Shown here piece after piece: positions 1 through 64,000 of a stretch of DNA of 64,000 nucleotides. Each line of letters starts with the position of its first letter. The first letter of the stretch is position 1. The stretch is taken from the NCBI GenBank assembly GCA_022571215.1, contig JACZYG010000004.1, positions 57,777-121,776 of the forward strand. Reading direction: 5' to 3'. This stretch comes from Fidelibacterota bacterium (GTDB taxonomy: Bacteria > Fidelibacterota > SORT01). The notes below the pieces were generated by a model. The model saw nothing but the letters and a program-made list of their open reading frames with translations, did not search any database and was not told the DNA's origin. The position numbers and the translations under genes are program-made.

Positions 1-136
1 ATTTTTTATCTCCGCATTATTGAAACAAAATGGCAATATCAGCCGAGCCGCGGAGCAAATCGGCTTGAGACGACAGTATTTACAGGATAAACTAAAGAGA
101 CTTGGGATTAATGCTCAGGAATTTAAAGAACAATAA
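1..136 (+). CDS. C-terminal end of an NtrC-type sigma-54 response regulator (partial)
   Basis: The gene enters from the left edge, in the frame that begins at base 2, and stops with TAA at 134-136. The visible 44 residues contain a Fis-type helix-turn-helix: a GNISRAAEQIG helix, then LRRQYLQDKLKRLGI. This is the usual DNA-binding C-terminus of sigma-54-dependent activators (NtrC/AtoC family), where it binds enhancer sites upstream of target promoters. The receiver and AAA+ domains must lie outside the window. The fold call is firm; the exact regulator and its targets cannot be told from this fragment. Confidence 0.75.
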   Translation, partial: FFISALLKQNGNISRAAEQIGLRRQYLQDKLKRLGINAQEFKEQ

Positions 137-367
137 TTCATTCAGTGCATGTTTTATCATTCAGCTTTTGCCTTCAAAAGGGGACACTTTTCATTACAAA
201 GGCGAAATTGATTTAAATGATGATTCCTATTTAAACCTTTATTCACAAGGGTTAACCGACATATTTTCACTCTTTTCAATTTATTGGCACATCTGTTGCT
301 TTTACAACAACGAAGGCATCCTTGAACGATGACCCTAAAAGACTAATAAAAAAGCGAGGGCGATGAA
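137..367. other. Intergenic stretch without a convincing gene
   Basis: An open frame of 76 codons exists here but it starts inside the preceding gene and resembles no protein I recognise. The stretch presumably holds the promoter of the following three-gene cluster; I see no clear -35/-10 pair. A ribosome binding site GAGGG at 356-360 serves the next gene. Confidence 0.4.
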
Positions 368-919
368 ATGGATAGTAAATTTAAAATGATACCGATATTG
401 GCAGTGATGCTTCTAATCGGATTTATCGTTGCGGGAACGGGAGACTTATATGCCCAATCGAAAAAAATAATCTGTCCGCAATGTGGAAAAGAAAACGATG
501 CAGGAGCAAAGTTCTGTTGGAATGATGGGTTTAATCTCTCCAATATTCAAAGACAGCAGGAAACGATAAAACCGGTTCCGCCTAAAATTTCCATCCCGCT
601 CATTGAAAGTAAACCCAAACCGCCAACAGAAACAGAGCTTTCGTTTGGAAGTATGAGCAGTGCGGAGACGGAGCTTTTTTTGTTACAGTTGACAGCAAGA
701 TTAGAGGCTGCCAGAGAAAATAGAGGAAGAAATTCGAATTATATCGGTGATCTGACACGGGATGAATTCAGAATATTGTTGGAAAATACATTACGAGACC
801 AAAATATCGTGAGAACAAAAACTATCACCAAACCAGAGAGCGGATTCGGAAATTTCCTAAAAGCTATTGGGGCAGGTACGCTTGTAATATTTTCTCTTGC
901 CTTATTGGCATCAGGTTAA
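368..919 (+). CDS. Exported protein with an N-terminal zinc-ribbon motif
   Basis: A 183-residue protein of unknown function. Residues 8-30 form a hydrophobic signal peptide ending near YAQS. A CPQCGKENDAG...FCWNDG motif follows directly (about residues 36-54), a zinc-ribbon pattern in which the last cysteine position is Asp. The middle is Pro/Glu-rich and low in structure, and a glycine-containing hydrophobic segment ends the protein (about 162-182), so it may be anchored at both ends. The start at 368 has GAGGG eight bases upstream. The next gene also carries a degenerate CPxDG/FCxxDG pair, which suggests a shared role. A zinc ribbon placed straight after a signal peptide is unusual. Confidence 0.6.
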   Translation: MDSKFKMIPILAVMLLIGFIVAGTGDLYAQSKKIICPQCGKENDAGAKFCWNDGFNLSNIQRQQETIKPVPPKISIPLIESKPKPPTETELSFGSMSSAETELFLLQLTARLEAARENRGRNSNYIGDLTRDEFRILLENTLRDQNIVRTKTITKPESGFGNFLKAIGAGTLVIFSLALLASG

Positions 920-952
920 ATTTAATAACGCCTTTCATAAGGAGCGATCAAA

Positions 953-2350
953 ATGAAAATAAATAATAATATAATAATCACTTTACTTGCGTTCGTATTA
1001 TTGAGTTCTATATTTGCCGTTGACGCATACGGTCAACAGATAAAGCACCCTGACACGGTTGTATGTCCGACTGACGGCTATGTCAACGAGTGGTCGAGCA
1101 ATTTCTGCATTAAAGACGGCACTTCGTTGGCTGCCACAAAGAATAAAATCCTTGAGGAACTGCTTGCTGCGACGACCAAGCCCGTAAGGAAATCAAAACC
1201 CGCGTTACTTGAAGTAGGAATGTCCCGAATCTTTCACCTGAGGGATGAAAACATAATAAATGGAACCATCATTGAAATGGAAGGTGATTCCATTGCTATC
1301 ATAGAAACCGCCGAAGGAATATTACGTGTCCCCGCAGTTGAAATATTGGAAGAGATGGCGGACCTTGTGAAATTAGATGGAACGCATTTCCTCGGACCTA
1401 TTCTTTCGGAGGATGCTTTCTCTATTACGATCAAAACCCCATACGGGGTAGCTGTTGTTCTCAAGGAAGATATTCGTAGTATGGATAGATACTACGGTGA
1501 TAAGAAAGTTTCTTGGACGGAAGAAAAAAGAAGATTTCTATCGGGAGATAACGTTATTGACATATTCTTAGATCCTACAGCGTTTCCTTTAAAACCTAAT
1601 GTAGTATATCTTAGCGGATTTTCGATCGGATATGGATTCACAGAGAGCTTCATGCTCAGAACAGAGTTCGGAAGAGATATTATAGGAGACTTAAACCTTC
1701 ATCCTCTCTTTAGATTGTATCACAGATCAACCGGAAAATCAGAAACGGCGCTTTCACTGGGATTTAGACTATTCAGCAGGCATGAAGACAAGGTCGAATC
1801 ACAACGGTACAGCCACTGGATCGTAAATAAAGACGATAATGATAAACGCTTAGATGATGAAAGTTCGGACGATTTGGATAACATCCTTATAGATTCGGAT
1901 AAAAGGTCATTTTTCGCGACCACTTATTTGGTATTAAGCAAGAAACAATCTCTTAAATCGGGTCGCGGTAAGTGGGGCTGGCATTTAGGGTTTAAAACGG
2001 ATTCCTACATATTCAGCAAACCTAAATTGGCGAGTGAGTATGAATGGGATTCAGCCTTCAAATTGCCGTACAGAATCTGGGGAGGAATGGACTACGATCT
2101 CACAAAGAAATTAAAGTTCCTGATTGAAGTTTATGCCGATAATGGTCATAAATTTATAGACTTGGAAGAATCCATCGACTCTTACTTTGATTTTGGAGGT
2201 ACTCCATTTACCGTCGATACTCAACGTGGAGAGTACAGACCTGTTGACCTTGATTTCGGATTTACATATGCGGTCAATGACGCTCTCCGGCTTGGAGCGC
2301 ACTTCCAGGCTCCATATCTGACCATTTACTGGAAATTCTACCAGTTTTAG
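953..2350 (+). CDS. Predicted outer-membrane beta-barrel protein with degenerate zinc-ribbon N-terminus
   Basis: A 465-residue exported protein. The N-terminus is a clear signal peptide (about 1-28), followed by CPTDGYVNEWSSNFCIKDG, a shortened version of the zinc ribbon in the preceding protein. Residues about 90-175 look like a small beta domain (GTIIEMEGDSIAIIE). From about 195 onward, alternating aromatic and polar residues in beta-hairpin-like stretches, ending in a strand that closes with Phe (TIYWKFYQF), are typical of outer-membrane barrels. SD AAGGAG lies at 939-944. It is in a cluster with the genes on both sides. No named family is recognised; the barrel is inferred from the pattern and the terminal Phe. 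Confidence 0.6.
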   Translation: MKINNNIIITLLAFVLLSSIFAVDAYGQQIKHPDTVVCPTDGYVNEWSSNFCIKDGTSLAATKNKILEELLAATTKPVRKSKPALLEVGMSRIFHLRDENIINGTIIEMEGDSIAIIETAEGILRVPAVEILEEMADLVKLDGTHFLGPILSEDAFSITIKTPYGVAVVLKEDIRSMDRYYGDKKVSWTEEKRRFLSGDNVIDIFLDPTAFPLKPNVVYLSGFSIGYGFTESFMLRTEFGRDIIGDLNLHPLFRLYHRSTGKSETALSLGFRLFSRHEDKVESQRYSHWIVNKDDNDKRLDDESSDDLDNILIDSDKRSFFATTYLVLSKKQSLKSGRGKWGWHLGFKTDSYIFSKPKLASEYEWDSAFKLPYRIWGGMDYDLTKKLKFLIEVYADNGHKFIDLEESIDSYFDFGGTPFTVDTQRGEYRPVDLDFGFTYAVNDALRLGAHFQAPYLTIYWKFYQF

Positions 2351-2364
2351 AAAGGATGACCGCC

Positions 2365-2850
2365 ATGAGAAAGATAAATATCATCCTATTGCTGCTCGCG
2401 TTCAGTATGCTGTATGATGTCGAAACGACTTCAGGACAAGACAGCTCGAACCTATCTGAATACAATCTGCGGGCAAGATCAGTAAAAGTGAAACGGATGT
2501 CGAAAAATTGGTCAAACAGGCGACTGGAAGTGAATGGAGATACAGGGCTGTTATCAAGCGGCAACTTCATTGGTATTCATAAGGAATACATTAGATTAGA
2601 GTCATCAGGGAGGCAAATTGATATTCCCATCAAGAATATTCAATCCATAGTGCTTAAACGAAAACCGACTGATTTAATCCTTGTTGGATTGATCTCGGTG
2701 GGAGCGGGAGCATTTTTTGCCGGCCTTGCTTCACTCGGGTTCGAATCAGAAGGCGCCGGCTTAATAGGAATCGCGGCTGCCGGCTCAGCAATCGGGTTTA
2801 CGCTCGGCTGGAAAAGTTTTTATATAGACACCTTGATTCCTATTCAATGA
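2365..2850 (+). CDS. Small exported protein with glycine-rich C-terminal membrane segments
   Basis: About 161 residues, unknown function. The start at 2365 is chosen over the in-frame ATG at 2356 because the AAAGG ribosome binding site (2351-2355) abuts 2356 but is well placed for 2365; the product then begins MRKIN with a normal signal peptide. A short beta-rich region (about 40-100) resembles the small domain in the preceding barrel protein (both have repeated Ile/Val around charged residues, as in IDIPIKNIQSIVLK). The C-terminus carries small-residue-rich hydrophobic stretches (SVGAGAFFAGLASLGF and GAGLIGIAAAGSAIGF) of the type that packs in membranes. Last gene of the three-gene cluster. 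Confidence 0.55.
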   Translation: MRKINIILLLLAFSMLYDVETTSGQDSSNLSEYNLRARSVKVKRMSKNWSNRRLEVNGDTGLLSSGNFIGIHKEYIRLESSGRQIDIPIKNIQSIVLKRKPTDLILVGLISVGAGAFFAGLASLGFESEGAGLIGIAAAGSAIGFTLGWKSFYIDTLIPIQ

Positions 2851-2877
2851 TCTGAAAGGATGTTTCGCCCAGGGTAA

Positions 2878-2903
2878 GGCAGCCCTTATCTAAAAAGGCT
2901 GCC
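2878..2903. terminator. Short inverted repeat after the exported-protein cluster
   Basis: GGCAGCC (2878-2884) pairs with GGCTGCC (2897-2903) over a 12-base loop. It has no T-run and may act with the stronger hairpin just downstream. Confidence 0.35.
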
Positions 2904-2913
2904 ATGCTCACAA

Positions 2914-2955
2914 AGAGAGAATACCGGTCCCCCCGTGTATTCTCTCTTGCTTTGT
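2914..2955. terminator. Bidirectional terminator between convergent genes
   Basis: An 11-bp perfect stem (2914-2924 with 2937-2947) with a C-rich loop is followed by a T-rich tail (TTGCTTTGTTTTG). It sits between the plus-strand cluster ending at 2850 and the minus-strand protease ending at 2960, where a shared terminator is expected. Confidence 0.7.
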
Positions 2956-2959
2956 TTTG

Positions 2960-4018
2960 CTAAGAAAATGGCACGGGAATAAATGTGAGAATAAAAATTG
3001 CCATGGAAATGTATCCAAGCCATTTATGGAACGGAGTTAACGGAGCAGTTTCATCGACTACCGGAGGATGCTTCAACTTTATGAACACGAGAATCAAAAT
3101 CGCCCAAAGAATCCAATTTATGGAGAAATATCCGAGAGGAATCATCGGAAGAAACGCCCATTTAGCGATGCTGTCATGTTTTTTGCCGAACAAAGCGTAG
3201 GCAATATGTCCTCCGTCAAGTTGTCCGATAGGAATTAAGTTCAGAGAGGTAACGAGCAGTCCTATCCACCCGGCAAAGGCTATTGAATTAAGGTATATAT
3301 CATATCCGTCAGCGACATTCGGATGGATTATAGAGGTGAGGATCATCATGATGATCGAGTCCCCAAGATGTATTCCCTCGCCTCCCACAGATTCGAGAAC
3401 CTCACTTGTTGATAAGCCGTAATACAGCGCCGGAACTGCCACAATGAATCCCGCAATAGGACCTGCCGCGCCGATCTCGAGAAGGCTTTTTTTGTTTATT
3501 ATCGGAGATTTCATTTTTATGAATGCGCCGAAAGTTCCTATAAATGTTGGCGCAGGAAGAAAATAAGGAAGCGTTGCGGTGACGTTATTTCTCCTTGAGG
3601 CAAAGTAATGACCAAACTCATGAAATAATAGAATCGAAAGCAAGGTCAGAGAGAACGGCAAACCGGAAATGATTCCTTGGAGTGAAAATGGTTGGGTTAT
3701 TCCTTCCATTATGGCGCCTGCTAACGTGGTAGTGACGATCGTGGCGAAAAAGAGCAGAAGATTAACTAAGGGGATACCCGCTATTTCATTGCTCTCGAGT
3801 TTTAGTTTTATTTCAACATCGGTTCCCCGAATAGTAATCGATCCTTTAACGCCGTGACTTGTTAAATCTCTTGAAATATCTTCAAGAGTTGTTGAATCAA
3901 ACATATCCCCGCTTATTGTGATATTGGAACCCACGCTGCTTATACTATTTATCAACAGATGATCTGTCAGCAAATTTGCGATTTTTCTGCCGTATTCTTC
4001 TTTCTCTTGTTCATCCAT
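2960..4018 (-). CDS. Site-2-protease-like membrane zinc metalloprotease (M50)
   Basis: A 352-residue polytopic membrane protease. The catalytic HEFGH motif is at residues 133-137, inside a membrane segment, and the second metal-ligand motif NLIPIGQLDGGH is at 260-271, the paired signature of family M50. These enzymes cleave membrane-bound substrates within the bilayer, often in signalling. About 80 N-terminal residues form a small soluble domain before the first membrane helix. No PDZ domain is visible, so this is not the RseP type; it is closer to the stand-alone peptidases seen in cyanobacteria, plants and archaea. The substrate is unknown. Confidence 0.88.
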   Translation of the reverse strand: MDEQEKEEYGRKIANLLTDHLLINSISSVGSNITISGDMFDSTTLEDISRDLTSHGVKGSITIRGTDVEIKLKLESNEIAGIPLVNLLLFFATIVTTTLAGAIMEGITQPFSLQGIISGLPFSLTLLSILLFHEFGHYFASRRNNVTATLPYFLPAPTFIGTFGAFIKMKSPIINKKSLLEIGAAGPIAGFIVAVPALYYGLSTSEVLESVGGEGIHLGDSIIMMILTSIIHPNVADGYDIYLNSIAFAGWIGLLVTSLNLIPIGQLDGGHIAYALFGKKHDSIAKWAFLPMIPLGYFSINWILWAILILVFIKLKHPPVVDETAPLTPFHKWLGYISMAIFILTFIPVPFS

Positions 4019-4067
4019 TCTATAATGACCAGCTACAATCCGTTATTTGCTAAATAAATTCAACTTC

Positions 4068-4628
4068 TTAAAATTCTACTTTCGGAACAATATCCGCGCC
4101 TGCCGCTGCCTCAAATGGAGTAGCGGAATCAAATCCAAAAAGTCCCGCATAGAGTCTATTCGGAAAAGAACGAATCATCGTATTGTAGGATAACACGACA
4201 TTGTTATATCTCCTTCTTTCAACGGCTATCCTGTTCTCCGTACCGGCTAATTCATCCTGTAGGCGAATAAAACCTTGATCCGCTTTAAGGTTGGGGTAAT
4301 TCTCCACTACTACCAGGAGACGTGAGAGGGCGCCGCTCAGCATGTTATTGGCTTCTATTGCCTCCGATGGCGCTCCGGCTCCTCCTACCCTCGCTCTCGC
4401 ATTCGTTACCGCGGTCAACACTTCCTCTTCGTGAGAGGCATAACCTTTAACCGTCGCAATCAAATTCGGTATCAGATCAAATCTCCTCTGGAATACATTC
4501 TCAACTTGCGCCCAAGCGTTTTTGACGCTCTCGTCACCCGCCACCATGCTATTGAAAGTACCCTTTATTGAGGAATAAATTGTTATAAGCAGTATTAATA
4601 CTACGCCTATAATTATCCATTTTTTCAT
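4068..4628 (-). CDS. lemA: LemA family protein
   Basis: About 186 residues with one N-terminal membrane anchor followed by the conserved LemA coiled region: NAWAQVENVFQRRFDLIPNL, then VKGYASHEEEVLTAVTNAR, and FNTMIRSFPN-type residues (here YNTMIRSFPNRLYAG) near the end. A possible TTG start lies at 4640, but GGAG at 4635-4638 sits best before the ATG at 4628. LemA proteins are membrane-anchored helical proteins of uncertain function, frequently encoded beside TPM-domain proteins, as here two genes upstream. Confidence 0.92.
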   Translation of the reverse strand: MKKWIIIGVVLILLITIYSSIKGTFNSMVAGDESVKNAWAQVENVFQRRFDLIPNLIATVKGYASHEEEVLTAVTNARARVGGAGAPSEAIEANNMLSGALSRLLVVVENYPNLKADQGFIRLQDELAGTENRIAVERRRYNNVVLSYNTMIRSFPNRLYAGLFGFDSATPFEAAAGADIVPKVEF

Positions 4629-4677
4629 CATTCTCTCCAACTGTTATTTATGACTCGTCTCATATCTTTGTCCAAGC

Positions 4678-5406
4678 CTACATTTTATCCACATTTCTAA
4701 AAATTGAACGAATTGCGGTCATATACTCTTCCATCAACTCTATCAATTCTGAAGTTGTCCATTTACCGATACCTAATTTGATGTTTTGCAGATCCTGAAA
4801 TAAGCCTTTCCGCAGTTCAAATGTCTCTTCTACTATGTTGTACAACTTAGATGAATCCGTCCCCTCGTTTTCTATTTTTTTAAGATATAGCGTACCGTTG
4901 AATATAGCTGAAAAGGTCGGGAGAGATTGAGATATCAGATCAATAAGCTCATTTCGATTGCCTTTAGTTTTCATGAATCCTTGACGAAGACTCAGCAATT
5001 TTGCCTTTAGTTCATGTTCAACCTGCACCCGCAACTCATTATCGTTTATAACTAAATCTCCGAGGAGGTTTTTTCCGAAGACCAAAACGTTTGCCTCTTT
5101 CATATTGTGAAATTCAAGCGGGAATGTATCAAGCGAAGAGTTCAGATAAGATTCCGTTAGAATCAGCGGAGCTGATATTCCTCGTTTTTCCCAATTGTCT
5201 AAATAATCCCAGACTCCTGACAGGAATTTTAAACCTTCAGATTTTATTACAACCAGGAAATTAATATCTGACTTTCCCTGTACATACTCTCCTCTTGCGC
5301 CACTTCCATAAAGATAGATTGACAGCAGGTTGGAACCAAATATGGACTTTGTACCTGATGAAAATTCTTCATAAACTTCTTCTGGATTTACAGGTTTCTT
5401 GAACAT
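4678..5406 (-). CDS. Nucleotidyltransferase-fold protein with SDIN in place of SDxD
   Basis: A 242-residue protein with an N-terminal Pol-beta-like nucleotidyltransferase fold. The GSGARGEY...SDINFLVV stretch (about residues 33-54) matches the GS-x10-DxD signature, except that the second acidic residue is Asn. The rest is helical, like the substrate domain of minor nucleotidyltransferases. It lies between LemA and the TPM-domain gene. Loss of one metal-binding Asp suggests altered or no catalysis; I have an impression that SDIN is shared by a wider family, but cannot verify it here. Function unknown. Confidence 0.65.
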   Translation of the reverse strand: MFKKPVNPEEVYEEFSSGTKSIFGSNLLSIYLYGSGARGEYVQGKSDINFLVVIKSEGLKFLSGVWDYLDNWEKRGISAPLILTESYLNSSLDTFPLEFHNMKEANVLVFGKNLLGDLVINDNELRVQVEHELKAKLLSLRQGFMKTKGNRNELIDLISQSLPTFSAIFNGTLYLKKIENEGTDSSKLYNIVEETFELRKGLFQDLQNIKLGIGKWTTSELIELMEEYMTAIRSIFRNVDKM

Positions 5407-5429
5407 AATTATATTACTCCGTAATTCAT

Positions 5430-6265
5430 TTAATAGCCTCCACCGGCGCCACCGCCACCGCCCATACCTCCCCCGAAACCGCCAAATCCTCCTCCCCCGA
5501 AACCGCCGCCAAATCCTCCGGAATGAAACCCTCTATGCCCTCCGCCGAGCATACTCATCAATAAGAGACCACCAAGCAGACCGCCTCTTCCTCTCCTCTC
5601 CCTCTACCCTTTCGTCCACGACCCAAAAGACTGGAAATGATGAAAAACAGCATCATTATCTTAAATATGCCTATCCCTCCCCCTCTTTTACGTCCTCTTT
5701 GATTTCTATTCTGTGTCAGCGCTGAATAGTTTCCCGTCAACTTTACTTTGGCATCTGCGGCAATTATTGAAGCTATCGCCGCCAATCCGAGTGAAAGTCC
5801 GGAATCATGATCATTTTGCCTCAACGAAGGAATAAGATATTTATCTCTGATCTCTCCAACCAATCCATCGGGTAATATCCCCTCAAGACCATACCCGACC
5901 TCAATCCGTATCTTCCGAGCGTCTACCGCATTGAGTATCAATATACCGTTGTCTTTTCCCTTCTCCCCAATTCGCCATTTTTCGAAAAGTCTTACGGCAT
6001 AATCCGTATAATCCATGCCATTTAAACTTTTTACGGTTACCACAACCACCTCAGCGCCCGTCTTCTGTTTCAATTCTCGAGACAGACTTTCCATTGCGTT
6101 CTTCACGGTTGGGGAGAGTACATTTGCAAAATCATTCACAAATCCGGTCGGATTGGGAAATTCGATCTGAGAATATAGACTAAATGGCGTCAGCGCTGAT
6201 AATAGTATTAATAAGTAAAAATTATTTCTTCTGGCGTTAGATGATAATTTGAATCGGTTTATCAC
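5430..6265 (-). pseudogene. TPM-domain (YgcG-type) membrane protein, frameshifted near the C-terminus
   Basis: The uninterrupted frame runs 6265 to 5558 and encodes a signal peptide, a TPM domain (GFVNDFANVLSP start, GILILNAVDARKIRIEVGYGLEG core) and a basic linker with a membrane segment. It then runs out of frame in a purine-rich stretch (GGGAGAGGAGAGGAAG, near 5590-5605). In the neighbouring frame the reading continues as GRGGLLGGLLLMSMLGGGH and a long Gly/Phe-rich tail ending AGGGY with TAA at 5430-5432, exactly the tail TPM proteins have. So the intact gene was 5430-6265. The shift is either a real mutation, slippage in the purine tract, or a sequencing error. TPM proteins commonly neighbour LemA. 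Confidence 0.8.
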
Positions 6266-7326
6266 TTGCTGATTACCACTATTCCTGTCTTATCAGATTC
6301 AGTTACCTTTCCGATTACGGCTGCCTCGGGGGAATCGTCCGACATTAGTTCCTTCAAAAGTTCATCAGCTTTCTCTTCCGGAATCGAAATGATAAGACCG
6401 CCGGATGTTTGAGGATCGACCAGCAACCATCGGTATGCATCACTTACAGCGGAATCAAATGTAACAATATTCTCAAGGGATCTCATATTATCTTTTGACA
6501 TTCCGGGTTTAAATCCTTGTTCTGCCGTCTCAACAGCCTTTTCAAAATACGGAACAGCCGACGAATTAATCTCAATGGAAAGCTCATTTCCGGCTAACAT
6601 CTCGTTCAGATGCCCGAGCAGTCCAAATCCGGTAACATCAGTGCAGGCGTTTGCGTTATGTTTAAGCATCAGCTCAGATGCCGCCTTATTCAGTACAACA
6701 TTACGCTGAACCGCACTGTCTAACCATACTGAATCGAGAGTGCCTTTTTTAACACCGTTGAAGAGTACGCCTGTGCCGATCGGCTTACTAAGTATCAGAA
6801 CATCACCATGTACTATGGAGGAATTTCTTACAATGTTATCTGGATGGACTAAACCTGTAACTGCTAATCCGTATTTCAGTTCATTGTCTTTAATTGTATG
6901 CCCACCGACCGTAACGGCTCCAGATTCTAATACTTTTGTAGCTCCCCCGTTTAATATTTCGCTGAAAATTTCGTTTGTGATTCCTTTTTTCGGGAAGTTA
7001 CACAAGTTGATCGCGGTTATAGGTTTTGCACCCATAGCATAGACATCACTCAAAGCGTTTGCTGCGGCAAGTTGCCCGAATAAAGAGGGATCATCCGTCA
7101 TAGGCGTGATATAATCCGCCGTCTGAACGAGGGCTATCTCATTCGTAATACGGTAAACAGCCGCGTCCTCGTTGCCGTCAAACCCGATTATAAGATTCTC
7201 GCTCGAGCCGGTCGGCAAGTCTTTAAGCAGTTCCTTTAAGTCCGCCGGACTTAGTTTGCATGCTCAGCCGCCTGACGAAGAAAACTTAGTAATTTGAATT
7301 TTTTCGTTAATATTAATCCTCTTCAT
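6262..7326 (-). CDS. selD: Selenophosphate synthetase SelD, with in-frame UGA (selenocysteine) at codon 21
   Basis: SelD makes selenophosphate, the selenium donor for Sec-tRNA and selenouridine. The uninterrupted frame starts only at 7218 (LPTGSSEN), which would lack the catalytic N-terminus. Reading upstream in frame through a TGA at 7264-7266 gives an ATG at 7326 and residues TKFSSSGGUACKLSPADL, a perfect SelD N-terminus with Sec at position 21 where other SelD proteins have Cys or Sec, followed by the catalytic Lys24. Downstream are the ATP/Mg motif GFDGNEDAAV and the TADYITPMTDDP motif. Full length is 354 residues. No strong SD is seen before 7326. It overlaps the TPM gene by 4 bases. Confidence 0.9.
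7237..7253 (-). promoter_or_regulatory. Candidate bacterial SECIS hairpin in selD
   Basis: Ten bases after the UGA, UAAGUCC (7253-7247) pairs perfectly with GGACUUA (7243-7237) around a GGC loop. A short stem with a small G-containing loop roughly 17 bases past the UGA is the known geometry for SelB-dependent recoding in bacteria. Confidence 0.6.
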
Positions 7327-7455
7327 TTAGTAAATATTTATTGAGCAATTTAGCTCTTGAAACCTTAGATAGTCAAGGTTAAACAGTTATAATCTGTGAT
7401 ATCCGAGGAAAAAATGGAAGAATATTACCAAACATAATATCAAAAATATCAGGAG

Positions 7456-7824
7456 TTACTTAGACAATAATTTGGAGATCTTATCCATTACGTTGCCTAT
7501 TTGAAATGGTTTAGGGAAAAAACCGGCAGCGCCTTCAAGTATCGGTTCATCCATGTCATCTACAGCATAGCCGGACATGAAAATAAATTTAGGACTTCCG
7601 TATTTGTTTCTTACTTTCTTAAATAGATCGATACCGCTCATCCCGGGAAGGGAAATATCGCTTATAACGAGTTGGAAATCATTTTCTATAATCATTTTAA
7701 GAGCTTCTTCCGCATCAGACGCAGATTCTACATCGTATCCGCTTTTATTAATAATCCTGCTCATAAGTTCTAATATGGCTAAATCGTCGTCTACCACTAA
7801 AACTTTTCTGCCAGGGTTATTCAT
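7456..7824 (-). CDS. Stand-alone receiver (CheY-like) response regulator
   Basis: A 122-residue single receiver domain: acidic pocket VVDDD at 11-15, phosphoacceptor Asp56 (ISDISLPGMSG), conserved Ser/Thr in FMSGY and Lys in FPKPF. It has no output domain, so it acts by protein contact or in a phosphorelay. Its start overlaps the stop of the upstream PAS sensor by four bases (ATGA), so the two are translationally coupled and very likely partners. Confidence 0.9.
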   Translation of the reverse strand: MNNPGRKVLVVDDDLAILELMSRIINKSGYDVESASDAEEALKMIIENDFQLVISDISLPGMSGIDLFKKVRNKYGSPKFIFMSGYAVDDMDEPILEGAAGFFPKPFQIGNVMDKISKLLSK

Positions 7825-10376
7825 TTTCTCCCCGCTTTATGGATGTCTACTATTTCTCTTCCCTGAGCATATAACTTAGTCTCAAACGATGTAATGTTCA
7901 ACAATTTGTTGACGAGATCGGATATTTTGGTAACTTGTTCAGGAATGTGTTCTAATATTTGCGGTTCTCTCTCAATGTTTTCTTTATTCGCAGCTGATGA
8001 AAGAAGTTGTAACACTTGTAAAGGTTGATTGAATTCATGAGCGACAGCGGCGGCAAGTTTTTGTATAGCTTCGAGCTTTTCCTGTTGCAGGAGATTCTCT
8101 CTTAATTCATTTCTTTCGATAAGCATTCCGATCCGGCGTGTTATACTATGGATCATATCTACTTCCTCTGAGAGAATATCGATATCATCATTATAGCCGA
8201 TTTTAAGGATTCCTCTCAGTTTTCCTGAAACCCCGATATCGCTCCCTGCCATAAAATCTTCGTCATAATTTTTTTTGTTTATTATGTAATCTAAGTCATC
8301 AAAAATTATTCTCGCCCATGCCTTTTCAGGATGCCGCAGACCGCTCGGGACTATTTTCGTTATCTCTAAAAACATCTTTGATATCGGCATTTCCTCTTCA
8401 ATCAAATTACTTATACGTTGTAAGCACGAGAGCTCTTTTACTCTGTAACTCAAATCAAGAGCTAACCGATCCTTCTCTTTTTGATTCCTGATTTGATCGG
8501 TAATATCTTTCTGTACTGATATTGAATGTAGAAGATTTCCGTCTCTATCCCTCACTGAGCTAGCGCTCAGGAGCACGTTTCTCCTTTCACCCTTTTTTGT
8601 AATGATCTCCATCTCTCTTTCAGCAAGTATTCCAGTTTTATTCCAAACAGCTATATTCTTTTTCACCTTGCTGTGCACATCTTTCGGATAGATTATCATT
8701 AGAGGCTTACCTATTAATTCTTCTTTTTTGTACCCGAGAGCCTTTAATGCCATGATATTTACATCAAGTATTTCCCCTTTAGGAGAAATCATATAGCAAT
8801 ATTCAGGTTCATTTTCGAAAAATTGCTTGAATTTATACTCACTCCTCTTTAACGCCTCTTTCGCAAGTTTATTATCCGTCATGTCCACACCATAGATAAT
8901 CAAATTTTTAGAAACAATATCTTTTACGAATGTAAGTAAGTAAGATTTATTACCAATATCCTCTTCAAGCAAAATCGGTTTCCTGCTTGAGATATTTTTT
9001 ATTTTTGAAGAAGTAATCCCCATCAGTATTGAGGTTAAGTTTTTGCCCACGATATCTTTTCCGAATAATTTTTTTGCTGCCGAATTAGCAAATAACAAAA
9101 CTCCCGAATAATCCGCCCGAAAAACAGGACCGGGATTTTGTCGTACAATGTAAGCCTCTCTTCCTAATACGGATTCAGTTCGTTTCCGTTCCGCGACCTC
9201 TTTAGAAAGCCGAATATTTATTTCAGCAAGCTTTTGGCGAGTACTGTCCACACCATAGATAATCAAATTCTTAGAAACAACATCTTTTACTAATGTAAGC
9301 AAGTAAGATTTATTACCAATATCCTCTTCAAGTAAAATCGGTTTTCTGCTTGAGATATTTTTTATTTTTGAAGAAGTAATCCCCTTCAATATTGATATTA
9401 AGTTTTTACCCACGACATCTTTTCCGAATAATTTCTTTGCCGCCGGATTGGCAAATAACAAGACGCCCGAATAATCCGCTCGAAAAACAGGACCTGGATT
9501 TTGTCGTACAATGTAAGCCTCCCTTCCTAATATATCTTCAGCGCGTTTCCGATCCGCGACCTCTTCAGAAAGCCGAATATTAGTCCCGGTTAGTTCTGCG
9601 GTTCCGGACTTTATTCTCTCTTCAATTTCTTCGACAGTTTGCAATAATTTCTCTTCAGCGTTTTTCTGAATAGTGATGTCATGTATAATTCCGATGAAAA
9701 TTTTCTGACCCGAAAGCTCTACCTCACTCACACCGAGATAAATGGGAAATATCGTGCCATCCTTCTTTTTACCAAGCTCTTCTCTGCCAATACCGATAAT
9801 ACTGGCTTTTCCTGTGCGTAAATATTTTTTAACGTATTTTTTATGTAAACTGCTGTCAGATCCAGGCATAAGAATCTTTACGTCTTTCCCGATTAGCTCA
9901 TTCGACGAATATTTAAACATTTTCTCGGCGGCAGGATTTACGTATTGTATAATTTCATTGGCGTTCATTGTAATTATACCATCGACGAGAATATTAAAAA
10001 TTGAATTAGTTCTATCTTCACTCTCCCTAAAAGATTGCTTCAATAACTCGTTCTCAGTTCTATCGACTATATATACCTCTAAAATTCCTTCTCTGCCGGA
10101 TATATGATATTGTACATAAAGTATATTCCCATTATTTCTTATAAGAGTATCATTTAACGTAACCGGTTGGGCGGTATCCCCGCTAAGATCAATATTCTGA
10201 ATTATATGATTGTAAATCTTTCGTAAGATGCCGGAAGAGAGAAGCGCTTTTTTATTTTTGTAACCCAGAAGCCTCGTCAGATTTGAATTAAATACAGGCT
10301 CTATGCCATTCTTAGGATAACTTATGTATCCTAATTTTAGAGCATTAATAAGCTTACTTTTTGTATAGAACGCCAT
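7821..10376 (-). CDS. Multi-PAS sensor with histidine-kinase H-box region but no ATPase domain
   Basis: About 851 residues from ATG 10376 (an in-frame TTG at 10415 lacks an SD). It has five PAS-like units: about 15-110, 120-245 (with NANEIIQYVNPAAEKMF), two nearly identical tandem copies of 121 residues at about 275-515, and a fifth at about 520-640, then a GAF-like region and a dimerisation/phosphoacceptor helix with AVAHEFNQPLQ. The protein ends about 65 residues after that His. The N, G1, F and G2 boxes of HATPase_c are absent, so it cannot bind ATP in the usual way. It may be phosphorylated in trans or act as a scaffold. Soluble; no membrane helices seen. Coupled to the receiver gene downstream. 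Confidence 0.82.
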   Translation of the reverse strand: MAFYTKSKLINALKLGYISYPKNGIEPVFNSNLTRLLGYKNKKALLSSGILRKIYNHIIQNIDLSGDTAQPVTLNDTLIRNNGNILYVQYHISGREGILEVYIVDRTENELLKQSFRESEDRTNSIFNILVDGIITMNANEIIQYVNPAAEKMFKYSSNELIGKDVKILMPGSDSSLHKKYVKKYLRTGKASIIGIGREELGKKKDGTIFPIYLGVSEVELSGQKIFIGIIHDITIQKNAEEKLLQTVEEIEERIKSGTAELTGTNIRLSEEVADRKRAEDILGREAYIVRQNPGPVFRADYSGVLLFANPAAKKLFGKDVVGKNLISILKGITSSKIKNISSRKPILLEEDIGNKSYLLTLVKDVVSKNLIIYGVDSTRQKLAEINIRLSKEVAERKRTESVLGREAYIVRQNPGPVFRADYSGVLLFANSAAKKLFGKDIVGKNLTSILMGITSSKIKNISSRKPILLEEDIGNKSYLLTFVKDIVSKNLIIYGVDMTDNKLAKEALKRSEYKFKQFFENEPEYCYMISPKGEILDVNIMALKALGYKKEELIGKPLMIIYPKDVHSKVKKNIAVWNKTGILAEREMEIITKKGERRNVLLSASSVRDRDGNLLHSISVQKDITDQIRNQKEKDRLALDLSYRVKELSCLQRISNLIEEEMPISKMFLEITKIVPSGLRHPEKAWARIIFDDLDYIINKKNYDEDFMAGSDIGVSGKLRGILKIGYNDDIDILSEEVDMIHSITRRIGMLIERNELRENLLQQEKLEAIQKLAAAVAHEFNQPLQVLQLLSSAANKENIEREPQILEHIPEQVTKISDLVNKLLNITSFETKLYAQGREIVDIHKAGRK
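8882..9582 (-). repeat. Tandem 363-bp duplication inside the PAS sensor gene
   Basis: 8882-9244 and 9245-9582 are near-identical at the DNA level, with a period of 363 bp (121 codons), each encoding one PAS unit starting REAYIVRQNPGPVFRADYSG. Most differences are single bases, so the duplication is recent or kept homogeneous by conversion. Confidence 0.9.
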
Positions 10377-10596
10377 ACGGCACTGCTTTCTGTTACTATT
10401 TAACTCTTCCAGCAAAAATATATCTTGCTACAAATTTATTCATAAAAACTTGGCAAAGGTAACATGCAATATTGATAATAACAATACATTACTAATACAG
10501 TAATCTTACATGTTTTGTATGAATTTTTGTACTTAAAATATACATCCCTTCAAGCAATATGAAGGGATGTATCCAAATTGATGTAACTATGGTTAC
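10377..10596. other. AT-rich intergenic stretch upstream of the PAS sensor
   Basis: No coding signal. It contains an imperfect inverted repeat (TACATCCCTTCA at about 10541-10552 and TGAAGGGATGTA at about 10560-10571) that can form a stem of about 12 bp; it has no long T-run. It could terminate the gene fragment at 10597. Confidence 0.4.
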
Positions 10597-10797
10597 TTAA
10601 GATAGATTTTCAATTCTATCCAAGCATTTCTGCCAGCCGTCAGCGTGCAAGTCACGTTGGGCTACATCCGTGAATAACTCGTGAATAAGCGTTAACTCTG
10701 TTCCGCCGTCAGATCCTTTAGTTATCATTACGGATTTAATATTTTCCACTATATGTTCAATATCCCTACGTCTGAGTTCATTATATTGTATAACCAC
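10597..10797 (-). pseudogene. C-terminal remnant of an AHSA1/SRPBCC-family protein
   Basis: The 66-codon frame ends in SDGGTELTLIHELF...RDLHADGWQKCLDRIENL, which matches the C-terminal strand and long helix of AHSA1-type START-fold proteins (usually about 140-160 residues; the W-xx-CLDRL ending is characteristic). The first 20 residues do not resemble the family, and stop codons lie just upstream, so the N-terminal two thirds are gone. Probably a decaying gene rather than a functional small protein. Confidence 0.6.
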
Positions 10798-11150
10798 ACG
10801 ACTTTATCCACATAACCATCAATTAGATAATTTCAATGTTGATAACTTGTGAATACTTAAATAATTATTTAAAATAAACGTTAAAATATCGAAGGCTCAT
10901 CACCGCATATATAGCTTATAAATAAGGACATTATACCGCATAGTTAAATCATCACTTTAATAATATGACTGTTGATAACTAACACAGCTTCTTGTATTGA
11001 CTTCTTTAGATATATTGCAATTTCTGCCTTAATTATGAAAATAAAGCCAATAAATATCATTGTATTAATTATTACACTAATATTGCCTTTCTTGTCTTAT
11101 TATAAACTATGCTTAATAGAAATTTAGATTGTATGAAACCAGGGAGAACC
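10798..11150. other. AT-rich intergenic region before the DUF3179 gene
   Basis: No gene is supported. The stretch is very AT-rich with many stop codons in all frames. A TTGACT hexamer near 10997-11002 could be a -35 element, but no convincing -10 follows at 17 bases. The SD AGGGAG at 11141-11146 serves the start at 11151. Confidence 0.4.
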
Positions 11151-12197
11151 ATGAATTTAAGTTATACCATACTTTTACTTGTCAGCATGATTTTGGTCAA
11201 CGCAAAAACTGCTTTTACACAAAGGGGATCATACGAAATAATAGAAGGCGAAAAAATGTATAATATCCTTCCTCGTGATCGGATTCCTGCCATAAATAAT
11301 CCTAAATTTAAATCGGTCTCGGAAGCCGAGAAGTTTATGAATGATGATGAACTCGTCTTGGGATTAGTCGTCAACGGTGATGCAAGGGCTTATTCCACCT
11401 GGCATTTGGACAGGCATGAGATAGTCAACGATTACGTAGGTGAAGCTTATGTTTCTGTAACGTGGTGACCTCTCTGTTTTACCGGCATCGTGTATGTCCG
11501 TGAATTTGCAGGTAAAGTGAACAGTTTCGGCGTGTCAGGAAAACTCTGGAAAGACGCTCTTGTTATGTACGACAAAGAATCCGGTAGCTATTGGAGCCAC
11601 ATCACGGGAAAAGCCATTAAGGGCAAATATAAAGGAACCCAACTGAAGTCATTGCCGGTTCAGCATCTGAAGTGGAAAGAATGGAAAAAGATCCACCCTG
11701 ATACAAAAGTGCTTGTTAAGAGCAGGTTTACAAACAGATCGACTTATGATAGTTACAACAAATCAAGAGACAGGCTCGGTATTGTTGGAACAGTGAATTT
11801 CGATAGAAGACTCGATGGAAAAGATAAAGTCCTCGGACTCATTGTAGACGATATACCACTTGTATTCCCTCACAAATATTTTGTTGGGTTTAACTCAGCG
11901 AACTATTCAATCGCCGGAGTTGACCTTCTTGTCGTATTCTCCAAAGACGCTCAAGTCGCGACCGCTTATAATAGAAAAGTCGGTGAGCAGCTACTGACAT
12001 TCGAAACCGCTGAATCTTCAGAAGGGCATTACATCAGAGATTTAGAAACAGGCACGCTTTGGAATGGATTGAGCGGCGAGGCTGTAGAAGGAAAATTGAA
12101 GGGACTCAAGCTTGAATCCTTAGTGGGAACCCAAGCCTTTTGGTTCGGGTGGAGGGGATTTTACCCGAGAACAGTAATCTGGAATCCATCCGGATGA
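11151..12197 (+). CDS. DUF3179 family exported protein, candidate selenoprotein (UPLC motif)
   Basis: The frame 11151-12197 is open except for one TGA at 11466-11468. Upstream of it: signal peptide (MNLSYTILLLVSMILVNA) and HEIVNDYVGEAYVSVTW; downstream: PLCFTGIVYVREF, NSFGVSGKLWKDALVMYDKESGSYW. In DUF3179 proteins this region reads VTxCPLCxxGIVF, so the TGA falls exactly on the first Cys of CPLC, giving U106-P-L-C109. That, with selD in the window, makes Sec insertion far likelier than a nonsense mutation. The second part repeats the DUF3179 theme with no further stop. SD AGGGAG precedes 11151. Full length 348 residues. Function of DUF3179 is unknown; a UxxC pair suggests a redox role outside the cytoplasm. 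Converges on gltX with one base between stops. Confidence 0.8.
11478..11516 (+). promoter_or_regulatory. Candidate bacterial SECIS element in the DUF3179 gene
   Basis: Nine bases after the UGA, UUUACC (11478-11483) pairs with GGUAAA (11511-11516); after a single G/A mismatch, GCA (11485-11487) pairs with UGC (11507-11509), leaving a 19-base apical loop with several G. Position and size fit a bacterial SECIS, but the stem is shorter than in selD. Confidence 0.45.
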
Positions 12198-12198
12198 A

Positions 12199-13632
12199 TC
12201 ATGGCAAACGTTCTAAAGCAAATTTTAAACGCCGCGTTGAAGTCTCTTTTCCAAGTAGTTCCATAATTTCAAAAAGGCTCGGACTTATTGAAAAACCTGT
12301 GAGCGCCAATCTTACCGGATGAATCAGTTCAGCAGCTTTAATTCCAAGCGTTTCGGCGGTTGACCGTAAGACCTCCTCAATCTTTTCTTCCGTGAACGAG
12401 TCTGATTCTTCTAAGTCTTGAAGGAGTTTTTGGACATTTGAATTTACTTCTGTGTCATTCCAATATTTATTTCTACCCTTATCGTCATAGCTATCGGGAT
12501 CTTCAAAGAAATATTTCCCAAAATTCAGCAGCTCTTTCCTGGTTTTTGCGCGCTCTTTTACCAGTTCCAATACTTTTTTAAGATAGATCTTATCAATCTG
12601 ACTATCGGCAGGCAATCCCCATTCAGCTGAAACGATTGGTATGAGATCTTCAGCGCTTTTAGAGGATAGATGCTTTCCGTTTAACCATATCAGCTTTTTA
12701 TAGTCAAAGATCGCGCTTCTTTTTGATACATGTTCGATTTTAAAGCGTCTTATCAATTCATCAATATTCATAAATTCTGTATCATCTTTTGGTGACCATC
12801 CGAGCAGAGCGAGATGATTCAGAAACGCCTCCGGCAACAGACCCTCATTTTGAAATTCAGCTACGGAAGTAGCTCCATGCCTCTTCGAAAGTCTTTTCCC
12901 ATCAGGTCCCATTATTAGAGGTAGATGAGCGTAAAGCGGCGGCTTAACACCTAAAGCCGAAAATATTAGCTGCTGCTTGGGAGTATTTGAAAGATGATCA
13001 TCACCCCGGATTACGTGAGATATTGCCATATGCTTATCATCAGTCACAACAGCTAACTGATAAGTTGGCGTCCCATCACTACGGACGATTATAAAGTCGT
13101 CTATTTCATTGTTTTCAAATTTCACTTCGCCGTATACAAGGTCGTGTACAACACTGATACCCTCGTTTGGAGTAGCGAACCGTATCGCGAACCTATCACT
13201 ATCCTTTAAACGGTTCTCTATCTCCACTTTATCAATACCGCGACATTTTTGGTCATATTTATATTGCTTTTTGTTCCGTTGAGCTTCTTTCCTTTTTTCG
13301 TCCAACTCTGACGGCTCGCAAAAGCAATGATAGGCATCGTTAGTCGAAATTAACTGGGCAGCGTTGCTCAGATACATCTCCGTTCGTTCGGATTGGTAAA
13401 TAGGTTCTTCGTCCCAATTGAAACCCAACCATCGGAGGCTTTGATTTATTTCTGACGCAAAACCCTCTTCGGAACGCTCTTTGTCGGTATCCTCTATACG
13501 AAGTAGAAATTTGCCGTTATGACTTTTTGCAAAAAGATAATTAAAAAGCGCCGTTCTTGCTCCCCCTACGTGCAAATGTCCCGTTGGGCTTGGCGCAAAC
13601 CTTACCCTTACTTCTTCATGGAATTCGGTCAA
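12199..13632 (-). CDS. gltX: Glutamyl-tRNA synthetase
   Basis: A 477-residue class I aminoacyl-tRNA synthetase that charges tRNA-Glu. The ATP-binding HIGH-type motif is PSPTGHLHVGGART (about 14-27), the KMSKS-type loop is KRLSKRHG (about 247-254), and the C-terminal helical anticodon-binding domain ends in FALERL. Length is normal for a bacterial GluRS. It overlaps the start of the region encoding the DUF3566-like protein upstream by four bases, so it is translated in the tail of the pilus operon. Confidence 0.97.
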   Translation of the reverse strand: MTEFHEEVRVRFAPSPTGHLHVGGARTALFNYLFAKSHNGKFLLRIEDTDKERSEEGFASEINQSLRWLGFNWDEEPIYQSERTEMYLSNAAQLISTNDAYHCFCEPSELDEKRKEAQRNKKQYKYDQKCRGIDKVEIENRLKDSDRFAIRFATPNEGISVVHDLVYGEVKFENNEIDDFIIVRSDGTPTYQLAVVTDDKHMAISHVIRGDDHLSNTPKQQLIFSALGVKPPLYAHLPLIMGPDGKRLSKRHGATSVAEFQNEGLLPEAFLNHLALLGWSPKDDTEFMNIDELIRRFKIEHVSKRSAIFDYKKLIWLNGKHLSSKSAEDLIPIVSAEWGLPADSQIDKIYLKKVLELVKERAKTRKELLNFGKYFFEDPDSYDDKGRNKYWNDTEVNSNVQKLLQDLEESDSFTEEKIEEVLRSTAETLGIKAAELIHPVRLALTGFSISPSLFEIMELLGKETSTRRLKFALERLP

Positions 13633-14042
13633 CTAAGATTTTCTTCCACATCAGCGTCTTTAGACACTTTGGGTAATAACTTTGTTTTCTTCAGCTGTGA
13701 AAGTTCATTTATTTCGACTTCGATTCCCCCGAATAATCCTGATAATTTGTTATAAATGATCATTACAACGGCTGATAATATCATGTATCCAATTGATAAT
13801 CCAATCGAGATAACAAAAATGAAAATAACGAGTATCGGCATTTTTGAATCTTCAGGTGAATATTCCTCATAATAGACATCCGATTCATCCCACACCGAAT
13901 TCAGCGCGTTCACTCCGAGCAATATTAGCGCTGAACCGGTTAACCCGAGAAGCAAATGAATTATCAGCGATATGATAAATACCGTTCTTGCAACACTCCA
14001 GACATCGAAAGATTTCAGTTCATAGATCAAGATAAATTCCAA
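13629..14042 (-). CDS. DUF3566-like small membrane protein
   Basis: About 137 residues with two strong membrane segments (about 20-45 and 70-100) followed by YNKLSGLFGGIEVEI, the conserved end of DUF3566 proteins (transmembrane domain of unknown function). The start is uncertain: the frame opens with TTG at 14042 and has another TTG a few codons in; no ATG is available nearby. Ends in a charged cytoplasmic tail. Between pilU and gltX, probably cotranscribed. Role unknown. Confidence 0.65.
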   Translation of the reverse strand: MEFILIYELKSFDVWSVARTVFIISLIIHLLLGLTGSALILLGVNALNSVWDESDVYYEEYSPEDSKMPILVIFIFVISIGLSIGYMILSAVVMIIYNKLSGLFGGIEVEINELSQLKKTKLLPKVSKDADVEENLS

Positions 14043-14050
14043 TTTTAGGG

Positions 14051-15196
14051 CTATTCAATATCAAATGAATCCTCTTCTGTTTTATCACTATCGCTCTCTT
14101 CTTCCAACAACTTAATGTTCGTTGTTATCTCGGTTTCCTCTTCAGAGCGTATCCGCAATTGGAGGTCCGTAGGGAAATCAGAGTTTACCAGCGCCGTTTC
14201 TACATCTATCCTGCCCGACTTATAAAGTTGATATAATGACTCATCGAAAGAGATCATTCCTTGCCCCGCAGAACGCTCAATGGCGCTCTTGAGGGTTTGA
14301 AATTCTCCTTTAAGTATAAGGTCGGATATCCGTGAGGTAAGCGTCATAAACTCTACCACCACAAATCGTTCTTTTCTTCTTTTAGCTGTTATCAGCCTTT
14401 GCGCGAGTACAGCCTGAAGATTTTGTGAAAGTTGCAGCCTCAGCATATCATGCATGTCATGCGGAAAAAATCCCATAATCCTGTCCAAAGTTTGAGGAGC
14501 GTTATTTGCGTGCAATGTGCCCATGACGAGATGACCCGTCTCGGCGAATGAAATAGCCGCCTCCATTGACTCTCTATCTCGTATCTCACCGATTAGAAGT
14601 ACGTCGGGCGCCTGCCTTAATGCGCCCCTGAGAGCGGAGCGATACGATTCGCTGTCCGTACCAATCTCTCTTTGAGTAATGATGCTCTTTTTATGCTCAT
14701 GAATAAATTCAATAGGATCCTCGATAGTAATAATATGCCCTTCTTTATTGCTGTTTCTATGGTTTATCATTGCCGCTAACGTTGTAGACTTGCCGGAGCC
14801 TGTTCCTCCTACTATAAGAACAAGACCTAAATTCAACATTGCGACGTCTGCAAGTTGCGACGGTAACTTCAGACTTTCTAAAGTGGGTAGCTCGGTGGAA
14901 ATCCGCCTTGCCACCATTCCCGGCGAGCCTTTTTGCACAAAGAAATTCAGCCTGAACCTTCCTACTCCTTCCACGAACAAGCTGGAGTCGAAGTCGTTCT
15001 TTTCTTTGAAAGTTTTGTACGCGTCACCCGTAATAAGATGAGAGATCATTTCCTCTATCTCTTCCGCTTTCACAATCCGTTCCGCAACGCTATGTATGCT
15101 CCCCTTAATTTTAAAATAGACCGGCGAGTCCGCAGTGATAAACATGTCGGAAGCCTCTTTCTCCGCCATAAGGTTAAATAACGGTGTCAGATCCAT
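14051..15196 (-). CDS. pilU: PilT/PilU-type pilus retraction ATPase
   Basis: A 381-residue hexameric secretion ATPase that powers pilus retraction. It shows Walker A GGTGSGKSTT (about 134-143), the Asp box TIEDPIEFIHEHKKS, Walker B GEIRDRESM, and the His box ETGHLVMGTLHANN. The acidic C-terminal tail and the overall pattern are closer to PilU than PilT, and the canonical PilT gene is directly upstream, so the pilU name is used as a best guess. Confidence 0.88.
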   Translation of the reverse strand: MDLTPLFNLMAEKEASDMFITADSPVYFKIKGSIHSVAERIVKAEEIEEMISHLITGDAYKTFKEKNDFDSSLFVEGVGRFRLNFFVQKGSPGMVARRISTELPTLESLKLPSQLADVAMLNLGLVLIVGGTGSGKSTTLAAMINHRNSNKEGHIITIEDPIEFIHEHKKSIITQREIGTDSESYRSALRGALRQAPDVLLIGEIRDRESMEAAISFAETGHLVMGTLHANNAPQTLDRIMGFFPHDMHDMLRLQLSQNLQAVLAQRLITAKRRKERFVVVEFMTLTSRISDLILKGEFQTLKSAIERSAGQGMISFDESLYQLYKSGRIDVETALVNSDFPTDLQLRIRSEEETEITTNIKLLEEESDSDKTEEDSFDIE

Positions 15197-15226
15197 TATG
15201 ACACCTTACTCGAATCGAGGTCTTTG

Positions 15227-16291
15227 TTATTCAATTGTGGCAAGCCCCGCAAGCTTGGCGACTGATTTTGCGTCGCGAGCATGTTTATACGCATCTTCAG
15301 GCTCAATCAATCCTTCTTTGATAAGATTAGCCAGCGATTGGTCCATAGTGACCATCCCTATTTTCATACTCGTTTGAATAATCGAATCGAGCTGAAATAT
15401 CTTATCTTCACGAATCATATTTGAAGCCGCAGGCGTACAGATAAGGATCTCAAAAGCGCCGACTCTTCCTCCTCCTTTTTTGGGTAGAAGAATTTGGGCT
15501 ACCACTCCGCGGAGTGATTCCGCAAGCATTGTTCTCACCTGACTCTGCTCTTCAGCCGGGTATTGATCGATTATTCTGTTCACTGTCTTGGCGGCGGAAT
15601 TGGTATGCAGAGTGCCGAAAACCAAATGCCCCGTTTCTGCCGCCGTTATAGCCAATGAAGTTGTTTCAAGGTCTCTTAATTCGCCTACGAGGATAACATC
15701 CGGATCTTCTCTCAGCGAAGACCTTAAAGCATTAGAGAATGATAGGGTATTAGTATGAAGTTCTCTCTGGTTTATAAGGGACTTTTTAGGCGTATGGATA
15801 AATTCTATCGGATCTTCGATAGTTATCAGGTGATATTCAAAATTACTGTTAATATAATCTATCATTGTAGCGAGAGTCGTGGATTTGCCCGAACCGGTAG
15901 GACCGGTGACTAAAATCAGCCCATTATCAAGAGACGACATATCTTTCAAGATTGGAGGCAGACCAAGCTTCTCAAAACTCAGAATTTCAGAATTTATCAC
16001 TCTTAAAACAGCGCCCTTGCCTAATCTGCCGTAAAAGACATTGATCCTGAATCTGCCGATACCGCTCAACTCTCTTGAGAAATCCACTTCCATCGTTTCC
16101 TCAAGGATCCTCCTCTGGTCTTCGGTCATTACATCATATATCAACCTGTCAACCTCTTCCTTTTCAAGGGGCGGCGAATCAATTTTTTTCATTTTACCGT
16201 CAAGTCTTAACATCGGCGGAGCGCCAACCGACAAATGAAGATCAGACCCCCCTTTGTCCACGGCAAATTTAAGTAGCTCGAATATTTCCAC
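15227..16291 (-). CDS. pilT: PilT pilus retraction ATPase
   Basis: A 354-residue retraction ATPase: N-terminal PAS-like domain (LHLSVGAPPMLRLDG), Walker A TGPTGSGKSTT (about 132-142), Asp box IEDPIEFIHTPKKSL, Walker B GELRDLETT and His box ETGHLVFGTLHTNSA, and the usual ending with DAKSVAKLAG. Neighbour to pilU and to the secretin gene. It hydrolyses ATP to depolymerise pilin fibres into the inner membrane. Confidence 0.93.
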   Translation of the reverse strand: MEIFELLKFAVDKGGSDLHLSVGAPPMLRLDGKMKKIDSPPLEKEEVDRLIYDVMTEDQRRILEETMEVDFSRELSGIGRFRINVFYGRLGKGAVLRVINSEILSFEKLGLPPILKDMSSLDNGLILVTGPTGSGKSTTLATMIDYINSNFEYHLITIEDPIEFIHTPKKSLINQRELHTNTLSFSNALRSSLREDPDVILVGELRDLETTSLAITAAETGHLVFGTLHTNSAAKTVNRIIDQYPAEEQSQVRTMLAESLRGVVAQILLPKKGGGRVGAFEILICTPAASNMIREDKIFQLDSIIQTSMKIGMVTMDQSLANLIKEGLIEPEDAYKHARDAKSVAKLAGLATIE

Positions 16292-16326
16292 TTATTTTCT
16301 CAACGCTCTATATTGGGGACTCAAAA

Positions 16327-17658
16327 TCAATTTGAAGTCAGATCCGGGAAATACTGAATTCTTGGAGTGATGAATATCAGTAATTCGCTTCTCCTCTTTT
16401 CCAAAGATTTGTGAATGAAGAATTTACCCAAGATGGGTATGGCGCTAAGATAGGGAACTTTTTTATAGTTGATGAATTCGTCTTCCTTTATCAAACCGCC
16501 AATTGCGGCGGTATTGCCGGCTTTTACCATTATCTTGGTATCGGCTTTCCGCTCAGAAGTTATAGGTCTATCATTATCAGGACCTGTAAATCCCGTTATA
16601 GCCTCCACTGATGTGGTAATCGAAAGAAGTACATAATCATTTTCCGTTACATGAGGGATTATCTTTAATGATATTCCAATATTCTTATCCTCAAAAGTCA
16701 ATGTTTGTATAAGAGATGACCCGGTAAGTCCGGCAGTATTCTGAGATTGAGGGACTGCAACGGGTATCACTGTTAGGACCTCCGTGAACGCTTCTTGATT
16801 ATCTAAAGTTGAGAGCGTCGGATTATTTAGAAGTTTTGATTTCCCATTTGTGCGCAATAATTCCATGACAATTGAAAATTCCTGGAGTGTCAGTGTTGCG
16901 AGATTCAAACCACCCCAGGTGCCAAACAGTGGAAAACCACTAGATTGTCCCGCTGTGCCGGCTGATACCCCGATTGTTGAACTCGGACCGCCAGCTATTT
17001 TTGCTTTAGAAGTCCAATTTATACCGATGTCCTCATTTTCAGATATAGAAGTTTCGACAAATTGCACTTCTATTGTAATCTGTGGAATAGGTACATCCAA
17101 TGCTGCGATCACTCTACTCACCTTGGGAATATTTTGAGGCACATCAGTTACGATCAGGATATTCGATGCTCCTGTATTTCGGGAGTCACCTCCCTTTACT
17201 GCCATTCCGAAGGTCGTAATTTCCCCTTTTGAGCTGATTACGCCCGCCAACGCTTCTTTTACTTTATCTGCGTCAACATAGTTAAGTTTGTATACTTTTG
17301 TCAGCTTGTCACCACGAATCTCTTGCCCTGCCGGTTTTACCATTATGATGCTGCCTTCCTGAAACCAATCATAACCATTCATTTTGATTATAGCATCCAA
17401 TGCTCTTTTAACTTTCACATTTTTTAATGAAACCGTAATTTCTCCTTTAACTTCAGGACTTGTGATAATATTTAATTTGTGTTTTTTTGCTAATAGCCGT
17501 AATACATCCTGGATGTCAGCGTTCTTTAATTCAATGCTTACCGCATTTGTTCTGCTTTGCAATATTAGATTAGCGTTAGCGCTGTTTCCGGCTATTGAAC
17601 CGCAGAATAACACCGAGAATGTGATCATTTTCCCTATAATTAGACTATACTTATTCAT
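16327..17658 (-). CDS. pilQ: Secretin (PilQ/GspD family) outer-membrane channel
   Basis: A 443-residue secretin. Signal peptide at 1-29; N-terminal STN-like domain (IELKNADIQDVLRLLAKKHKLNI, about 41-63); an N1 domain (KVYKLNYVDADKVKEAL); then the secretin core with VEVQFVETS-type strands, TLSTLDNQEA and the closing VPYLSAIPILGKFFIHKS signature near 400. It is short for a secretin: no AMIN domains, one STN and one N1 only. It forms the multimeric channel through which a pilus or pseudopilus substrate passes. Overlaps the pilP-like gene by eight bases. Confidence 0.9.
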   Translation of the reverse strand: MNKYSLIIGKMITFSVLFCGSIAGNSANANLILQSRTNAVSIELKNADIQDVLRLLAKKHKLNIITSPEVKGEITVSLKNVKVKRALDAIIKMNGYDWFQEGSIIMVKPAGQEIRGDKLTKVYKLNYVDADKVKEALAGVISSKGEITTFGMAVKGGDSRNTGASNILIVTDVPQNIPKVSRVIAALDVPIPQITIEVQFVETSISENEDIGINWTSKAKIAGGPSSTIGVSAGTAGQSSGFPLFGTWGGLNLATLTLQEFSIVMELLRTNGKSKLLNNPTLSTLDNQEAFTEVLTVIPVAVPQSQNTAGLTGSSLIQTLTFEDKNIGISLKIIPHVTENDYVLLSITTSVEAITGFTGPDNDRPITSERKADTKIMVKAGNTAAIGGLIKEDEFINYKKVPYLSAIPILGKFFIHKSLEKRRSELLIFITPRIQYFPDLTSN

Positions 17659-18142
17659 CTTCTTGATTTCCTCCTAATTCGAGTCTGAGCTTTGTGTTCC
17701 CAGATTTTAAAATCGCGTATTCCTCGCCTATCTCAACTAGCTTGTACCCCTTTACGTCACTATTTAATTCATATATCCCACCACCGATTATTGCCCATTC
17801 ATCGACTATACCGGATAATATCAAACTGCTATCCTGAACATCAACCTCCACAAAATCTCCTTCGGGACTTCTGCTGAGAAGCTCCAAAAACTGCAGGTTG
17901 TAGAATGGATCGTTGAAGATCTCTCCGGCAAAACTTACCGATAAATTTCCCTCACCCGGAGACAAAAAAACAGCCTGTTGAACTTGTTCTGCCTTATCCT
18001 GCAAAGGTAATATGGATACAGGAAGATTTTTAACTACAGGGATGTTCGATATTCCTCCTTCATCACTTGTCAAGAGATCATAAAAATAATACGATGCTGC
18101 TAAGCCAAGTAGAACCAGTAATATCTTTTGTCTTGTCGCCAA
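17651..18142 (-). CDS. PilP-like pilus assembly protein
   Basis: A 163-residue protein with one N-terminal membrane helix (residues about 6-24) and a small C-terminal beta domain (VEVDVQDSSLILSGIVDEWAI...GYKLVEIGEEYAILK) resembling PilP/GspC homology regions, which link the inner-membrane PilMNO complex to the secretin. It sits precisely where pilP lies, between pilO and pilQ. It lacks the lipobox typical of proteobacterial PilP. Identification rests on position and fold pattern rather than on close sequence similarity. Confidence 0.6.
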   Translation of the reverse strand: MATRQKILLVLLGLAASYYFYDLLTSDEGGISNIPVVKNLPVSILPLQDKAEQVQQAVFLSPGEGNLSVSFAGEIFNDPFYNLQFLELLSRSPEGDFVEVDVQDSSLILSGIVDEWAIIGGGIYELNSDVKGYKLVEIGEEYAILKSGNTKLRLELGGNQEDE

Positions 18143-18154
18143 CTCTTTACACCC

Positions 18155-18745
18155 TTACGTATTAGTCAGTTCGGATTCATTTTTTATGAGATATAGATAC
18201 ATCACTATTTGAAATGAGAGGACAGGCAGTTCATCAACTTTTCGTCTGATGCGAAGATCTTCAACTGAATATGGTATTCCCTCATTCTTCATCCCATCCA
18301 TAAACTTTACAAAATTCAAGTATTCTCCCCTTAATCTCAGATCGAGAGGAAGTTTCACTAATTCATTTACAGATTCTTTATTGTAACGGTGTTGATCGTC
18401 AAATGAATTTAAGGACAATTTAGGAGCCAACGTCTGTACTTGTAATCCGTGCTTTTCCGCCTCCGTTCGAATTTGCAATAATATAGAGTCTACGGTGAGT
18501 GTTGAACCGAGTTGCTCCTTCAATAACATCACCGCATCTCTTACATCCTCAAGGTCATCTATCAGTTTACTGATACTACCCTCCATCTCTTCGACCTTTT
18601 CCATTTGATTTTGAATGAATTCGATCCTTGCCTCAACGGGTTCAAGCCCATCCGATATAGGAAAATGAATAAAGAAATACCAACCGGCAACGAGTATCAG
18701 CAACACTCCTACCAACCCTATCAGCTTTCTTCTAACCTCGTTCAT
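18155..18745 (-). CDS. pilO: PilO-type inner-membrane pilus alignment protein
   Basis: A 196-residue protein with a single membrane helix (about 8-27), a coiled coil (about 38-80, EARIEFIQNQMEKVEEMEGSI), and a ferredoxin-like C-terminal domain containing LRLRGEYLNFVKFMDGM, the PilO hallmark region. PilO pairs with PilN in the periplasm. Lies directly after the PilM-PilN fusion gene, in the order M-N-O-P-Q seen in type IV pilus operons. Confidence 0.85.
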   Translation of the reverse strand: MNEVRRKLIGLVGVLLILVAGWYFFIHFPISDGLEPVEARIEFIQNQMEKVEEMEGSISKLIDDLEDVRDAVMLLKEQLGSTLTVDSILLQIRTEAEKHGLQVQTLAPKLSLNSFDDQHRYNKESVNELVKLPLDLRLRGEYLNFVKFMDGMKNEGIPYSVEDLRIRRKVDELPVLSFQIVMYLYLIKNESELTNT

Positions 18746-18760
18746 CTACCAATACCCATT

Positions 18761-20791
18761 TTATAAAAAGCAGTTAATAACAAAAAACATAGCGCGCGCG
18801 CTTCCTGTTCCCGAAAAATTAGATTCTACTATTTCTACATTAGCGTATAGGTTCGTGCCTAAAAGAGAATCATGGAAATCCTTGATTATCTGCCGGGAGA
18901 AAAAATCGTCCGCGAAGATAGCGCCCGTTAATTGAACGAAGGGTACTCCCTTGTTTTGATCCGCTTGACTTACGCTTGTTCTGATATCTACGTGCGATAA
19001 CATCATCTCAGAGGGAGATAAGGCGCTAAGCACCTTAAGCTGAGATCTCAGCCATTCGGTCTTCTTCTTTTCTTTATCCATTATCCGGACTAATCCTTGT
19101 AACGCCCCGATCTCTTTACTTGAGGATAAAAATTGCTGCTGAATCGGAGATAGTGATGCTAACTCAGTCTCCTTCGACAGAGCTTCGTATTTCTTGCCAT
19201 CCAACTCCCTTTTAACGGAAAAAGTGAATGAAGAGAGTATTATCGTGAGAATAATGGTCGATATCGTAAATAATCTTTTCGCCACGCCGAATGAAATATC
19301 ATCTTTCGCATCTTCAGGCGCAATATTCGGACCGTCAAAAAAGTTTCGCGCCATACCCGCCGCCACAGACAACGATGAAGCTATTTTGGTGAACATTATA
19401 GGCAATACGGAATCTTCATCGATTTCTATTCCAAGCAGGGGATTGATCCGTTCGATACGCTTCTTGGTGACTTTCCTTAACAGCAGACCCATGTTATATA
19501 GATCTGCGCCCTGACCCGAAATGTATAAGATATCCGGTTCTTCTATTTCAGGAAATTTCTTTTTGAAGTAATTTATTGAGCGAAGCACTTCTTCGACTAT
19601 CCTGTCAACCGAACCGCTCATTTGTTGAGAAATACTGTTTATCTCTTTATCTTCATCGGTATACGAGTCTATCAGCTCAAGTGGTATTCCATACTTATCA
19701 ATAAGCCTCTTCGCCATTAATTCGCTCACGACGGCGGTTTTTCCGCGGAATGTGATACTTCCCTGCAATCCCTCCACCAATTCTTCAACGCCGACGGGTA
19801 CCTCTCTTATAAATTGGATCATACCCGCGCTTACGAACGTAATTGACATCTTATCCCAACCGATATCTATGATGACGAAAGTAGATTCCCCGTCATCCTT
19901 CCCATTGTGTTTAAGAATATCTAAGATAGCGAACGGCGCAGCGGTGACCTTACTTATCTTTATTCCCGATTTTTCGATCACTGCGATGCTTCTTTCTAAG
20001 TACTTATTCTCTGCTGCAAAGAGGGTTATCAGGGATGTCTCGGATTTTTCATTTCCTTTCTCATGAACGATGTAATCGTACTGAGAATTTTCTAACGGGA
20101 AGGGGATGTTTTTCTTTGCTTGCCACGCAATAGCCTGTATAATCTCTTTTTTGCTTAATTTTGGAAGGACAATTTTTTTTATGGCAGTATGAGGACCTGA
20201 AACCGATAAAACAATCTTGTTATTTTTAAATTTTTTCTCCGACAATATTTTGCTTATGATATTTGATATCTCCTTACTGCCTTTTGCGCCGGATTCACCG
20301 ATTATTTCGCATGCTACAAAATGAGAAAGAACTTTCCCTTTAAATTGATTGGATATCCTTACAATTTTTATGAAATTTCCACTGATATCTATGCCTATGA
20401 CATTCTGCTCGCCTTTTAGCCATCTTACAAAATAACCGATAGCTTTACCGAAAAACGATTCCTTTTTAGCCGCTGAAGCATTCAGAAATTGAGATTGTAT
20501 CTTCGATTCTTCAATCTGAGAGGATACAATCTTGACCGGTTTTTCTTCAACATAATCATCTTGCGCAGGGGCAGACTCTATCGGTTCATTCGCGGCATCC
20601 TCCAAATCATCAAACGGGTCTCCGGGAATATTAACGATTTCCTCTTCAACCATCTCCATCTCTACCAGCGTTTCAGATTCTTCGACAAAGGAAGCTGTCT
20701 CACGCTCAACAGGAGACTGCAACCTGTCCCTCTTGCGTAACGTCTCTAATAACTTGACGCTGGGATTATCTAAATGAGGATCGTTAGACAT
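18761..20791 (-). CDS. PilM-PilN fusion protein
   Basis: A 676-residue fusion. Residues 1-127 are acidic and probably disordered. About 130-480 is an actin-like PilM domain (VIGIDISGNFIKIVRI at the phosphate-1 strand; TFVIIDIGWDKMSITFVSAG; DILYISGQGA). A single membrane helix follows (about 505-525), then a coiled coil and a PilN-like periplasmic domain to the end. Normally PilM binds the cytoplasmic tail of a separate PilN; here both are one chain, similar in logic to GspL of type II systems. It overlaps the GspA-type ATPase gene upstream by eight bases. Confidence 0.82.
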   Translation of the reverse strand: MSNDPHLDNPSVKLLETLRKRDRLQSPVERETASFVEESETLVEMEMVEEEIVNIPGDPFDDLEDAANEPIESAPAQDDYVEEKPVKIVSSQIEESKIQSQFLNASAAKKESFFGKAIGYFVRWLKGEQNVIGIDISGNFIKIVRISNQFKGKVLSHFVACEIIGESGAKGSKEISNIISKILSEKKFKNNKIVLSVSGPHTAIKKIVLPKLSKKEIIQAIAWQAKKNIPFPLENSQYDYIVHEKGNEKSETSLITLFAAENKYLERSIAVIEKSGIKISKVTAAPFAILDILKHNGKDDGESTFVIIDIGWDKMSITFVSAGMIQFIREVPVGVEELVEGLQGSITFRGKTAVVSELMAKRLIDKYGIPLELIDSYTDEDKEINSISQQMSGSVDRIVEEVLRSINYFKKKFPEIEEPDILYISGQGADLYNMGLLLRKVTKKRIERINPLLGIEIDEDSVLPIMFTKIASSLSVAAGMARNFFDGPNIAPEDAKDDISFGVAKRLFTISTIILTIILSSFTFSVKRELDGKKYEALSKETELASLSPIQQQFLSSSKEIGALQGLVRIMDKEKKKTEWLRSQLKVLSALSPSEMMLSHVDIRTSVSQADQNKGVPFVQLTGAIFADDFFSRQIIKDFHDSLLGTNLYANVEIVESNFSGTGSARAMFFVINCFL

Positions 20792-21611
20792 GCCACGGAC
20801 TCTCTCTTCTAATTACAGAAACCACTGTCTCTTCGTTTACTTGCTTTTTTCCGTTACGTAAAAGATCAACAAGCGCGTTATGACAAAATTGAATTATTTT
20901 TCTCGGATATCCTTGAGTATATTCATGAATCTTGGACATAGCCTCTGTTGTAAAAAGGGGAACTTTTCCTTTATATCCGGCTTTCTTCAGCCGGTACTGA
21001 ATCATGCCCCTGGTATCCTCTTCATTTATCGGATTTATTACATAGCCCAGGCTGATTCTGTCGAGAAAGTTCGGCTGTCTCTTAATCTTATTCATAAATT
21101 CCATCTGAGCAAGAACGACCAATTGCAAAAGTTTAAATTCGTTCGTTTCATAATTAAGCAAAGTTCGTAATGCCTCGATGTGCAACGGAGTAAGTTTTTG
21201 TCCTTCATCCACTACCAAAACCACAACTTTATTCTCCTCAACCGCTTTCTTAAAAAGGAAATTTTCCACAAGCATCTTATATTCAAAAGTTGATCTTGCG
21301 GTATCTTTAATGTTAAAAACAGATGCGAGATTCTTAACGAATTCAAACTCCGATTCGAATGCCGGATCAAGTATCAGATGAAAATCATACTGACTTGAAA
21401 ATGTATCAAACAGTTTGATTATCATCCTGCTCAGTGTGGTTTTTCCGGTTCCGACATCCCCGAGAATAACGCTCAATCCCCTCCTCATCCGAATATTTAT
21501 TTCCAATCTCTGGATACATTCTTTATGTTCTTTTGAATAAAAGAAAAAATCAGGGTCAGGGGAGGTCGAAAACGGCTCTTTTCTTAATCCGAGTTCTTCA
21601 TAGTATTCCAT
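20784..21611 (-). CDS. GspA/ExeA-type AAA ATPase
   Basis: A 275-residue AAA ATPase beginning YYEELGLRKEPFSTSPDPDFFF, the ExeA/GspA family start. Walker A GDVGTGKTTLS (about 50-60), Walker B VVVLVVDEGQKL, sensor-like LVVLAQMEF. ExeA-type ATPases help insert the secretin through the peptidoglycan; many have a C-terminal peptidoglycan-binding domain, which is absent here. First enzyme gene after the MerR-like regulator, overlapping it by 14 bases. Confidence 0.85.
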   Translation of the reverse strand: MEYYEELGLRKEPFSTSPDPDFFFYSKEHKECIQRLEINIRMRRGLSVILGDVGTGKTTLSRMIIKLFDTFSSQYDFHLILDPAFESEFEFVKNLASVFNIKDTARSTFEYKMLVENFLFKKAVEENKVVVLVVDEGQKLTPLHIEALRTLLNYETNEFKLLQLVVLAQMEFMNKIKRQPNFLDRISLGYVINPINEEDTRGMIQYRLKKAGYKGKVPLFTTEAMSKIHEYTQGYPRKIIQFCHNALVDLLRNGKKQVNEETVVSVIRRESPWHV

Positions 21612-21849
21612 CTTCTATCCTTCTTTTGATATAGCGTATCGGCATATGTTTAGCCCTCTGTTCCTTGATTTTATTTAACAATTCTAAAGATTCGTTGTCA
21701 AAATACCGGTATCTGTTGTGCATACTTCTTCCCTTTGCTTTGAATAGTCCGATTCTCAGATAATAATTTAAGGTATCTATCGAGAATCCCGACAACCTCG
21801 CAAGGTCTCCGATTAGGTAGATTTCGTTCATATTTCTTTTTTCGCTCAT
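21598..21849 (-). CDS. MerR-like winged-helix regulator
   Basis: An 83-residue DNA-binding protein: IYLIGDLARLSGFSIDTLNYYLRIGLFKAKGR is a MerR helix-turn-helix plus wing, and RYFDNESLELLNKIKEQRAKHMPIRYIKRRI finishes the domain. No effector domain follows. It is the first gene of the pilus operon, and two 18-bp direct repeats lie in its leader, so autoregulation is likely (inference). An alternative start is at 21831. Confidence 0.82.
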   Translation of the reverse strand: MSEKRNMNEIYLIGDLARLSGFSIDTLNYYLRIGLFKAKGRSMHNRYRYFDNESLELLNKIKEQRAKHMPIRYIKRRIEDGIL

Positions 21850-21857
21850 TTACTATC

Positions 21858-21895
21858 ACTCAATGGTTCAGGAGTATACTCAATGGTTCAGGAGT
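21858..21895 (-). promoter_or_regulatory. Pair of 18-bp direct repeats in the leader of the pilus operon
   Basis: ACTCAATGGTTCAGGAGT occurs at 21858-21875 and again at 21878-21895, period 20 bp, about two helical turns. They cover roughly -4 to +34 relative to the predicted transcription start and lie just before the MerR-like gene. They are likely operator sites for a dimeric regulator on one DNA face. Confidence 0.65.
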
Positions 21896-21897
21896 TA

Positions 21898-21926
21898 AAG
21901 ATAAGCGGTCATCTGCCCTTTGTCAA
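21898..21926 (-). promoter_or_regulatory. Sigma-70-type promoter of the pilus operon
   Basis: On the minus strand, TTGACA (21926-21921) is followed by a 17-base spacer and TATCTT (21903-21898). The predicted start is near 21891, inside the first direct repeat. Confidence 0.7.
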
Positions 21927-22079
21927 GTAAATTTTACAAATAAATGTAGGGGGACACGATATTTGTCAACAATATCAACCGAAAAGACATGTTATTAGTC
22001 AATATTCAGGAAGTGTTTAAAACAATTGAACAGTACCTCATCCGGATTGATGATTACCGGGAATTATAGGAACCGGACT

Positions 22080-22502
22080 TTAATACATCCAGCTGTAAAT
22101 CATGTAACTTCCCGCTAAAATAAAGAAAAGTCCGGAAGTTTTTCTATATACCAGCGTAATTTCATCAGTGGCTATTATCTTCCCCCCCGCTTCGTTCAAC
22201 TTTTCCATTAATCGAGGGTTGAAAATAAGAATAGCAGAAATCAGTAATACAAACACGGAAAGTACAAGTGAGGTTATTGCTAAGACCGAATTGGTCTGAA
22301 TTAGCGTGCGTGATATATAATACATCAGAACTGACGCTATTAACATCAAAATACCGACAAGATATCTATGCTTGAATATTTTCTGATCTACAGGGATAAT
22401 AGTGTTGGCCACGCTCGTAAGTTTCAATAACTGACGGGGAAGTACAATGAACATAAATCCAAAAACAATAAGTATACCACCAAGTATCGGGAAGGCTATC
22501 AA
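22080..22502 (-). CDS. Small four-helix membrane protein, unknown
   Basis: 140 residues made almost entirely of four hydrophobic helices separated by short basic or polar turns (for example FGFMFIVLPRQLLKL and LVGILMLIASVLMYYIS). No family recognised. It follows the nine-prepilin cluster on the same strand and precedes the pilus operon promoter, so it may be the last gene of the prepilin operon. A link with pilus biogenesis is only positional. Confidence 0.5.
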   Translation of the reverse strand: MIAFPILGGILIVFGFMFIVLPRQLLKLTSVANTIIPVDQKIFKHRYLVGILMLIASVLMYYISRTLIQTNSVLAITSLVLSVFVLLISAILIFNPRLMEKLNEAGGKIIATDEITLVYRKTSGLFFILAGSYMIYSWMY

Positions 22503-22575
22503 AGTTTTCTCCTCTTATTAATCAATGATATTAAAAAGTATTCAAACCATCAGTAGAGAATTGAATTTAAATTAC

Positions 22576-23790
22576 TCAAAGACTAAAGTCAAAAGAATAT
22601 TGCTTACCGTCAGAAGAATATAGGACGACCGTAAAACTTGTCCCGGTCATGTCCTGAAGAACAGCTGATTTGTTCTGGAAATCACGCATTATAAAAGTTC
22701 TTGTCTGATTATCAGGTAAAACGAAATTTGTCATACCGTTTCCTTTCGAATCAATCCGGTCTGAACTGCCTGCCATTTTTGGAAACGACGTTTCTGAAAA
22801 GACGGTCACAGCATTAACGATCAATTGGTTATATTTCGGACCTTGGGTTGGACTATAGTTACCGGGATAATCAGCTCTATAATCTATGATGGTGATAATT
22901 TGTCCTAAAAGATTATGCAATTGAAAATGTACTTGCTCGTTTGAAGAACCCACCAGTGTTGCGCTTCCTGTAACGAATACCAGGTTTGAGATGTTTGTCA
23001 CTCGAGGTACTGCGACGCCACCTTCCGCCGCCAATATGCTTTTTATATTCGTTTCTATGCCGCCCGCAGGCTTGAATGAAAGAGTTCTTGAACCACGCGG
23101 TACACCGCTGAACGAATAAGTCCCTTGTAATCCGGTCGTAACCGAGTCTTTTTGGAGAAAGGCTGTACCATTTGGTTTCCAGAGATAGACTTTACCGGCT
23201 GCCATCGGATTCCCGTCAATAGTATACGCGCTTCCATAAACGGTACTGACTAATTCACTCTTTAGAATTTCAAGATCGATATCCGCATCATAACCTGTTC
23301 CTCCTACACTACCGTCCGCTCCTTCGCTCGTGATTTTTCCATATACGCTGTCTCCTGAAGCGTTTACGGTTTTGCTATCGGTGTATATATAAGCGTTTCC
23401 CCAACTATCCTCGATTGACGTAGCCGATCCTCCCTCGAACGACTTTGATAAATACGGCCCTCCCCATCCATAGGTAATAAAGTAGGTCGTATTATTTGTT
23501 AAGGAGGGTTGAGTACCCTGAACCATCAGATCTGTCAGCGTGGCGGGCATGATACCCATATCTCCATAATAGCCGAAATCTGCTCTCCTGCCGTTGATGA
23601 TAAGAGATGGATCTCCGGCTATCGCTCTCTTTATTGTTTCCATCTCCAACAGAGTTGCATCCGCCTTTTGCGCTTCAAGCGTACGAATAACAATATTTAT
23701 GCTAATTGATGTCAAGATTCCGATGAGAGCCATCACTATGATCAGCTCCATAAGAGTAAAACCATCTTTACGGCGTGAAAGATACATCAT
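22576..23790 (-). CDS. GspG-like prepilin with C-terminal beta domain (copy 1)
   Basis: 404 residues. Prepilin leader RRKDG|FTLMELI with the conserved Glu at mature position 5 and a long hydrophobic helix. The head has the GspG signatures GWGGPYL, DSWGNAYIY and SEGADGSVGGTGYDADI, the last being the calcium-site loop of major pseudopilins, plus FGYYGDMGIMPATL. Unlike normal GspG (about 140 residues), about 200 further residues follow: a carboxypeptidase-regulatory-like segment (AAGKVYLWKPNG...YSFSGVPRGSRTLSF) and a beta sandwich ending in FVLPDNQTRTFIMRDFQ. Its start overlaps the stop of the next prepilin gene. Presumably a pseudopilus subunit or tip adhesin. Confidence 0.82.
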   Translation of the reverse strand: MMYLSRRKDGFTLMELIIVMALIGILTSISINIVIRTLEAQKADATLLEMETIKRAIAGDPSLIINGRRADFGYYGDMGIMPATLTDLMVQGTQPSLTNNTTYFITYGWGGPYLSKSFEGGSATSIEDSWGNAYIYTDSKTVNASGDSVYGKITSEGADGSVGGTGYDADIDLEILKSELVSTVYGSAYTIDGNPMAAGKVYLWKPNGTAFLQKDSVTTGLQGTYSFSGVPRGSRTLSFKPAGGIETNIKSILAAEGGVAVPRVTNISNLVFVTGSATLVGSSNEQVHFQLHNLLGQIITIIDYRADYPGNYSPTQGPKYNQLIVNAVTVFSETSFPKMAGSSDRIDSKGNGMTNFVLPDNQTRTFIMRDFQNKSAVLQDMTGTSFTVVLYSSDGKQYSFDFSL

Positions 23791-24964
23791 ATGAAGCTCC
23801 TGAACTAAGATATATTGTTACTGTAAACGGTGTACCGCTCATGTTCACGTTGGTAAAAGAACCGTCTTGAAACGCTCGCATCTGAAAGGTTATAGTGGAT
23901 GAATTCACGAAATTGTAGAATGTAAATGTGGATATTGTGGAAAGTCGATTATCGCTGCCCGCTTTGGGTGAACTGCTTGACCAGTGAGCGCTGCCTCCTA
24001 TATTGAACAGATCATAAAATGTGGAGCCTGAGTAAACCGCCTTCCAGTCTATGACGGTCACATCTTTTCCGAGATCGTTGGTGAGATTCACATTTACATA
24101 ATTATTGGAAGGACCGCTTACGGAAGAGCCTGCGAGCAGTATCGAACCGATATTATTTATATCGGGTAAGGTTTTTGCCGCGGCGTCTATCCTTACTTGT
24201 CTTGGCGGCGCTTCCGCGCCCCCCTTTGGAGTAAAGGAGATACTTCTCGGTCCGAACGGTATTTGATAGAATGAAAAAATCCCCTTCCCGTTCGTTATCT
24301 TAGTATTTGTCGATATCCCCCCGCTTCCATTCGGATAATATAACTTTGCGGTAGCTTTCTTCAGCTTTTTTCCTGCTGAATCGAAGACTTTTCCCGTAAT
24401 ATTACCTATCCATTCACTTTTGAATATCTCGAGCGTTATATCGGCGTCTATTCCTGTTCCTCCGACCGCTTTATTAGCGCCTCGTGAAATTAACCGAGCG
24501 GAAATCGTGTCTCCACTATTGGGTAATTCCGTCAGATCCCACTCGTATAAATTGTCGAACTCATCTGTGAGAGGATTGGAAGTATAATTGGTAAACGTTT
24601 CCTGCAGGTATGGTCCCGCCCAACCTGAGGATAGATGGAGTGTGGAATTATAGATTACAGCGGATTGAGAACCGCGGGTCATTAGTTCGGATAGAGATGT
24701 GGGAAGCCTGCCCATCTCTCCTACGTATCCGAAATCATTTCTTATACCATTCGTCCTTAGCAAAGAATTTCCTACAATTGCTCTCTTTAGCATCTGCATT
24801 TCTACAATAGTGTTCTCAAACTTTTCTCGAAACCGGACATTCTGATTCGCTTTCATTCCTGTCGCCATTATGACGGCGATTATCGCTATCATTATGATTA
24901 CTTCCATGAATGTCAAACCTGTGGAGGAGCTAAAATTTTCTTGAATATGCTTATCGATATTAAT
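23768..24964 (-). CDS. GspG-like prepilin with C-terminal beta domain (copy 2), apparent AUU start
   Basis: About 398 residues. The first conventional start in frame (TTG 24916) falls inside the cleavage motif and would remove the leader. Upstream, ATT at 24962-24964 is preceded at ideal distance by AGAGGAG and yields a leader of 16 residues ending SSSTG, then LTFMEVI, a normal prepilin site. So AUU initiation is the best reading. The head has FGYVGEMGRLPTSLSEL, GWAGPYL and SRGANKAVGGTGIDADI (GspG-like loop); the C-terminus has the regulatory-like segment (KLYYPNGSGG, FSFYQIPFGPRSISF) and the beta domain with MRAFQDGSFTNVNMSG. Confidence 0.78.
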   Translation of the reverse strand: MNIDKHIQENFSSSTGLTFMEVIIMIAIIAVIMATGMKANQNVRFREKFENTIVEMQMLKRAIVGNSLLRTNGIRNDFGYVGEMGRLPTSLSELMTRGSQSAVIYNSTLHLSSGWAGPYLQETFTNYTSNPLTDEFDNLYEWDLTELPNSGDTISARLISRGANKAVGGTGIDADITLEIFKSEWIGNITGKVFDSAGKKLKKATAKLYYPNGSGGISTNTKITNGKGIFSFYQIPFGPRSISFTPKGGAEAPPRQVRIDAAAKTLPDINNIGSILLAGSSVSGPSNNYVNVNLTNDLGKDVTVIDWKAVYSGSTFYDLFNIGGSAHWSSSSPKAGSDNRLSTISTFTFYNFVNSSTITFQMRAFQDGSFTNVNMSGTPFTVTIYLSSGASYDVSFTP

Positions 24965-24987
24965 GCTGCTCCTCTACAAATTTTATC

Positions 24988-26193
24988 TCAAGGTGTAAAT
25001 ACAAAATCGTAATACTGTCCCGTGCCTAAGAAAAGACGAACCGTAAAAGTAACGCCGGTCATATCTTGGTTTCCTCCATCCTGAAAATCTCTCATGGTAA
25101 AACCATAGGTCGTATTATTGTCTAAGGTCGAATTTACCCACGTACCCCCTGAGACAGCCGCCAACCGGGCTCCGCTGCCGGCTCTTGTTCCACCAGCGGT
25201 CCATATCGAAGTTCCGTCTAATTGTAAATCATCATAGGTGGGTGTTGCGGAAGAATGCGTATAAGTTGCGCTATAATCAACTAAATTTACGGAAGTACCG
25301 AGTTCGTTTCTTATGTTAAAATCAACGATTTGATTACCGGAGCCTGTAGCAGTTGCCGTTCCCGTTAGATAGAAAGAGCCGACATCAAATATATTCGGTT
25401 GTACATTGACTGTCGAGCTTACCACAGCGCGATGAGCATGCGTTTCTATGCCGCCCAACGGCGCGATTCTGACCGAATTCAATCCGAAAGGAATTCTCGG
25501 GAAATAATAGAACCCCTCGTTCGAGGTTACCTCGGAACTGCTCGCCAATCCTCCGCTTCCATTAAGATAGTAAATGGTAACAGTCGCATTATCCATTCCG
25601 AAATCATTTACATCATAAATATTGCCGTAAACAGAACCATACAGATCGCTCTTGAACAGCTCAATGATTATATCGGCAGCTGTTCCTCCTCCCCCCGGAG
25701 AACCGTCGTCACCGTAACTCGTAATTGTAGCGTATACCGAATCACCATCAGCGCTCAGGGTTTTCATAGTCGAGTAAACATACGCATTCCCGAAACCGTC
25801 GGTCAAATTCCCGTTAGAGTCCTGAGTGAATGTCGTCCGAAGATAGGGTCCGTTCCAGCCGTAAACCATATCAAGCGTGGTATTGACTTGCAGCGCTGGC
25901 TGACCCCCCTTTGTAATCAAATCAGTGAGAGAAGACGGTAGAGAACCCATATCACCGAAGTAACCGAAACTTGCTCTGACATCATTCTGGATTGCCTGAG
26001 GGTCTCCAACCATAGCCTTTTTCAACTCTTCCATCTCTTGTATTGTGGATTCAAACTTCATATTCAATATTACATTATCAAATGCCTTCAAACCGAGAGA
26101 AGCCAAAATTCCAATGATGGATAATACAATTATCATCTCCATCATTGTAAATCCGTTACATCCGATGGGGTTTTCGTCCTTGAATTTTTCCAT
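24988..26193 (-). CDS. GspG-like prepilin with C-terminal beta domain (copy 3)
   Basis: About 401 residues from ATG 26193; an in-frame TTG at 26217 would overlap the stop of the preceding gene. Leader MEKFKDENPIGCNG|FTMMEMI. Head motifs FGYFGDMGSLPSSLTDL, GWNGPYL, DGFGNAYVY and SYGDDGSPGGGGTAADI. The C-terminal part has ATVTIYYLNGSGGL and FYYFPRIPFGLNSVRI, then the beta domain with LVDYSATYTH, AGSGARLAAVSGGTW and FTMRDFQDGGNQDMTG. Very similar in plan to copies 1, 2 and 4, so the set arose by tandem duplication and divergence. Confidence 0.82.
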   Translation of the reverse strand: MEKFKDENPIGCNGFTMMEMIIVLSIIGILASLGLKAFDNVILNMKFESTIQEMEELKKAMVGDPQAIQNDVRASFGYFGDMGSLPSSLTDLITKGGQPALQVNTTLDMVYGWNGPYLRTTFTQDSNGNLTDGFGNAYVYSTMKTLSADGDSVYATITSYGDDGSPGGGGTAADIIIELFKSDLYGSVYGNIYDVNDFGMDNATVTIYYLNGSGGLASSSEVTSNEGFYYFPRIPFGLNSVRIAPLGGIETHAHRAVVSSTVNVQPNIFDVGSFYLTGTATATGSGNQIVDFNIRNELGTSVNLVDYSATYTHSSATPTYDDLQLDGTSIWTAGGTRAGSGARLAAVSGGTWVNSTLDNNTTYGFTMRDFQDGGNQDMTGVTFTVRLFLGTGQYYDFVFTP

Positions 26194-26203
26194 TATTTCA
26201 CAC

Positions 26204-27808
26204 TTACTGAACAACAAACGGTCCTATTTCATGTTCCGCACCGGAAAGCATATATAGCGTTACGGTAAATACAGAACCACTTACATCAATATTCTTACCT
26301 GTGGATATGTTTACAAAGCCGTCAATACGAACCTCTTGAGTTTGTCCATTAGCCCAGAAAGTATTGGTAAATGTGTTAACAGTACTCAGCTGGACGTCGC
26401 TACCGACTGTGCCACCTCCGCCCTCAGTCCAGACAGTTGATCCGGCAATCATTACTCTATCAAATTCCGGACCTATAGTAGATGCATTGTAGGGTGTATA
26501 TACCAATTTCATATCAATAACAGTATCATCAGCACCGGTATTATTAATTATATCAAAGAATACGACTCCTCTTCTACCTGTTGCATCTCCTACAAGTGCA
26601 AAAATTGGAGGACCCCCCACCGTAAACGGACCTAATTGAAATACGTCACCGGCAGAAGTGTAAAATGTTGTTGTGAATTCAGAACCAACCATGTCCACAT
26701 TTGCACCCGTATTATCTTGAAAAATGTTTAACTGAATGGTCTTTGTAGCATCATCATTCAAAGCCCAACTTGTATACGTATTCAAATTTGATAGTTGGTC
26801 TCCGCTTCCCGCTAATGTTGCAGCTGCCGACCAGACGGTTGCAGCACCTGCATTTTTCTGTTCATATCTTGGTCCTGTAACTCCATCAAACGGAGTATAA
26901 ACAGCCTTAAAATCAACAATGGTGACATCTTCGCCGATTTTACTCTGTATATCGAAAGCAAAATTTTCGCCTCCGGAACCGAAGGTAATTGCGACCCCAG
27001 AAAGGATAATTGATCTTATATCGCTGATGGTTCTAACTGTGACAAAGCTTGCACCTAAAGTAGCCCTGTATCCCTCCGATTCATCTCCCGATGAAAGTTG
27101 AATAGTTATAGCCCTTACTCCCTGACTAACATTCTGTATCGTGTAACTGCCAAAAGCGTCCGTAAATGCCGATTTTGAAGTCAGAGCTCCAAAACCATTG
27201 GGTTCATAAACTCGTACAGTAGCCGCCAGTACCGGATTTCCGGACAATTCAATAACATTTCCCGTCATATCTGCTTGCACTTGATCCTTCATAATTTCAA
27301 CAAATATATCAGAATCATATCCCTCACCGCCTACCGTGCCGTCTGCGCCGAGACTTGATATTTTTGCCACCACCGTGTCTCCCGGCGCAAGCGCATACTG
27401 AGTGGTCGAATAAACGTAAGCATTCCCCCAACCGTCGGTTTTAAAATCGCTGCTGCCGGAGCTGAATGGAGACTCCAAATATGGTCCCTTCCATCCATAA
27501 GCTATTTGCTTGCTTGTATCAAGCATGCTTGCAGAAAGCGAGCCTCTTGAAACTAATTCGTCCAGTGTCGAAGGTAGTCCGCCGATATCTCCCACAAATC
27601 CGAAACTCGTCCGCTCACCGTTACTTCTGGCATTTTCATCTCCCACTATCGCCTTCAAAAGTTCCTGGAGCTCGGTAAGAGACTCTTCATAATTAGCGCG
27701 GTCGTCGGTTTTTCCCATATTTTTGAGCGCAACCGACGTAACTATCCCCATAATCGCCACAACAATTATGATCTCTGAGAAGGTGAAACCTTTAGAAGAC
27801 GACCGCAT
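26204..27808 (-). CDS. GspG-like prepilin with two C-terminal beta domains (copy 4)
   Basis: 534 residues, the longest prepilin. Leader MRSSSKG|FTFSEII. Head: FGFVGDIGGLPSTLDEL, GWKGPYL, DGWGNAYVY, SLGADGTVGGEGYDSDI. After the regulatory-like segment (ATVRVYEPNGFGAL), the beta domain occurs twice: about residues 255-395 (VTIVDFKAVYTP, AGSGDQLSNLNTYT, LNIFQDNTGANVDMVG) and about 396-534 (TVIDMKLVYTPYN, STVNTFTNTFW, NISTGKNIDVSG). The two copies end in the same way (xxIGPFVV / QLGPFTV). The doubled module suggests a binding or surface-exposed role. Confidence 0.82.
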   Translation of the reverse strand: MRSSSKGFTFSEIIIVVAIMGIVTSVALKNMGKTDDRANYEESLTELQELLKAIVGDENARSNGERTSFGFVGDIGGLPSTLDELVSRGSLSASMLDTSKQIAYGWKGPYLESPFSSGSSDFKTDGWGNAYVYSTTQYALAPGDTVVAKISSLGADGTVGGEGYDSDIFVEIMKDQVQADMTGNVIELSGNPVLAATVRVYEPNGFGALTSKSAFTDAFGSYTIQNVSQGVRAITIQLSSGDESEGYRATLGASFVTVRTISDIRSIILSGVAITFGSGGENFAFDIQSKIGEDVTIVDFKAVYTPFDGVTGPRYEQKNAGAATVWSAAATLAGSGDQLSNLNTYTSWALNDDATKTIQLNIFQDNTGANVDMVGSEFTTTFYTSAGDVFQLGPFTVGGPPIFALVGDATGRRGVVFFDIINNTGADDTVIDMKLVYTPYNASTIGPEFDRVMIAGSTVWTEGGGGTVGSDVQLSTVNTFTNTFWANGQTQEVRIDGFVNISTGKNIDVSGSVFTVTLYMLSGAEHEIGPFVVQ

Positions 27809-27845
27809 TTGAGAGTCCTCGATTAAGCATGTTACGCTTTAATAA

Positions 27846-28373
27846 TCACTGAAACTTTATCACTATGTCATCGCCGCCGCCTGAATCATCGATTTTATCC
27901 GGCCCCCAACTACGTATAGTGCTGTCGGCTACATTAAGAACATAATTCACTAACCATGCATCTCTAAGTATCTCTCCGGTTCCGTCATCTACTAAATAAG
28001 GTCCGTTCCACCCTGTTCTCGAAAAGTAGTCATAAGGGTCAACAGAGCCGGGTTTTGTGAGCAAATCATTAAAAGTTGAGGGTACCGCGCCGACGTCGCC
28101 AATATAACCTCTATCAACATATCTCCCGCCCGCGGTTCTGTCGGGTGTTCCCGATATAGCGGCTCGAATTTGCAGCATCTCATTCTTACTCGCCTGTATC
28201 TTCGAGTTCGTGATAAAATCATTTATTCGTGGGACGGAGACAGCCGCTAACGCCGCCATTACCACGATCACCATCACCAATTCAATCAATGTGAATCCTG
28301 CATCAGGTGATTTTTTGCTATTAACTCGAACCGTTCGCATGATTGCCAATAATTTCATTTTATATACATTCAC
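27846..28373 (-). CDS. GspG-like short prepilin
   Basis: 175 residues: leader to SPDAG|FTLIELVMV, hydrophobic helix, then the same head region as the long paralogues (RGYIGDVGAVPSTFNDLL, GWNGPYL, and a closing SWGPDKIDDSGGGDDIVI in place of the GspG calcium loop). It stops there, without the extra beta domains, so it shows what the basic unit looked like and could be the major subunit. An internal ATG five codons downstream is an alternative start. Confidence 0.8.
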   Translation of the reverse strand: MNVYKMKLLAIMRTVRVNSKKSPDAGFTLIELVMVIVVMAALAAVSVPRINDFITNSKIQASKNEMLQIRAAISGTPDRTAGGRYVDRGYIGDVGAVPSTFNDLLTKPGSVDPYDYFSRTGWNGPYLVDDGTGEILRDAWLVNYVLNVADSTIRSWGPDKIDDSGGGDDIVIKFQ

Positions 28374-28378
28374 CTTTA

Positions 28379-28825
28379 TTATAACCTATACGTGCTTCCA
28401 AGTTGGTAATCCGGATCACGTAATCTAAATCCTGGCGTCAAACCGAGCTCCGGGACAGCGGGTAATTGAATATATATATAGGGTTTTTTATTCGGATTCA
28501 ATGGAATTTTCCCATTTCTGAATAGATTTGCGACCGATCTGCCGTTGAGCAGAAGAGGCAATCTTGACCATTCAATCGTCATTAAACTATCCTGAGGGCT
28601 TGGCGGAAATTCCGCTCTTCCCAAAAATGTGGTGTTAAAGTAATGAGTAAAAAAAGCCTGTTGGATATTAATCAAAGTCGTTTCTGATTTCCTGATCTTA
28701 CTTTCAAACGTCAACTCGGTGAATTTGGGCACCGCAATCGATACAAGCGTTCCGAGAATCGCTACAGTTACTATCATTTCAGCAAATGTAAATCCATCTT
28801 TATATTTCAGAATATTTAATTTCAT
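28379..28825 (-). CDS. Prepilin-type protein
   Basis: 148 residues: leader MKLNILKYKDG|FTFAEMIVTVAILG, helix continuing VSIAVPKFTELTFESKIRKSE, then a small head with Pro-rich loops and no GspG calcium loop. Probably a minor pseudopilin. Five bases separate it from the short GspG-like gene downstream. Confidence 0.8.
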   Translation of the reverse strand: MKLNILKYKDGFTFAEMIVTVAILGTLVSIAVPKFTELTFESKIRKSETTLINIQQAFFTHYFNTTFLGRAEFPPSPQDSLMTIEWSRLPLLLNGRSVANLFRNGKIPLNPNKKPYIYIQLPAVPELGLTPGFRLRDPDYQLGSTYRL

Positions 28826-28870
28826 CAGTAATCATTGAAATATGGGGTCTTCCGACAGCTCCTCATATTT

Positions 28871-28981
28871 TTATTTCGCGCTTGAATCCGAATCTTGATC
28901 ACAATCACAACCCTGTAATGTTATACTCAGTGCAACTAAAGATATTACAACACTTACAAAATAACCAACTAAATTGCCGAT
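28871..28981 (-). CDS. Possible tiny lipoprotein without a standard start codon
   Basis: Between two prepilin genes, one frame ends with TAA at 28871 and reads LVGYFVSVVISLVALSITLQGCDCDQD before a short polar tail, a convincing lipoprotein signal with an LQGC lipobox. No ATG, GTG or TTG lies upstream in frame; the nearest candidates are ATC at 28981 or other near-cognate codons, and no SD is clear. It could be a very small lipoprotein (pilotin-like by position), the result of a frameshift from the preceding gene, or chance. Confidence 0.3.
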   Translation of the reverse strand: MGNLVGYFVSVVISLVALSITLQGCDCDQDSDSSAK

Positions 28982-29361
28982 CTTGTGCCAATGCTATAAA
29001 CATCGTTAGAGCTTCTCGTATAAGTCCAGCTGATGGTGCTGTCACTTCTGGAATGCGTAATCGTTCCCGGTGAACCGGAGGCATAGCTCCAATCAGTCGG
29101 TACCCGGCTCAAAATATCAAGTAATACGGTTGAAGTATTCGATACCGGGTAGTTCTTTATTCCGGTAAACGCAATTTGGTGCGCCGCATATGTTTCCAAT
29201 CCAGCCCTTATAGTGCCAATAATCTGATTCTCGGTCTCTATTTGAGCCTTGAATCGCAGATTAAAGAACTTCGGTACAGCCATAGCCGCAAGTATCCCCA
29301 AGATAGATATGACCGTTACCAATTCCATCAGTGTGAAGCCCCCTTTCGAGTAATTTTTCAT
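28969..29361 (-). CDS. Prepilin-type protein (pair member A)
   Basis: 130 residues: MKNYSKGG|FTLMELVTVISILG leader and helix (AAMAVPKFFNLRFKAQIETENQIIG), then GLETYAAHQIAFTGIKNYP and a short beta-rich head ending in DVYSIGTR. It is clearly paralogous to the next gene upstream, with the same length and the same NQIIGTIRAGLETYAA core, so the pair arose by duplication. Likely a type IV pilin or pseudopilin subunit. Confidence 0.85.
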   Translation of the reverse strand: MKNYSKGGFTLMELVTVISILGILAAMAVPKFFNLRFKAQIETENQIIGTIRAGLETYAAHQIAFTGIKNYPVSNTSTVLLDILSRVPTDWSYASGSPGTITHSRSDSTISWTYTRSSNDVYSIGTRSAI

Positions 29362-29403
29362 CTTTTCTCCTGATAGTGACAGTTTATGGACGCTTAAAAT
29401 TCA

Positions 29404-29430
29404 GAAGGGGCAGAATTAACTACCCCTCAC
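29404..29430 (-). terminator. Weak hairpin between the paired prepilin genes
   Basis: AGGGG (29406-29410) pairs with CCCCT (29423-29427) across a 12-base loop; on the minus strand a few T follow. It could partly terminate transcription and so set a higher level for the upstream prepilins. Confidence 0.3.
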
Positions 29431-29485
29431 AGTTTTTCATGCATTTATATCAATTACCTGCTTAGGATTCTGAACTCGCTAATTA

Positions 29486-29869
29486 CTAAGGATTTACTTC
29501 GCGGTCTCCGATAGTATAAGAAGCGTCAGATGGTCTTAAGTAAGTCCAGCGAAACGAACTGTCGCTGTTGAAGATGAAGTTGTTTGTTGCATCATACCCC
29601 CATCCTTCAGGTACCGGATTCAAAATATCCGTCAGCAATGTAGCAGTATTAGCGGCAGGATATACCTTATTGCCCGCAAAAACTATCTGGTTAGCCGCGT
29701 ATGTCTCCAAGCCGGCTCTTATAGTCCCGATGATCTGCTTTTCAACTTCAATCTTAGCTTTTACTTGCAGCGAAAAGAACTTCGGCACGGTCATAGCAGC
29801 CAAAACGCCTAAAATCGCTATCACAGTAACCAATTCGATTAGTGTGAATCCTTTGCTGTCTCTATTCAT
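29486..29869 (-). CDS. Prepilin-type protein (pair member B)
   Basis: 127 residues: MNRDSKG|FTLIELVTVIAILG, then AAMTVPKFFSLQVKAKIEVEKQIIG and the same GLETYAANQIVFAG core as pair member A, with a head ending SYTIGDREVNP. High similarity along the whole length to its neighbour. A good candidate for a major pilin because of its small size and its position near the operon start. Confidence 0.85.
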   Translation of the reverse strand: MNRDSKGFTLIELVTVIAILGVLAAMTVPKFFSLQVKAKIEVEKQIIGTIRAGLETYAANQIVFAGNKVYPAANTATLLTDILNPVPEGWGYDATNNFIFNSDSSFRWTYLRPSDASYTIGDREVNP

Positions 29870-29911
29870 TGTTCTGTCCTCCTGATTATTCAGTTTTAAT
29901 TATTTAAAATA

Positions 29912-30400
29912 TTAGGGTGAAAATTCCATAATAAGATTTATCGGATCGTTCTGATCATGTATTGTAAATTTCGGACCTGTGTAATCTATATTTATATCTC
30001 CCGGAACAGGAATATATTTTACCTCACCGTCTCGAATCAGCGTAAATACATAAGGCATATCATTGTATGGAGAAACGGGAATCGGTTCCATCTGTCGGAT
30101 CAGCCGTGTAGTAATTATATCGGTACTATCGTTAGCCAGTATTACCGGTGAATTGATCGGAGATGAAAATTTTGCCTCTTTCATTCCCTGACGTGTCAGC
30201 CTGTTTTGAAAATCGGTGGACATTGTCCGTCCTATAATACTGATATTAACAAGAGTGGTTCTTACCTTGGCCTCCTCCTGCTGCTCCGCAAACTTCGGAA
30301 CTGCTACCGCGGCGAGTGTCCCCATTATTGCAGTCGTGACTACTAATTCCATCAGTGTGAATCCTTTACTGCTTTTAATTGAATGTTTTATTATTCTCAT
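29912..30400 (-). CDS. Prepilin-type protein (first of the cluster)
   Basis: About 162 residues from ATG 30400 (MRIIKHSIKSSKG|FTLMELVVTTAIMG); an in-frame upstream ATG at 30430 would give an overlong leader. Helix continues AAVAVPKFAEQQEEAKVRTT. The head has no GspG loop and resembles the 148-residue prepilin at 28379 (both have PLNPNKKPYIY / PVSPYNDMPYVF-type strands). First gene of the nine-prepilin run. Confidence 0.8.
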   Translation of the reverse strand: MRIIKHSIKSSKGFTLMELVVTTAIMGTLAAVAVPKFAEQQEEAKVRTTLVNISIIGRTMSTDFQNRLTRQGMKEAKFSSPINSPVILANDSTDIITTRLIRQMEPIPVSPYNDMPYVFTLIRDGEVKYIPVPGDINIDYTGPKFTIHDQNDPINLIMEFSP

Positions 30401-30528
30401 TTTACTTATATCATACAATTGGCGTGCCATCTGTAGTCCGACAGCTCATAAAGTTCTCGTTAATATATAATAATAATAGATTTACGGAATATTTGGTCAG
30501 TTCTATTATTGATCAGCGTCACACTACT

Positions 30529-30566
30529 ATGTGTATATATATTTTACATGTGTATATATATTTATC
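30529..30566. repeat. Two AT-rich direct repeats upstream of the prepilin cluster
   Basis: ATGTGTATATATATTTTAC at 30529-30547 is followed at once by a near copy at 30548-30566, period 19. Placed about 130-170 bp before the first prepilin, it may be part of its regulatory region. Confidence 0.5.
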
Positions 30567-30696
30567 CAAGTTAAGTGTATAATTATTTTACATAAGAGTT
30601 CTCTGATTTTATCATCTTATAAGTCATGAAATGAATTAATCTGCCTTTGCGTGTCAGTCTGCCGGACCGGTAAGTTCTGCTTCCCCGCCTTACAAG

Positions 30697-30947
30697 AGGC
30701 TGTGTGAAAACCTTCTGAAAACCGTTCAAACGGTTTCAAAATGGGCTTTGCAAATTCATGTCCCCCGATTAAAATCAGGGGTTAATCCCGCCCCCCTGCG
30801 TGATAAGCATAATAGACTCAACATCTTATAAACCCCTCGATTTATCGAGGGGTTTTGATGTAAATCATTATGAATTAACCGTTTCTCCCGAAGGGATGCC
30901 TTCGGCAAACGGTTTTTCTCTTGTCTAACAGCGTTTTCACACAGCCT
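30697..30947. mobile_element. 251-bp MITE-like element with 15-bp terminal inverted repeats
   Basis: AGGCTGTGTGAAAAC (30697-30711) is the exact reverse complement of 30933-30947. The flanks share TACAA (30691-30695 left; 30948-30952 right), a possible target duplication with one extra base on the left. The GGCTGTGTGAAAAC end is like that of several IS families. The interior has no transposase gene but has nested palindromes: 30718-30735, 30762-30780, 30830-30855 and 30877-30914. Confidence 0.7.
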
Positions 30948-30978
30948 TACAAAGGATAGGATACGAAACCTCTCCCCG

Positions 30979-31092
30979 CCAGACCCGATGTCGGGCTGGT
31001 TGATACAGCGGAATTTTTCACATCCCCTCCTTCCAAAGGAGGGGACTAAGGGGTGCCCCGCTTTCAGCGGGATTAGTTCCGCCATCGGCGGG
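30979..31092. repeat. Cluster of short GC-rich palindromes
   Basis: Four hairpins in about 110 bp: 30979-30999 (CCCGA/TCGGG core), 31024-31044 (CCCCTCCTT / AAAGGAGGGG), 31057-31071 (CCCGCT/AGCGGG) and 31078-31092 (CCGCC/GGCGG). They look like scattered REP-like units. Confidence 0.6.
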
Positions 31093-31352
31093 AGTCGTTT
31101 TAGAAGTTCGGTCAGGATCACCGTATTTTGCGGGACTATGTAAATCCTGACTCGCGCGCATTATCAATCCAAGATTCCCTCAGTCGCTCCGCTCATTTGG
31201 AATGACGTTATGAATTCATAATAAACCGCAATTTCAAGTAAATTTAGAGGAGTTCTGTATTTACATTATAAATTCCGCTTGCATAGATTTTCAAGACCTG
31301 ATATATTTACCAGTCATGCAAAATAGTAGATTTTATGGAGGTAAGGGATAAT

Positions 31353-33200
31353 ATGGGATTGATGGGAACACTTCGCGAAGGCAACCGCGTGATCTTATGG
31401 ATTTTATTAATTACATTCGTTGGAAGTTTGGCGATCGGCGGAGTCTTAGGCGGGGCGGACATTCTCGATATCATTACGGGGAGGAGTAAATACATTGATG
31501 CTGTTGCCATCGTAAACGGTGAATCCATTAAATCGGAAGATTACTTCAATTTTGTTAATCTGCGTTACGATCAAGTAAGATCCCAGGGCGATGGGGAGAT
31601 CACGGACGCAGTTCGGGTGCAGGTCGGAAATGAAGTTTGGAATGAGTTGATAACAGAAAAACTTATTATGCAGGAAATTGATAAGCGAAATATTAGGGCT
31701 ACCGATGAAGAAGTTATATGGCACATGACGGAGAACCCTCCAAGCTACTTCAGGCAAGACACGATATTTCAAACCAACGGCAAATTCGATATGAACAAGT
31801 ATCGACAGGCTCTTTCCAATCCGGGCTATAATTGGCGTATATATGAAGACGACATAAGAAGGTCGCTTCCACGTCAAAAAATTATAAATCTGCTTGCCTC
31901 CACCATCCGAGTAAGCAAAGAGGACGTGCGTCAGTATTATAAGAGAAATAAGTTAAGATATTATATCAGATACGTCACGGTTGATAATTCCCTTTTCTTA
32001 AAGGATAGCACTATTAGCATCAGTCAATCTGAAATTGAAGAATTTTACAATGCAAGTTTGGAGAACTATAAAAAAGAGCCTGAACGTATAATGAGTTACG
32101 CCTGGTTCAGTAAATTACCTTCGGCGGAAGACACTGCCATGGTAATGAAGGAAGCATTGGGTTTGAAAGCCCGCGCCGAAAGCGGTATCGGTTTTGCTGA
32201 ACTTGCTAAGGCATATTCAGATGGTCCCTCAGCCTCTGAAGGAGGTAATTTAGGATACTTCGGCAGGGGAGTCATGGTCAAAACGTTTGAGGATGCGGTA
32301 TTCGGCGCCAAAATTGGTGATATTGTAGCGCCTGTGCTGACCGAATTTGGTGTTCATGTAATTTATATTAAAAACAAAAGAACTTCAGATAAAGGTGTTG
32401 AAGAGATTGAAGCGAGTCATATATTACTTGAACTGAGGGCAGGTCCTAACACTCTTTCAAATAGCCGGTCAATTGCGAAACTGTTTGCCTACGATGCTAA
32501 TGAAATGGAATTTGAAGCTGCTGCCGAAGAAAACGACGCTATAGTTCAAAAAACAGACCCAATTAAGAACAGTGACATTAATCTTGGCAATGTAGGACCC
32601 TTGACCGAGGCGGTCATATTTGCTTTCACATCCGAAGAAGGAGACGTAAGCGAGGTATTAGAGAACGAAAGCGGTTACTACGTATTTAGACTTGATGTAA
32701 TCAACGAAGCTTCGATTCAACAACTCGAAGAAGTATCTCCACTGATAAAAAAAACATTAGAGTTCAAGAAGAGAAACGAAAAAGCGCTCGCGTACGCTCA
32801 AGAATTATACGGGAAGGCTCTTCTGTCCAATATGTCCCTTGAATATATTGTGGAACTCGATTCAAAATTATCCATAAAAACCTCTCCGCCCTTTTATTTG
32901 AATTCGAATATTCCCGGATTAGGCAAGAGTGGTGAACTCGCCGGCAGATTATCGATAATGGAGCCGGGGAACTTGACAAGACCGATTTTAATAACTTCCA
33001 AGGTTGTGATCGCTCAACTTGTAAGTAAAGATAAATTCATAAAACCAGCTTTTAAAATATTATATCAAGAATTGCAACAACAACTTCTCGTTGCTCAGCA
33101 GAACACCATTTTCTCCGACTGGATAGAAGATCTGAAGGGGAATGCGGAAATTATCGATTTAAGAAATAAGAGACTCGACTTAGAGCACGACCATCTATAG
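31353..33200 (+). CDS. PpiD/SurA-like periplasmic foldase with parvulin domain
   Basis: About 615 residues. The start at 31353 is chosen because GGAGGTAAGGG lies just upstream and the in-frame ATG at 31335 overlaps it. One N-terminal membrane anchor (about 12-34), a SurA_N-type helical domain (VAIVNGESIKSEDYFNFV...), a parvulin domain (about 240-340, with AKAYSDGPSASEGGNLGYFGRG and the closing VHVIYIKNKR), a partial second parvulin segment (EASHILLEL) and a C-terminal helical region. It helps outer-membrane proteins fold after export. Architecture is that of PpiD. Faces away from the convergent methyltransferase gene. Confidence 0.88.
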   Translation: MGLMGTLREGNRVILWILLITFVGSLAIGGVLGGADILDIITGRSKYIDAVAIVNGESIKSEDYFNFVNLRYDQVRSQGDGEITDAVRVQVGNEVWNELITEKLIMQEIDKRNIRATDEEVIWHMTENPPSYFRQDTIFQTNGKFDMNKYRQALSNPGYNWRIYEDDIRRSLPRQKIINLLASTIRVSKEDVRQYYKRNKLRYYIRYVTVDNSLFLKDSTISISQSEIEEFYNASLENYKKEPERIMSYAWFSKLPSAEDTAMVMKEALGLKARAESGIGFAELAKAYSDGPSASEGGNLGYFGRGVMVKTFEDAVFGAKIGDIVAPVLTEFGVHVIYIKNKRTSDKGVEEIEASHILLELRAGPNTLSNSRSIAKLFAYDANEMEFEAAAEENDAIVQKTDPIKNSDINLGNVGPLTEAVIFAFTSEEGDVSEVLENESGYYVFRLDVINEASIQQLEEVSPLIKKTLEFKKRNEKALAYAQELYGKALLSNMSLEYIVELDSKLSIKTSPPFYLNSNIPGLGKSGELAGRLSIMEPGNLTRPILITSKVVIAQLVSKDKFIKPAFKILYQELQQQLLVAQQNTIFSDWIEDLKGNAEIIDLRNKRLDLEHDHL

Positions 33201-33203
33201 CGG

Positions 33204-34010
33204 CTATTTGATGCCCGCGACGTAAATTTCTTCGGGCGAATTCGGCTCGTATGGAGATGAGTCAAAATCCCCATACAGTTCTAATATTTTCAATCCCGCC
33301 ATATCTAAAAGAAGTTCAATTTCCTCAACATGGAAATACCTCATTGTAGTCTTCTGAACGATCTTTTTGATAATTCCGTTCAAATCTTCAATTTCATATA
33401 GAAATTCATATTCGTTCCATTTGTCTTTCCAATGGGATTTAAGCACACGAGAAGTTCTTGTCAACATCTTGCCGTCAGACATTTCAAACCTCGGAATATC
33501 TATTACAGGTCCAAATGCCGGGGATAGGAGCCTCTCCGGATTAGGATTGAAAACGTCAAATATGAAATAACCATCCGTTGTGAGATGGTCGCGAACACTT
33601 TTCAGACATTTCAATTGATCTTCCACCGATATTAGGTGTTGAAAGGGTCTGAACGGTAATATTATCAAACCGAATTTTTTATTCAACCTGAAATTTGTCA
33701 TGTCCCCCCTAATGATGGACAACCGTTCCGCAATATCCCATTCTTCTTGTTCCAGTTTAGATTTAAATTTCTTCAGCATAGGCATTGAATAATCCAATCC
33801 GATCACGTTTACGCCGGTATAGATGATTGGTATGGACACGCGTCCGGTACCACACCCGAGTTCGAGGACATCTTTATCAAGCCTGTTTGCCCATTCAACA
33901 TAGAAATTAATATCGTCTCTTTGCGAATAAATGGGCAAGTAGTCGTATAAATCGGTAAAGCTCTCCTCGGAATAGTCACCATATTTCTCATACATAATCC
34001 GGTTGGTCAT
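33204..34010 (-). CDS. Class I SAM-dependent methyltransferase
   Basis: 268 residues. SAM-binding motif I VLELGCGTGRVSIP (about 48-61), motif II-like GLDYSMPMLKKF, and motif IV IILPFRPFQHL, followed by a beta-rich C-terminal part (TRTSRVLKSHWKDKWNEYEFLYE) found in small-molecule methyltransferases. Substrate unknown. Converges with the foldase gene, leaving three bases between stops. Methyltransferase fold is certain; the substrate is not. Confidence 0.85.
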   Translation of the reverse strand: MTNRIMYEKYGDYSEESFTDLYDYLPIYSQRDDINFYVEWANRLDKDVLELGCGTGRVSIPIIYTGVNVIGLDYSMPMLKKFKSKLEQEEWDIAERLSIIRGDMTNFRLNKKFGLIILPFRPFQHLISVEDQLKCLKSVRDHLTTDGYFIFDVFNPNPERLLSPAFGPVIDIPRFEMSDGKMLTRTSRVLKSHWKDKWNEYEFLYEIEDLNGIIKKIVQKTTMRYFHVEEIELLLDMAGLKILELYGDFDSSPYEPNSPEEIYVAGIK

Positions 34011-34071
34011 GATCGATAATCGGATAAATGTTCAGTGCGGGGTGTTATTGACGGCGAGAGGAATATAATCC

Positions 34072-35031
34072 CTAATTCTCTATCCAAGCGCCCATAGTCG
34101 AATATTTGTTTACCCGGTTTTCAATTAGAATATTCGAGGGTAGATTTTGAAGTTCTCTGATATTTGTTAAAATCGATTCTTTTAAAGAATCAGCCGCGCT
34201 TTCTTTATCACGATGCGCTCCTCCGTTCGGTTCAGTAATTATTCCATCAATAATGCCTATTTCCAATAGGTCGTCAGGCGTAAGTTTCAATGCCTCCGCT
34301 GCTTCTGCGGCTTTCGATGAATCACGGTATAGTATGGAAGCGCATCCTTCAGGAGAAATTACACTATACCAGGTGTTCTGCATCATCAGTATTCTGTCCC
34401 CAATTCCTATTCCAAGCGCGCCACCGCTTGCGCCTTCACCAATTATTATCACAAGTATCGGAACTTTTAATTTGCTCATTTCGAGAAGATTTTTAGCTAT
34501 TGCTTCCGCCTGTCCTCTTTCTTCAGCTCCTAATCCCGGAAATGCGCCAGGTGTATCTACAAGGGACAGTATCGGTATTTTGAATTTTTCGCCTAATTTC
34601 ATGACTCGCAGCGCCTTTCGATAACCTTCCGGATTAGACATCCCGAAATTTCTCTTAATGTTATCCCGTGTGCCTCTGCCTTTTTGATGCCCTATGATCA
34701 TCATGTTATGACCGTCAATTTCCGCCATTCCCGTCACCATCGCAGCGTCATCTCCATACTGTCTATCCCCGTGCAATTCGATAAAATTATCACAAATCAT
34801 TTCAATATAATCAAGCGTATATGGTCTATCGGGATGACGCGCAAGCAGAACTCTTTGCCATCGATTTAATTTTGAATGAACATCCCTGATAACCTTATCC
34901 CGCTTCTCTTTCAACTTACCAATTTCTGAGGTTAAGTCAGTGCCTGTAGCCATTGCCTTTGATTCCAGCAAGGCAATCTCCACCTCGACATCGGTTATTG
35001 GCTGTTCGAAATCATATGTTATCTTTGACAA
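34072..35031 (-). CDS. accA: Acetyl-CoA carboxylase carboxyltransferase subunit alpha
   Basis: 319 residues. AccA with AccD transfers the carboxyl group from biotin to acetyl-CoA, the first step of fatty-acid synthesis. It shows the N-terminal helical start (DFEQPITDVEVEIALLE), ARHPDRPYTLDYI, GHQKGRGTRDNIKRNFGM, LVDTPGAFPGLGAEERGQAEAI and the oxyanion region IGEGASGGALGIGIGDR. Length is normal. Ten bases separate it from the end of the upstream glycosyltransferase gene, so both may be cotranscribed. Confidence 0.97.
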   Translation of the reverse strand: MSKITYDFEQPITDVEVEIALLESKAMATGTDLTSEIGKLKEKRDKVIRDVHSKLNRWQRVLLARHPDRPYTLDYIEMICDNFIELHGDRQYGDDAAMVTGMAEIDGHNMMIIGHQKGRGTRDNIKRNFGMSNPEGYRKALRVMKLGEKFKIPILSLVDTPGAFPGLGAEERGQAEAIAKNLLEMSKLKVPILVIIIGEGASGGALGIGIGDRILMMQNTWYSVISPEGCASILYRDSSKAAEAAEALKLTPDDLLEIGIIDGIITEPNGGAHRDKESAADSLKESILTNIRELQNLPSNILIENRVNKYSTMGAWIEN

Positions 35032-35040
35032 AGATTTTCC

Positions 35041-37107
35041 TTATAGATTGAAGAGCGCCTTAATAATTATTTCCAAATCCAATTGCAAAGACTGATTTCG
35101 TAAATAGTATTGCTCGTATTTTTCATGCTCATTTTTATCTCTGTTTCCTCGTGACATAATTTCAGCCAAACTCATCAGACCGGGTTTACAATGAATCTCC
35201 TGTGTTTTCGATGATTGAAGCAACAAATCACGGCCCACAATACTCAATTTACCTGTTAAGACGAGCAAAAGTAATGGATAGCGCGTTAAGATACCACTTT
35301 GAATATTTTCCGTTTTTGAAAGGAAATATACTTTCCCGACCTGGTTGTTCTGTAATAACAGCTCTACCCCCCTGATTGAACGTCCAAAGAAGAGAAAACT
35401 GATTAATGCAAATGGTGAAAGCAGAATTAGGAGCAGAGATGAAATTATCAGGTCTAACGATCGTTTGATGATTCTGTTGAATAATTTATCAATATTGAAT
35501 TCTATATCAATAAAAGAAATCTCCTCAATTGATTCTACACTTGATTTTCCTATGATAAAATCCATCTGTTTAGGGACAATTTTGAAATTCATTTTATTAT
35601 GCTTAACCTTGGCAATAATATCCAATACTTCCTCGTAACTGTAAGATTCGGTTGAGAAAATTATATCGGTTATTTTTCTTGCTGACACTATTTCATCAAT
35701 ATCAGTTACTTTTCCCAAATACGTAGGGTTTTCGAGTAAAGAATCGGGAGATTTCTTGTCAATGAATCCCTCGATACTGTAACCGTATTCGATCCTATCA
35801 AGGATCTTCCGTGTTATACGCCTTGCTTCTTCTTCACTGCCTACTATCGCGGTACGTCTTAAAATCATCGTTTTCCCCAACGTACCGAAGAACGGAACTA
35901 ATCCTGTTTTTCTCGCCAATCTGATTCCAATCCGCCACGCCGGAATAACTATTATGTTGAGTAGAAGCAGCCATATAAGCACTTCTCTTGAATAGGCGAA
36001 CTGATTGAAAAAGAAGGTGAAAGTCGTGTTCACAAAAAATCCGAGAATTACTCCCCATGCCGCATAGGTAGCTGAAAACCGTCTTCTTTTGTAGATCCCC
36101 ACTATGTAAAAAGAAAGCAACCATACAGCTGTATAAATTCCGCCTATCAGAATATATGCGTCTATTTCATTGAACGAACCGAATTTGATCCTGATTGCCA
36201 ACAGCAGTGACAACTGCATCAGAACCGTGTCCATCATGAGTGGAGCAAGGGAAACCCCCGTCTTGACTACATAGGATAATAAAGCCCTTAATACAATTCC
36301 AAAATACAAGAACATGACTGCAAAAACTGATTTTGATTTGCTGAAATGCTTTCTGACAAATTGGATCTGAGATTTATAAAACATCCTGATACTGTCGTAT
36401 CCCGCTGCTCTGCTACTCTCGCCCTTGTAATGAATTATTTTTGTATAAGGAACATAATAAATTTTATATCCTGCCTTTCTCATCCGGAAAAACCAATCGA
36501 GATCCTCTCCGTACATAAAAAAATCTTCATCAAACAGACCGACCTCTTCTATGACGCTCTTGCGAACCATAACAAACGAACCGGAGACAGCATCAACTTC
36601 TGACAGCTCATCCTCGTCAAGATACGTAAGGTTGTATTTTGCTAACAGTTTGCTTTTCGGAAACAGGGCGCTCAAGCCGAGAATTTTAGGGAGCACAACA
36701 AGAGGAGTAGGAGTGCTTCTTCTGCAGGCAAGTTGCAGAGTACCGTCCGCATTCAATACCTTACAACTCGCAGCGCCGGCTTCCGGATGCTCCTCTAAAA
36801 ATTTAATGAGCGTTTGGAATGTATCTTCTTGTACTACCGTATCAGGATTTAATATAAGCACGTAATCACCTTTTGCTCTTCTGATGGCTATATTATTCGC
36901 TTTGGAGAATCCTTGATTTTCACTATTTTCAATTAAGATTACGTCAGGATATGTAGACCTCACCATTTGAGAACTTCCGTCAAAAGAATTATTGTCTACG
37001 ACAAAGACTTCGGTTTCAATTCCTGAAACGGATTTATAGACCGACTCAAGCGTCTGGTTCAAAAATGCCTTGACGTTGTAGCTGACTATGATTACTGAAA
37101 GGCGAAT
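35041..37107 (-). CDS. Glycosyltransferase family 2 fused to a degenerate sugar-phosphate transferase, apparent AUU start
   Basis: 688 residues if started at ATT 37105-37107. The frame opened by a conventional codon (TTG 37062) lacks the first strand of the fold; reading upstream gives RLSVIIVSYNVKAFLNQ, the standard GT2 start, and the preceding gene's stop is six bases further, so AUU is the only good candidate, with GGAG about nine bases before it. Residues 1-235: GT2 (DNNSFDGSSQM, LNPDTVV, FFMYGEDLDW). Then membrane helices, a nucleotide-binding-like CoA_binding_3 domain (TAIVGSEEEARRITRK), and a C-terminal bacterial sugar transferase region that keeps KLSIVGRDLL and KPGLMSLAEI but has lost the KFRSM and acidic catalytic motif. 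Envelope polysaccharide synthesis is likely. Confidence 0.75.
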   Translation of the reverse strand: MRLSVIIVSYNVKAFLNQTLESVYKSVSGIETEVFVVDNNSFDGSSQMVRSTYPDVILIENSENQGFSKANNIAIRRAKGDYVLILNPDTVVQEDTFQTLIKFLEEHPEAGAASCKVLNADGTLQLACRRSTPTPLVVLPKILGLSALFPKSKLLAKYNLTYLDEDELSEVDAVSGSFVMVRKSVIEEVGLFDEDFFMYGEDLDWFFRMRKAGYKIYYVPYTKIIHYKGESSRAAGYDSIRMFYKSQIQFVRKHFSKSKSVFAVMFLYFGIVLRALLSYVVKTGVSLAPLMMDTVLMQLSLLLAIRIKFGSFNEIDAYILIGGIYTAVWLLSFYIVGIYKRRRFSATYAAWGVILGFFVNTTFTFFFNQFAYSREVLIWLLLLNIIVIPAWRIGIRLARKTGLVPFFGTLGKTMILRRTAIVGSEEEARRITRKILDRIEYGYSIEGFIDKKSPDSLLENPTYLGKVTDIDEIVSARKITDIIFSTESYSYEEVLDIIAKVKHNKMNFKIVPKQMDFIIGKSSVESIEEISFIDIEFNIDKLFNRIIKRSLDLIISSLLLILLSPFALISFLFFGRSIRGVELLLQNNQVGKVYFLSKTENIQSGILTRYPLLLLVLTGKLSIVGRDLLLQSSKTQEIHCKPGLMSLAEIMSRGNRDKNEHEKYEQYYLRNQSLQLDLEIIIKALFNL

Positions 37108-37113
37108 AGGATT

Positions 37114-37830
37114 TTACTCCAACTTACCGAATAACTGTTGATACTTAAGCTTCCACACCACCTTTGCGGCCTCGACCATGATAGAAAAATTCATCTTGCT
37201 CTGTCCAAGCGTCCTGTCGACAAATATAATAGGAATTTCTTTTAATCTGAATCCCATGCACCATGCTCTGAAGTTCATCTCTATCTGGAAGGAATATCCG
37301 CCTGAATGGAGCGCATCCAGATTAACAGCTTCTAATACTTCTCTGCGAAAACATTTAAACCCGCTCGTTGCATCGTGTAAAGGAAGTCCCGTAATTACCC
37401 GAGTGTAAATGTTTGCGCCATAGCTCAATATCAATCGACGCAAGGGCCAGTGCACGACGTTTATTCCATCGATATATCTCGAACCTATTACCACGTCCGC
37501 TTCTTCAATCGCCTTAAGAAAATTCGGCACTTCGGATGGATCATGAGAGAGATCGGCATCCATCTCCAAAATGCGTTCATATTTCCGGTCAAGAGCAAAC
37601 TTGAATCCTGCGACATAAGCCGTTCCCAATCCCTTTTTCTTTTTTCGTTCGATGAGATTAATTCGTTTATCTTTTTTCATGAGCTTTTTGACAACGTTAG
37701 CTGTTTTATCAGGTGAATCGTCGTCCACAACAAGTACATCAACATTTTTCGCCGCTTTAAACAGCAGTTTTATTACTTTTTTAATATTATCGGATTCGTT
37801 ATATGTCGGTATTATTACGAGGACTTTCAC
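37114..37830 (-). CDS. Polyprenol-phosphate mannosyltransferase-like GT2 enzyme
   Basis: 238 residues, a single GT2 catalytic domain of the Dpm1 type: VIIPTYNESDNIKKVI, VVDDDSPDKTANVV, EMDADLSHDP (metal-binding DxD), GLPLHDATSGFKCFRREVL and the ending VWKLKYQQLFG. These enzymes transfer mannose or another sugar from a nucleotide sugar onto a polyprenyl phosphate. No GtrA or membrane domain is attached. Overlaps the reductase gene upstream by four bases and the downstream GT2 gene follows within six bases, so all belong to one operon. Confidence 0.9.
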   Translation of the reverse strand: MKVLVIIPTYNESDNIKKVIKLLFKAAKNVDVLVVDDDSPDKTANVVKKLMKKDKRINLIERKKKKGLGTAYVAGFKFALDRKYERILEMDADLSHDPSEVPNFLKAIEEADVVIGSRYIDGINVVHWPLRRLILSYGANIYTRVITGLPLHDATSGFKCFRREVLEAVNLDALHSGGYSFQIEMNFRAWCMGFRLKEIPIIFVDRTLGQSKMNFSIMVEAAKVVWKLKYQQLFGKLE

Positions 37831-38717
37831 CTGTCTGCCTCCTGTGACATCATTTCCAATCCATGATCTATTCCAAGAATTTTAAGACCTAACCTATCTC
37901 TCGCTTTTTCAGTTTTTAGACCTCCATTTTTAGGTCGCTTTGCGAGTTGTCCGAGATCTTTGGTTTTAATGGGAAATATCAGATTGGGAGAATAACCGAA
38001 CTTTTCTGCGATCATTTGAGCAAACACAAATCTGTTAACATAATCGGCGCCCGCGTAGTTATATAATCCTTCAGCATCGAGCTGAATTATTCTGAGAATA
38101 CATGCTGCCAGGTCGTTCGCGAATGTCGGATTATTGAATTGATCGTTCACTACGCTTATTTTTCTACCAGCTGACAATTCTTCGGTCACCCACCGAACGA
38201 AACTTGCCTTTGCGGGATAGGCTTTTCCGTATACAACATTGGTCCTGATGATTGCGTATCTCACCTTGGAGCCGATGACCACATTTTCCGAAGCAAGTTT
38301 TGACTTACCGTAGTAAGTTGTCGGCGACGGTTGATACTCTTCTGGATAAGGACCATTTTTACCGTCGAAGACATAATCAGTTGATATATGGATCAGCTTA
38401 GCGTTTAGAAGTCTTGCCACTCTTGCTATGTTTTCCACGCCTTCCACGTTCACCTTCCAACACTTTTCTTTGTTTGCTTCACAACCGTCCACGTCGGTAT
38501 ATGCCGCCGCATTAACTACAACACCCGGTTGTACCTCTCTCAGAAGTTCATTTATTCGCGCCGAATCTGTAATATCTGCCCGGTGATACTCTATATTCTG
38601 CTCTCCGTCAAAGGTTTTAGCCCCAATACCAACAGCAATAATTTCGTAGGAACTGTTCATCTCCATAATGAGCTTTTGACCTACAAGACCATTAGCTCCG
38701 AACACCATTACTTTCAT
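37827..38717 (-). CDS. rmlD: RmlD-like dTDP-4-dehydrorhamnose reductase
   Basis: 296 residues, NAD(P)-binding extended SDR: GANGLVGQKL (about 7-16), NAAAYTDVDGCE, HISTDYVFDGKNGPYPE, and catalytic Tyr-Lys in YYGKSKLASE. This is the RmlD pattern, the last step of dTDP-L-rhamnose synthesis, though RmlA-C are not in the window, so related reductases remain possible. Overlaps the PfkB kinase gene and the mannosyltransferase gene by four bases each. Confidence 0.85.
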   Translation of the reverse strand: MKVMVFGANGLVGQKLIMEMNSSYEIIAVGIGAKTFDGEQNIEYHRADITDSARINELLREVQPGVVVNAAAYTDVDGCEANKEKCWKVNVEGVENIARVARLLNAKLIHISTDYVFDGKNGPYPEEYQPSPTTYYGKSKLASENVVIGSKVRYAIIRTNVVYGKAYPAKASFVRWVTEELSAGRKISVVNDQFNNPTFANDLAACILRIIQLDAEGLYNYAGADYVNRFVFAQMIAEKFGYSPNLIFPIKTKDLGQLAKRPKNGGLKTEKARDRLGLKILGIDHGLEMMSQEADR

Positions 38718-39646
38718 CTTATCGTCGATATCATATCTCCGTGGACGCTAAAATCCGTTGAATGAATTTCTTCAATCCCCTTTAAAGTGCTCACTAATCC
38801 TGCAATTTTATTTGCATTTTTTGCTGCCGCCACGGGATGGGAACCGCGAATATATTCTAAACCGAATGCAGCCAAATAAGCATCGCCGCAGCCTATGGGA
38901 TCCACTGCTACTATACCCTTCTTCGAGTTCATATGTCGCAGCTCTATCTTTTCGTCCTCAAAGTACCCTAAGAAAGAACCATCTTCTCCTAATGTAATAT
39001 TAACGACTTCTGCTCCACTCGACAATAGATATTCTGCAAGTTCTTTATGGCTGCTGATACCATCCTCATATTCAATAATCAAATCCGCTTCGACCTGGTT
39101 CATCTGAACGCAATCAAAACAAGCTACCCAACTTTTCCAATTCTGAGGAATTTTCTTATATCGATAGCCCTTCTCATCAATCCCGAGACTTAAGCTGTGA
39201 AAATCCATGAGCATCTTTCCTCCAAACGTTTTTCTGACTTCTTGTAATGCGTCAATAGTCATTTCAAATCCAGATATGAAGTTGAAAAATAAAGCATCAG
39301 AATTCAGTACGGATTCAAATTTCTTTATTTCGATTGGAGGCAGGATATCATCTGCTCTTTCCTCTCTTTCAACTGAATTCAGGTACTTCAAATATACCCT
39401 GTTGTTTTTATCATTCTCTTGATATAATGCCGAAGTCTCAACCTTGAAGAATTTCTTCAAATCGGATTGAAGCTCATCCCATACGTCATAACCGACCGGA
39501 GTAAGAGGAGTGAGTCTTTCATTTGTTTTAAGCAGCTTCTCAAAAATCGCAATACTATAAAATGCGCCTCCCCAACTCTTAGTCAGTGAGCCATCCAGCA
39601 TAGTTATCTCATCTACCACGATATTTCCGATTAGTCCGATTTTCAT
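38714..39646 (-). CDS. PfkB-family carbohydrate kinase
   Basis: About 310 residues. The ATG at 39646 (MKIGLIGNIVVDEI) is chosen; the longer frame up to 39745 runs into purE and gives no family match. PfkB features: GNIVVDE start, an SKSWGGAFYS glycine region, and the C-terminal signature VAVDPIGCGDAYLAAF with the catalytic Asp in the GCGD step. It phosphorylates a sugar or nucleoside; the substrate cannot be read. Sits four bases after purE. Confidence 0.87.
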   Translation of the reverse strand: MKIGLIGNIVVDEITMLDGSLTKSWGGAFYSIAIFEKLLKTNERLTPLTPVGYDVWDELQSDLKKFFKVETSALYQENDKNNRVYLKYLNSVEREERADDILPPIEIKKFESVLNSDALFFNFISGFEMTIDALQEVRKTFGGKMLMDFHSLSLGIDEKGYRYKKIPQNWKSWVACFDCVQMNQVEADLIIEYEDGISSHKELAEYLLSSGAEVVNITLGEDGSFLGYFEDEKIELRHMNSKKGIVAVDPIGCGDAYLAAFGLEYIRGSHPVAAAKNANKIAGLVSTLKGIEEIHSTDFSVHGDMISTIR

Positions 39647-39650
39647 TTGA

Positions 39651-40121
39651 TTAGAGCTTTGCTCCGTTGGCTCTAAACTCTTCAAGTCGCCTGTGAACGG
39701 ATTCGTCTTCCACCGATAACATCTCCGCCACAAAAACAGCGGCATTCCGCGCGCCGGCTTTACCGATAGCCATCGTTGCCACCGGGATTCCGGCGGGCAT
39801 CTGAACGGTCGAATAGAGTGAATCCACTCCGTTTAAGTGAGACCCTGGAAGAGGAACTCCAATGACAGGCAGAGTCGTATGAGCGGCAACGACTCCTGCA
39901 AGATGAGCTGCCATACCTGCCTGAGCGATGATACATTTGACACCGTTATCACGGGCGTTTGAAACATAATCAACTACCTGATGCGGATTTCGGTGAGCCG
40001 ATAAAACTTTTGATTCATACGGAATCTGGAAATAAGCAAGATATTCCTCCGTAGCCTTTACAAATTCTGAATCGGATTTACTTCCGGAGATAATTATCAC
40101 CAATGGTTTATTCTCTGACAT
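39651..40121 (-). CDS. purE: N5-carboxyaminoimidazole ribonucleotide mutase
   Basis: 156 residues. PurE converts N5-CAIR to CAIR in purine synthesis. Motifs: IISGSKSDSEFV start, VLSAHRNPHQVVDYV with the catalytic His, IIAQAGMAAHLAGVVAAHTTLPVIGVP, and QMPAGIPVATMAIGKAGARNAA. All are canonical and the length is standard. PurK is not next to it. Confidence 0.97.
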   Translation of the reverse strand: MSENKPLVIIISGSKSDSEFVKATEEYLAYFQIPYESKVLSAHRNPHQVVDYVSNARDNGVKCIIAQAGMAAHLAGVVAAHTTLPVIGVPLPGSHLNGVDSLYSTVQMPAGIPVATMAIGKAGARNAAVFVAEMLSVEDESVHRRLEEFRANGAKL

Positions 40122-40130
40122 AAATTTCCC

Positions 40131-41135
40131 TCATTTAGTTTTGAAACTTCTCGCCATCAATTCAAGAGTACGTAAAAATTGTATTTTATCCTCACCCGGC
40201 GCGAACACAGCGCCGTCTAACATATAAATTCTGCCGCTCGCTTCGTCGTAAAAAGTAAAAGATACAAAAGGACCACCGAGTGATTCATTTATTTTTTCAT
40301 AAAGACCCGTAAGCTTCAAAGCAACCCATTCCCCTATATTCGTTCTTTCACTTTTCAGATAATCGGTATTCACTCTGACGCTGTCGAAAAGGGAAAGACC
40401 TAATTCATTCCTCTTGTTCACTACCCATTCAGTAGTGATTACCGGAACATCGTCTACCTCTTCCCAATAGACCAAAAACCATCTCCTCGTTCCATGACTC
40501 GCCAGCCAAAGAAGATGATTCTCCTTGTCATTTAATATAATTTTATAGTCAAGAGGGATACTGAAAGTGTAACCATTAGTTTCCAATAATTTATCAGAAA
40601 GCCTTGTCCGACTTCGTTTTCCAAGAACACGTATTCTTGTCCGTTCATTTGCGGCATCATCGAATATTTCAGCTAATTGATATGAATTTTCCTCGATCTT
40701 CCTTTTCAATTCAGTTTCGTCCCACGATGCTAAAATCATAAATTTTTGGTCACGCGCAAATTGATCGTCTACGGTAATAAGAAAAATTTTACCACTTCTT
40801 ACCGATTCCGTCAACGTCGGTCCAAGAGCCTCTCTGATGATCTTCGAGGTGCCTCTCCGATTGTCAAGGGTACCGAGAATTAGAAGATTTTTCCGGCGAA
40901 CTCTTTTCGACAGCATTCCGGGTGGAGACCAGGATAGGATCAAAAGTTTTTCCGATTGAGGCGTCAGGACTTCTCTCTCGAATACTTTTTTAAGTAGAGG
41001 TTGAAACCGTACCCATGTTGAAGAATCCGCAATGACCGTTATTTCGTTTTCCGCTCCGAGGGAGAGTTTCTTTCGATCGCTGCAACCGGTAAGAAATATA
41101 AAGAACACCGTTAGAATTAATGTCAGTTTATTCAA
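40131..41135 (-). CDS. DUF4837 family lipoprotein
   Basis: 334 residues with a lipoprotein signal (FFIFLTGCSDRKK). The body has the DUF4837 layout: a first region with ITVIADSSTW, VLTPQSEKLLILSWSP and a second half with WVVNKRNELG and GEWVALKLTGLYEKINESLGGPFVSFTFYDEA. DUF4837 is of unknown function and is found mainly in Bacteroidota and relatives, which helps place the organism. Overlaps the methyltransferase gene upstream by four bases. Confidence 0.78.
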   Translation of the reverse strand: MNKLTLILTVFFIFLTGCSDRKKLSLGAENEITVIADSSTWVRFQPLLKKVFEREVLTPQSEKLLILSWSPPGMLSKRVRRKNLLILGTLDNRRGTSKIIREALGPTLTESVRSGKIFLITVDDQFARDQKFMILASWDETELKRKIEENSYQLAEIFDDAANERTRIRVLGKRSRTRLSDKLLETNGYTFSIPLDYKIILNDKENHLLWLASHGTRRWFLVYWEEVDDVPVITTEWVVNKRNELGLSLFDSVRVNTDYLKSERTNIGEWVALKLTGLYEKINESLGGPFVSFTFYDEASGRIYMLDGAVFAPGEDKIQFLRTLELMARSFKTK

Positions 41136-42076
41136 TTATTATTCTCGTGGGTCAAATAGTATAGTATTCCCGATCCATCGCACTTTCTTCCGAATAAAAA
41201 CAGCTTACTTCCTGTTATCCAAGAGAGTGCCAGAGTCCAAAATAGCAACGGCCAATTTATGGCCCACTTTGCGTTCCAGCGATGCTGCCGCGCTCTTCTA
41301 AGAGCCGACATAAACACATTGTGCAAAGTGTCCCAAAAGATGTTTCTCTGTTTGACTACCCTAAAACCGTTGTTCTGCGCCAATTTTTCCAAATGAGATC
41401 GATCAAAATGATATAAATGTCTTGGGAGGTCCAATCCTATCCAGTCGCCTTTATATTTTCTTGCGTCATAGCTCAAAATGTTCGGCAAAGCGACCAACAG
41501 GAAACCGTTCTTGCTCAAAACCGATTTCAATGAACTCAGAGTGAAATTCAGATCCGGTACCCTGCCGAGTGTATGCCACATCGTGATTACATCAAATTTT
41601 TCTCCTCGTTCGACTATCTCCTCCAACGAGCTTACCACATTCAATCCATAGTGAGAGATAGCGAAATCCTTACCGAGTTCATCTGCTTCGATTCCCATGA
41701 CCTCCCATTTGGCTCTCTTCATTTCAAATAAGAAATCTCCTGTTCTGCATCCGAAATCAAGTAAATTTCCGAGTGTTGGAAGCCTGTCAATGGTCTTTCT
41801 CTTCCAACGAACAGAAGCAGGATGAAAAATCTTGAATATCCAATCGGAGATAGATTTAGGATCGGCAAGCAAATTGAACGCATCACCGCCTTCAATAAAC
41901 GGAGCAAGAAAATCGGACTGATTTACCGGACGAGGGTTAGTGTAAAGAAATCCGCAATCAGTGCAACTAACGATGTTGTAGTTATCTTTTTCATTTGGAG
42001 AAAGGCGATCACTTGAGGTCAGATAGTGCTCATTATCTTCCGTACCGCAAATAGTACATTTTGTAGATTCTATCAT
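41132..42076 (-). CDS. SAM-dependent methyltransferase with N-terminal zinc-binding region
   Basis: 314 residues. The start CTICGTEDNEHY...SCTDCGFLYTNPRP (two CxxC pairs) is a zinc ribbon, followed by a class I methyltransferase domain (LLDFGCRTGDFLFEMKRAKWEVMGIEAD; DVITMWHTLGRVPDLNFTLSSL) and a C-terminal hydrophobic segment. This Methyltransf_23-type arrangement is common in sugar C-methyltransferases and envelope gene clusters. Substrate unknown. Confidence 0.82.
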   Translation of the reverse strand: MIESTKCTICGTEDNEHYLTSSDRLSPNEKDNYNIVSCTDCGFLYTNPRPVNQSDFLAPFIEGGDAFNLLADPKSISDWIFKIFHPASVRWKRKTIDRLPTLGNLLDFGCRTGDFLFEMKRAKWEVMGIEADELGKDFAISHYGLNVVSSLEEIVERGEKFDVITMWHTLGRVPDLNFTLSSLKSVLSKNGFLLVALPNILSYDARKYKGDWIGLDLPRHLYHFDRSHLEKLAQNNGFRVVKQRNIFWDTLHNVFMSALRRARQHRWNAKWAINWPLLFWTLALSWITGSKLFLFGRKCDGSGILYYLTHENNN

Positions 42077-42085
42077 GAACTAAAA

Positions 42086-44248
42086 CTATACCTGTTGATA
42101 CTTGACAGGTGAAAAATCGACTTCCCTTTCAGCGATTTTTACGCTTTTAACGCGAATTTCCAGCTTATCTCCGAGCATATAACTCTTTCTCGTATCCCTC
42201 CCTATAAACCGATGTTTCTCTTTTTCAAAATCATAATAATCATCCCTGAGCGAGCTGACGGGTATGAATCCCTCTACCGGAAAATCCAAAAGCTCTACAA
42301 ACAATCCCGAGGATATAACTCCTGAAATAATTCCTTCAAATTTTTCACCGATTTTTCCCGATAGAAATTTTACTTCTTTTATCCTTGCGTGCGCTCTTTC
42401 AGCCCTTACCGCGTTTATCTCACGTTCGGTGCATTGAGCGGCTGTTTTTTTCATCCTGTCATTTCCCGGTCGGACTCTTCTAATATCTTCACCTGAATAT
42501 TTCTTTAGAAGTCGATGAATCAGAAGGTCCGAATATCGCCGTATCGGAGAGGTAAAATGAGTATAGTGCTTGAACGCAAGAGCGAAATGGCCAATATTTT
42601 TATCTGAATAAATGGCTTTGGACATCGAACGCAGAGCAATTTTTTCCAATAGATTTTTTTCGGGAAGTTTCTCTATGAGCGTCATGATATCACGAAAATC
42701 TTTAGACCTTATAGGAGTCGGTACCTTGATATTCACTCCCACGAATTTTAACATCTCTAAAAAGTTTTTAATCTCATCTTCCTTCGGTCTTTCGTGAATT
42801 CGATAAAGAAATGGTAGATTTTCTTTCGCCCTGTCAAGTGATACGTGAGTCGCCACGATCTTGTTCGCCAACAACATGAACTCTTCCACTAACCGATGGC
42901 TGTCTAATCTTTCAGAACGAAACACGTCGATCGGCATACCATTTTTATCAAGTCTGAAAATCGCTTCATATAGGTCAAAATCAATACTTCCAGATGATTT
43001 TCTATTTTTTGAAAGAGTTTTTGCGAGTTGATTCATTGCTTCAAGCTCCTCAAAATAATCTCCCTTTCCCTTTTGCAATATTTCCGCCACCTCATGATAT
43101 GTGAATCTTCTTTTAGAATTTATTATGGACGGTCTCAGCCGATAATTTTCGACAACCCCTTTTGGCGTGACTTCTAAAATCACTGAAAAAGCGTACCTGT
43201 CTTCGTTTGGAACTAAACTGCATAATCCGTTTGATATTCTCTCGGGCAGCATTGGGACAACATTATCAATAAGATAAACGCTTGTCGCTCTCTTTAGAGC
43301 CTCCCTGTCGAGCGCTGAGCCCTCGTTAACATAGTGACTGACATCCGCGATGTGAATTCCGAGCTGATAGTTACCATTCTTTAATACTTCGATTGAAACA
43401 GCATCGTCAAAATCTTTTGCCTCAACGGGATCAATGGTAAAGCACAGCTCGTCTCTAAGATCAAGACGTTTCTTCAGCTGATCCCGCTCGATCCCCTCGT
43501 TTAATTCGGACGATTCCTTTTCTACTTTTTGAGGAAATTTTGCGTTCAATCCGAACTGAACGCAGATCGATCTGAAATCTGTCCCCTGTTCATCGGGATA
43601 TCCGATCACTTCGACTATCTCCACGAAAATTTTATCGATTATATGTTTCCCCTCAATTATTCGAGCGACGACCTTTTGTCCCGGTTTTCCTTTTTTATCT
43701 TTTCCTTTCATGACGGGAATATTGTTACGCAACGCCCGTTCATCGGGAACGACTTCAAGCTTGCCTCTTTCTCTTATTAGAGTCCCAACAATTTGCGTTC
43801 TCTTCCGTTCGACTATGTCAATTACTCTTCCCTCAGAGCTTGGACCTACCTTGCGTGGAAAGACTCGTACTCTTACAATATCACCGCCTAAAGCTCCGCT
43901 CATATCGTCGGAAGAGATAAATATATCAGGGCCATCATCAACGAGAAGAAACCCAAATCCCCTCATTGTCACCGATAGAACACCCTCGACCAACTTACCT
44001 TCTCTTTTTGAGGCGTTTTGATCTCTACCTTTTTTTCTGACCTTCCCGGACAGAACAATCTTGGAAGAATATCGAGATTTTCCATACTTGCTGATCTTGC
44101 CCGCTTCGCTCAATCCGGTAAGGATTCGCTTAAATTTTATGTAATTGTTACCTTTTACGCCAACCGCTCTCGCGATCTCTTTTTGTTTGAATTTCTTACC
44201 CTCTTCGAGTTCAAGAAAATTCATTACTTTTTCGTTTAACCTGTTCAT
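42086..44248 (-). CDS. rnr: Ribonuclease R
   Basis: 720 residues. A 3'-5' exoribonuclease for structured RNA. It has an N-terminal winged helix (LEEGKKFKQKEIARAVGVKG), cold-shock domains (VEGVLSVTMRGFGFLLVD), and the RNB catalytic domain: TIDPVEAKDFDDAVSIEVLKNG carries the metal-binding Asp cluster and HIADVSHYVNEGSALDREA follows. The C-terminal S1 domain (GEKFEGIISGVISSGLFVELLDF) is present; the lysine-rich tail of enterobacterial RNase R is missing. Confidence 0.95.
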   Translation of the reverse strand: MNRLNEKVMNFLELEEGKKFKQKEIARAVGVKGNNYIKFKRILTGLSEAGKISKYGKSRYSSKIVLSGKVRKKGRDQNASKREGKLVEGVLSVTMRGFGFLLVDDGPDIFISSDDMSGALGGDIVRVRVFPRKVGPSSEGRVIDIVERKRTQIVGTLIRERGKLEVVPDERALRNNIPVMKGKDKKGKPGQKVVARIIEGKHIIDKIFVEIVEVIGYPDEQGTDFRSICVQFGLNAKFPQKVEKESSELNEGIERDQLKKRLDLRDELCFTIDPVEAKDFDDAVSIEVLKNGNYQLGIHIADVSHYVNEGSALDREALKRATSVYLIDNVVPMLPERISNGLCSLVPNEDRYAFSVILEVTPKGVVENYRLRPSIINSKRRFTYHEVAEILQKGKGDYFEELEAMNQLAKTLSKNRKSSGSIDFDLYEAIFRLDKNGMPIDVFRSERLDSHRLVEEFMLLANKIVATHVSLDRAKENLPFLYRIHERPKEDEIKNFLEMLKFVGVNIKVPTPIRSKDFRDIMTLIEKLPEKNLLEKIALRSMSKAIYSDKNIGHFALAFKHYTHFTSPIRRYSDLLIHRLLKKYSGEDIRRVRPGNDRMKKTAAQCTEREINAVRAERAHARIKEVKFLSGKIGEKFEGIISGVISSGLFVELLDFPVEGFIPVSSLRDDYYDFEKEKHRFIGRDTRKSYMLGDKLEIRVKSVKIAEREVDFSPVKYQQV

Positions 44249-44397
44249 TTATTAAAACTTATACTCCTTTTTACTATAACTTATAAATATAGCGACATAA
44301 TTCGGGAAGTGCAATTCCCTCAAAATTAACAAAACACTTGTGAATAAATCGACAGCTTTGTGAGAGACGTGTTAAATTAGTTATTACCGGTTCGAGT
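44249..44397. other. Intergenic, no feature seen
   Basis: 149 bases between the RNase R and MenG/UbiE genes, both on the minus strand. No clear terminator or promoter is visible. Confidence 0.4.
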
Positions 44398-45126
44398 TTA
44401 TTTGATGCCTCTGACCAGCGCGACACTCCCAAATCCTAACTTTTTTACTTTTATAAAGTTAAATCCTACCTGCTCCATCATTAGTCCCACCTCTTCCGCA
44501 TCCGGCACATTGGCAATCGAGTCAGGCAGGTAATCGTATGCCGCGCGGTCGCCTGTGATAAAACCCCCGAGAATCGGAACAATATTATTGAAGTAAATTC
44601 TGAATAGACGATCAATCACTTCTGACTTCATGTGTGTTAATTCAAGGGAAGCGAATCTTCCTCCCGGTTTCAATACCCGGTAAACTTCACTGAACATTTT
44701 CCCTATTCCGTCAACATTCCGCAATGAAAACCCCGTCGCAACTCCTTCAAACAAATCGTCTTGAAACGGCAATTCAAGCGCGTCCGCCCTGCTGAATAAA
44801 ACATTTTCCTCTTTGTTTTCGCTTCCTCTGTTCAAAGCCACTTTTAACATATTTTCGGAAAAATCAATACCGATAACTTTTTCCACACCTGATTTTTTAA
44901 ATAGAAACGCTAAATCCCCCGTCCCGCACGCTATGTCCAATACGCCGTTTGTTCCACTGCCGACAGCCTCCTTTACGGTCAGCAGTTTCCAGCGACGGTG
45001 CATACCCGCTGTCATAAGGTCATTCAACAGATCATAGCGATGAGCTATACTGTCAAACATAAGTTGGACAGCTTCCGCTTTTTCCATTGAACTGCCGCTT
45101 TCTTTCTGATACGGTACTACAGCCAT
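44398..45126 (-). CDS. ubiE: Demethylmenaquinone/ubiquinone methyltransferase
   Basis: 242 residues from ATG 45126; a longer frame to 45168 is open but not family-like. UbiE/MenG features: VQLMFDSIAHRYDLLNDLMTAG, MHRRWK, the SAM motif VLDIACGTGDLAFLFKKSG, IGIDFSENMLKVA, ATGFSLRNVDG and the ending PDAEEVGLMMEQVGF. It methylates the quinone ring at the last step of menaquinone synthesis, and in some organisms of ubiquinone. Given the likely lineage, menaquinone is the more probable product. Confidence 0.93.
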   Translation of the reverse strand: MAVVPYQKESGSSMEKAEAVQLMFDSIAHRYDLLNDLMTAGMHRRWKLLTVKEAVGSGTNGVLDIACGTGDLAFLFKKSGVEKVIGIDFSENMLKVALNRGSENKEENVLFSRADALELPFQDDLFEGVATGFSLRNVDGIGKMFSEVYRVLKPGGRFASLELTHMKSEVIDRLFRIYFNNIVPILGGFITGDRAAYDYLPDSIANVPDAEEVGLMMEQVGFNFIKVKKLGFGSVALVRGIK

Positions 45127-45184
45127 ATTCCTCTGCTTTATGCTTTTTAATCCCGCACAATATAACACCGCTACCTCTCAGAAA

Positions 45185-45259
45185 CTACAACCATGCAGTT
45201 TTGAGGAGAGCATCCTCCCCGAAACGTCTGCGCAGTGATGATTTCAGAATAGAACCGAA
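45185..45259 (-). pseudogene. C-terminal remnant of a second Y-family polymerase gene
   Basis: Reading 45259 to 45185 gives ILKSSLRRRFGEDALLKTAWL followed by TAG, matching the end of the Y-family gene at 46553 (LDSLRRRFGEGTVLKAAWL). The DNA is also similar but diverged, so this is the tail of a paralogue whose body has been lost, with the lipoprotein gene now between them. Confidence 0.7.
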
Positions 45260-45332
45260 TAAAAAGGCTTTTCACACTGAGGCAAAGCCTTGTCTTGATC
45301 AAGCAGTTCATTCTGACACACATCCTCACGGC

Positions 45333-46472
45333 TTATTCATAAGATATGGTAATATAAAATGGGGTCAGTTTTTTGTACAAAGAATAGTTAAAGAGTTTTA
45401 AATGCTTGCGCTTGCTGGTGATATGCGCATAAAGGCTCGTAAAATATTCCCAGGGGTATGTGCGATCAGCTATGTAGCCGGCATATATTTGGTACATTTT
45501 TCCTTGTTGTATCGCGCCGAGTTCATATAATTCCTTTAAATCTATATACATTTTATCTAGGAAATCATTTCTAAAGGGCTCAATAATAGTTTCCCCGGGC
45601 TGAAATACTCTATGATCCGTTGCCGGGACACCTGCGCTTAAAAATGTATAGCCCCATACGAATCCTTCGGATAATGTCGATTCGATAACAAACGGTTCCT
45701 CATTTTCCGTAATAGCATATCCAACCTGATGGATTGGATAAGAAAAGCTTCTTATTAATAATATCTTGTCAGTCAGATTTGTCGCTTTAAACTCAATCCA
45801 GAGCGTATCGTAAATGCTGTATTCCGTCTTAGGCAGAATAACTTCAAATGCAAGCTGCTGGGTCAAGAACAATGTCTTCAGCATATGCTGGGGCTTCCCG
45901 TTCGTCACAACTATCGTGTCACTCTGCCAGGCGTAATAAGGATATTCCGCCCTGATAATCCATTCGCCGTCCTCAAGTTGTGGTATTACATAGTATCCAA
46001 GGCTGTCGGTGGGAAGGTAATCTATCTCATTATCATTCCGAAGCCAGCTTATCTTTACGGCGGCATGGTCAACCTGATTTTCCATTATAACCCTGCCGAG
46101 GAAATTAAAGACCTCAACAATAACCTCATCATACACCTCTTCAAAGGAGGCACGAATGACTGTATTCCCCTCTTTTTTAGTGTTAATAATCCCGTCATCC
46201 GCTATGGCGAGTATTGTAGTATCTTGAACGCTCCAGTTAATCCTTTCTCCTCCCGTAATGGTGCTATCTCCTATATGCACCGTGGCGGTAATCTGTGCTG
46301 TGTCTCCTGTCGCAACTTTCAGCCGGCTTAGTGAAATCATTACTTCAGGGATTATTTCTTCGTTTTTATCCTCGGCGGTTGGTGAATCCTCACATGCGGA
46401 TTGAAGAACAAACGCGAAAAGAATATATGATATGATTCTTTTATTGATCAAAATGAAACTGACATAATGCAT
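45333..46472 (-). CDS. Lipoprotein with bacterial Ig-like domain
   Basis: 379 residues. Lipoprotein signal ISYILFAFVLQSACEDSP. Then a Big_2-type Ig domain (VMISLSRLKVATGDTAQITATV... INWSVQDTTILAIADDGIINTKKEGNTVIRAS; about 45-120), a beta domain resembling a carboxypeptidase-regulatory module (VKISWLRNDNEIDYLPTDSLGYYVIPQLEDGEW), and a second half of unknown type (VGYAITENEEPF, FQPGETI). Anchored outside the cytoplasmic membrane, possibly on the cell surface. Function unknown. Confidence 0.7.
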   Translation of the reverse strand: MHYVSFILINKRIISYILFAFVLQSACEDSPTAEDKNEEIIPEVMISLSRLKVATGDTAQITATVHIGDSTITGGERINWSVQDTTILAIADDGIINTKKEGNTVIRASFEEVYDEVIVEVFNFLGRVIMENQVDHAAVKISWLRNDNEIDYLPTDSLGYYVIPQLEDGEWIIRAEYPYYAWQSDTIVVTNGKPQHMLKTLFLTQQLAFEVILPKTEYSIYDTLWIEFKATNLTDKILLIRSFSYPIHQVGYAITENEEPFVIESTLSEGFVWGYTFLSAGVPATDHRVFQPGETIIEPFRNDFLDKMYIDLKELYELGAIQQGKMYQIYAGYIADRTYPWEYFTSLYAHITSKRKHLKLFNYSLYKKLTPFYITISYE

Positions 46473-46552
46473 ACCGTAACATCGTATTTAATTCTATTGT
46501 ATATAATATCTTTATGAGTTTCAGTCAAGATTAATATCGTTAGTGTTACAAA

Positions 46553-47713
46553 CTACAGCCAGGCGGCTTTGAGGACAGTTCCCTCCCCGAAACGTCTGCG
46601 CAGTGAGTCGAGCGCTCTGTTCAATGAAATTTGTTTTTCCCTTTCAGCCGTTTCATCAAAGAGTTCCAGCTGCCTTAAAGAACGTGAAAGACGCCGAGCT
46701 TGGATCTCTATTGCGCGGATACGGATGCGTCTTTTCACCGTTCGTTTGAAAAGGTCCGAGCTCACGGCGCAGATGTCGTCATCAAGAAAAAGCGGATGTC
46801 TCAGCTTCACGCTTCCGCGTTCCTCTTTTTCATCGGAATAGCTGACAAGAATACGAAGTTCTCCCGCATGAACATTTTTCTTCCTCAATTCATAACCGAT
46901 GCGCAATGTCATCTTTCCCAATGAAGCAAGAAGTTGATTCCAATCGTTCGTATCCTCATCGAAGGTGATCTCCTCCCGGAGAAACGGCTCAACACTCGGA
47001 AGACGCACGGGAGACGTGTCAACAGCGTTCGATTGACGATGAACAACACCCCCCTTCTCTCCGAGCAGCATAACGAGATGCTCTAATGAGAGCGCCGCTA
47101 CCTGACCGATCTTCATAAGGTTAACCTCCCTAAGCGCTTCAAACACCAATTTGCGGACGACCGGAAGCCTGTGAACGTTGTACGGACTGATAAAAGATGC
47201 TTCTTTACCCGTTTGGATCTCCCGTATGCTCAGCGGTTCCGTAACAGCTGAGGCTATGCGACTTGTAAGTTTGTTGCTCGCTACGCCTATAGCGGTGTCA
47301 AGCGAAAGACGATGCCGTATTTCTTTTTGAATTTTCATCGCTGTATCAGTCGCCGGACCGAAAAGACGATTTGTTCCTGAAAGGTCGAGATAAGAATTAC
47401 CCCAAAGATGAGGCTCGACAAGAGGGGTAAAATTAGAATAGATTTTCCACAATGCCCTCGATGCGCGCCTGTAAAGCCTTCTATTGGGCGGCAAAAGCAC
47501 TGCGGACGGTGATAGTCTCACTGCTTGTTGAAGAGCCATTCCGGGGTATACACCGTCTGAGCGAACTTCTTCCGAGACAGCAATGACAAGGCTCCGCGCG
47601 GAATTTACCGGCGCCACTATAATCGGCTTTTCCCTTAGCGACGAATCGGCTACCCTTTCGACCGCAACGGGGAATGCGGGTACCTGAACTGCTGATATAT
47701 GTCTTTCTGTCAT
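46553..47713 (-). CDS. Y-family DNA polymerase homologue lacking catalytic acids (ImuB-like)
   Basis: 386 residues. Global pattern of Y-family polymerases (VIAVSEEVRSDGVYPGMALQQAVRLSP; IGVASNKLTSRIASA; LPVVRKLVFEALREVNLMKIG). The usual N-terminal HIDMDAFYASVE is replaced by SAVQVPAFPVAVE, and the SIDEAYLD motif is WGNSYLD, so both metal-binding acids are absent. This is typical of ImuB, which acts without catalysis in mutagenesis with DnaE2. No imuA or dnaE2 is next to it here. Alternatively an inactivated DinB relative. Confidence 0.8.
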   Translation of the reverse strand: MTERHISAVQVPAFPVAVERVADSSLREKPIIVAPVNSARSLVIAVSEEVRSDGVYPGMALQQAVRLSPSAVLLPPNRRLYRRASRALWKIYSNFTPLVEPHLWGNSYLDLSGTNRLFGPATDTAMKIQKEIRHRLSLDTAIGVASNKLTSRIASAVTEPLSIREIQTGKEASFISPYNVHRLPVVRKLVFEALREVNLMKIGQVAALSLEHLVMLLGEKGGVVHRQSNAVDTSPVRLPSVEPFLREEITFDEDTNDWNQLLASLGKMTLRIGYELRKKNVHAGELRILVSYSDEKEERGSVKLRHPLFLDDDICAVSSDLFKRTVKRRIRIRAIEIQARRLSRSLRQLELFDETAEREKQISLNRALDSLRRRFGEGTVLKAAWL

Positions 47714-48454
47714 ATTATATACGCTTTTTGTTCACTTAATCTAACGCGCATTTTATAAGTTGTCAAGAGGATTTAACGCTGCATCAACACAGTTGATGCA
47801 CTCCATAATAGACACACCTCATTTTCCATCTTTTCTTGGTTGTCAGGGCAATAAAACTTCCCTACTTCTAAAGGAGGGAACTGAGAAACCTCCTCCCTTG
47901 AGGGAGGTGGTTTGTGACTATTTTCGTTGTGAAGTTTCAGTTAAAAACCGTTAAAACGGTTTCTCGTAACGTTTCGTATCAGTAACCCCTGGATTAATCC
48001 AGGGGTTATCGAGAGAAGCTTAATATTTGAACCATTTCAATGGTTTTAATATAGATAGCGGACAAATGAAGGCGAAAAAGAATACATAACTGACGGGGTA
48101 TTGATTATTAAAAAAATATCCCTAACTTATTATGTTCAACGTGTTTTATAATTCGGAAGGGTGGTGTATTATATGCATTGATATTACCTCGCCATTCAAA
48201 ACGGATACAACATTTAATTTTTACAAAGCGGAAGTTCGCTGATAGGCGGTATAATATGTTCCCAAATACCATATTTGTGAATCCCGATTTAAGAGATGAA
48301 AACCGACATGATAATAGCGTGCCGCCTTGCTGCATGTCGGTTGAGTGAATGGAACAGATATTACAATGATTTTGAAATAAGGAAACATCTGTTTGAATTA
48401 AGCGAAGTAATGATCACGAAAAGTCTAATTGAACACTAAGGAGGGTGAGGTAAA
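47714..48454. other. Non-coding region with several perfect palindromes
   Basis: Over 700 bases without a supported gene. It contains the palindrome cluster at 47858-48045; the remainder (48100-48430) has many stop codons in all frames, and an open frame on the minus strand at 48108-48335 is low in likelihood. The SD AAGGAGGGTGAGG for the next gene lies at 48440-48452. Confidence 0.6.
47858..48045. repeat. Run of perfect palindromes, same family as those near 30.7-31.1 kb
   Basis: Five hairpins: 47858-47880, 47886-47913 (AAACC-CCTCCCT core), 47945-47962 (AAACCGTTAAAACGGTTT), 47983-48008 (26-base perfect palindrome with AACCCCTGGATT arms) and 48030-48045. The AAACCGTT and AACCCCT arms recur inside the MITE-like element, so this looks like a decayed copy or a related repeat. 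Confidence 0.65.
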
Positions 48455-48874
48455 ATGAGATATTTACTTATCATAGCGGTGATATTTATGGCTTGCGAGG
48501 GACCGGTAGGTCCGGTGGGCGTTCAGGGCGCAGCTGGAGCTGACGGCATTAACGGCGCCGATGGAGAGCAGGGAATACAGGGTGAGCCGGGACCAGGAAC
48601 AAGAACAATATTAACGGGAACAGTAATTGACAATTCGGATTTTGTTGATATACCGGGGCTAAACCCCGATGACCCGCCCTCAATTGACGTATATATTTGT
48701 CCTACTAATTCTGAATGTCTACCATTGCCCATAACGCTATTTACCAATGATTTGGGAGACTTTACTACAACACACTTATTGGCTGCTAATGGTATTTTTA
48801 TAATTAACGCAGCCAGTCTCATACTCGCAAGAGGTGGAACCAGTGGAACATATGTAATAGTGATGGTTGAGTGA
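48455..48874 (+). CDS. Collagen-like lipoprotein
   Basis: 139 residues with a lipoprotein signal (LLIIAVIFMACEGP). Immediately after the lipobox is a short collagen-like run of Gly-X-Y triplets (GPVGPVGVQGAAGADG... GEQGIQGEPGPG), then a C-terminal beta domain (TVIDNSDFVDIPGLNPDDPPSIDVYI). The strong SD AAGGAGGGTGAGG confirms the start. Proteins of this type, with a few G-X-Y repeats followed by a globular head, are often surface-exposed trimeric stalks. Function unknown. Confidence 0.8.
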   Translation: MRYLLIIAVIFMACEGPVGPVGVQGAAGADGINGADGEQGIQGEPGPGTRTILTGTVIDNSDFVDIPGLNPDDPPSIDVYICPTNSECLPLPITLFTNDLGDFTTTHLLAANGIFIINAASLILARGGTSGTYVIVMVE

Positions 48875-48932
48875 ACACACCTCACAGAAGGAAAGATTCA
48901 CCTTATTATCGGATGTCGTTTAATGTAAATAG

Positions 48933-49055
48933 CAGGAAAGTAACCGATTCGCAAAGGTAAAAGATAAGAAATTAGCGGTGATGGTGTTAAGAAAAGCGAT
49001 AGAGGCAGAATTTAAACCAAAAGTAGATAGACGCTTAAAAGAAATACAGCCCTGA
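48933..49055 (+). other. Possible fragment of a decayed small gene
   Basis: A 40-codon frame between stop codons reads FAKVKDKKLAVMVLRKAIEAEFKPKVDRRLKEIQP, a helical, charged, protein-like sequence. It lacks a start codon with an SD and I recognise no family. It may be the end of a lost gene. Confidence 0.25.
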
Positions 49056-49074
49056 AATGGTAGTACATTTATTG

Positions 49075-49147
<73 letters not shown>

Positions 49148-49451
49148 TAATATTTCACTGTTAAATATAAACAGTTAACTGTCAGAAAAACAATCAATAA
49201 TGGAATATTTTGCAAGTATCATGCGATATTTGAAAGGTTATTAACAACTTATTAACACAAATTGTCGTGAATTTGGAGCTATTACCACTATATATGGTAT
49301 TTTCTTCTTGACTACCAATTTCGCAGTTGCTACATTCATTTCCCAGTGGATTAGGTGTCTTGTAACACAATTTTTTTCACTTTATGAAAGTAAAATATAA
49401 ATGCGGCAGAGAGATATTTCTGTTTGCATACCCACCGAAGAGGAAAAGCGG
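49148..49451 (+). other. Regulatory gap upstream of nrdJ
   Basis: About 300 bases without a gene. It contains the NrdR-like box and promoter listed separately and otherwise AT-rich DNA; no cobalamin riboswitch signature was found by eye. Confidence 0.5.
49283..49336 (+). promoter_or_regulatory. NrdR-like palindrome and sigma-70 promoter of nrdJ
   Basis: TACCACTATATATGGTA (49283-49299) is an inverted repeat close to the NrdR box pattern. TTGACT (49308-49313), 17 bases, then TACATT (49331-49336) form a promoter just downstream. A palindrome overlapping the -35 side fits repression by NrdR. A second box, usually present, was not found. Confidence 0.5.
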
Positions 49452-51950
49452 ATGAGCTCAAATATTTCTATTGATTTTCAGGATCCAAAAAAGAATGAAA
49501 CAACCATAACTCAATTCGAAAACAAACCCGAACCGTTACCGGTGGATTTGCAAGATACCCCCACAAAGAAAAAGGAATCAAAACAAACCAAAGAATCAAA
49601 ACAGACCTATCTTCTCACCGAAGAAGAATTGCAGTTAATCAAAGATAAATTTTATTCTGACACTGAAGGCGGATCACTTCTTGCGGAGGCAATGGACACC
49701 AATGCCTATTATCCCGAAAATGATCTTGCCGCGGATGTTATAAGAAACAAATATCTTGCTCCGAATGAAAAGGGACCTCTTCACCTTTGGCATCGCGTGG
49801 CTAAATCATTGGCGTCTGTTGAAGAAAATAAAGAAGAATGGTATGAAAAGTTTTTTGAGATACTAAAGGATTTCCGGTTTATACCCGGCGGCAGGGTTAT
49901 GCACGCGGCGGGACGGGAAGATGCCCGCAGAAGACCTACCCTCTCTAACTGTTACGTCATTCCAATTGAAGAAGACAGCCTTGAGGGGATATATAAATGC
50001 CTTTCTGATTCAGCAATGGTATATAGGACCGGTGGAGGAGTGGGTACGGACTTATCCGGCTTGCGACCTCAAGGAGCGCGCGTTAACGCAACAGTAGATT
50101 CTTCGCCGGGAGTCACCGCATTTATGAATCTGTTCAGCGAATCGACCAACACTGTTTCTCAGGCAGGAAGACGGGGGGCGCTGATGCTGACTCTTAGAGT
50201 CGATCATCCGGATATTCAGGAATTTATTACGATCAAGAGCGACAAATCACGCAACATCGTAAAACATGCTAATATCAGCGTATTGATAACACACGAGTTT
50301 ATGGAAGCCCTCTTTGAGGATAAAGATTTCGACCTTCGTTGGGGAGGAAAAGTATATAATACTGTAAGTGCCAAAGATCTTTGGGATAAAATAATCACCA
50401 GCGCACATGCATCAGCGGAACCCGGAATTATATTCTGGGATACAATGAAAGAGTACCACAATAACGAATACGCCACTCCATTATCGAGCACAAACCCGTG
50501 TGGCGAGCAACCCTTACCCCCGTTCACGGCCTGCAATCTCGGCAATATCAATTTATCGGCTTTCGTTGATGAGAACGGAGAGTTTGATTATAGAGAATTA
50601 AAAGAAGTAGCCACCGTGGCTACTCGATTCCTTGATAATGTAATTTCTTACAACTACGCCAACCATGCGTTAGACAGTATTAAAGAGGCGGTTGGCAATG
50701 ACAGGCGAGTAGGGCTCGGTATCACTGCGCTTGGAGATACCCTGATCAAGATGGGAATTAAGTACGACAGTGAAGAAGGGTTAGCTGAAGTTGATAAAAT
50801 TATGAAAATCCTTAGAGACACAGCTTACAACACTTCTATTGATTTAGCGGAAGAAAAAGGGGCTTATCCGCTCTTTGATTGGGATGGATATTCTCAAAGT
50901 AAGTTTGTAAAAAGTCTTCCGAGAGCGATAAAAAGCAGGATCAAGGATTCGGGTATCCGCAACTGTACTTTGATCACGGTACCTCCCGTCGGCACAGGCT
51001 CAATCGTGGCTGAAACCAGCTCGGGAGTTGAACCGATTTATCAAGTTAGCTATGAAAGAAGAGTAAAAAACCCCGATGGACATTCGTTCAAAACTTATAA
51101 AGTTTACCATCCTCTCATTGCGGAACTTTTCGAATCAGATGATAATCTTCCTGAGTGGGTCGTAACCGCTTACGACATTGACCCGTTTTTCAGAGTGAAA
51201 ATGCAAAGTGTTATTCAAAAATACACCGACAGCAGTATTTCTTCGACCGTGAATCTACCGGAGGACACTAAAGTTGAAACAATTGCCGATATTTACATAA
51301 CCGCCTATAAAGCCGGCTTGAAAGGCATTACCGTTTATCGGGAGGGCAGCCGCGAAGGGATTTTAAGTTCAACGAAGACAAAATCGGCAGCTAAGAAAAA
51401 AGTATATGATACCTCATACAAAACCGAATTAAACCCCAGGTATAGACCGTCTATCACAAATGGCGTAACGCAGAGGGTAAGAACAGGAGAAGGGAACCTA
51501 TACATTACAATAAATGAAGACGAAAACGGCTTGTGTGAGGTCTTCACCACAATTGGCAAGGCAGGCGGCAATGCCCAAGCGCAATCTGAGGCCGTTAGTC
51601 GCTTGATCTCGTTGGCTTTACGCTCAGGGATAAATCCGCATGAAGTAATTAAGCAGCTCAAGGGAATAAGCGGACCGTCTCCGGTATGGCAGAACGGCGA
51701 TGTAATACTATCTACTCCCGACGCAATCGGCAAGGCATTAGAGAATTTCATCACGGAAAGCGAATCTAAAACAGCTGATTCTACACAAAAAAAGGGGTTT
51801 ACTTTTTATGAAAATAACCCGGCGAAAGAATCGTATACCGTGGAGTCTATGGCAACTGCATATACTCTTTGTCAGGAATGCGGCTCAACAATGACTCACG
51901 AGAACGGTTGCATGATATGTAAGCACTGCGGATTCTCTAAGTGCTCTTAG
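49452..51950 (+). CDS. nrdJ: Adenosylcobalamin-dependent ribonucleotide reductase (class II)
   Basis: About 832 residues. Start at 49452 is preferred: GAGGA lies eight bases upstream, while the ATG at 49401 has none. It reduces ribonucleotides with adenosylcobalamin. Seen: SNCYVIPIEEDSLEGIY, GGGVGTDLSGLRPQGARV, the catalytic NPCGEQPLPPFTACNLGN (thiyl-forming Cys in NPCGE), and a C-terminal CQECGSTMTHENGCMICKHCGFSKC zinc ribbon typical of NrdJ. The organism therefore needs B12 and can make deoxynucleotides with or without oxygen. Confidence 0.95.
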   Translation: MSSNISIDFQDPKKNETTITQFENKPEPLPVDLQDTPTKKKESKQTKESKQTYLLTEEELQLIKDKFYSDTEGGSLLAEAMDTNAYYPENDLAADVIRNKYLAPNEKGPLHLWHRVAKSLASVEENKEEWYEKFFEILKDFRFIPGGRVMHAAGREDARRRPTLSNCYVIPIEEDSLEGIYKCLSDSAMVYRTGGGVGTDLSGLRPQGARVNATVDSSPGVTAFMNLFSESTNTVSQAGRRGALMLTLRVDHPDIQEFITIKSDKSRNIVKHANISVLITHEFMEALFEDKDFDLRWGGKVYNTVSAKDLWDKIITSAHASAEPGIIFWDTMKEYHNNEYATPLSSTNPCGEQPLPPFTACNLGNINLSAFVDENGEFDYRELKEVATVATRFLDNVISYNYANHALDSIKEAVGNDRRVGLGITALGDTLIKMGIKYDSEEGLAEVDKIMKILRDTAYNTSIDLAEEKGAYPLFDWDGYSQSKFVKSLPRAIKSRIKDSGIRNCTLITVPPVGTGSIVAETSSGVEPIYQVSYERRVKNPDGHSFKTYKVYHPLIAELFESDDNLPEWVVTAYDIDPFFRVKMQSVIQKYTDSSISSTVNLPEDTKVETIADIYITAYKAGLKGITVYREGSREGILSSTKTKSAAKKKVYDTSYKTELNPRYRPSITNGVTQRVRTGEGNLYITINEDENGLCEVFTTIGKAGGNAQAQSEAVSRLISLALRSGINPHEVIKQLKGISGPSPVWQNGDVILSTPDAIGKALENFITESESKTADSTQKKGFTFYENNPAKESYTVESMATAYTLCQECGSTMTHENGCMICKHCGFSKCS

Positions 51951-51983
51951 CCTGTCACTGAACTCTTAATAGAAAATTATATT

Positions 51984-52940
51984 ATGTCTTTAGCGCCACC
52001 TGAAGGGAAATCATCAACAGCGACCGAATTACGAAAATCAACGCATTTTTCTTCAGGTCATGATGCGCGGGATCCCATTATATTTGAAATTGAATCCGAA
52101 GAACCGTTAAATCTGGACATTACGCTGTCGAGCGGACAGACTTTTAGGTGGGAAAAAGAAGATTCGGATTGGTGGAGAGGATTCATTAAGGGCAATAGAG
52201 TTTTCATAAGACAAACGAAGACAAATAACCCTTCCTTTCGGCTCGAGTGCAAGACATCACCTACGATAGAAAAATCGACATTGATAGAAGAATATTTCAA
52301 CCTGAATAAGAATTATAAGAATATTTACTCATTTTTTGAAAAGGATCCTATTTTAAAGGCAGCCACTATGAAGTACAGAGGCTTACGGTTACTTTCGCAG
52401 GAGCCCTGGGAGATGCTCATTTCATTTATTCTTTCGTCCGCAAGTAATATACCTCGTATCAAGGGCAATATTCAAAGGTTGTGCGAGGAGTTCGGGGAGC
52501 AAAAATTTGATGTTTTTGGAGCGTATCATTCTTTTCCGACAAGCAAAGCGTTAGCTTCAGCCTCGGTAAATGATTTTAAAAAATTGGGTTTCGGTTTTAG
52601 AGCATCATACGTATGGGATACATCTCTGAAAGTGGCGGAAGATCGCGGTTATTTCTCGAAGTTAGCAACCCTTTCCTATTCCGAAGCTAGACAAGAGCTG
52701 TGTAAGCTTCCCGGCGTAGGTGAAAAGGTTGCCGATTGCGTTTTATTATTCGGTTTAGACCGGCTTGAAAGTTTCCCGGTAGATACGTGGATAAAGAAGA
52801 TTGTCGAACGCTGTTATTTCAGTGGAAAAGCTATCCCCGCCAAAAAATTAGCGGAATTTGGTAGAGAAAAATTTGGAAAATATGCGGGTGTGGCTCAGCA
52901 ATATCTATTCGAGTATGCGAGAGGAATGGAGATAGAATAG
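51984..52940 (+). CDS. ogg: 8-oxoguanine DNA glycosylase (OGG1 family)
   Basis: 318 residues, with bifunctional glycosylase/lyase signature: HhH motif LCKLPGVGEKVADCVLLFG, where the Lys is the Schiff-base nucleophile, and catalytic Asp in ESFPVDTWIKKIVER. The N-terminal half resembles the OGG_N TBP-like domain (LSSGQTFRW). Removes 8-oxoG from DNA. The first 30 residues are poorly conserved and may be an extension. It follows nrdJ by 33 bases in the same direction. Confidence 0.9.
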   Translation: MSLAPPEGKSSTATELRKSTHFSSGHDARDPIIFEIESEEPLNLDITLSSGQTFRWEKEDSDWWRGFIKGNRVFIRQTKTNNPSFRLECKTSPTIEKSTLIEEYFNLNKNYKNIYSFFEKDPILKAATMKYRGLRLLSQEPWEMLISFILSSASNIPRIKGNIQRLCEEFGEQKFDVFGAYHSFPTSKALASASVNDFKKLGFGFRASYVWDTSLKVAEDRGYFSKLATLSYSEARQELCKLPGVGEKVADCVLLFGLDRLESFPVDTWIKKIVERCYFSGKAIPAKKLAEFGREKFGKYAGVAQQYLFEYARGMEIE

Positions 52941-52944
52941 TTAT

Positions 52945-53502
52945 TTAATCTTCCATAATCTCTTTTTCTTTCAGTTCTACAGTTTCATCAATTGTCTTTA
53001 TAAATTTATTCGTATCTTCCTGAACATTATCATGAGCGATTTTTATATCATCTTCTGATATATGCCCCTCTTCTTTTAGATTATCTATATGATGATTTGC
53101 GTCTTTTCGAATATTTCTTATTGCTACTCTTCCCTCTTCCCCCATTTTATGCACAATCTTGACCAGCTCTTTGCGTCTCTCCTCCGTTAACGGAGGAATA
53201 CTGATTCTGATGATGTTACCGTCATTTACCGGATTAAGTCCGATATCTAATTGGGAAATCGCCTTTTCGATGCTCTGAATTGCAGTTTTATCGTATACTT
53301 GCACGGTCAATAATCGTGGCTCAGGTGTGCTTATACTGGCTAATTGCACTAACGGTGTCTGTGTTCCATAATAGTCTACTTTAAGATTATCAAGCAATGC
53401 GGGAGAAGCTCTACCGGTTCTGACGGCCGCAAAATGGTGTTTGGTCGCCTCAACCGATTTATTCATTCTATCATCAATATCCTTATAAATATCCTCAAGC
53501 AT
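52945..53502 (-). CDS. frr: Ribosome recycling factor
   Basis: 185 residues, normal length. RRF splits post-termination ribosomes with EF-G. Motifs: [65 protein letters not shown] and [15 protein letters not shown]. Last gene of the rplM-rpsI-rpsB-tsf-pyrH-frr run; overlaps pyrH by eight bases. Converges with ogg, four bases apart. Confidence 0.97.
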
Positions 53503-54223
53503 TTTTCTCTCCTGATACGGTTGTACCTATCTTTTCTCCGGTTAAAAGTCTTTTTAAATTCCCCGGTTTCTTCATATTGTAAACGGTAATAGGTAAATTA
53601 TTTTCCATGCACAAACTAATTGCCGTACTATCCATAACTCTCAGGTTCTTTTCTAATACTTCCATGTAGGTTAAATGCTTTATAAGTTTCGCATCATTGT
53701 CTTTCTCCGGATCTTTGTCAAAAATGCCGTCAACCTTTGTGCCCTTTATCAAAATATCCGCTCCAATTTCAATTGCCCGCAGAGCCGCGGCTGTGTCGGT
53801 AGTGAAATACGGGCTGCCTGTTCCGGCAGAAAATAACGTTAATCGACCTTTTTCAAGATGTCTTACCGCTCTTCGTCTAATATACGGTTCGGCAATTTCA
53901 TCCATCCTGATAGCAGTTAGAACCCGTGTTTCCACATTTACGTTTTCCAATGCGTCCTGCATAGCCAAAGAATTTATTATAGTAGCAAGCATACCCATCT
54001 GATCGCCGGTAGCGCGATCTATGTTAGAGTCTTCAGCGTTCAATCCTCTGAATATATTTCCCCCACCTATCACCAATCCAATCTCGACTCCCGAAGCCTT
54101 GGCATCTGATATTTCGGAGGCGATGGATTTGACTACATCAGCGGATATACCGAATTCCTTATCTCCTGCGAGAACTTCACCGCTGAATTTCAGCACCACC
54201 CTTTTAAATATCGACTTATTCAT
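53495..54223 (-). CDS. pyrH: Uridylate kinase
   Basis: 242 residues. Converts UMP to UDP. Amino-acid-kinase fold: [82 protein letters not shown] and the closing [19 protein letters not shown]. Canonical bacterial PyrH in its usual place between tsf and frr. Confidence 0.97.
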
Positions 54224-54303
54224 AATATATAATTTAATTATCTCAAATATATGAAATCAGTTAACTAATTGCAAAATCGATTTTCTGTTCATTAAAATCT
54301 TTG

Positions 54304-54338
54304 GTATAAAAAATGCCAACTCACTAAAAGACGGCATT
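54304..54338 (-). terminator. Rho-independent terminator after tsf
   Basis: On the minus strand AATGCC (54338-54333) pairs with GGCATT (54317-54312) around a 15-base loop and is followed by a run of T. It lies between tsf and pyrH, so pyrH-frr may have their own promoter or depend on read-through. Confidence 0.65.
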
Positions 54339-54369
54339 AAACAATCGTAAGTTATGATTTCAATCTGAA

Positions 54370-54969
54370 TCAGGCATTTTCTCCTAATTGAAAACGCGCA
54401 AACCGTTTAATTGTAATATTCTCACCGAGCTTGCTTATACTTTCTTTTATGAGATCGGAAATCGATTTACTCGGGTCCTTAACAAACGCCTGTTCCATGA
54501 GGCAAACCTGTTTATACCATTTTTCCATCTTACCGTCTATAATTTTCTCTATAATATTTTCCGGTTTACCCTTAAGGTCTTCACCGCCCGAATATACTTC
54601 TTTTTCTCGTATGACTATTTCTTTGGAGATATCATCTCTTGTTACAGTAAGAGGATTGGAAGCGGCAATCTGCATAGAAACTTCCTTAGCGAGATCGAGA
54701 AAAACATCTGTTTTCGCAACGAAGTCCGTTTCACAATTCAGTTCTAATAGTACGCCCAATTTATTCCCGGGATGAATATATGAAAGAACAGCGCCTTCGT
54801 TCGCTTCTCTATCCGCTTTTTTTGCAGCCTTGGCTATTCCATGCTTCCTCAAGAAATCAAAAGCTGCCTCAACGTCGCCCTTTGATTCTTTGAGCGCTTC
54901 TTTGCAATCGAGTATGCCCGCACCGCTCTTTTCTCTTAGTTCCTTAACTAATGCCGCGCTGATTTCCAT
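54370..54969 (-). CDS. tsf: Elongation factor Ts (short form)
   Basis: 199 residues: UBA domain (ALVKELREKSGAGILDCKEALKESKGDVEAAFDFLRKHGIAKAAKKADREANEG), the core (YIHPGNKLGVLLELNCETDFVAKT), and the C-terminal helix. About 90 residues shorter than E. coli EF-Ts: the second half of the core repeat is missing, as in the short forms of Thermus and several other phyla. Restores EF-Tu-GTP. Separated from rpsB by three bases. Confidence 0.95.
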   Translation of the reverse strand: MEISAALVKELREKSGAGILDCKEALKESKGDVEAAFDFLRKHGIAKAAKKADREANEGAVLSYIHPGNKLGVLLELNCETDFVAKTDVFLDLAKEVSMQIAASNPLTVTRDDISKEIVIREKEVYSGGEDLKGKPENIIEKIIDGKMEKWYKQVCLMEQAFVKDPSKSISDLIKESISKLGENITIKRFARFQLGENA

Positions 54970-54972
54970 TTC

Positions 54973-55704
54973 TTATTTCTGCTCCACTTCGATTTCGCTT
55001 GTTTCTGCTTCCAATTTATTTCTTCTCACTTCGAGCGACTCTACAACACTGTCTGCCAAACTCTGAAGGACCAGGGATACCGTTCTGAGGGAATCGTCAT
55101 TTGCGGGAATGACATGATCTATATTAGATGGATCGGTGTCTGTATCAACAAGCGCAATTATCGGTATATCCAATTTATTCGCTTCCTTGACTGCTGTATC
55201 CTCGAATTTGGCATCCACCATGACGATCATGTCCGGAAGACGTTTCATCGCTTTTATTCCCCTAAAGACCTTATCGAGCTTAACTCTTTTTCTCTCAAGA
55301 GTAAGAACTTCTTTCTTGGTCAGGCCATCATACGCTGAGGCGCCTTCTTCTTCAATTTTTTCCAACTTCTTGATACTCTTGCGAATGGTGGAGAAGTTCG
55401 TAAGAGTGCCGCCAAGCCATCTTTCGGCGACGTAGTACATTCCGCATCTTTCCGCCTCTGTCCGCACGAGATCTTTAGCTTGTTTTTTGGTTCCCACGAA
55501 AAGAATAGTACCTCCATCAACTACACTTTTGGCGATCATATTTACTGCCGCTTCGATCTGTGACTTCGTTTTATTAAGATCGATCAAGTGGATAGAGTTC
55601 TTCTCCATAAAAATATATGGCTCCATCTTAGGATGCCATTTTCTGGTGAGGTGTCCAAAATGGGCACCTGTATCTAATAATTGCTGAATTGTTATTTCTT
55701 TCAA
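54973..55704 (-). CDS. rpsB: 30S ribosomal protein S2
   Basis: 243 residues. Motifs: LLDTGAHFGHLTRKWHPKMEPYIF, ILFVGTKKQAKDLVRTEAERCGMYYVAERWLGGTLTNFSTIRKSI, and IIALVDTDTDPSNIDHVIPANDDS. An acidic Glu-rich tail follows (SEIEVEQK). In the standard order with rpsI upstream and tsf downstream. Confidence 0.98.
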   Translation of the reverse strand: MKEITIQQLLDTGAHFGHLTRKWHPKMEPYIFMEKNSIHLIDLNKTKSQIEAAVNMIAKSVVDGGTILFVGTKKQAKDLVRTEAERCGMYYVAERWLGGTLTNFSTIRKSIKKLEKIEEEGASAYDGLTKKEVLTLERKRVKLDKVFRGIKAMKRLPDMIVMVDAKFEDTAVKEANKLDIPIIALVDTDTDPSNIDHVIPANDDSLRTVSLVLQSLADSVVESLEVRRNKLEAETSEIEVEQK

Positions 55705-55718
55705 TTGATCCTTTGAAT

Positions 55719-56114
55719 TTATCTCTTAGAAAACTGGAAGGCTCTTCTTGCGCCGCGAAGACCGTATTTCTTCCGTTCTACCATTCGTGAATCGCGGGTA
55801 AGAAATCCTGCTTTCTTAAGGCTGGGTCGCAGCTCCTCGTCCATTAGTATAAGCGCTCTGGATATTCCAAGTCTTATTGCTCCCGCTTGAGAACTCAGCC
55901 CTCCACCCTTCACGGTGGCGATTACATCGTACTTTCCAGTGGTAGATTCTAATAAGTTAAATGGCTGATTGATTATATATTGAAGAGACTTTCTTGGGAA
56001 ATAATCGTCAACTTCGCGTTTATTTATACTATACTCGCCTTTACCGGGCTTTATCCAAACTCTGGCTATTGCTTTTTTTCTTCTTCCCGTGCCGTAATGA
56101 ATATTCTTTACCAT
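55719..56114 (-). CDS. rpsI: 30S ribosomal protein S9
   Basis: 131 residues: [53 protein letters not shown], and the conserved basic end [20 protein letters not shown] that reaches the decoding site. Six bases after rplM, with which it is always paired. Confidence 0.98.
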
Positions 56115-56120
56115 ATTCTC

Positions 56121-56549
56121 CTAAATTTCAAATACTTTTGGCTGTTGAGCTTGGTGGGGGTGTTCCGCACCGGCATAGACTTTCAGTTTTGTAAATAATT
56201 TTCTTCCAAGTTTATTTTTCGGTAACATCCCTCTCACAGCAATCTCAATGACTCTCTCCGGATTTTTACTCATCATGGTTTTAAGATTGGTACTTTTGAT
56301 TCCTCCAGGATATCCCGTATGTCTATAATAAATTTTCCCTTCCGCTTTATTACCGGTGACCTTGATTTTGTCGGCATTAATTATGATCACAAAATCTCCG
56401 TTATCCATGTGATACGCAAAATCAGGTTTATGCTTCCCCATTAGCACATGAGAGACCTTTGCCGCAAGTCTGCCCAATACTTTATTATCGGCATCCACAA
56501 TAAGCCATTCATGCTTTAAATCGTTCTTTGTCGGACTATATGTTCCCAA
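56121..56549 (-). CDS. rplM: 50S ribosomal protein L13
   Basis: 142 residues. The start is TTG at 56549 (GTYSPTKNDLKHEWLIVDADNKVLGRLA), supported by AGGAA six bases upstream and by the normal L13 N-terminus. Also GDFVIIINADKIKVTGNKAEGK and AVRGMLPKNKLGRKL. First gene of the translation operon; a consensus promoter lies directly upstream. Confidence 0.97.
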   Translation of the reverse strand: MGTYSPTKNDLKHEWLIVDADNKVLGRLAAKVSHVLMGKHKPDFAYHMDNGDFVIIINADKIKVTGNKAEGKIYYRHTGYPGGIKSTNLKTMMSKNPERVIEIAVRGMLPKNKLGRKLFTKLKVYAGAEHPHQAQQPKVFEI

Positions 56550-56594
56550 ATTTTATTCCTATATTCCTAATCTTCATATCTTTTACAGTCCACT

Positions 56595-56623
56595 AAATTA
56601 GATTTCATCCGACGTATTGTCAA
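56595..56623 (-). promoter_or_regulatory. Sigma-70-type promoter of the rplM operon
   Basis: On the minus strand, TTGACA (56623-56618), a 17-base spacer, and TAATTT (56600-56595), about 45 bp before rplM. It is a near-consensus E. coli-type promoter, unlike the -33/-7 pattern of Bacteroidota. Confidence 0.75.
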
Positions 56624-56649
56624 GAATTATTTTATAACTCTGAATTCAG

Positions 56650-57816
56650 TTATTGACTAACAAGAGCAACACTTAGAGCGTGCAAACTACTGTGAAGGAT
56701 TTTAATATTTAATCCGTTGAATTTCTTTCCTTCCAGTTCCGAAGCCATCTTATAGCCGGTGGTTGAAGCAACCACATTATACTCCGCCATGATTCCATTA
56801 AATGACCTGCTCTCCACTTCAACAGGACCGGTAAGGTAATTTTTCAATAAATTCTTGCCCGTATGAAACTGCGAAATATTTGTAACATTGCTTATGCTCA
56901 ATATTACCTGCCTACCGGCATTAACTTCAGTTTTCCATCTTGACACTATATCATCTTCCAGCATTTTCACAACCCTTGCCGAGGCTTTTCCTATTGCCCT
57001 TTCAGTTGCTGTCAGCAGATTTGAGTGTGGATATACTGCTAATGCGGATGATTCGGATAATACGATACCGTTGTCCAATTTAACAGCTTTCAAATCTATC
57101 GAAACTTCAATATTATTCATCTTACCTTTTTTGCCATCTGTTTCTTCTTTCAACGTCACCTCGGAAATTCCATACACCAATATATCTCCGCCTAATTCAT
57201 TTCCAATGGCGATTGCCTCTCGAATGTTGATAGCGTAAGTATCCCGAATTTCATTCCGCAGAGCGTTACCTAATCTCATATCGCTGTCAACAATAAAAAA
57301 CCCTGACTTTTTCAATTCCATCCTAATAACATTCTCGGATAGTCGTACCCTATTCATCAACTTTGTATCGGGCAGCCGTTCAATGATTATTAAGACGATG
57401 TCCGGACTGCTTAATCTGTTTTGCAATATGCCGATCCTGTCAAGGTCTTGTTCAAGTTTATTGTAATCTACGACTGCCTTTACTCTTACGGCATAGGATT
57501 GATCATGAATTGTACTTTCCTCAATAACTTCATACCTAAGTATATACTTAAGTGAGTTAGAAAAGATATATCGTTCAATTAACCGGGCATGTTTTTCCTG
57601 ATATTTAGAACCGACCATGGACCCCATGATATTCTCAATTGCTCCCCTGAGAGCAGATTGCAAAGATTTCTTTCTTGCGGAAGCTATATTTCCGTCAAAG
57701 ATATCCGCATTCGCACTCCGCGTCACGCTCATTCCAATATTTGGTCCTTGAGCGTTTGCAACAGTGATAACGGTTAAGAGAAATATCAGTGCGTATGCAG
57801 ACCGGCATATATTCAT
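56650..57816 (-). CDS. Secreted protein, FlgT/lipoprotein-assembly-like, unknown
   Basis: 388 residues from ATG 57816 (MNICRSAYALIFLLTVITVANAQ, a signal peptide); the longer frame from 57852 starts at a TTG that is itself the -35 element. After the signal: SARKKSLQSALRGAIENIMGSMV and RYIFSNSLKYILRYEVIEES...YAVRVKAVVDYNKL, the pattern of the FlgT N-terminal domain. A middle domain (AINIREAIAIGNELGGDILVYGISEVTL) resembles the GNA1162/CsgG-like assembly fold, and a third repeat of the first domain type is at the C-terminus. Probably an envelope assembly factor. Function not assigned. Confidence 0.6.
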   Translation of the reverse strand: MNICRSAYALIFLLTVITVANAQGPNIGMSVTRSANADIFDGNIASARKKSLQSALRGAIENIMGSMVGSKYQEKHARLIERYIFSNSLKYILRYEVIEESTIHDQSYAVRVKAVVDYNKLEQDLDRIGILQNRLSSPDIVLIIIERLPDTKLMNRVRLSENVIRMELKKSGFFIVDSDMRLGNALRNEIRDTYAINIREAIAIGNELGGDILVYGISEVTLKEETDGKKGKMNNIEVSIDLKAVKLDNGIVLSESSALAVYPHSNLLTATERAIGKASARVVKMLEDDIVSRWKTEVNAGRQVILSISNVTNISQFHTGKNLLKNYLTGPVEVESRSFNGIMAEYNVVASTTGYKMASELEGKKFNGLNIKILHSSLHALSVALVSQ

Positions 57817-57823
57817 TACGGAC

Positions 57824-57852
57824 AAAATAGAATTAGACTCCAGCGATGTCAA
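57824..57852 (-). promoter_or_regulatory. Promoter giving a nearly leaderless mRNA
   Basis: TTGACA (57852-57847), 17 bases, TATTTT (57829-57824). The ATG at 57816 begins only seven bases past the -10 element, so the transcript should start at or next to the AUG. Confidence 0.6.
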
Positions 57853-57901
57853 GTTTATTTAAGAGCGTTCAAGAACGAATATTCTTTGAAATCTTTATCT
57901 T

Positions 57902-58000
57902 TATAATAGCAGAGAGATGAAAATCCCCGGGGTGGCGCTACTTCCATGCAGCCGGGTGAACATGGAACCAATTCACTCACTCCCGGGGGTTTTATTTTTC
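57902..58000 (+). ncRNA. Candidate structured small RNA with H-type pseudoknot and intrinsic terminator
   Basis: TATAAT at 57902-57907 predicts a start near 57914. A 12-bp stem (57920-57931 with 57982-57993, one G-U) closes the structure and is followed by TTTTATTTTT. Inside it: UUCCAUG (57942-57948) pairs with CAUGGAA (57961-57967), and GGGUGAA (57954-57960), in the loop of the first helix, pairs with UUCACUC (57972-57978) downstream (one G-U). That is a classic H-type pseudoknot, with L1 CAGCC and L3 CCAA, the helices abutting. The 5' linker UGGCGCUAC (57933-57941) is unpaired. It lies on the strand opposite both flanking genes. I checked it against SRP RNA by eye and the GGAA tetraloop motif is missing. 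Confidence 0.55.
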
Positions 58001-58042
58001 TTTATAGATAATCATTTTGGAGATATAAAAAGTAATTTCAAT

Positions 58043-58077
58043 TACAAAAAAAATCCGATGAAAAAAACCACCGGATC
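58043..58077 (-). terminator. Terminator of the DUF1722-like gene
   Basis: On the minus strand ATCCG (58076-58072) pairs with CGGAT (58057-58053) and eight T follow. It ends the gene at 58102 and separates it from the RNA element on the other strand. Confidence 0.65.
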
Positions 58078-58101
58078 TTTATCTGCCTAAATGAAAGTTT
58101 A

Positions 58102-58521
58102 TCAGCTGCTTATTGTCTCTTTAAAATAGCTCGAATTGAGCAGATTAGGAACATCATACTTTAATATAAGCTTATGAAATTCATCTTTAATATCAGAGAA
58201 CCCTGAATCTTCGTAGTCAAGATTTTCTAAAAGACCGAATATTCTTTTCTTTTCACTCCTATCAACCAAGTTCTTCAGGTGACCCCATATATAATAGGCG
58301 GTGTTTCTTCTTGAAAGAGGTTCAGGATCTCCCGCAAATAATTTTTCCGTTTCTTCGTTATACGTTTTTACCATTTCTGTTTCCGAAACATCAGACTTCA
58401 GCAATTTTCTAATCTTATCGTGAACTTCAAAGGAATACTCCATTATCAAATATTTGTCTACAAACCATGTCTCAACCACATCAAGTTTTGTTTTTGCTTT
58501 GGCTTTAGTAGAGTTGCTCAT
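58102..58521 (-). CDS. Small helical protein resembling DUF1722 (YbgA)
   Basis: 139 residues. KYLIMEYSFEVHDKIRKLLKS and WGHLKNLVDRSEKKRIFGLLENLDYEDSGFSDIKDEFHKLILKY follow the DUF1722 plan (KYLLMAHS start, HILGYFKK block, then a helix before a closing YF motif). No enzyme motif is visible. YbgA proteins are often next to or fused with DUF523 proteins or near photolyase; neither is here. The similarity is moderate and from memory of the family pattern. Confidence 0.5.
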   Translation of the reverse strand: MSNSTKAKAKTKLDVVETWFVDKYLIMEYSFEVHDKIRKLLKSDVSETEMVKTYNEETEKLFAGDPEPLSRRNTAYYIWGHLKNLVDRSEKKRIFGLLENLDYEDSGFSDIKDEFHKLILKYDVPNLLNSSYFKETISS

Positions 58522-58766
58522 TTTACTCCTTGTAAATTTATTTTTTCCCCGACTGTTTTATTACGTGGTAACTATTACATATCCCAAAATTTAATTTTTG
58601 GTTTCCTTACCTTGATATGTACGACTTCAATATGAAGATCGTTTCACCGAACATTCCCATTTTAGAATCGCCCGTGGGTGTTTAAATACTAATATATTTG
58701 ATTGTAGTTGTCAATGGTTATCTGCGAATTTTTCGATAAAAATCAAAAAAAAAGATTAAATGTTCC
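58522..58766. other. Intergenic, no feature seen
   Basis: 245 AT-rich bases between two minus-strand genes. No gene, hairpin or promoter is clear enough to name. Confidence 0.4.
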
Positions 58767-60173
58767 CTAAAATGCCGCCGCAATTGTAAATAGAAGTGTG
58801 GTGGCTGCACCGGCAATCAACGCATAAGGTAATTGTGTCTTTACGTGTTCTATGTGGTCAGACATTGAAGCGAGACTGGAAATTATTGTGGTGTCCGAAA
58901 TCGGTGAACAATGATCGCCGAAGACGCCTCCGCCAAGTACAGCAGCTAGGGCTAATGGAAGAGTTCCACCGGTCTGAATTACGAGGGGAATTGCTATCGG
59001 GATCATGATGGCAAAAGTCCCCCAGGAAGTACCTGTCGAGAAGGAGATGGCAGATGATACGATGAATAAGATCGGCGGTATGAAAATATAACTCACGGAA
59101 GAACCTATTGCATTCGCTACATAGATTCCTGTTCCCATTTCTTTTGTAAGGTTTCCAATCGCAAACGCCAACATCATTATTATCGCCATCGGCATCAAAG
59201 CTCTGCCCCCTTCAATAAATTTCGCGCTGAGTTCCGGAAGCTTCATGATTCCTTGAACCCTGTATAGCACCGCTGCTAAAAACACGGCGACGGTAACTGC
59301 CAGCAAAACTGATTTTGATCCCGAGCCATTTAGTATATCTCCTCCGCCCGTGACATAAAGACCGACAGGCATCATTAACACCATAGTCGCTATCGGAAGA
59401 ATCATGTTTATCGCTCTGGGTGTTACGCCTTCCACAACTTTAATATTGCCGAGCTCTGAAGAAGACGAACGATACTTATACTCATCATTTGTCGAATCCA
59501 TTGCTCGTTTCTCGGCATCTTTCATCGGACCGATATCTTTTTGCGTGATAATAACGACCACAACTAATAGCAACGCCAGAATAGCGTAAAAATTTAACGG
59601 TATAGCCTGCACAAAAACCTTGACCGGTGACTCGATACCTTGCTCCGCAAGAAGTCCGACAATAAATGCTCCCCACGCGTTCAGCGGGAGCATGATACAT
59701 ACGGGGGACGATGTACTGTCAACTATGTAAGCGAGCTTTTCCCTTGATATTTTGTGCCTGTCAAAAACAGGTCTGCATACCGTCCCGGTCACAAGGCAGG
59801 TAATGTTTGTTTCCACGAAAACTACCATTCCAATTGTCCATGCTAAAAATCCTGCTGATCTTCTCGATTTAACAAACCCCCTGTTTTCAAGCCACTGAAC
59901 GAATCCCTTTACGCCGCCTGAACTTTGAGTATAATTTATCAGCACACCCATAAGCACGCTGAATATTATCACGGCGCTGTTCGACTCGCTTTCAAACACC
60001 TTCAACAACGCCTCGAGCGAATCTCCAAATCCTATCAATGGATTCCATCCCGCAAGAATTGTATAGCCCACTAACAATCCTAAAAATAAAGAAAGATAAA
60101 CCTGCCGAGTCCACATCGCGAATCCTATGGCAACCAGAGGTGGTATTAGCGATAAAAATCCTAATTCGGTCAT
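58767..60173 (-). CDS. nhaC: NhaC-family Na+/H+ antiporter
   Basis: 468 residues with about eleven hydrophobic helices. NhaC family features: MGVLINYTQSSGGVKGF, VVFVETNITCLVTGTVCRPVFDRHKISREKLAYIVDSTSSPVCIMLPLNAWGAF, and the C-terminal STGTSWGTFAIMIPIAIPL and LGGGVFGDHCSPISDTTIISS (residues that bind substrate in this superfamily). It exchanges Na+ for H+ or carries a metabolite. The exact substrate is not certain, since the family also contains malate/lactate exchangers. Confidence 0.88.
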   Translation of the reverse strand: MTELGFLSLIPPLVAIGFAMWTRQVYLSLFLGLLVGYTILAGWNPLIGFGDSLEALLKVFESESNSAVIIFSVLMGVLINYTQSSGGVKGFVQWLENRGFVKSRRSAGFLAWTIGMVVFVETNITCLVTGTVCRPVFDRHKISREKLAYIVDSTSSPVCIMLPLNAWGAFIVGLLAEQGIESPVKVFVQAIPLNFYAILALLLVVVVIITQKDIGPMKDAEKRAMDSTNDEYKYRSSSSELGNIKVVEGVTPRAINMILPIATMVLMMPVGLYVTGGGDILNGSGSKSVLLAVTVAVFLAAVLYRVQGIMKLPELSAKFIEGGRALMPMAIIMMLAFAIGNLTKEMGTGIYVANAIGSSVSYIFIPPILFIVSSAISFSTGTSWGTFAIMIPIAIPLVIQTGGTLPLALAAVLGGGVFGDHCSPISDTTIISSLASMSDHIEHVKTQLPYALIAGAATTLLFTIAAAF

Positions 60174-60210
60174 CCTATCTCCCTGTTATAGTTTGTAAAA
60201 TTATATATCA

Positions 60211-61368
60211 TCACCTCGGCGCGTCATCACGCACGTACGCTTTCTTTAGATACAATTTTGATAATCTAACCGCTGAAGTGTAATTATCAAGTTTTACGGC
60301 TTTTTTATACTGTTTTTTTGCTTCCTTTCTTTCCCCTAATTCATCATATGCCATACCGGTCCTGAGATAAATATATCCCAAATTGAATTTAAATTCGAGA
60401 GTATATGAGCCAGGCAAACCCAATAACAATTCAAGCGCCTCCTCCGGTTTCCCTTCTAACCGCAGAGATTCTCCCTGAAGATATTGCACTCGAGATTTTA
60501 TCTCGATCCGGTATTTTTGCGGCAAATTGATAGCTAATTTTGTCATCAGCTCAAGATGAAGTCTTGCTTCCTCTATCTCTCCGTTAAGCAATAGTATGTC
60601 CGCAAGTTTCCCATGGAAATAAGGACTTTGGTCAAACTCTTTCGCCAATCCTCTGCTCAACTTTAGCGCCTTGGAATGTTCAGCCTCTATATAAGCGTAT
60701 ATGAACATTAGAAAACTCCGCGCTTCAATGGTAGCGTATTTCCCTTGCTCAGCAACTACTGCAATTTCATTAAAAGCTTTTTCCTTATTCGAGCTTATTC
60801 CCGCTATATACGAAAGACTGCGAATCATCGGATTTGATATTGCTATAAAATAGTGAAATACACCCAACCCGATTTTGGGATCAATCATCGTGGGGTCAAT
60901 TCTCATCGCTTCCTGTATTATGGAATATCCTGCGTACCCGTCGTAAAATGTGTTAATAAAATCGTTCTTTGATAGAGCTATTCGGGCTTTTAATCCTCTC
61001 GCAGCCCCAAGATACACCATGCTGAGGGCATCACCGGGATACTTTTTGAGCCGTTTCTCAGCGATTAAAACAACTTTATCAAGTCTATCGCTCATCTCAC
61101 TCCATATCTCTTTATCCTTTTTGAACATCCGAAAGGTGAACCAATCAAGAACTACCTGATAAAAATAGCCTGTCGGGTGATCGGGATTTAACGCCGTGAA
61201 ATTCTCAAAAGATTCTCTTGATTTGTCAAACTGAAAATTATACATCTCACGAAGCCCTTGCATTGCTATCTCTTCAGACAGCGGCGCAAAACTGTCAGAC
61301 GGGCTGTTGACTTGAGCTGTCGCAGTCTGCTGAAGAAAAACTAATAATATCAGTGTAGAAGATTTCAA
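60211..61368 (-). CDS. Exported TPR-repeat protein
   Basis: 385 residues with a signal peptide (STLILLVFLQQTATA). Several tetratricopeptide units: MYNFQFDKSRESFENFTALNPDHPTGYF (about 38-66), a middle set, and FNLGYIYLRTGMAYDELGERKEAKKQYKKAVKLDNYTSA at the end. The middle region (GYAGYSIIQEAMRIDPTMIDPKIGLGVFHYF) is typical of a family of periplasmic TPR proteins. Function likely protein-protein binding. Confidence 0.75.
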   Translation of the reverse strand: MKSSTLILLVFLQQTATAQVNSPSDSFAPLSEEIAMQGLREMYNFQFDKSRESFENFTALNPDHPTGYFYQVVLDWFTFRMFKKDKEIWSEMSDRLDKVVLIAEKRLKKYPGDALSMVYLGAARGLKARIALSKNDFINTFYDGYAGYSIIQEAMRIDPTMIDPKIGLGVFHYFIAISNPMIRSLSYIAGISSNKEKAFNEIAVVAEQGKYATIEARSFLMFIYAYIEAEHSKALKLSRGLAKEFDQSPYFHGKLADILLLNGEIEEARLHLELMTKLAINLPQKYRIEIKSRVQYLQGESLRLEGKPEEALELLLGLPGSYTLEFKFNLGYIYLRTGMAYDELGERKEAKKQYKKAVKLDNYTSAVRLSKLYLKKAYVRDDAPR

Positions 61369-61430
61369 ATTGTCTTGAATATATTATAGGATGTAAGATT
61401 TTTGCAAGCAGACAATTATTCGTCCTTTAG

Positions 61431-61841
61431 TTAATTCTTTTCCGCCTTAATCATAAATTGAACAGCCTGCTCTTCTTCGTTCACCGCAATTGTGTTACCA
61501 ACCTCCAATTTAGCGTCTTTAGCAGAGTCGAACATCATATTTCTTTTTTCAGTAGCTTCGCTATTAGTTGTGACGCTTTGACGTGGAATTACTACCCAGA
61601 ATATTCCGTTCTGTTTTACGGCTTTTTTCAGCCGTTCGAATAATTGCTTATAATCCACCCTATCTTTGATTCGGATGATTATCATTTCGACCTTGGAGCC
61701 GACTATTCTCCTTTGAAGCGTCACTTTAGACGGCGCCGATAAGGTCAGTTTCTTAAATATTTCTCCATCATCATCAAGAACGACGATTGTTCCTTCATCC
61801 GGAATACCGAATTTCTCTATCAATGAAACCGGTTCAGACAT
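61431..61841 (-). CDS. DUF3052-like small protein
   Basis: 136 residues, a Rossmann-like half fold: LIEKFGIPDEGTIVVLDDDG, MIIIRIKDRVDYKQLFERLKKAVKQNGIFWVVIPRQS, then EVGNTIAVNEEEQAVQFMI. This follows the DUF3052 plan (KFGIKPG start, then ALKPGGLLWVxxPK, and a closing beta strand). Unknown function. Overlaps the M24 peptidase gene by eight bases. Confidence 0.6.
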   Translation of the reverse strand: MSEPVSLIEKFGIPDEGTIVVLDDDGEIFKKLTLSAPSKVTLQRRIVGSKVEMIIIRIKDRVDYKQLFERLKKAVKQNGIFWVVIPRQSVTTNSEATEKRNMMFDSAKDAKLEVGNTIAVNEEEQAVQFMIKAEKN

Positions 61842-63084
61842 CTAATAGCGAAACGGCGGGTTCCGTCAACAGCTCGGATCCGTTCTTCGTGATGACCATT
61901 ATATCTTCAAGTCGCACTCCCAATTCACCACGGATATATATACCCGGTTCGTTACTAAAGGTCATTCCGGTTTGAAGTTTCAATTTGTTTCCTTTCACAA
62001 GATACGGAAATTCATGTCCGTCCATTCCTATCCCATGTCCTAACCGATGGGTGAAGACAGAATAGCCTTTCCCGAATCCCGCTTTTGCAATAACAGAACG
62101 CGCGACCTTGTCAACATCTCCAGCCTTAATTCCGGGTTTTGCCTTTTCCAATGCCATGCTTTGCGCTTCTTTGACTGCTGACCATATTTCTGTTTGTCTT
62201 TTTGTAGGCTCGCCAAAAATCGTTGTACGGCTGATATCGGATTTATATCCGTGGAAGCTGGTTCCCGTGTCCACCAAAACAAGTTGACCGGGAGTAAGCA
62301 GTACATGGTTTTTCGTTCCATGCGGGAATGCCGCATTAGGACCGAAGAGAACAAGCGCCCATCCCCGAAGCCCGCGCTTTACATACTCAGAGGATATTAC
62401 GCCGCTTAACTCTCCCTGCGTCATCCCCTCTTTCATTTGTTTGACAGAAGAGCGTATCACTTCAAGTGTTACTTTATTTATATATCGTAACAGCCCTATT
62501 TCTTCAGTTGTTTTGACCCCTCTACATCCATTTATTACAGGATTCGCGGACACAATTTTAACGCCTTTCGCAGCTTTGGAAATGCCGTCGGTCACAAAAT
62601 ATCTGACCGTTTCCTCAATGCCGAGTCTCCCTTTGTTGCTCTTTTTTTGCTTTAGAATATTGGTAATTAGTCTGAAAGGCGATTCATCTTCCTGCCAGGT
62701 CCTGATAACGGAATTCGGCTCGGTTCGCTCTTCCGCCCTATCCCTCTCGAAGGCAGGACATACCCAAATCGGTTCACTGTCAACAGGTAACAGCCAGGCA
62801 AATGTCCGTTCCGATCTACCCCATGATACGCCAGTATAATACTTCATTGAAGTCCCGCCCGTTAACAGTATCATATCCAATTTATTTTTTAACATGAGCT
62901 CACGCGCGCGGGCTTGCCTTTTGACAAATTCCTCACTCCCAATCGGTAAGGGAGTATCCGGGGGCTTAGACTGAATAGATCGCTTCGACATTGTGAATGC
63001 GGGTTTGTGGGTCAATCCCATCGCGGCGGCGGCAAGTGCGAGTCCGCTTGTCTTGAGAAATTCTCTTCGTTCCGGTGGCGTCAT
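61834..63084 (-). CDS. M24-family aminopeptidase (Xaa-Pro type) with Tat signal
   Basis: 416 residues. N-terminal twin-arginine signal RREFLKTSGLALAAAAMG. N-terminal creatinase-like domain, then the M24 catalytic domain with all metal ligands: LVDTGTSFHGYKSDISRTT (two Asp), HRLGHGIGMDGHEFPYL (His) and SNEPGIYIRGELGVRLEDI (two Glu). Cleaves dipeptides or the N-terminal residue before proline, or a related substrate, in the periplasm. Overlaps the nuclease gene by four bases. Confidence 0.9.
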   Translation of the reverse strand: MTPPERREFLKTSGLALAAAAMGLTHKPAFTMSKRSIQSKPPDTPLPIGSEEFVKRQARARELMLKNKLDMILLTGGTSMKYYTGVSWGRSERTFAWLLPVDSEPIWVCPAFERDRAEERTEPNSVIRTWQEDESPFRLITNILKQKKSNKGRLGIEETVRYFVTDGISKAAKGVKIVSANPVINGCRGVKTTEEIGLLRYINKVTLEVIRSSVKQMKEGMTQGELSGVISSEYVKRGLRGWALVLFGPNAAFPHGTKNHVLLTPGQLVLVDTGTSFHGYKSDISRTTIFGEPTKRQTEIWSAVKEAQSMALEKAKPGIKAGDVDKVARSVIAKAGFGKGYSVFTHRLGHGIGMDGHEFPYLVKGNKLKLQTGMTFSNEPGIYIRGELGVRLEDIMVITKNGSELLTEPAVSLLDV

Positions 63085-63806
63085 CTGGTCTCCCTGCTCT
63101 TTTCTTTGATTAATTTATCGAATGTCTTTTCAAGCCTGTCTCTGCCGAACAGCCGGTGAATATCGGCTTCAAACTCTAAAGTCGAGTCTATCCTGTACTC
63201 TCCGAAATTTGTAAGCGCTCTCTTTGCATGAGCAAAAGCTTCAGCCGCATTCGGAGAATCAGAATCATTTATATATTCGAGCATAGCCTTTTTAAATTCG
63301 CGATTGATAAATTCGCTTTTCTTCAGTTGAATTCCATCCTCTAACGGCTTCACCCGGATTACAAAATTCTCCATACCGATACTACTCATTTCTTTGAGCC
63401 ATTTCAACTGTTGGGAAGAGAGTGAATCCGATACCTTGACCTCGGCAAAGCTGAATTTATCTTTTCGCTTCAGAAGCAGATCGGGAGCGCCTTTTCTGTC
63501 GGTAGACTCAGTAAGCGCTTTAAGAGCCTTCGTTTTATGTGGTTTCAAGGATTGAAGCAAATTCGCCAACTCGGACTTCTGCCGATTCGATTTCAGGTCT
63601 ATGCTTGAAAATGCTTCCCGCCAAACTTTATATGAGGCTCGAAATCCGTCATATTCTTTTGTTTGAGAGAAACGGGCAATTACCGCATCCTCAACCTCAG
63701 CAAAGTAAGCATCGGCGACATGCCATTCCGACCATCCTTTGGAAGGATTGAGCTTACGGTCAAGCGACAGTTCCACCACCTCGATATCTGAAGGAATTTT
63801 CGCCAT
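63081..63806 (-). CDS. VRR-NUC-like nuclease-fold protein
   Basis: 241 residues. The central RKGAPDLLLKRKDKFSFAEVKVSDSLSSQQLKWL has the GxPDL, ExK and QxxW elements of VRR-NUC PD-(D/E)XK nucleases, with Asp and Glu-Val-Lys present. An N-terminal helical part (WSEWHVADAYFAEVEDAVIARF) and a C-terminal helical part are unassigned. VRR-NUC domains occur in DNA repair nucleases and mobile element proteins. Confidence 0.65.
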   Translation of the reverse strand: MAKIPSDIEVVELSLDRKLNPSKGWSEWHVADAYFAEVEDAVIARFSQTKEYDGFRASYKVWREAFSSIDLKSNRQKSELANLLQSLKPHKTKALKALTESTDRKGAPDLLLKRKDKFSFAEVKVSDSLSSQQLKWLKEMSSIGMENFVIRVKPLEDGIQLKKSEFINREFKKAMLEYINDSDSPNAAEAFAHAKRALTNFGEYRIDSTLEFEADIHRLFGRDRLEKTFDKLIKEKSRETR

Positions 63807-63814
63807 TTCCGGTT

Positions 63815-64000
63815 CTACTCTATATCTTTTCGTATCATTGCGTCAATCGCCGCTATGGTTCCCGGCGCATTCCCCTCCGCCCTGTTATTAACTATGGCGT
63901 ATGCTTTTTTCTTTAGATTTATCGCTTCCTTAGCCAAATCAGCAACGTCTCTCCGCATCGTTTCTATCGGTTTTTTCAGTTCATTATATGGAAAATAATC
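63815..64000 (-). CDS. C-terminal part of a DUF72 (YecE-like) protein (partial)
   Basis: The gene enters from the right edge and stops with TAG at 63815-63817. The 61 residues read DVADLAKEAINLKKKAYAIVNNRAEGNAPGTIAAI, matching the C-terminal strand of DUF72 TIM-barrel proteins (YVxFNNH...A..NA). The N-terminal barrel lies outside the window. Family function unknown. Confidence 0.65.
   Translation of the reverse strand, partial: DYFPYNELKKPIETMRRDVADLAKEAINLKKKAYAIVNNRAEGNAPGTIAAIDAMIRKDIE

Follow-up and report, generated by a model that had tools for sequence, protein, structure and literature searches.

The window, i.e., the whole stretch of 64,000 nucleotides that was analysed, contains a gene of the DUF3179 family (PF11376) that stays in a single reading frame when one internal TGA is read as selenocysteine (Sec, U). 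In the same window lies selD, which also has an in-frame TGA. The following features are referred to in the text.

6262–7326, minus strand: selD, with an in-frame TGA at codon 21 (7264–7266); motif and sequence read by eye
11151–12197, plus strand: predicted selenoprotein gene of the DUF3179 family (PF11376), encoding 348 residues before the stop; single frame with TGA read as U, PF11376 match
11154–11216, plus strand: hydrophobic N-terminal helix, likely an export signal; sequence read by eye, helix 3–22 in the structure model
11349–11690, plus strand: predicted N-terminal Rieske-like domain, about residues 67–180, with the Sec-bearing β-hairpin; structural comparison
11466–11468, plus strand: in-frame TGA at the first position of CPLC, predicted Sec106; codon shared by 80 of the 81 single-TGA genes fetched
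11475–11477, plus strand: Cys109, the +3 cysteine of UPLC; found in 65 of the 80 Sec genes located
11481–11501, plus strand: predicted bacterial SECIS hairpin; constrained energy −6.7 kcal/mol, stem-pair changes in relatives
11826–12170, plus strand: predicted C-terminal Rieske-like domain, about residues 226–340; structural comparison

The TGA at 11466–11468 is the sole internal stop of the full-length DUF3179 gene; the terminator is itself a TGA, and no further TGA occurs in frame. A purine-rich AGGGAGA (11141–11147) lies upstream of the ATG at 11151. Under translation table 11 the gene is split into two open reading frames (ORFs), 11109–11468 and 11490–12197. The read-through protein matched PF11376 with an E-value of 1.2e-78 and 264.9 bits (cut-off 27). 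The alignment ran over profile positions 1–292 of 292, i.e., the family match extends across both sides of the TGA, as the preliminary description had stated. Its further claim of a lone in-frame TGA at the first Cys of CPLC in an otherwise intact gene was likewise confirmed from the frame and the profile match. The resulting UPLC at residues 106–109 corresponds to the family motif Cys/Sec-P-L-C/T, and the window protein contains no Cys or Sec other than at positions 106 and 109. A domain search at E 0.001 found DUF3179 alone in this protein and no second domain, thioredoxin included. The same genome carries a second DUF3179 gene (L010) with an ordinary CPLT motif.

Among the 22 largest clusters of genes neighbouring the Sec genes we found no recurrent redox neighbour. 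Those of the clusters that extended beyond close kin were DUF3179 itself and, in four loci, a group with PAS domains. Among the loci fetched, it is only within the window's own family that gltX and PilT-type genes adjoin DUF3179. On the opposite strand and upstream of the DUF3179 gene, the window encodes a protein rich in PAS domains that matches HisKA (7821–10415, minus) and is adjoined by an ORF that appeared response-regulator-like by eye (7456–7824, minus). The blastp cluster of the PAS gene also has members close to the Sec gene of L049, L057 and L182, the PAS type being checked against Pfam for L057. Further along the window, nine same-strand ORFs (22576–30430, minus) have products that start, as judged by eye, with a type IV pilin- or pseudopilin-like segment, and four of them, at 382–534 residues, carry an extensive C-terminal portion. 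Nearby, at 14051–20791, lie genes resembling PilT, secretin and PilM. The nine pilin-like ORFs are apparently an expanded pseudopilin array.

Machinery for selenocysteine is encoded in the genome of origin. A search for selA, selB and selC, which the preliminary description had proposed as a check, found selA (565.7 bits), selB (338.1 bits) and tRNA-Sec (66.3 bits). The description of selD as a UGA gene also held, and its product is a predicted selenophosphate synthetase and itself a predicted selenoprotein. In the window's phylum (most likely Neomarinimicrobiota), 14 genomes have a TGA copy of DUF3179; every one of them contains selA, and tRNA-Sec scored above the cut-off in 13 of them, the 14th reaching 46 bits against 47. 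At a threshold of 1e-65, which may miss split genes, selB was matched in 11 of these 14 genomes, with no such match in G062, G189 and G190. As 167 of the 245 genomes of the phylum contain selB at 1e-65, this gene is a weak discriminator.

DUF3179 was found in 36 of the 245 genomes of the phylum, and 16 genes in 14 genomes contain one in-frame TGA. All 16 TGAs hit the first Cys of the motif, which is divergent (UGVC) in L063. This short, divergent DUF3179-like gene (3833–4678, minus, in G193) shares its contig with the tRNA-Sec-like match of G193 (46 bits, just below the cut-off), about 7 kb apart. The four closest relatives found, with 69–82% identity, share the TGA of the window gene, and a sequencing error is therefore very unlikely.

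We fetched 81 single-TGA genes, i.e., the 16 from Neomarinimicrobiota, 25 from Chloroflexota (6 single-TGA genes and 19 others among the matches listed) and 40 from an Acidobacteriota group (40 fetched of the 59 single-TGA matches listed). The latter denotes the phylum of G247 (recorded as Acidobacteria), with one member, G248, recorded as Acidimicrobiia. The TGA occupied the codon of the motif's first Cys in 80 of the 81 genes, although these counts are not independent, since many fetched genes are near copies (e.g., L061/L062 or L225–L230). The remaining gene, L263, had no locatable motif and was left out of all Acidobacteriota-group counts; L269 (UENC) is the least sure assignment. Two DUF3179 matches of the Chloroflexota group, G522:C42:24011-24940 and G360:C73:386615-387361, contain a single in-frame TAG instead of TGA.

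The preliminary description had also proposed comparing TGA with Cys at this position in homologues. Close relatives keep the TGA, and other homologues have Cys at the codon aligned to the in-frame UGA. With U written as C, positions 106 and 109 were invariant Cys in 82 rows, for which 81 of the 120 listed hits were used. Purifying selection acts on the part downstream of the TGA, where dN/dS was 0.066–0.071 (3 of 10 pairs with computable dS); upstream it was 0.075–0.149 (6 of 10 pairs). Among the matches listed, 14 database proteins with at least 70% identity were 210–235 residues long, at 60–67% query coverage. Two of them (P0002 and P0012) were inspected, and both start directly 3' of the TGA position. 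This suggests that the C-terminal pieces in the protein database are cut DUF3179 Sec genes.

Published rules for bacterial SECIS elements place the apical loop 16–37 nt after the UGA with a G within the first two loop positions, and ask for an upper stem of 4–16 bp with an energy of at most −7.5 kcal/mol (PMC13188914). The window hairpin has the apical loop CGTGT at 11489–11493, starting 20 nt past the UGA, and one C-C mismatch in its stem. Its spacing and loop fit these rules, whereas its energy of −6.7 kcal/mol falls short of the threshold; 4 of 40 synonymous shuffles were as low, and it is among the weaker hairpins of the Sec genes. For the candidate SECIS of the preliminary description, a hairpin of a type enriched in TGA genes is predicted, but it is weak in the window copy.

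The SECIS-like hairpin is enriched in the TGA genes of DUF3179. In a scan by the published rules, −7.5 kcal/mol was reached by 70 of 79 Sec genes compared with 26 of 68 Cys genes. A first comparison had found at least 6 of 8 stem pairs kept in 15 of 15 Sec genes, as opposed to 2 of 95 Cys genes. With the register fixed at seven pairs, 46 of 79 Sec genes kept at least 6, compared with 3 of 69 Cys genes. In this register the share of cells that paired was 77% for 64 distinct Sec sequences and 40% for 69 Cys sequences, and shuffled controls for the Sec sequences gave a mean of 62% and a maximum of 66% (1000 shuffles). G stood at loop position 2 in 78 of 79 Sec genes versus 40 of 69 Cys genes. Across the Sec genes, stem positions 2, 3, 4, 6 and 7 were occupied by more than one kind of standard pair. 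Pairs 4 and 6 each failed in 26 of the 64 distinct Sec sequences in the fixed register, and some Sec genes outside it fold the hairpin in another register. Gene by gene the signal was modest, i.e., at most 5% of a gene's own synonymous shuffles were as low in 12 of 40 Sec genes versus 4 of 68 Cys genes. L063 (UGVC) was left out of the SECIS counts, and one short Cys row was left out of the shuffle test and the rule-based scan.

Because the position of the UGA, the sel machinery, selection, the C-terminal database fragments and the RNA hairpin agree, we predict that selenocysteine is almost certainly incorporated at residue 106 of the window protein. The proposal of a selenoprotein gene in the preliminary description is thus backed by the machinery, the conserved TGA, the Cys in homologues and the enriched hairpin. 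Were the TGA a true stop, the gene would be decayed, split or made as two separate fragments, in keeping with the two ORFs obtained under table 11 and with the C-terminal pieces that public gene predictions give for close relatives. We consider this highly improbable in view of an identical TGA codon throughout three phyla in all but one of the fetched genes, the purifying selection downstream of it, the hairpin enriched in TGA genes and the selA gene in every genome of the phylum with a TGA copy. A reading of UGA as Cys or Trp via another route would agree with the Cys that homologues have at this position. However, UGA still appears to terminate genes here, as in the DUF3179 gene itself; moreover, a tRNA-Sec gene and a SECIS-like hairpin are present and selD has its own UGA at codon 21, so that this route can hardly be the right one.

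The preliminary description knew of no DUF3179 selenoprotein on published lists. This was not borne out, since the DUF3179 domain-containing protein (pfam11376, UxxC/T) is tabulated as a selenoprotein family in 2022 (PMC9312934) and in 2026 (PMC13188914), the former giving Zhang and Gladyshev 2007 as source. We hence rejected DUF3179 as a new selenoprotein family. Some members are annotated by NCBI as 'DUF3179 domain-containing (seleno)protein'. The window gene belongs to the same Pfam family as the tabulated proteins and has the same UxxC motif, whereas the UxxA and UxxV forms found here fall outside the UxxC/T listing. In the accessible text of PMC9312934 and PMC13188914 there is no mention of Marinimicrobia, Chloroflexi, Acidobacteria or Rieske, and a literature search combining Rieske with selenoprotein or selenocysteine found no title on the subject. 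Sec forms of DUF3179 recur in Neomarinimicrobiota, Chloroflexota and Acidobacteriota. The gain over the published lists is this distribution, the optional +3 Cys and a predicted Rieske-like fold.

At the +3 position, 65 of the 80 located Sec genes have Cys and 15 have Ala, Thr or Val. A strict UxxC rule held at first, as all 41 Sec genes from Neomarinimicrobiota and Chloroflexota have Cys there, and was dropped after the Acidobacteriota group, whose 39 located Sec genes have Cys in 24 and, within L231–L268, Ala in 11, Thr in 3 and Val in 1. Since +3 is Ala, Thr or Val in these 15 genes, the UxxC pair is no rule. What stays constant across the sequences is the first motif position (Sec or Cys); a pair with +3 is optional. 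The preliminary description had argued from a UxxC pair to a redox function; the pair itself stood in the first two phyla, but not throughout the Acidobacteriota group, and of the 72 Cys rows used for the tree 39 have CPLT.

A quick tree built from 112 rows shows the Sec and Cys forms interleaved. It requires 6 changes between them, 2 of which are imposed by starred branches, and contains a starred clade with 39 CPLT rows but no Sec. The tree was built without the Acidobacteriota Sec genes and without L063, short fragments and a second frame of L049 that was spurious. As three UPLT forms are among these Acidobacteriota genes, we do not regard Sec and +3 Thr as mutually exclusive on this basis. 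One Ardenticatenaceae genome has a Cys copy (CPLC) and a Sec copy (UPLC) in tandem (L084/L177), and L218 of the Chloroflexota group has two adjoining Sec-type DUF3179 genes on opposite strands of one genome. From the interleaved tree, the Cys/Sec tandem and the adjoining Sec copies, Sec and Cys therefore seem to have been exchanged within the family. Sec/Cys exchange also occurs in other redox selenoproteins.

A structure model of the DUF3179 protein was obtained with a pLDDT of 93. The hydrophobic N-terminal helix makes it likely that the protein is exported. Both halves are predicted to be Rieske-type folds that arose by internal duplication: hhalign matched the two halves with a probability of 99.85 and an E-value of 1e-30, and the C-terminal domain appears as a duplicate of the N-terminal one without the Cys motif. 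The likeness to Rieske proteins is structural only, with a best Foldseek E-value of 0.016. Sequence-level homology was rejected after hhalign of each half against 20 Rieske domains of these genomes gave no significant match (probability 0.3% for the N-terminal and 10% for the C-terminal half). A sequence search of solved structures yielded no credible match either, the best being a haemoglobin at E 0.047. Compared with Rieske-type ferredoxins and NirD (2qpz, 1vm9, 3c0d, 2jo6), DUF3179 consists of two fused domains, has no sequence-profile match to them and has Cys/Sec only at 106 and 109; the Rieske ligand motif CxH...CxxH is absent from the window protein. Due to this absence, the fold would serve as a scaffold and not as an iron-sulphur electron carrier. 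In the predicted structure, residue 106 ends a β-strand within a hairpin (strands 99–106 and 111–116). VIA-align superimposed residues 48–148 of the model on chain positions 2–96 of 2qpz with 92 aligned. With the ligand numbers assumed for 2qpz, arithmetic on the alignment ranges would place the Sec-bearing hairpin away from the Rieske ligand loops.

Among 120 listed hits of P0120, an archaeal Cys homologue, AhpC-TSA domains occur together with DUF3179 in 29 proteins, P0120 included; in the latter the AhpC-TSA domain precedes DUF3179. All 29 fusions have CPLC, i.e., they are Cys forms, and the six that are named by organism are all archaeal (Nitrososphaerales, Thaumarchaeota, Woesearchaeota) and not of the window's branch. 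Because of these fusions we consider thiol chemistry for DUF3179. Oxidoreductases with a thioredoxin fold of the TlpA/AhpC-TSA type, fused to Cys-type DUF3179 elsewhere, may be electron partners, although their fold differs from that of DUF3179 and the window gene has no such fusion. A thioredoxin-type partner of the Sec protein is accordingly put forward tentatively, at somewhat less than even odds.

With a constant first position and a variable +3 position, residue 106 is likely the nucleophile and Cys109 an optional resolving group. We propose that SelB would pause at the hairpin and insert Sec at residue 106. The mature protein would consist of two Rieske-type β-sandwich domains, of which the first alone keeps the reactive residue. 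The Sec106 selenolate might then attack an oxidised substrate, and Cys109, where present, could resolve the intermediate by forming a selenenylsulphide. An external thiol may take over this step in proteins with UPLA, UPLT or UPLV. A thioredoxin-type partner (TlpA- or DsbD-like) would finally restore the selenol. A redox enzyme is marginally favoured for the DUF3179 Sec protein. To the explanation as a whole, i.e., a conserved UGA gene encoding a Sec106 protein that is likely exported and likely a selenol-based oxidoreductase, we assign a probability of about 0.6.

Alternatively, Sec106 and conserved neighbours (His89, Glu90) could bind a metal, e.g., copper, in a carrier or redox site where Sec tunes the affinity and is not a nucleophile. 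Like Cys106, the residues His89, Glu90, Asn93, Asp94, Asp141 and Trp148 vary little or not at all, and the metal site stands as a reading because His89-Glu90 and Asp141 are conserved. Rieske folds usually hold a metal cofactor, and a +3 residue that may be Ala, Thr or Val means that a Sec-Cys bond is not needed. Nevertheless, the fusions observed involve thiol oxidoreductase domains, with no metal-domain fusion among the 120 listed hits, and the Sec-bearing hairpin would lie off the Rieske ligand loops if the assumed ligand numbers hold. We hence consider a metal site unlikely.

Within the selenol-based reading, DUF3179 may tentatively be seen as the first selenoenzyme family on a Rieske scaffold: a tandem of domains that lost the cluster and uses a single catalytic Sec or Cys, often without a resolving Cys, in an exported protein. 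We hold this model-based proposal to be possible, though somewhat less probable than not. If true, it would represent a new kind of exported redox enzyme that is spread through largely uncultured phyla. In the window's phylum the Sec form is found in 14 of the 36 DUF3179-bearing genomes among 245 searched. As the Sec form recurs in this way, gene prediction that takes UGA as a stop splits these genes into two. A listed family name becomes a testable protein, for which the Rieske-like fold predicted here, the duplication, an optional Cys at +3 and fusions to thioredoxin-type domains provide ideas on the function of DUF3179.
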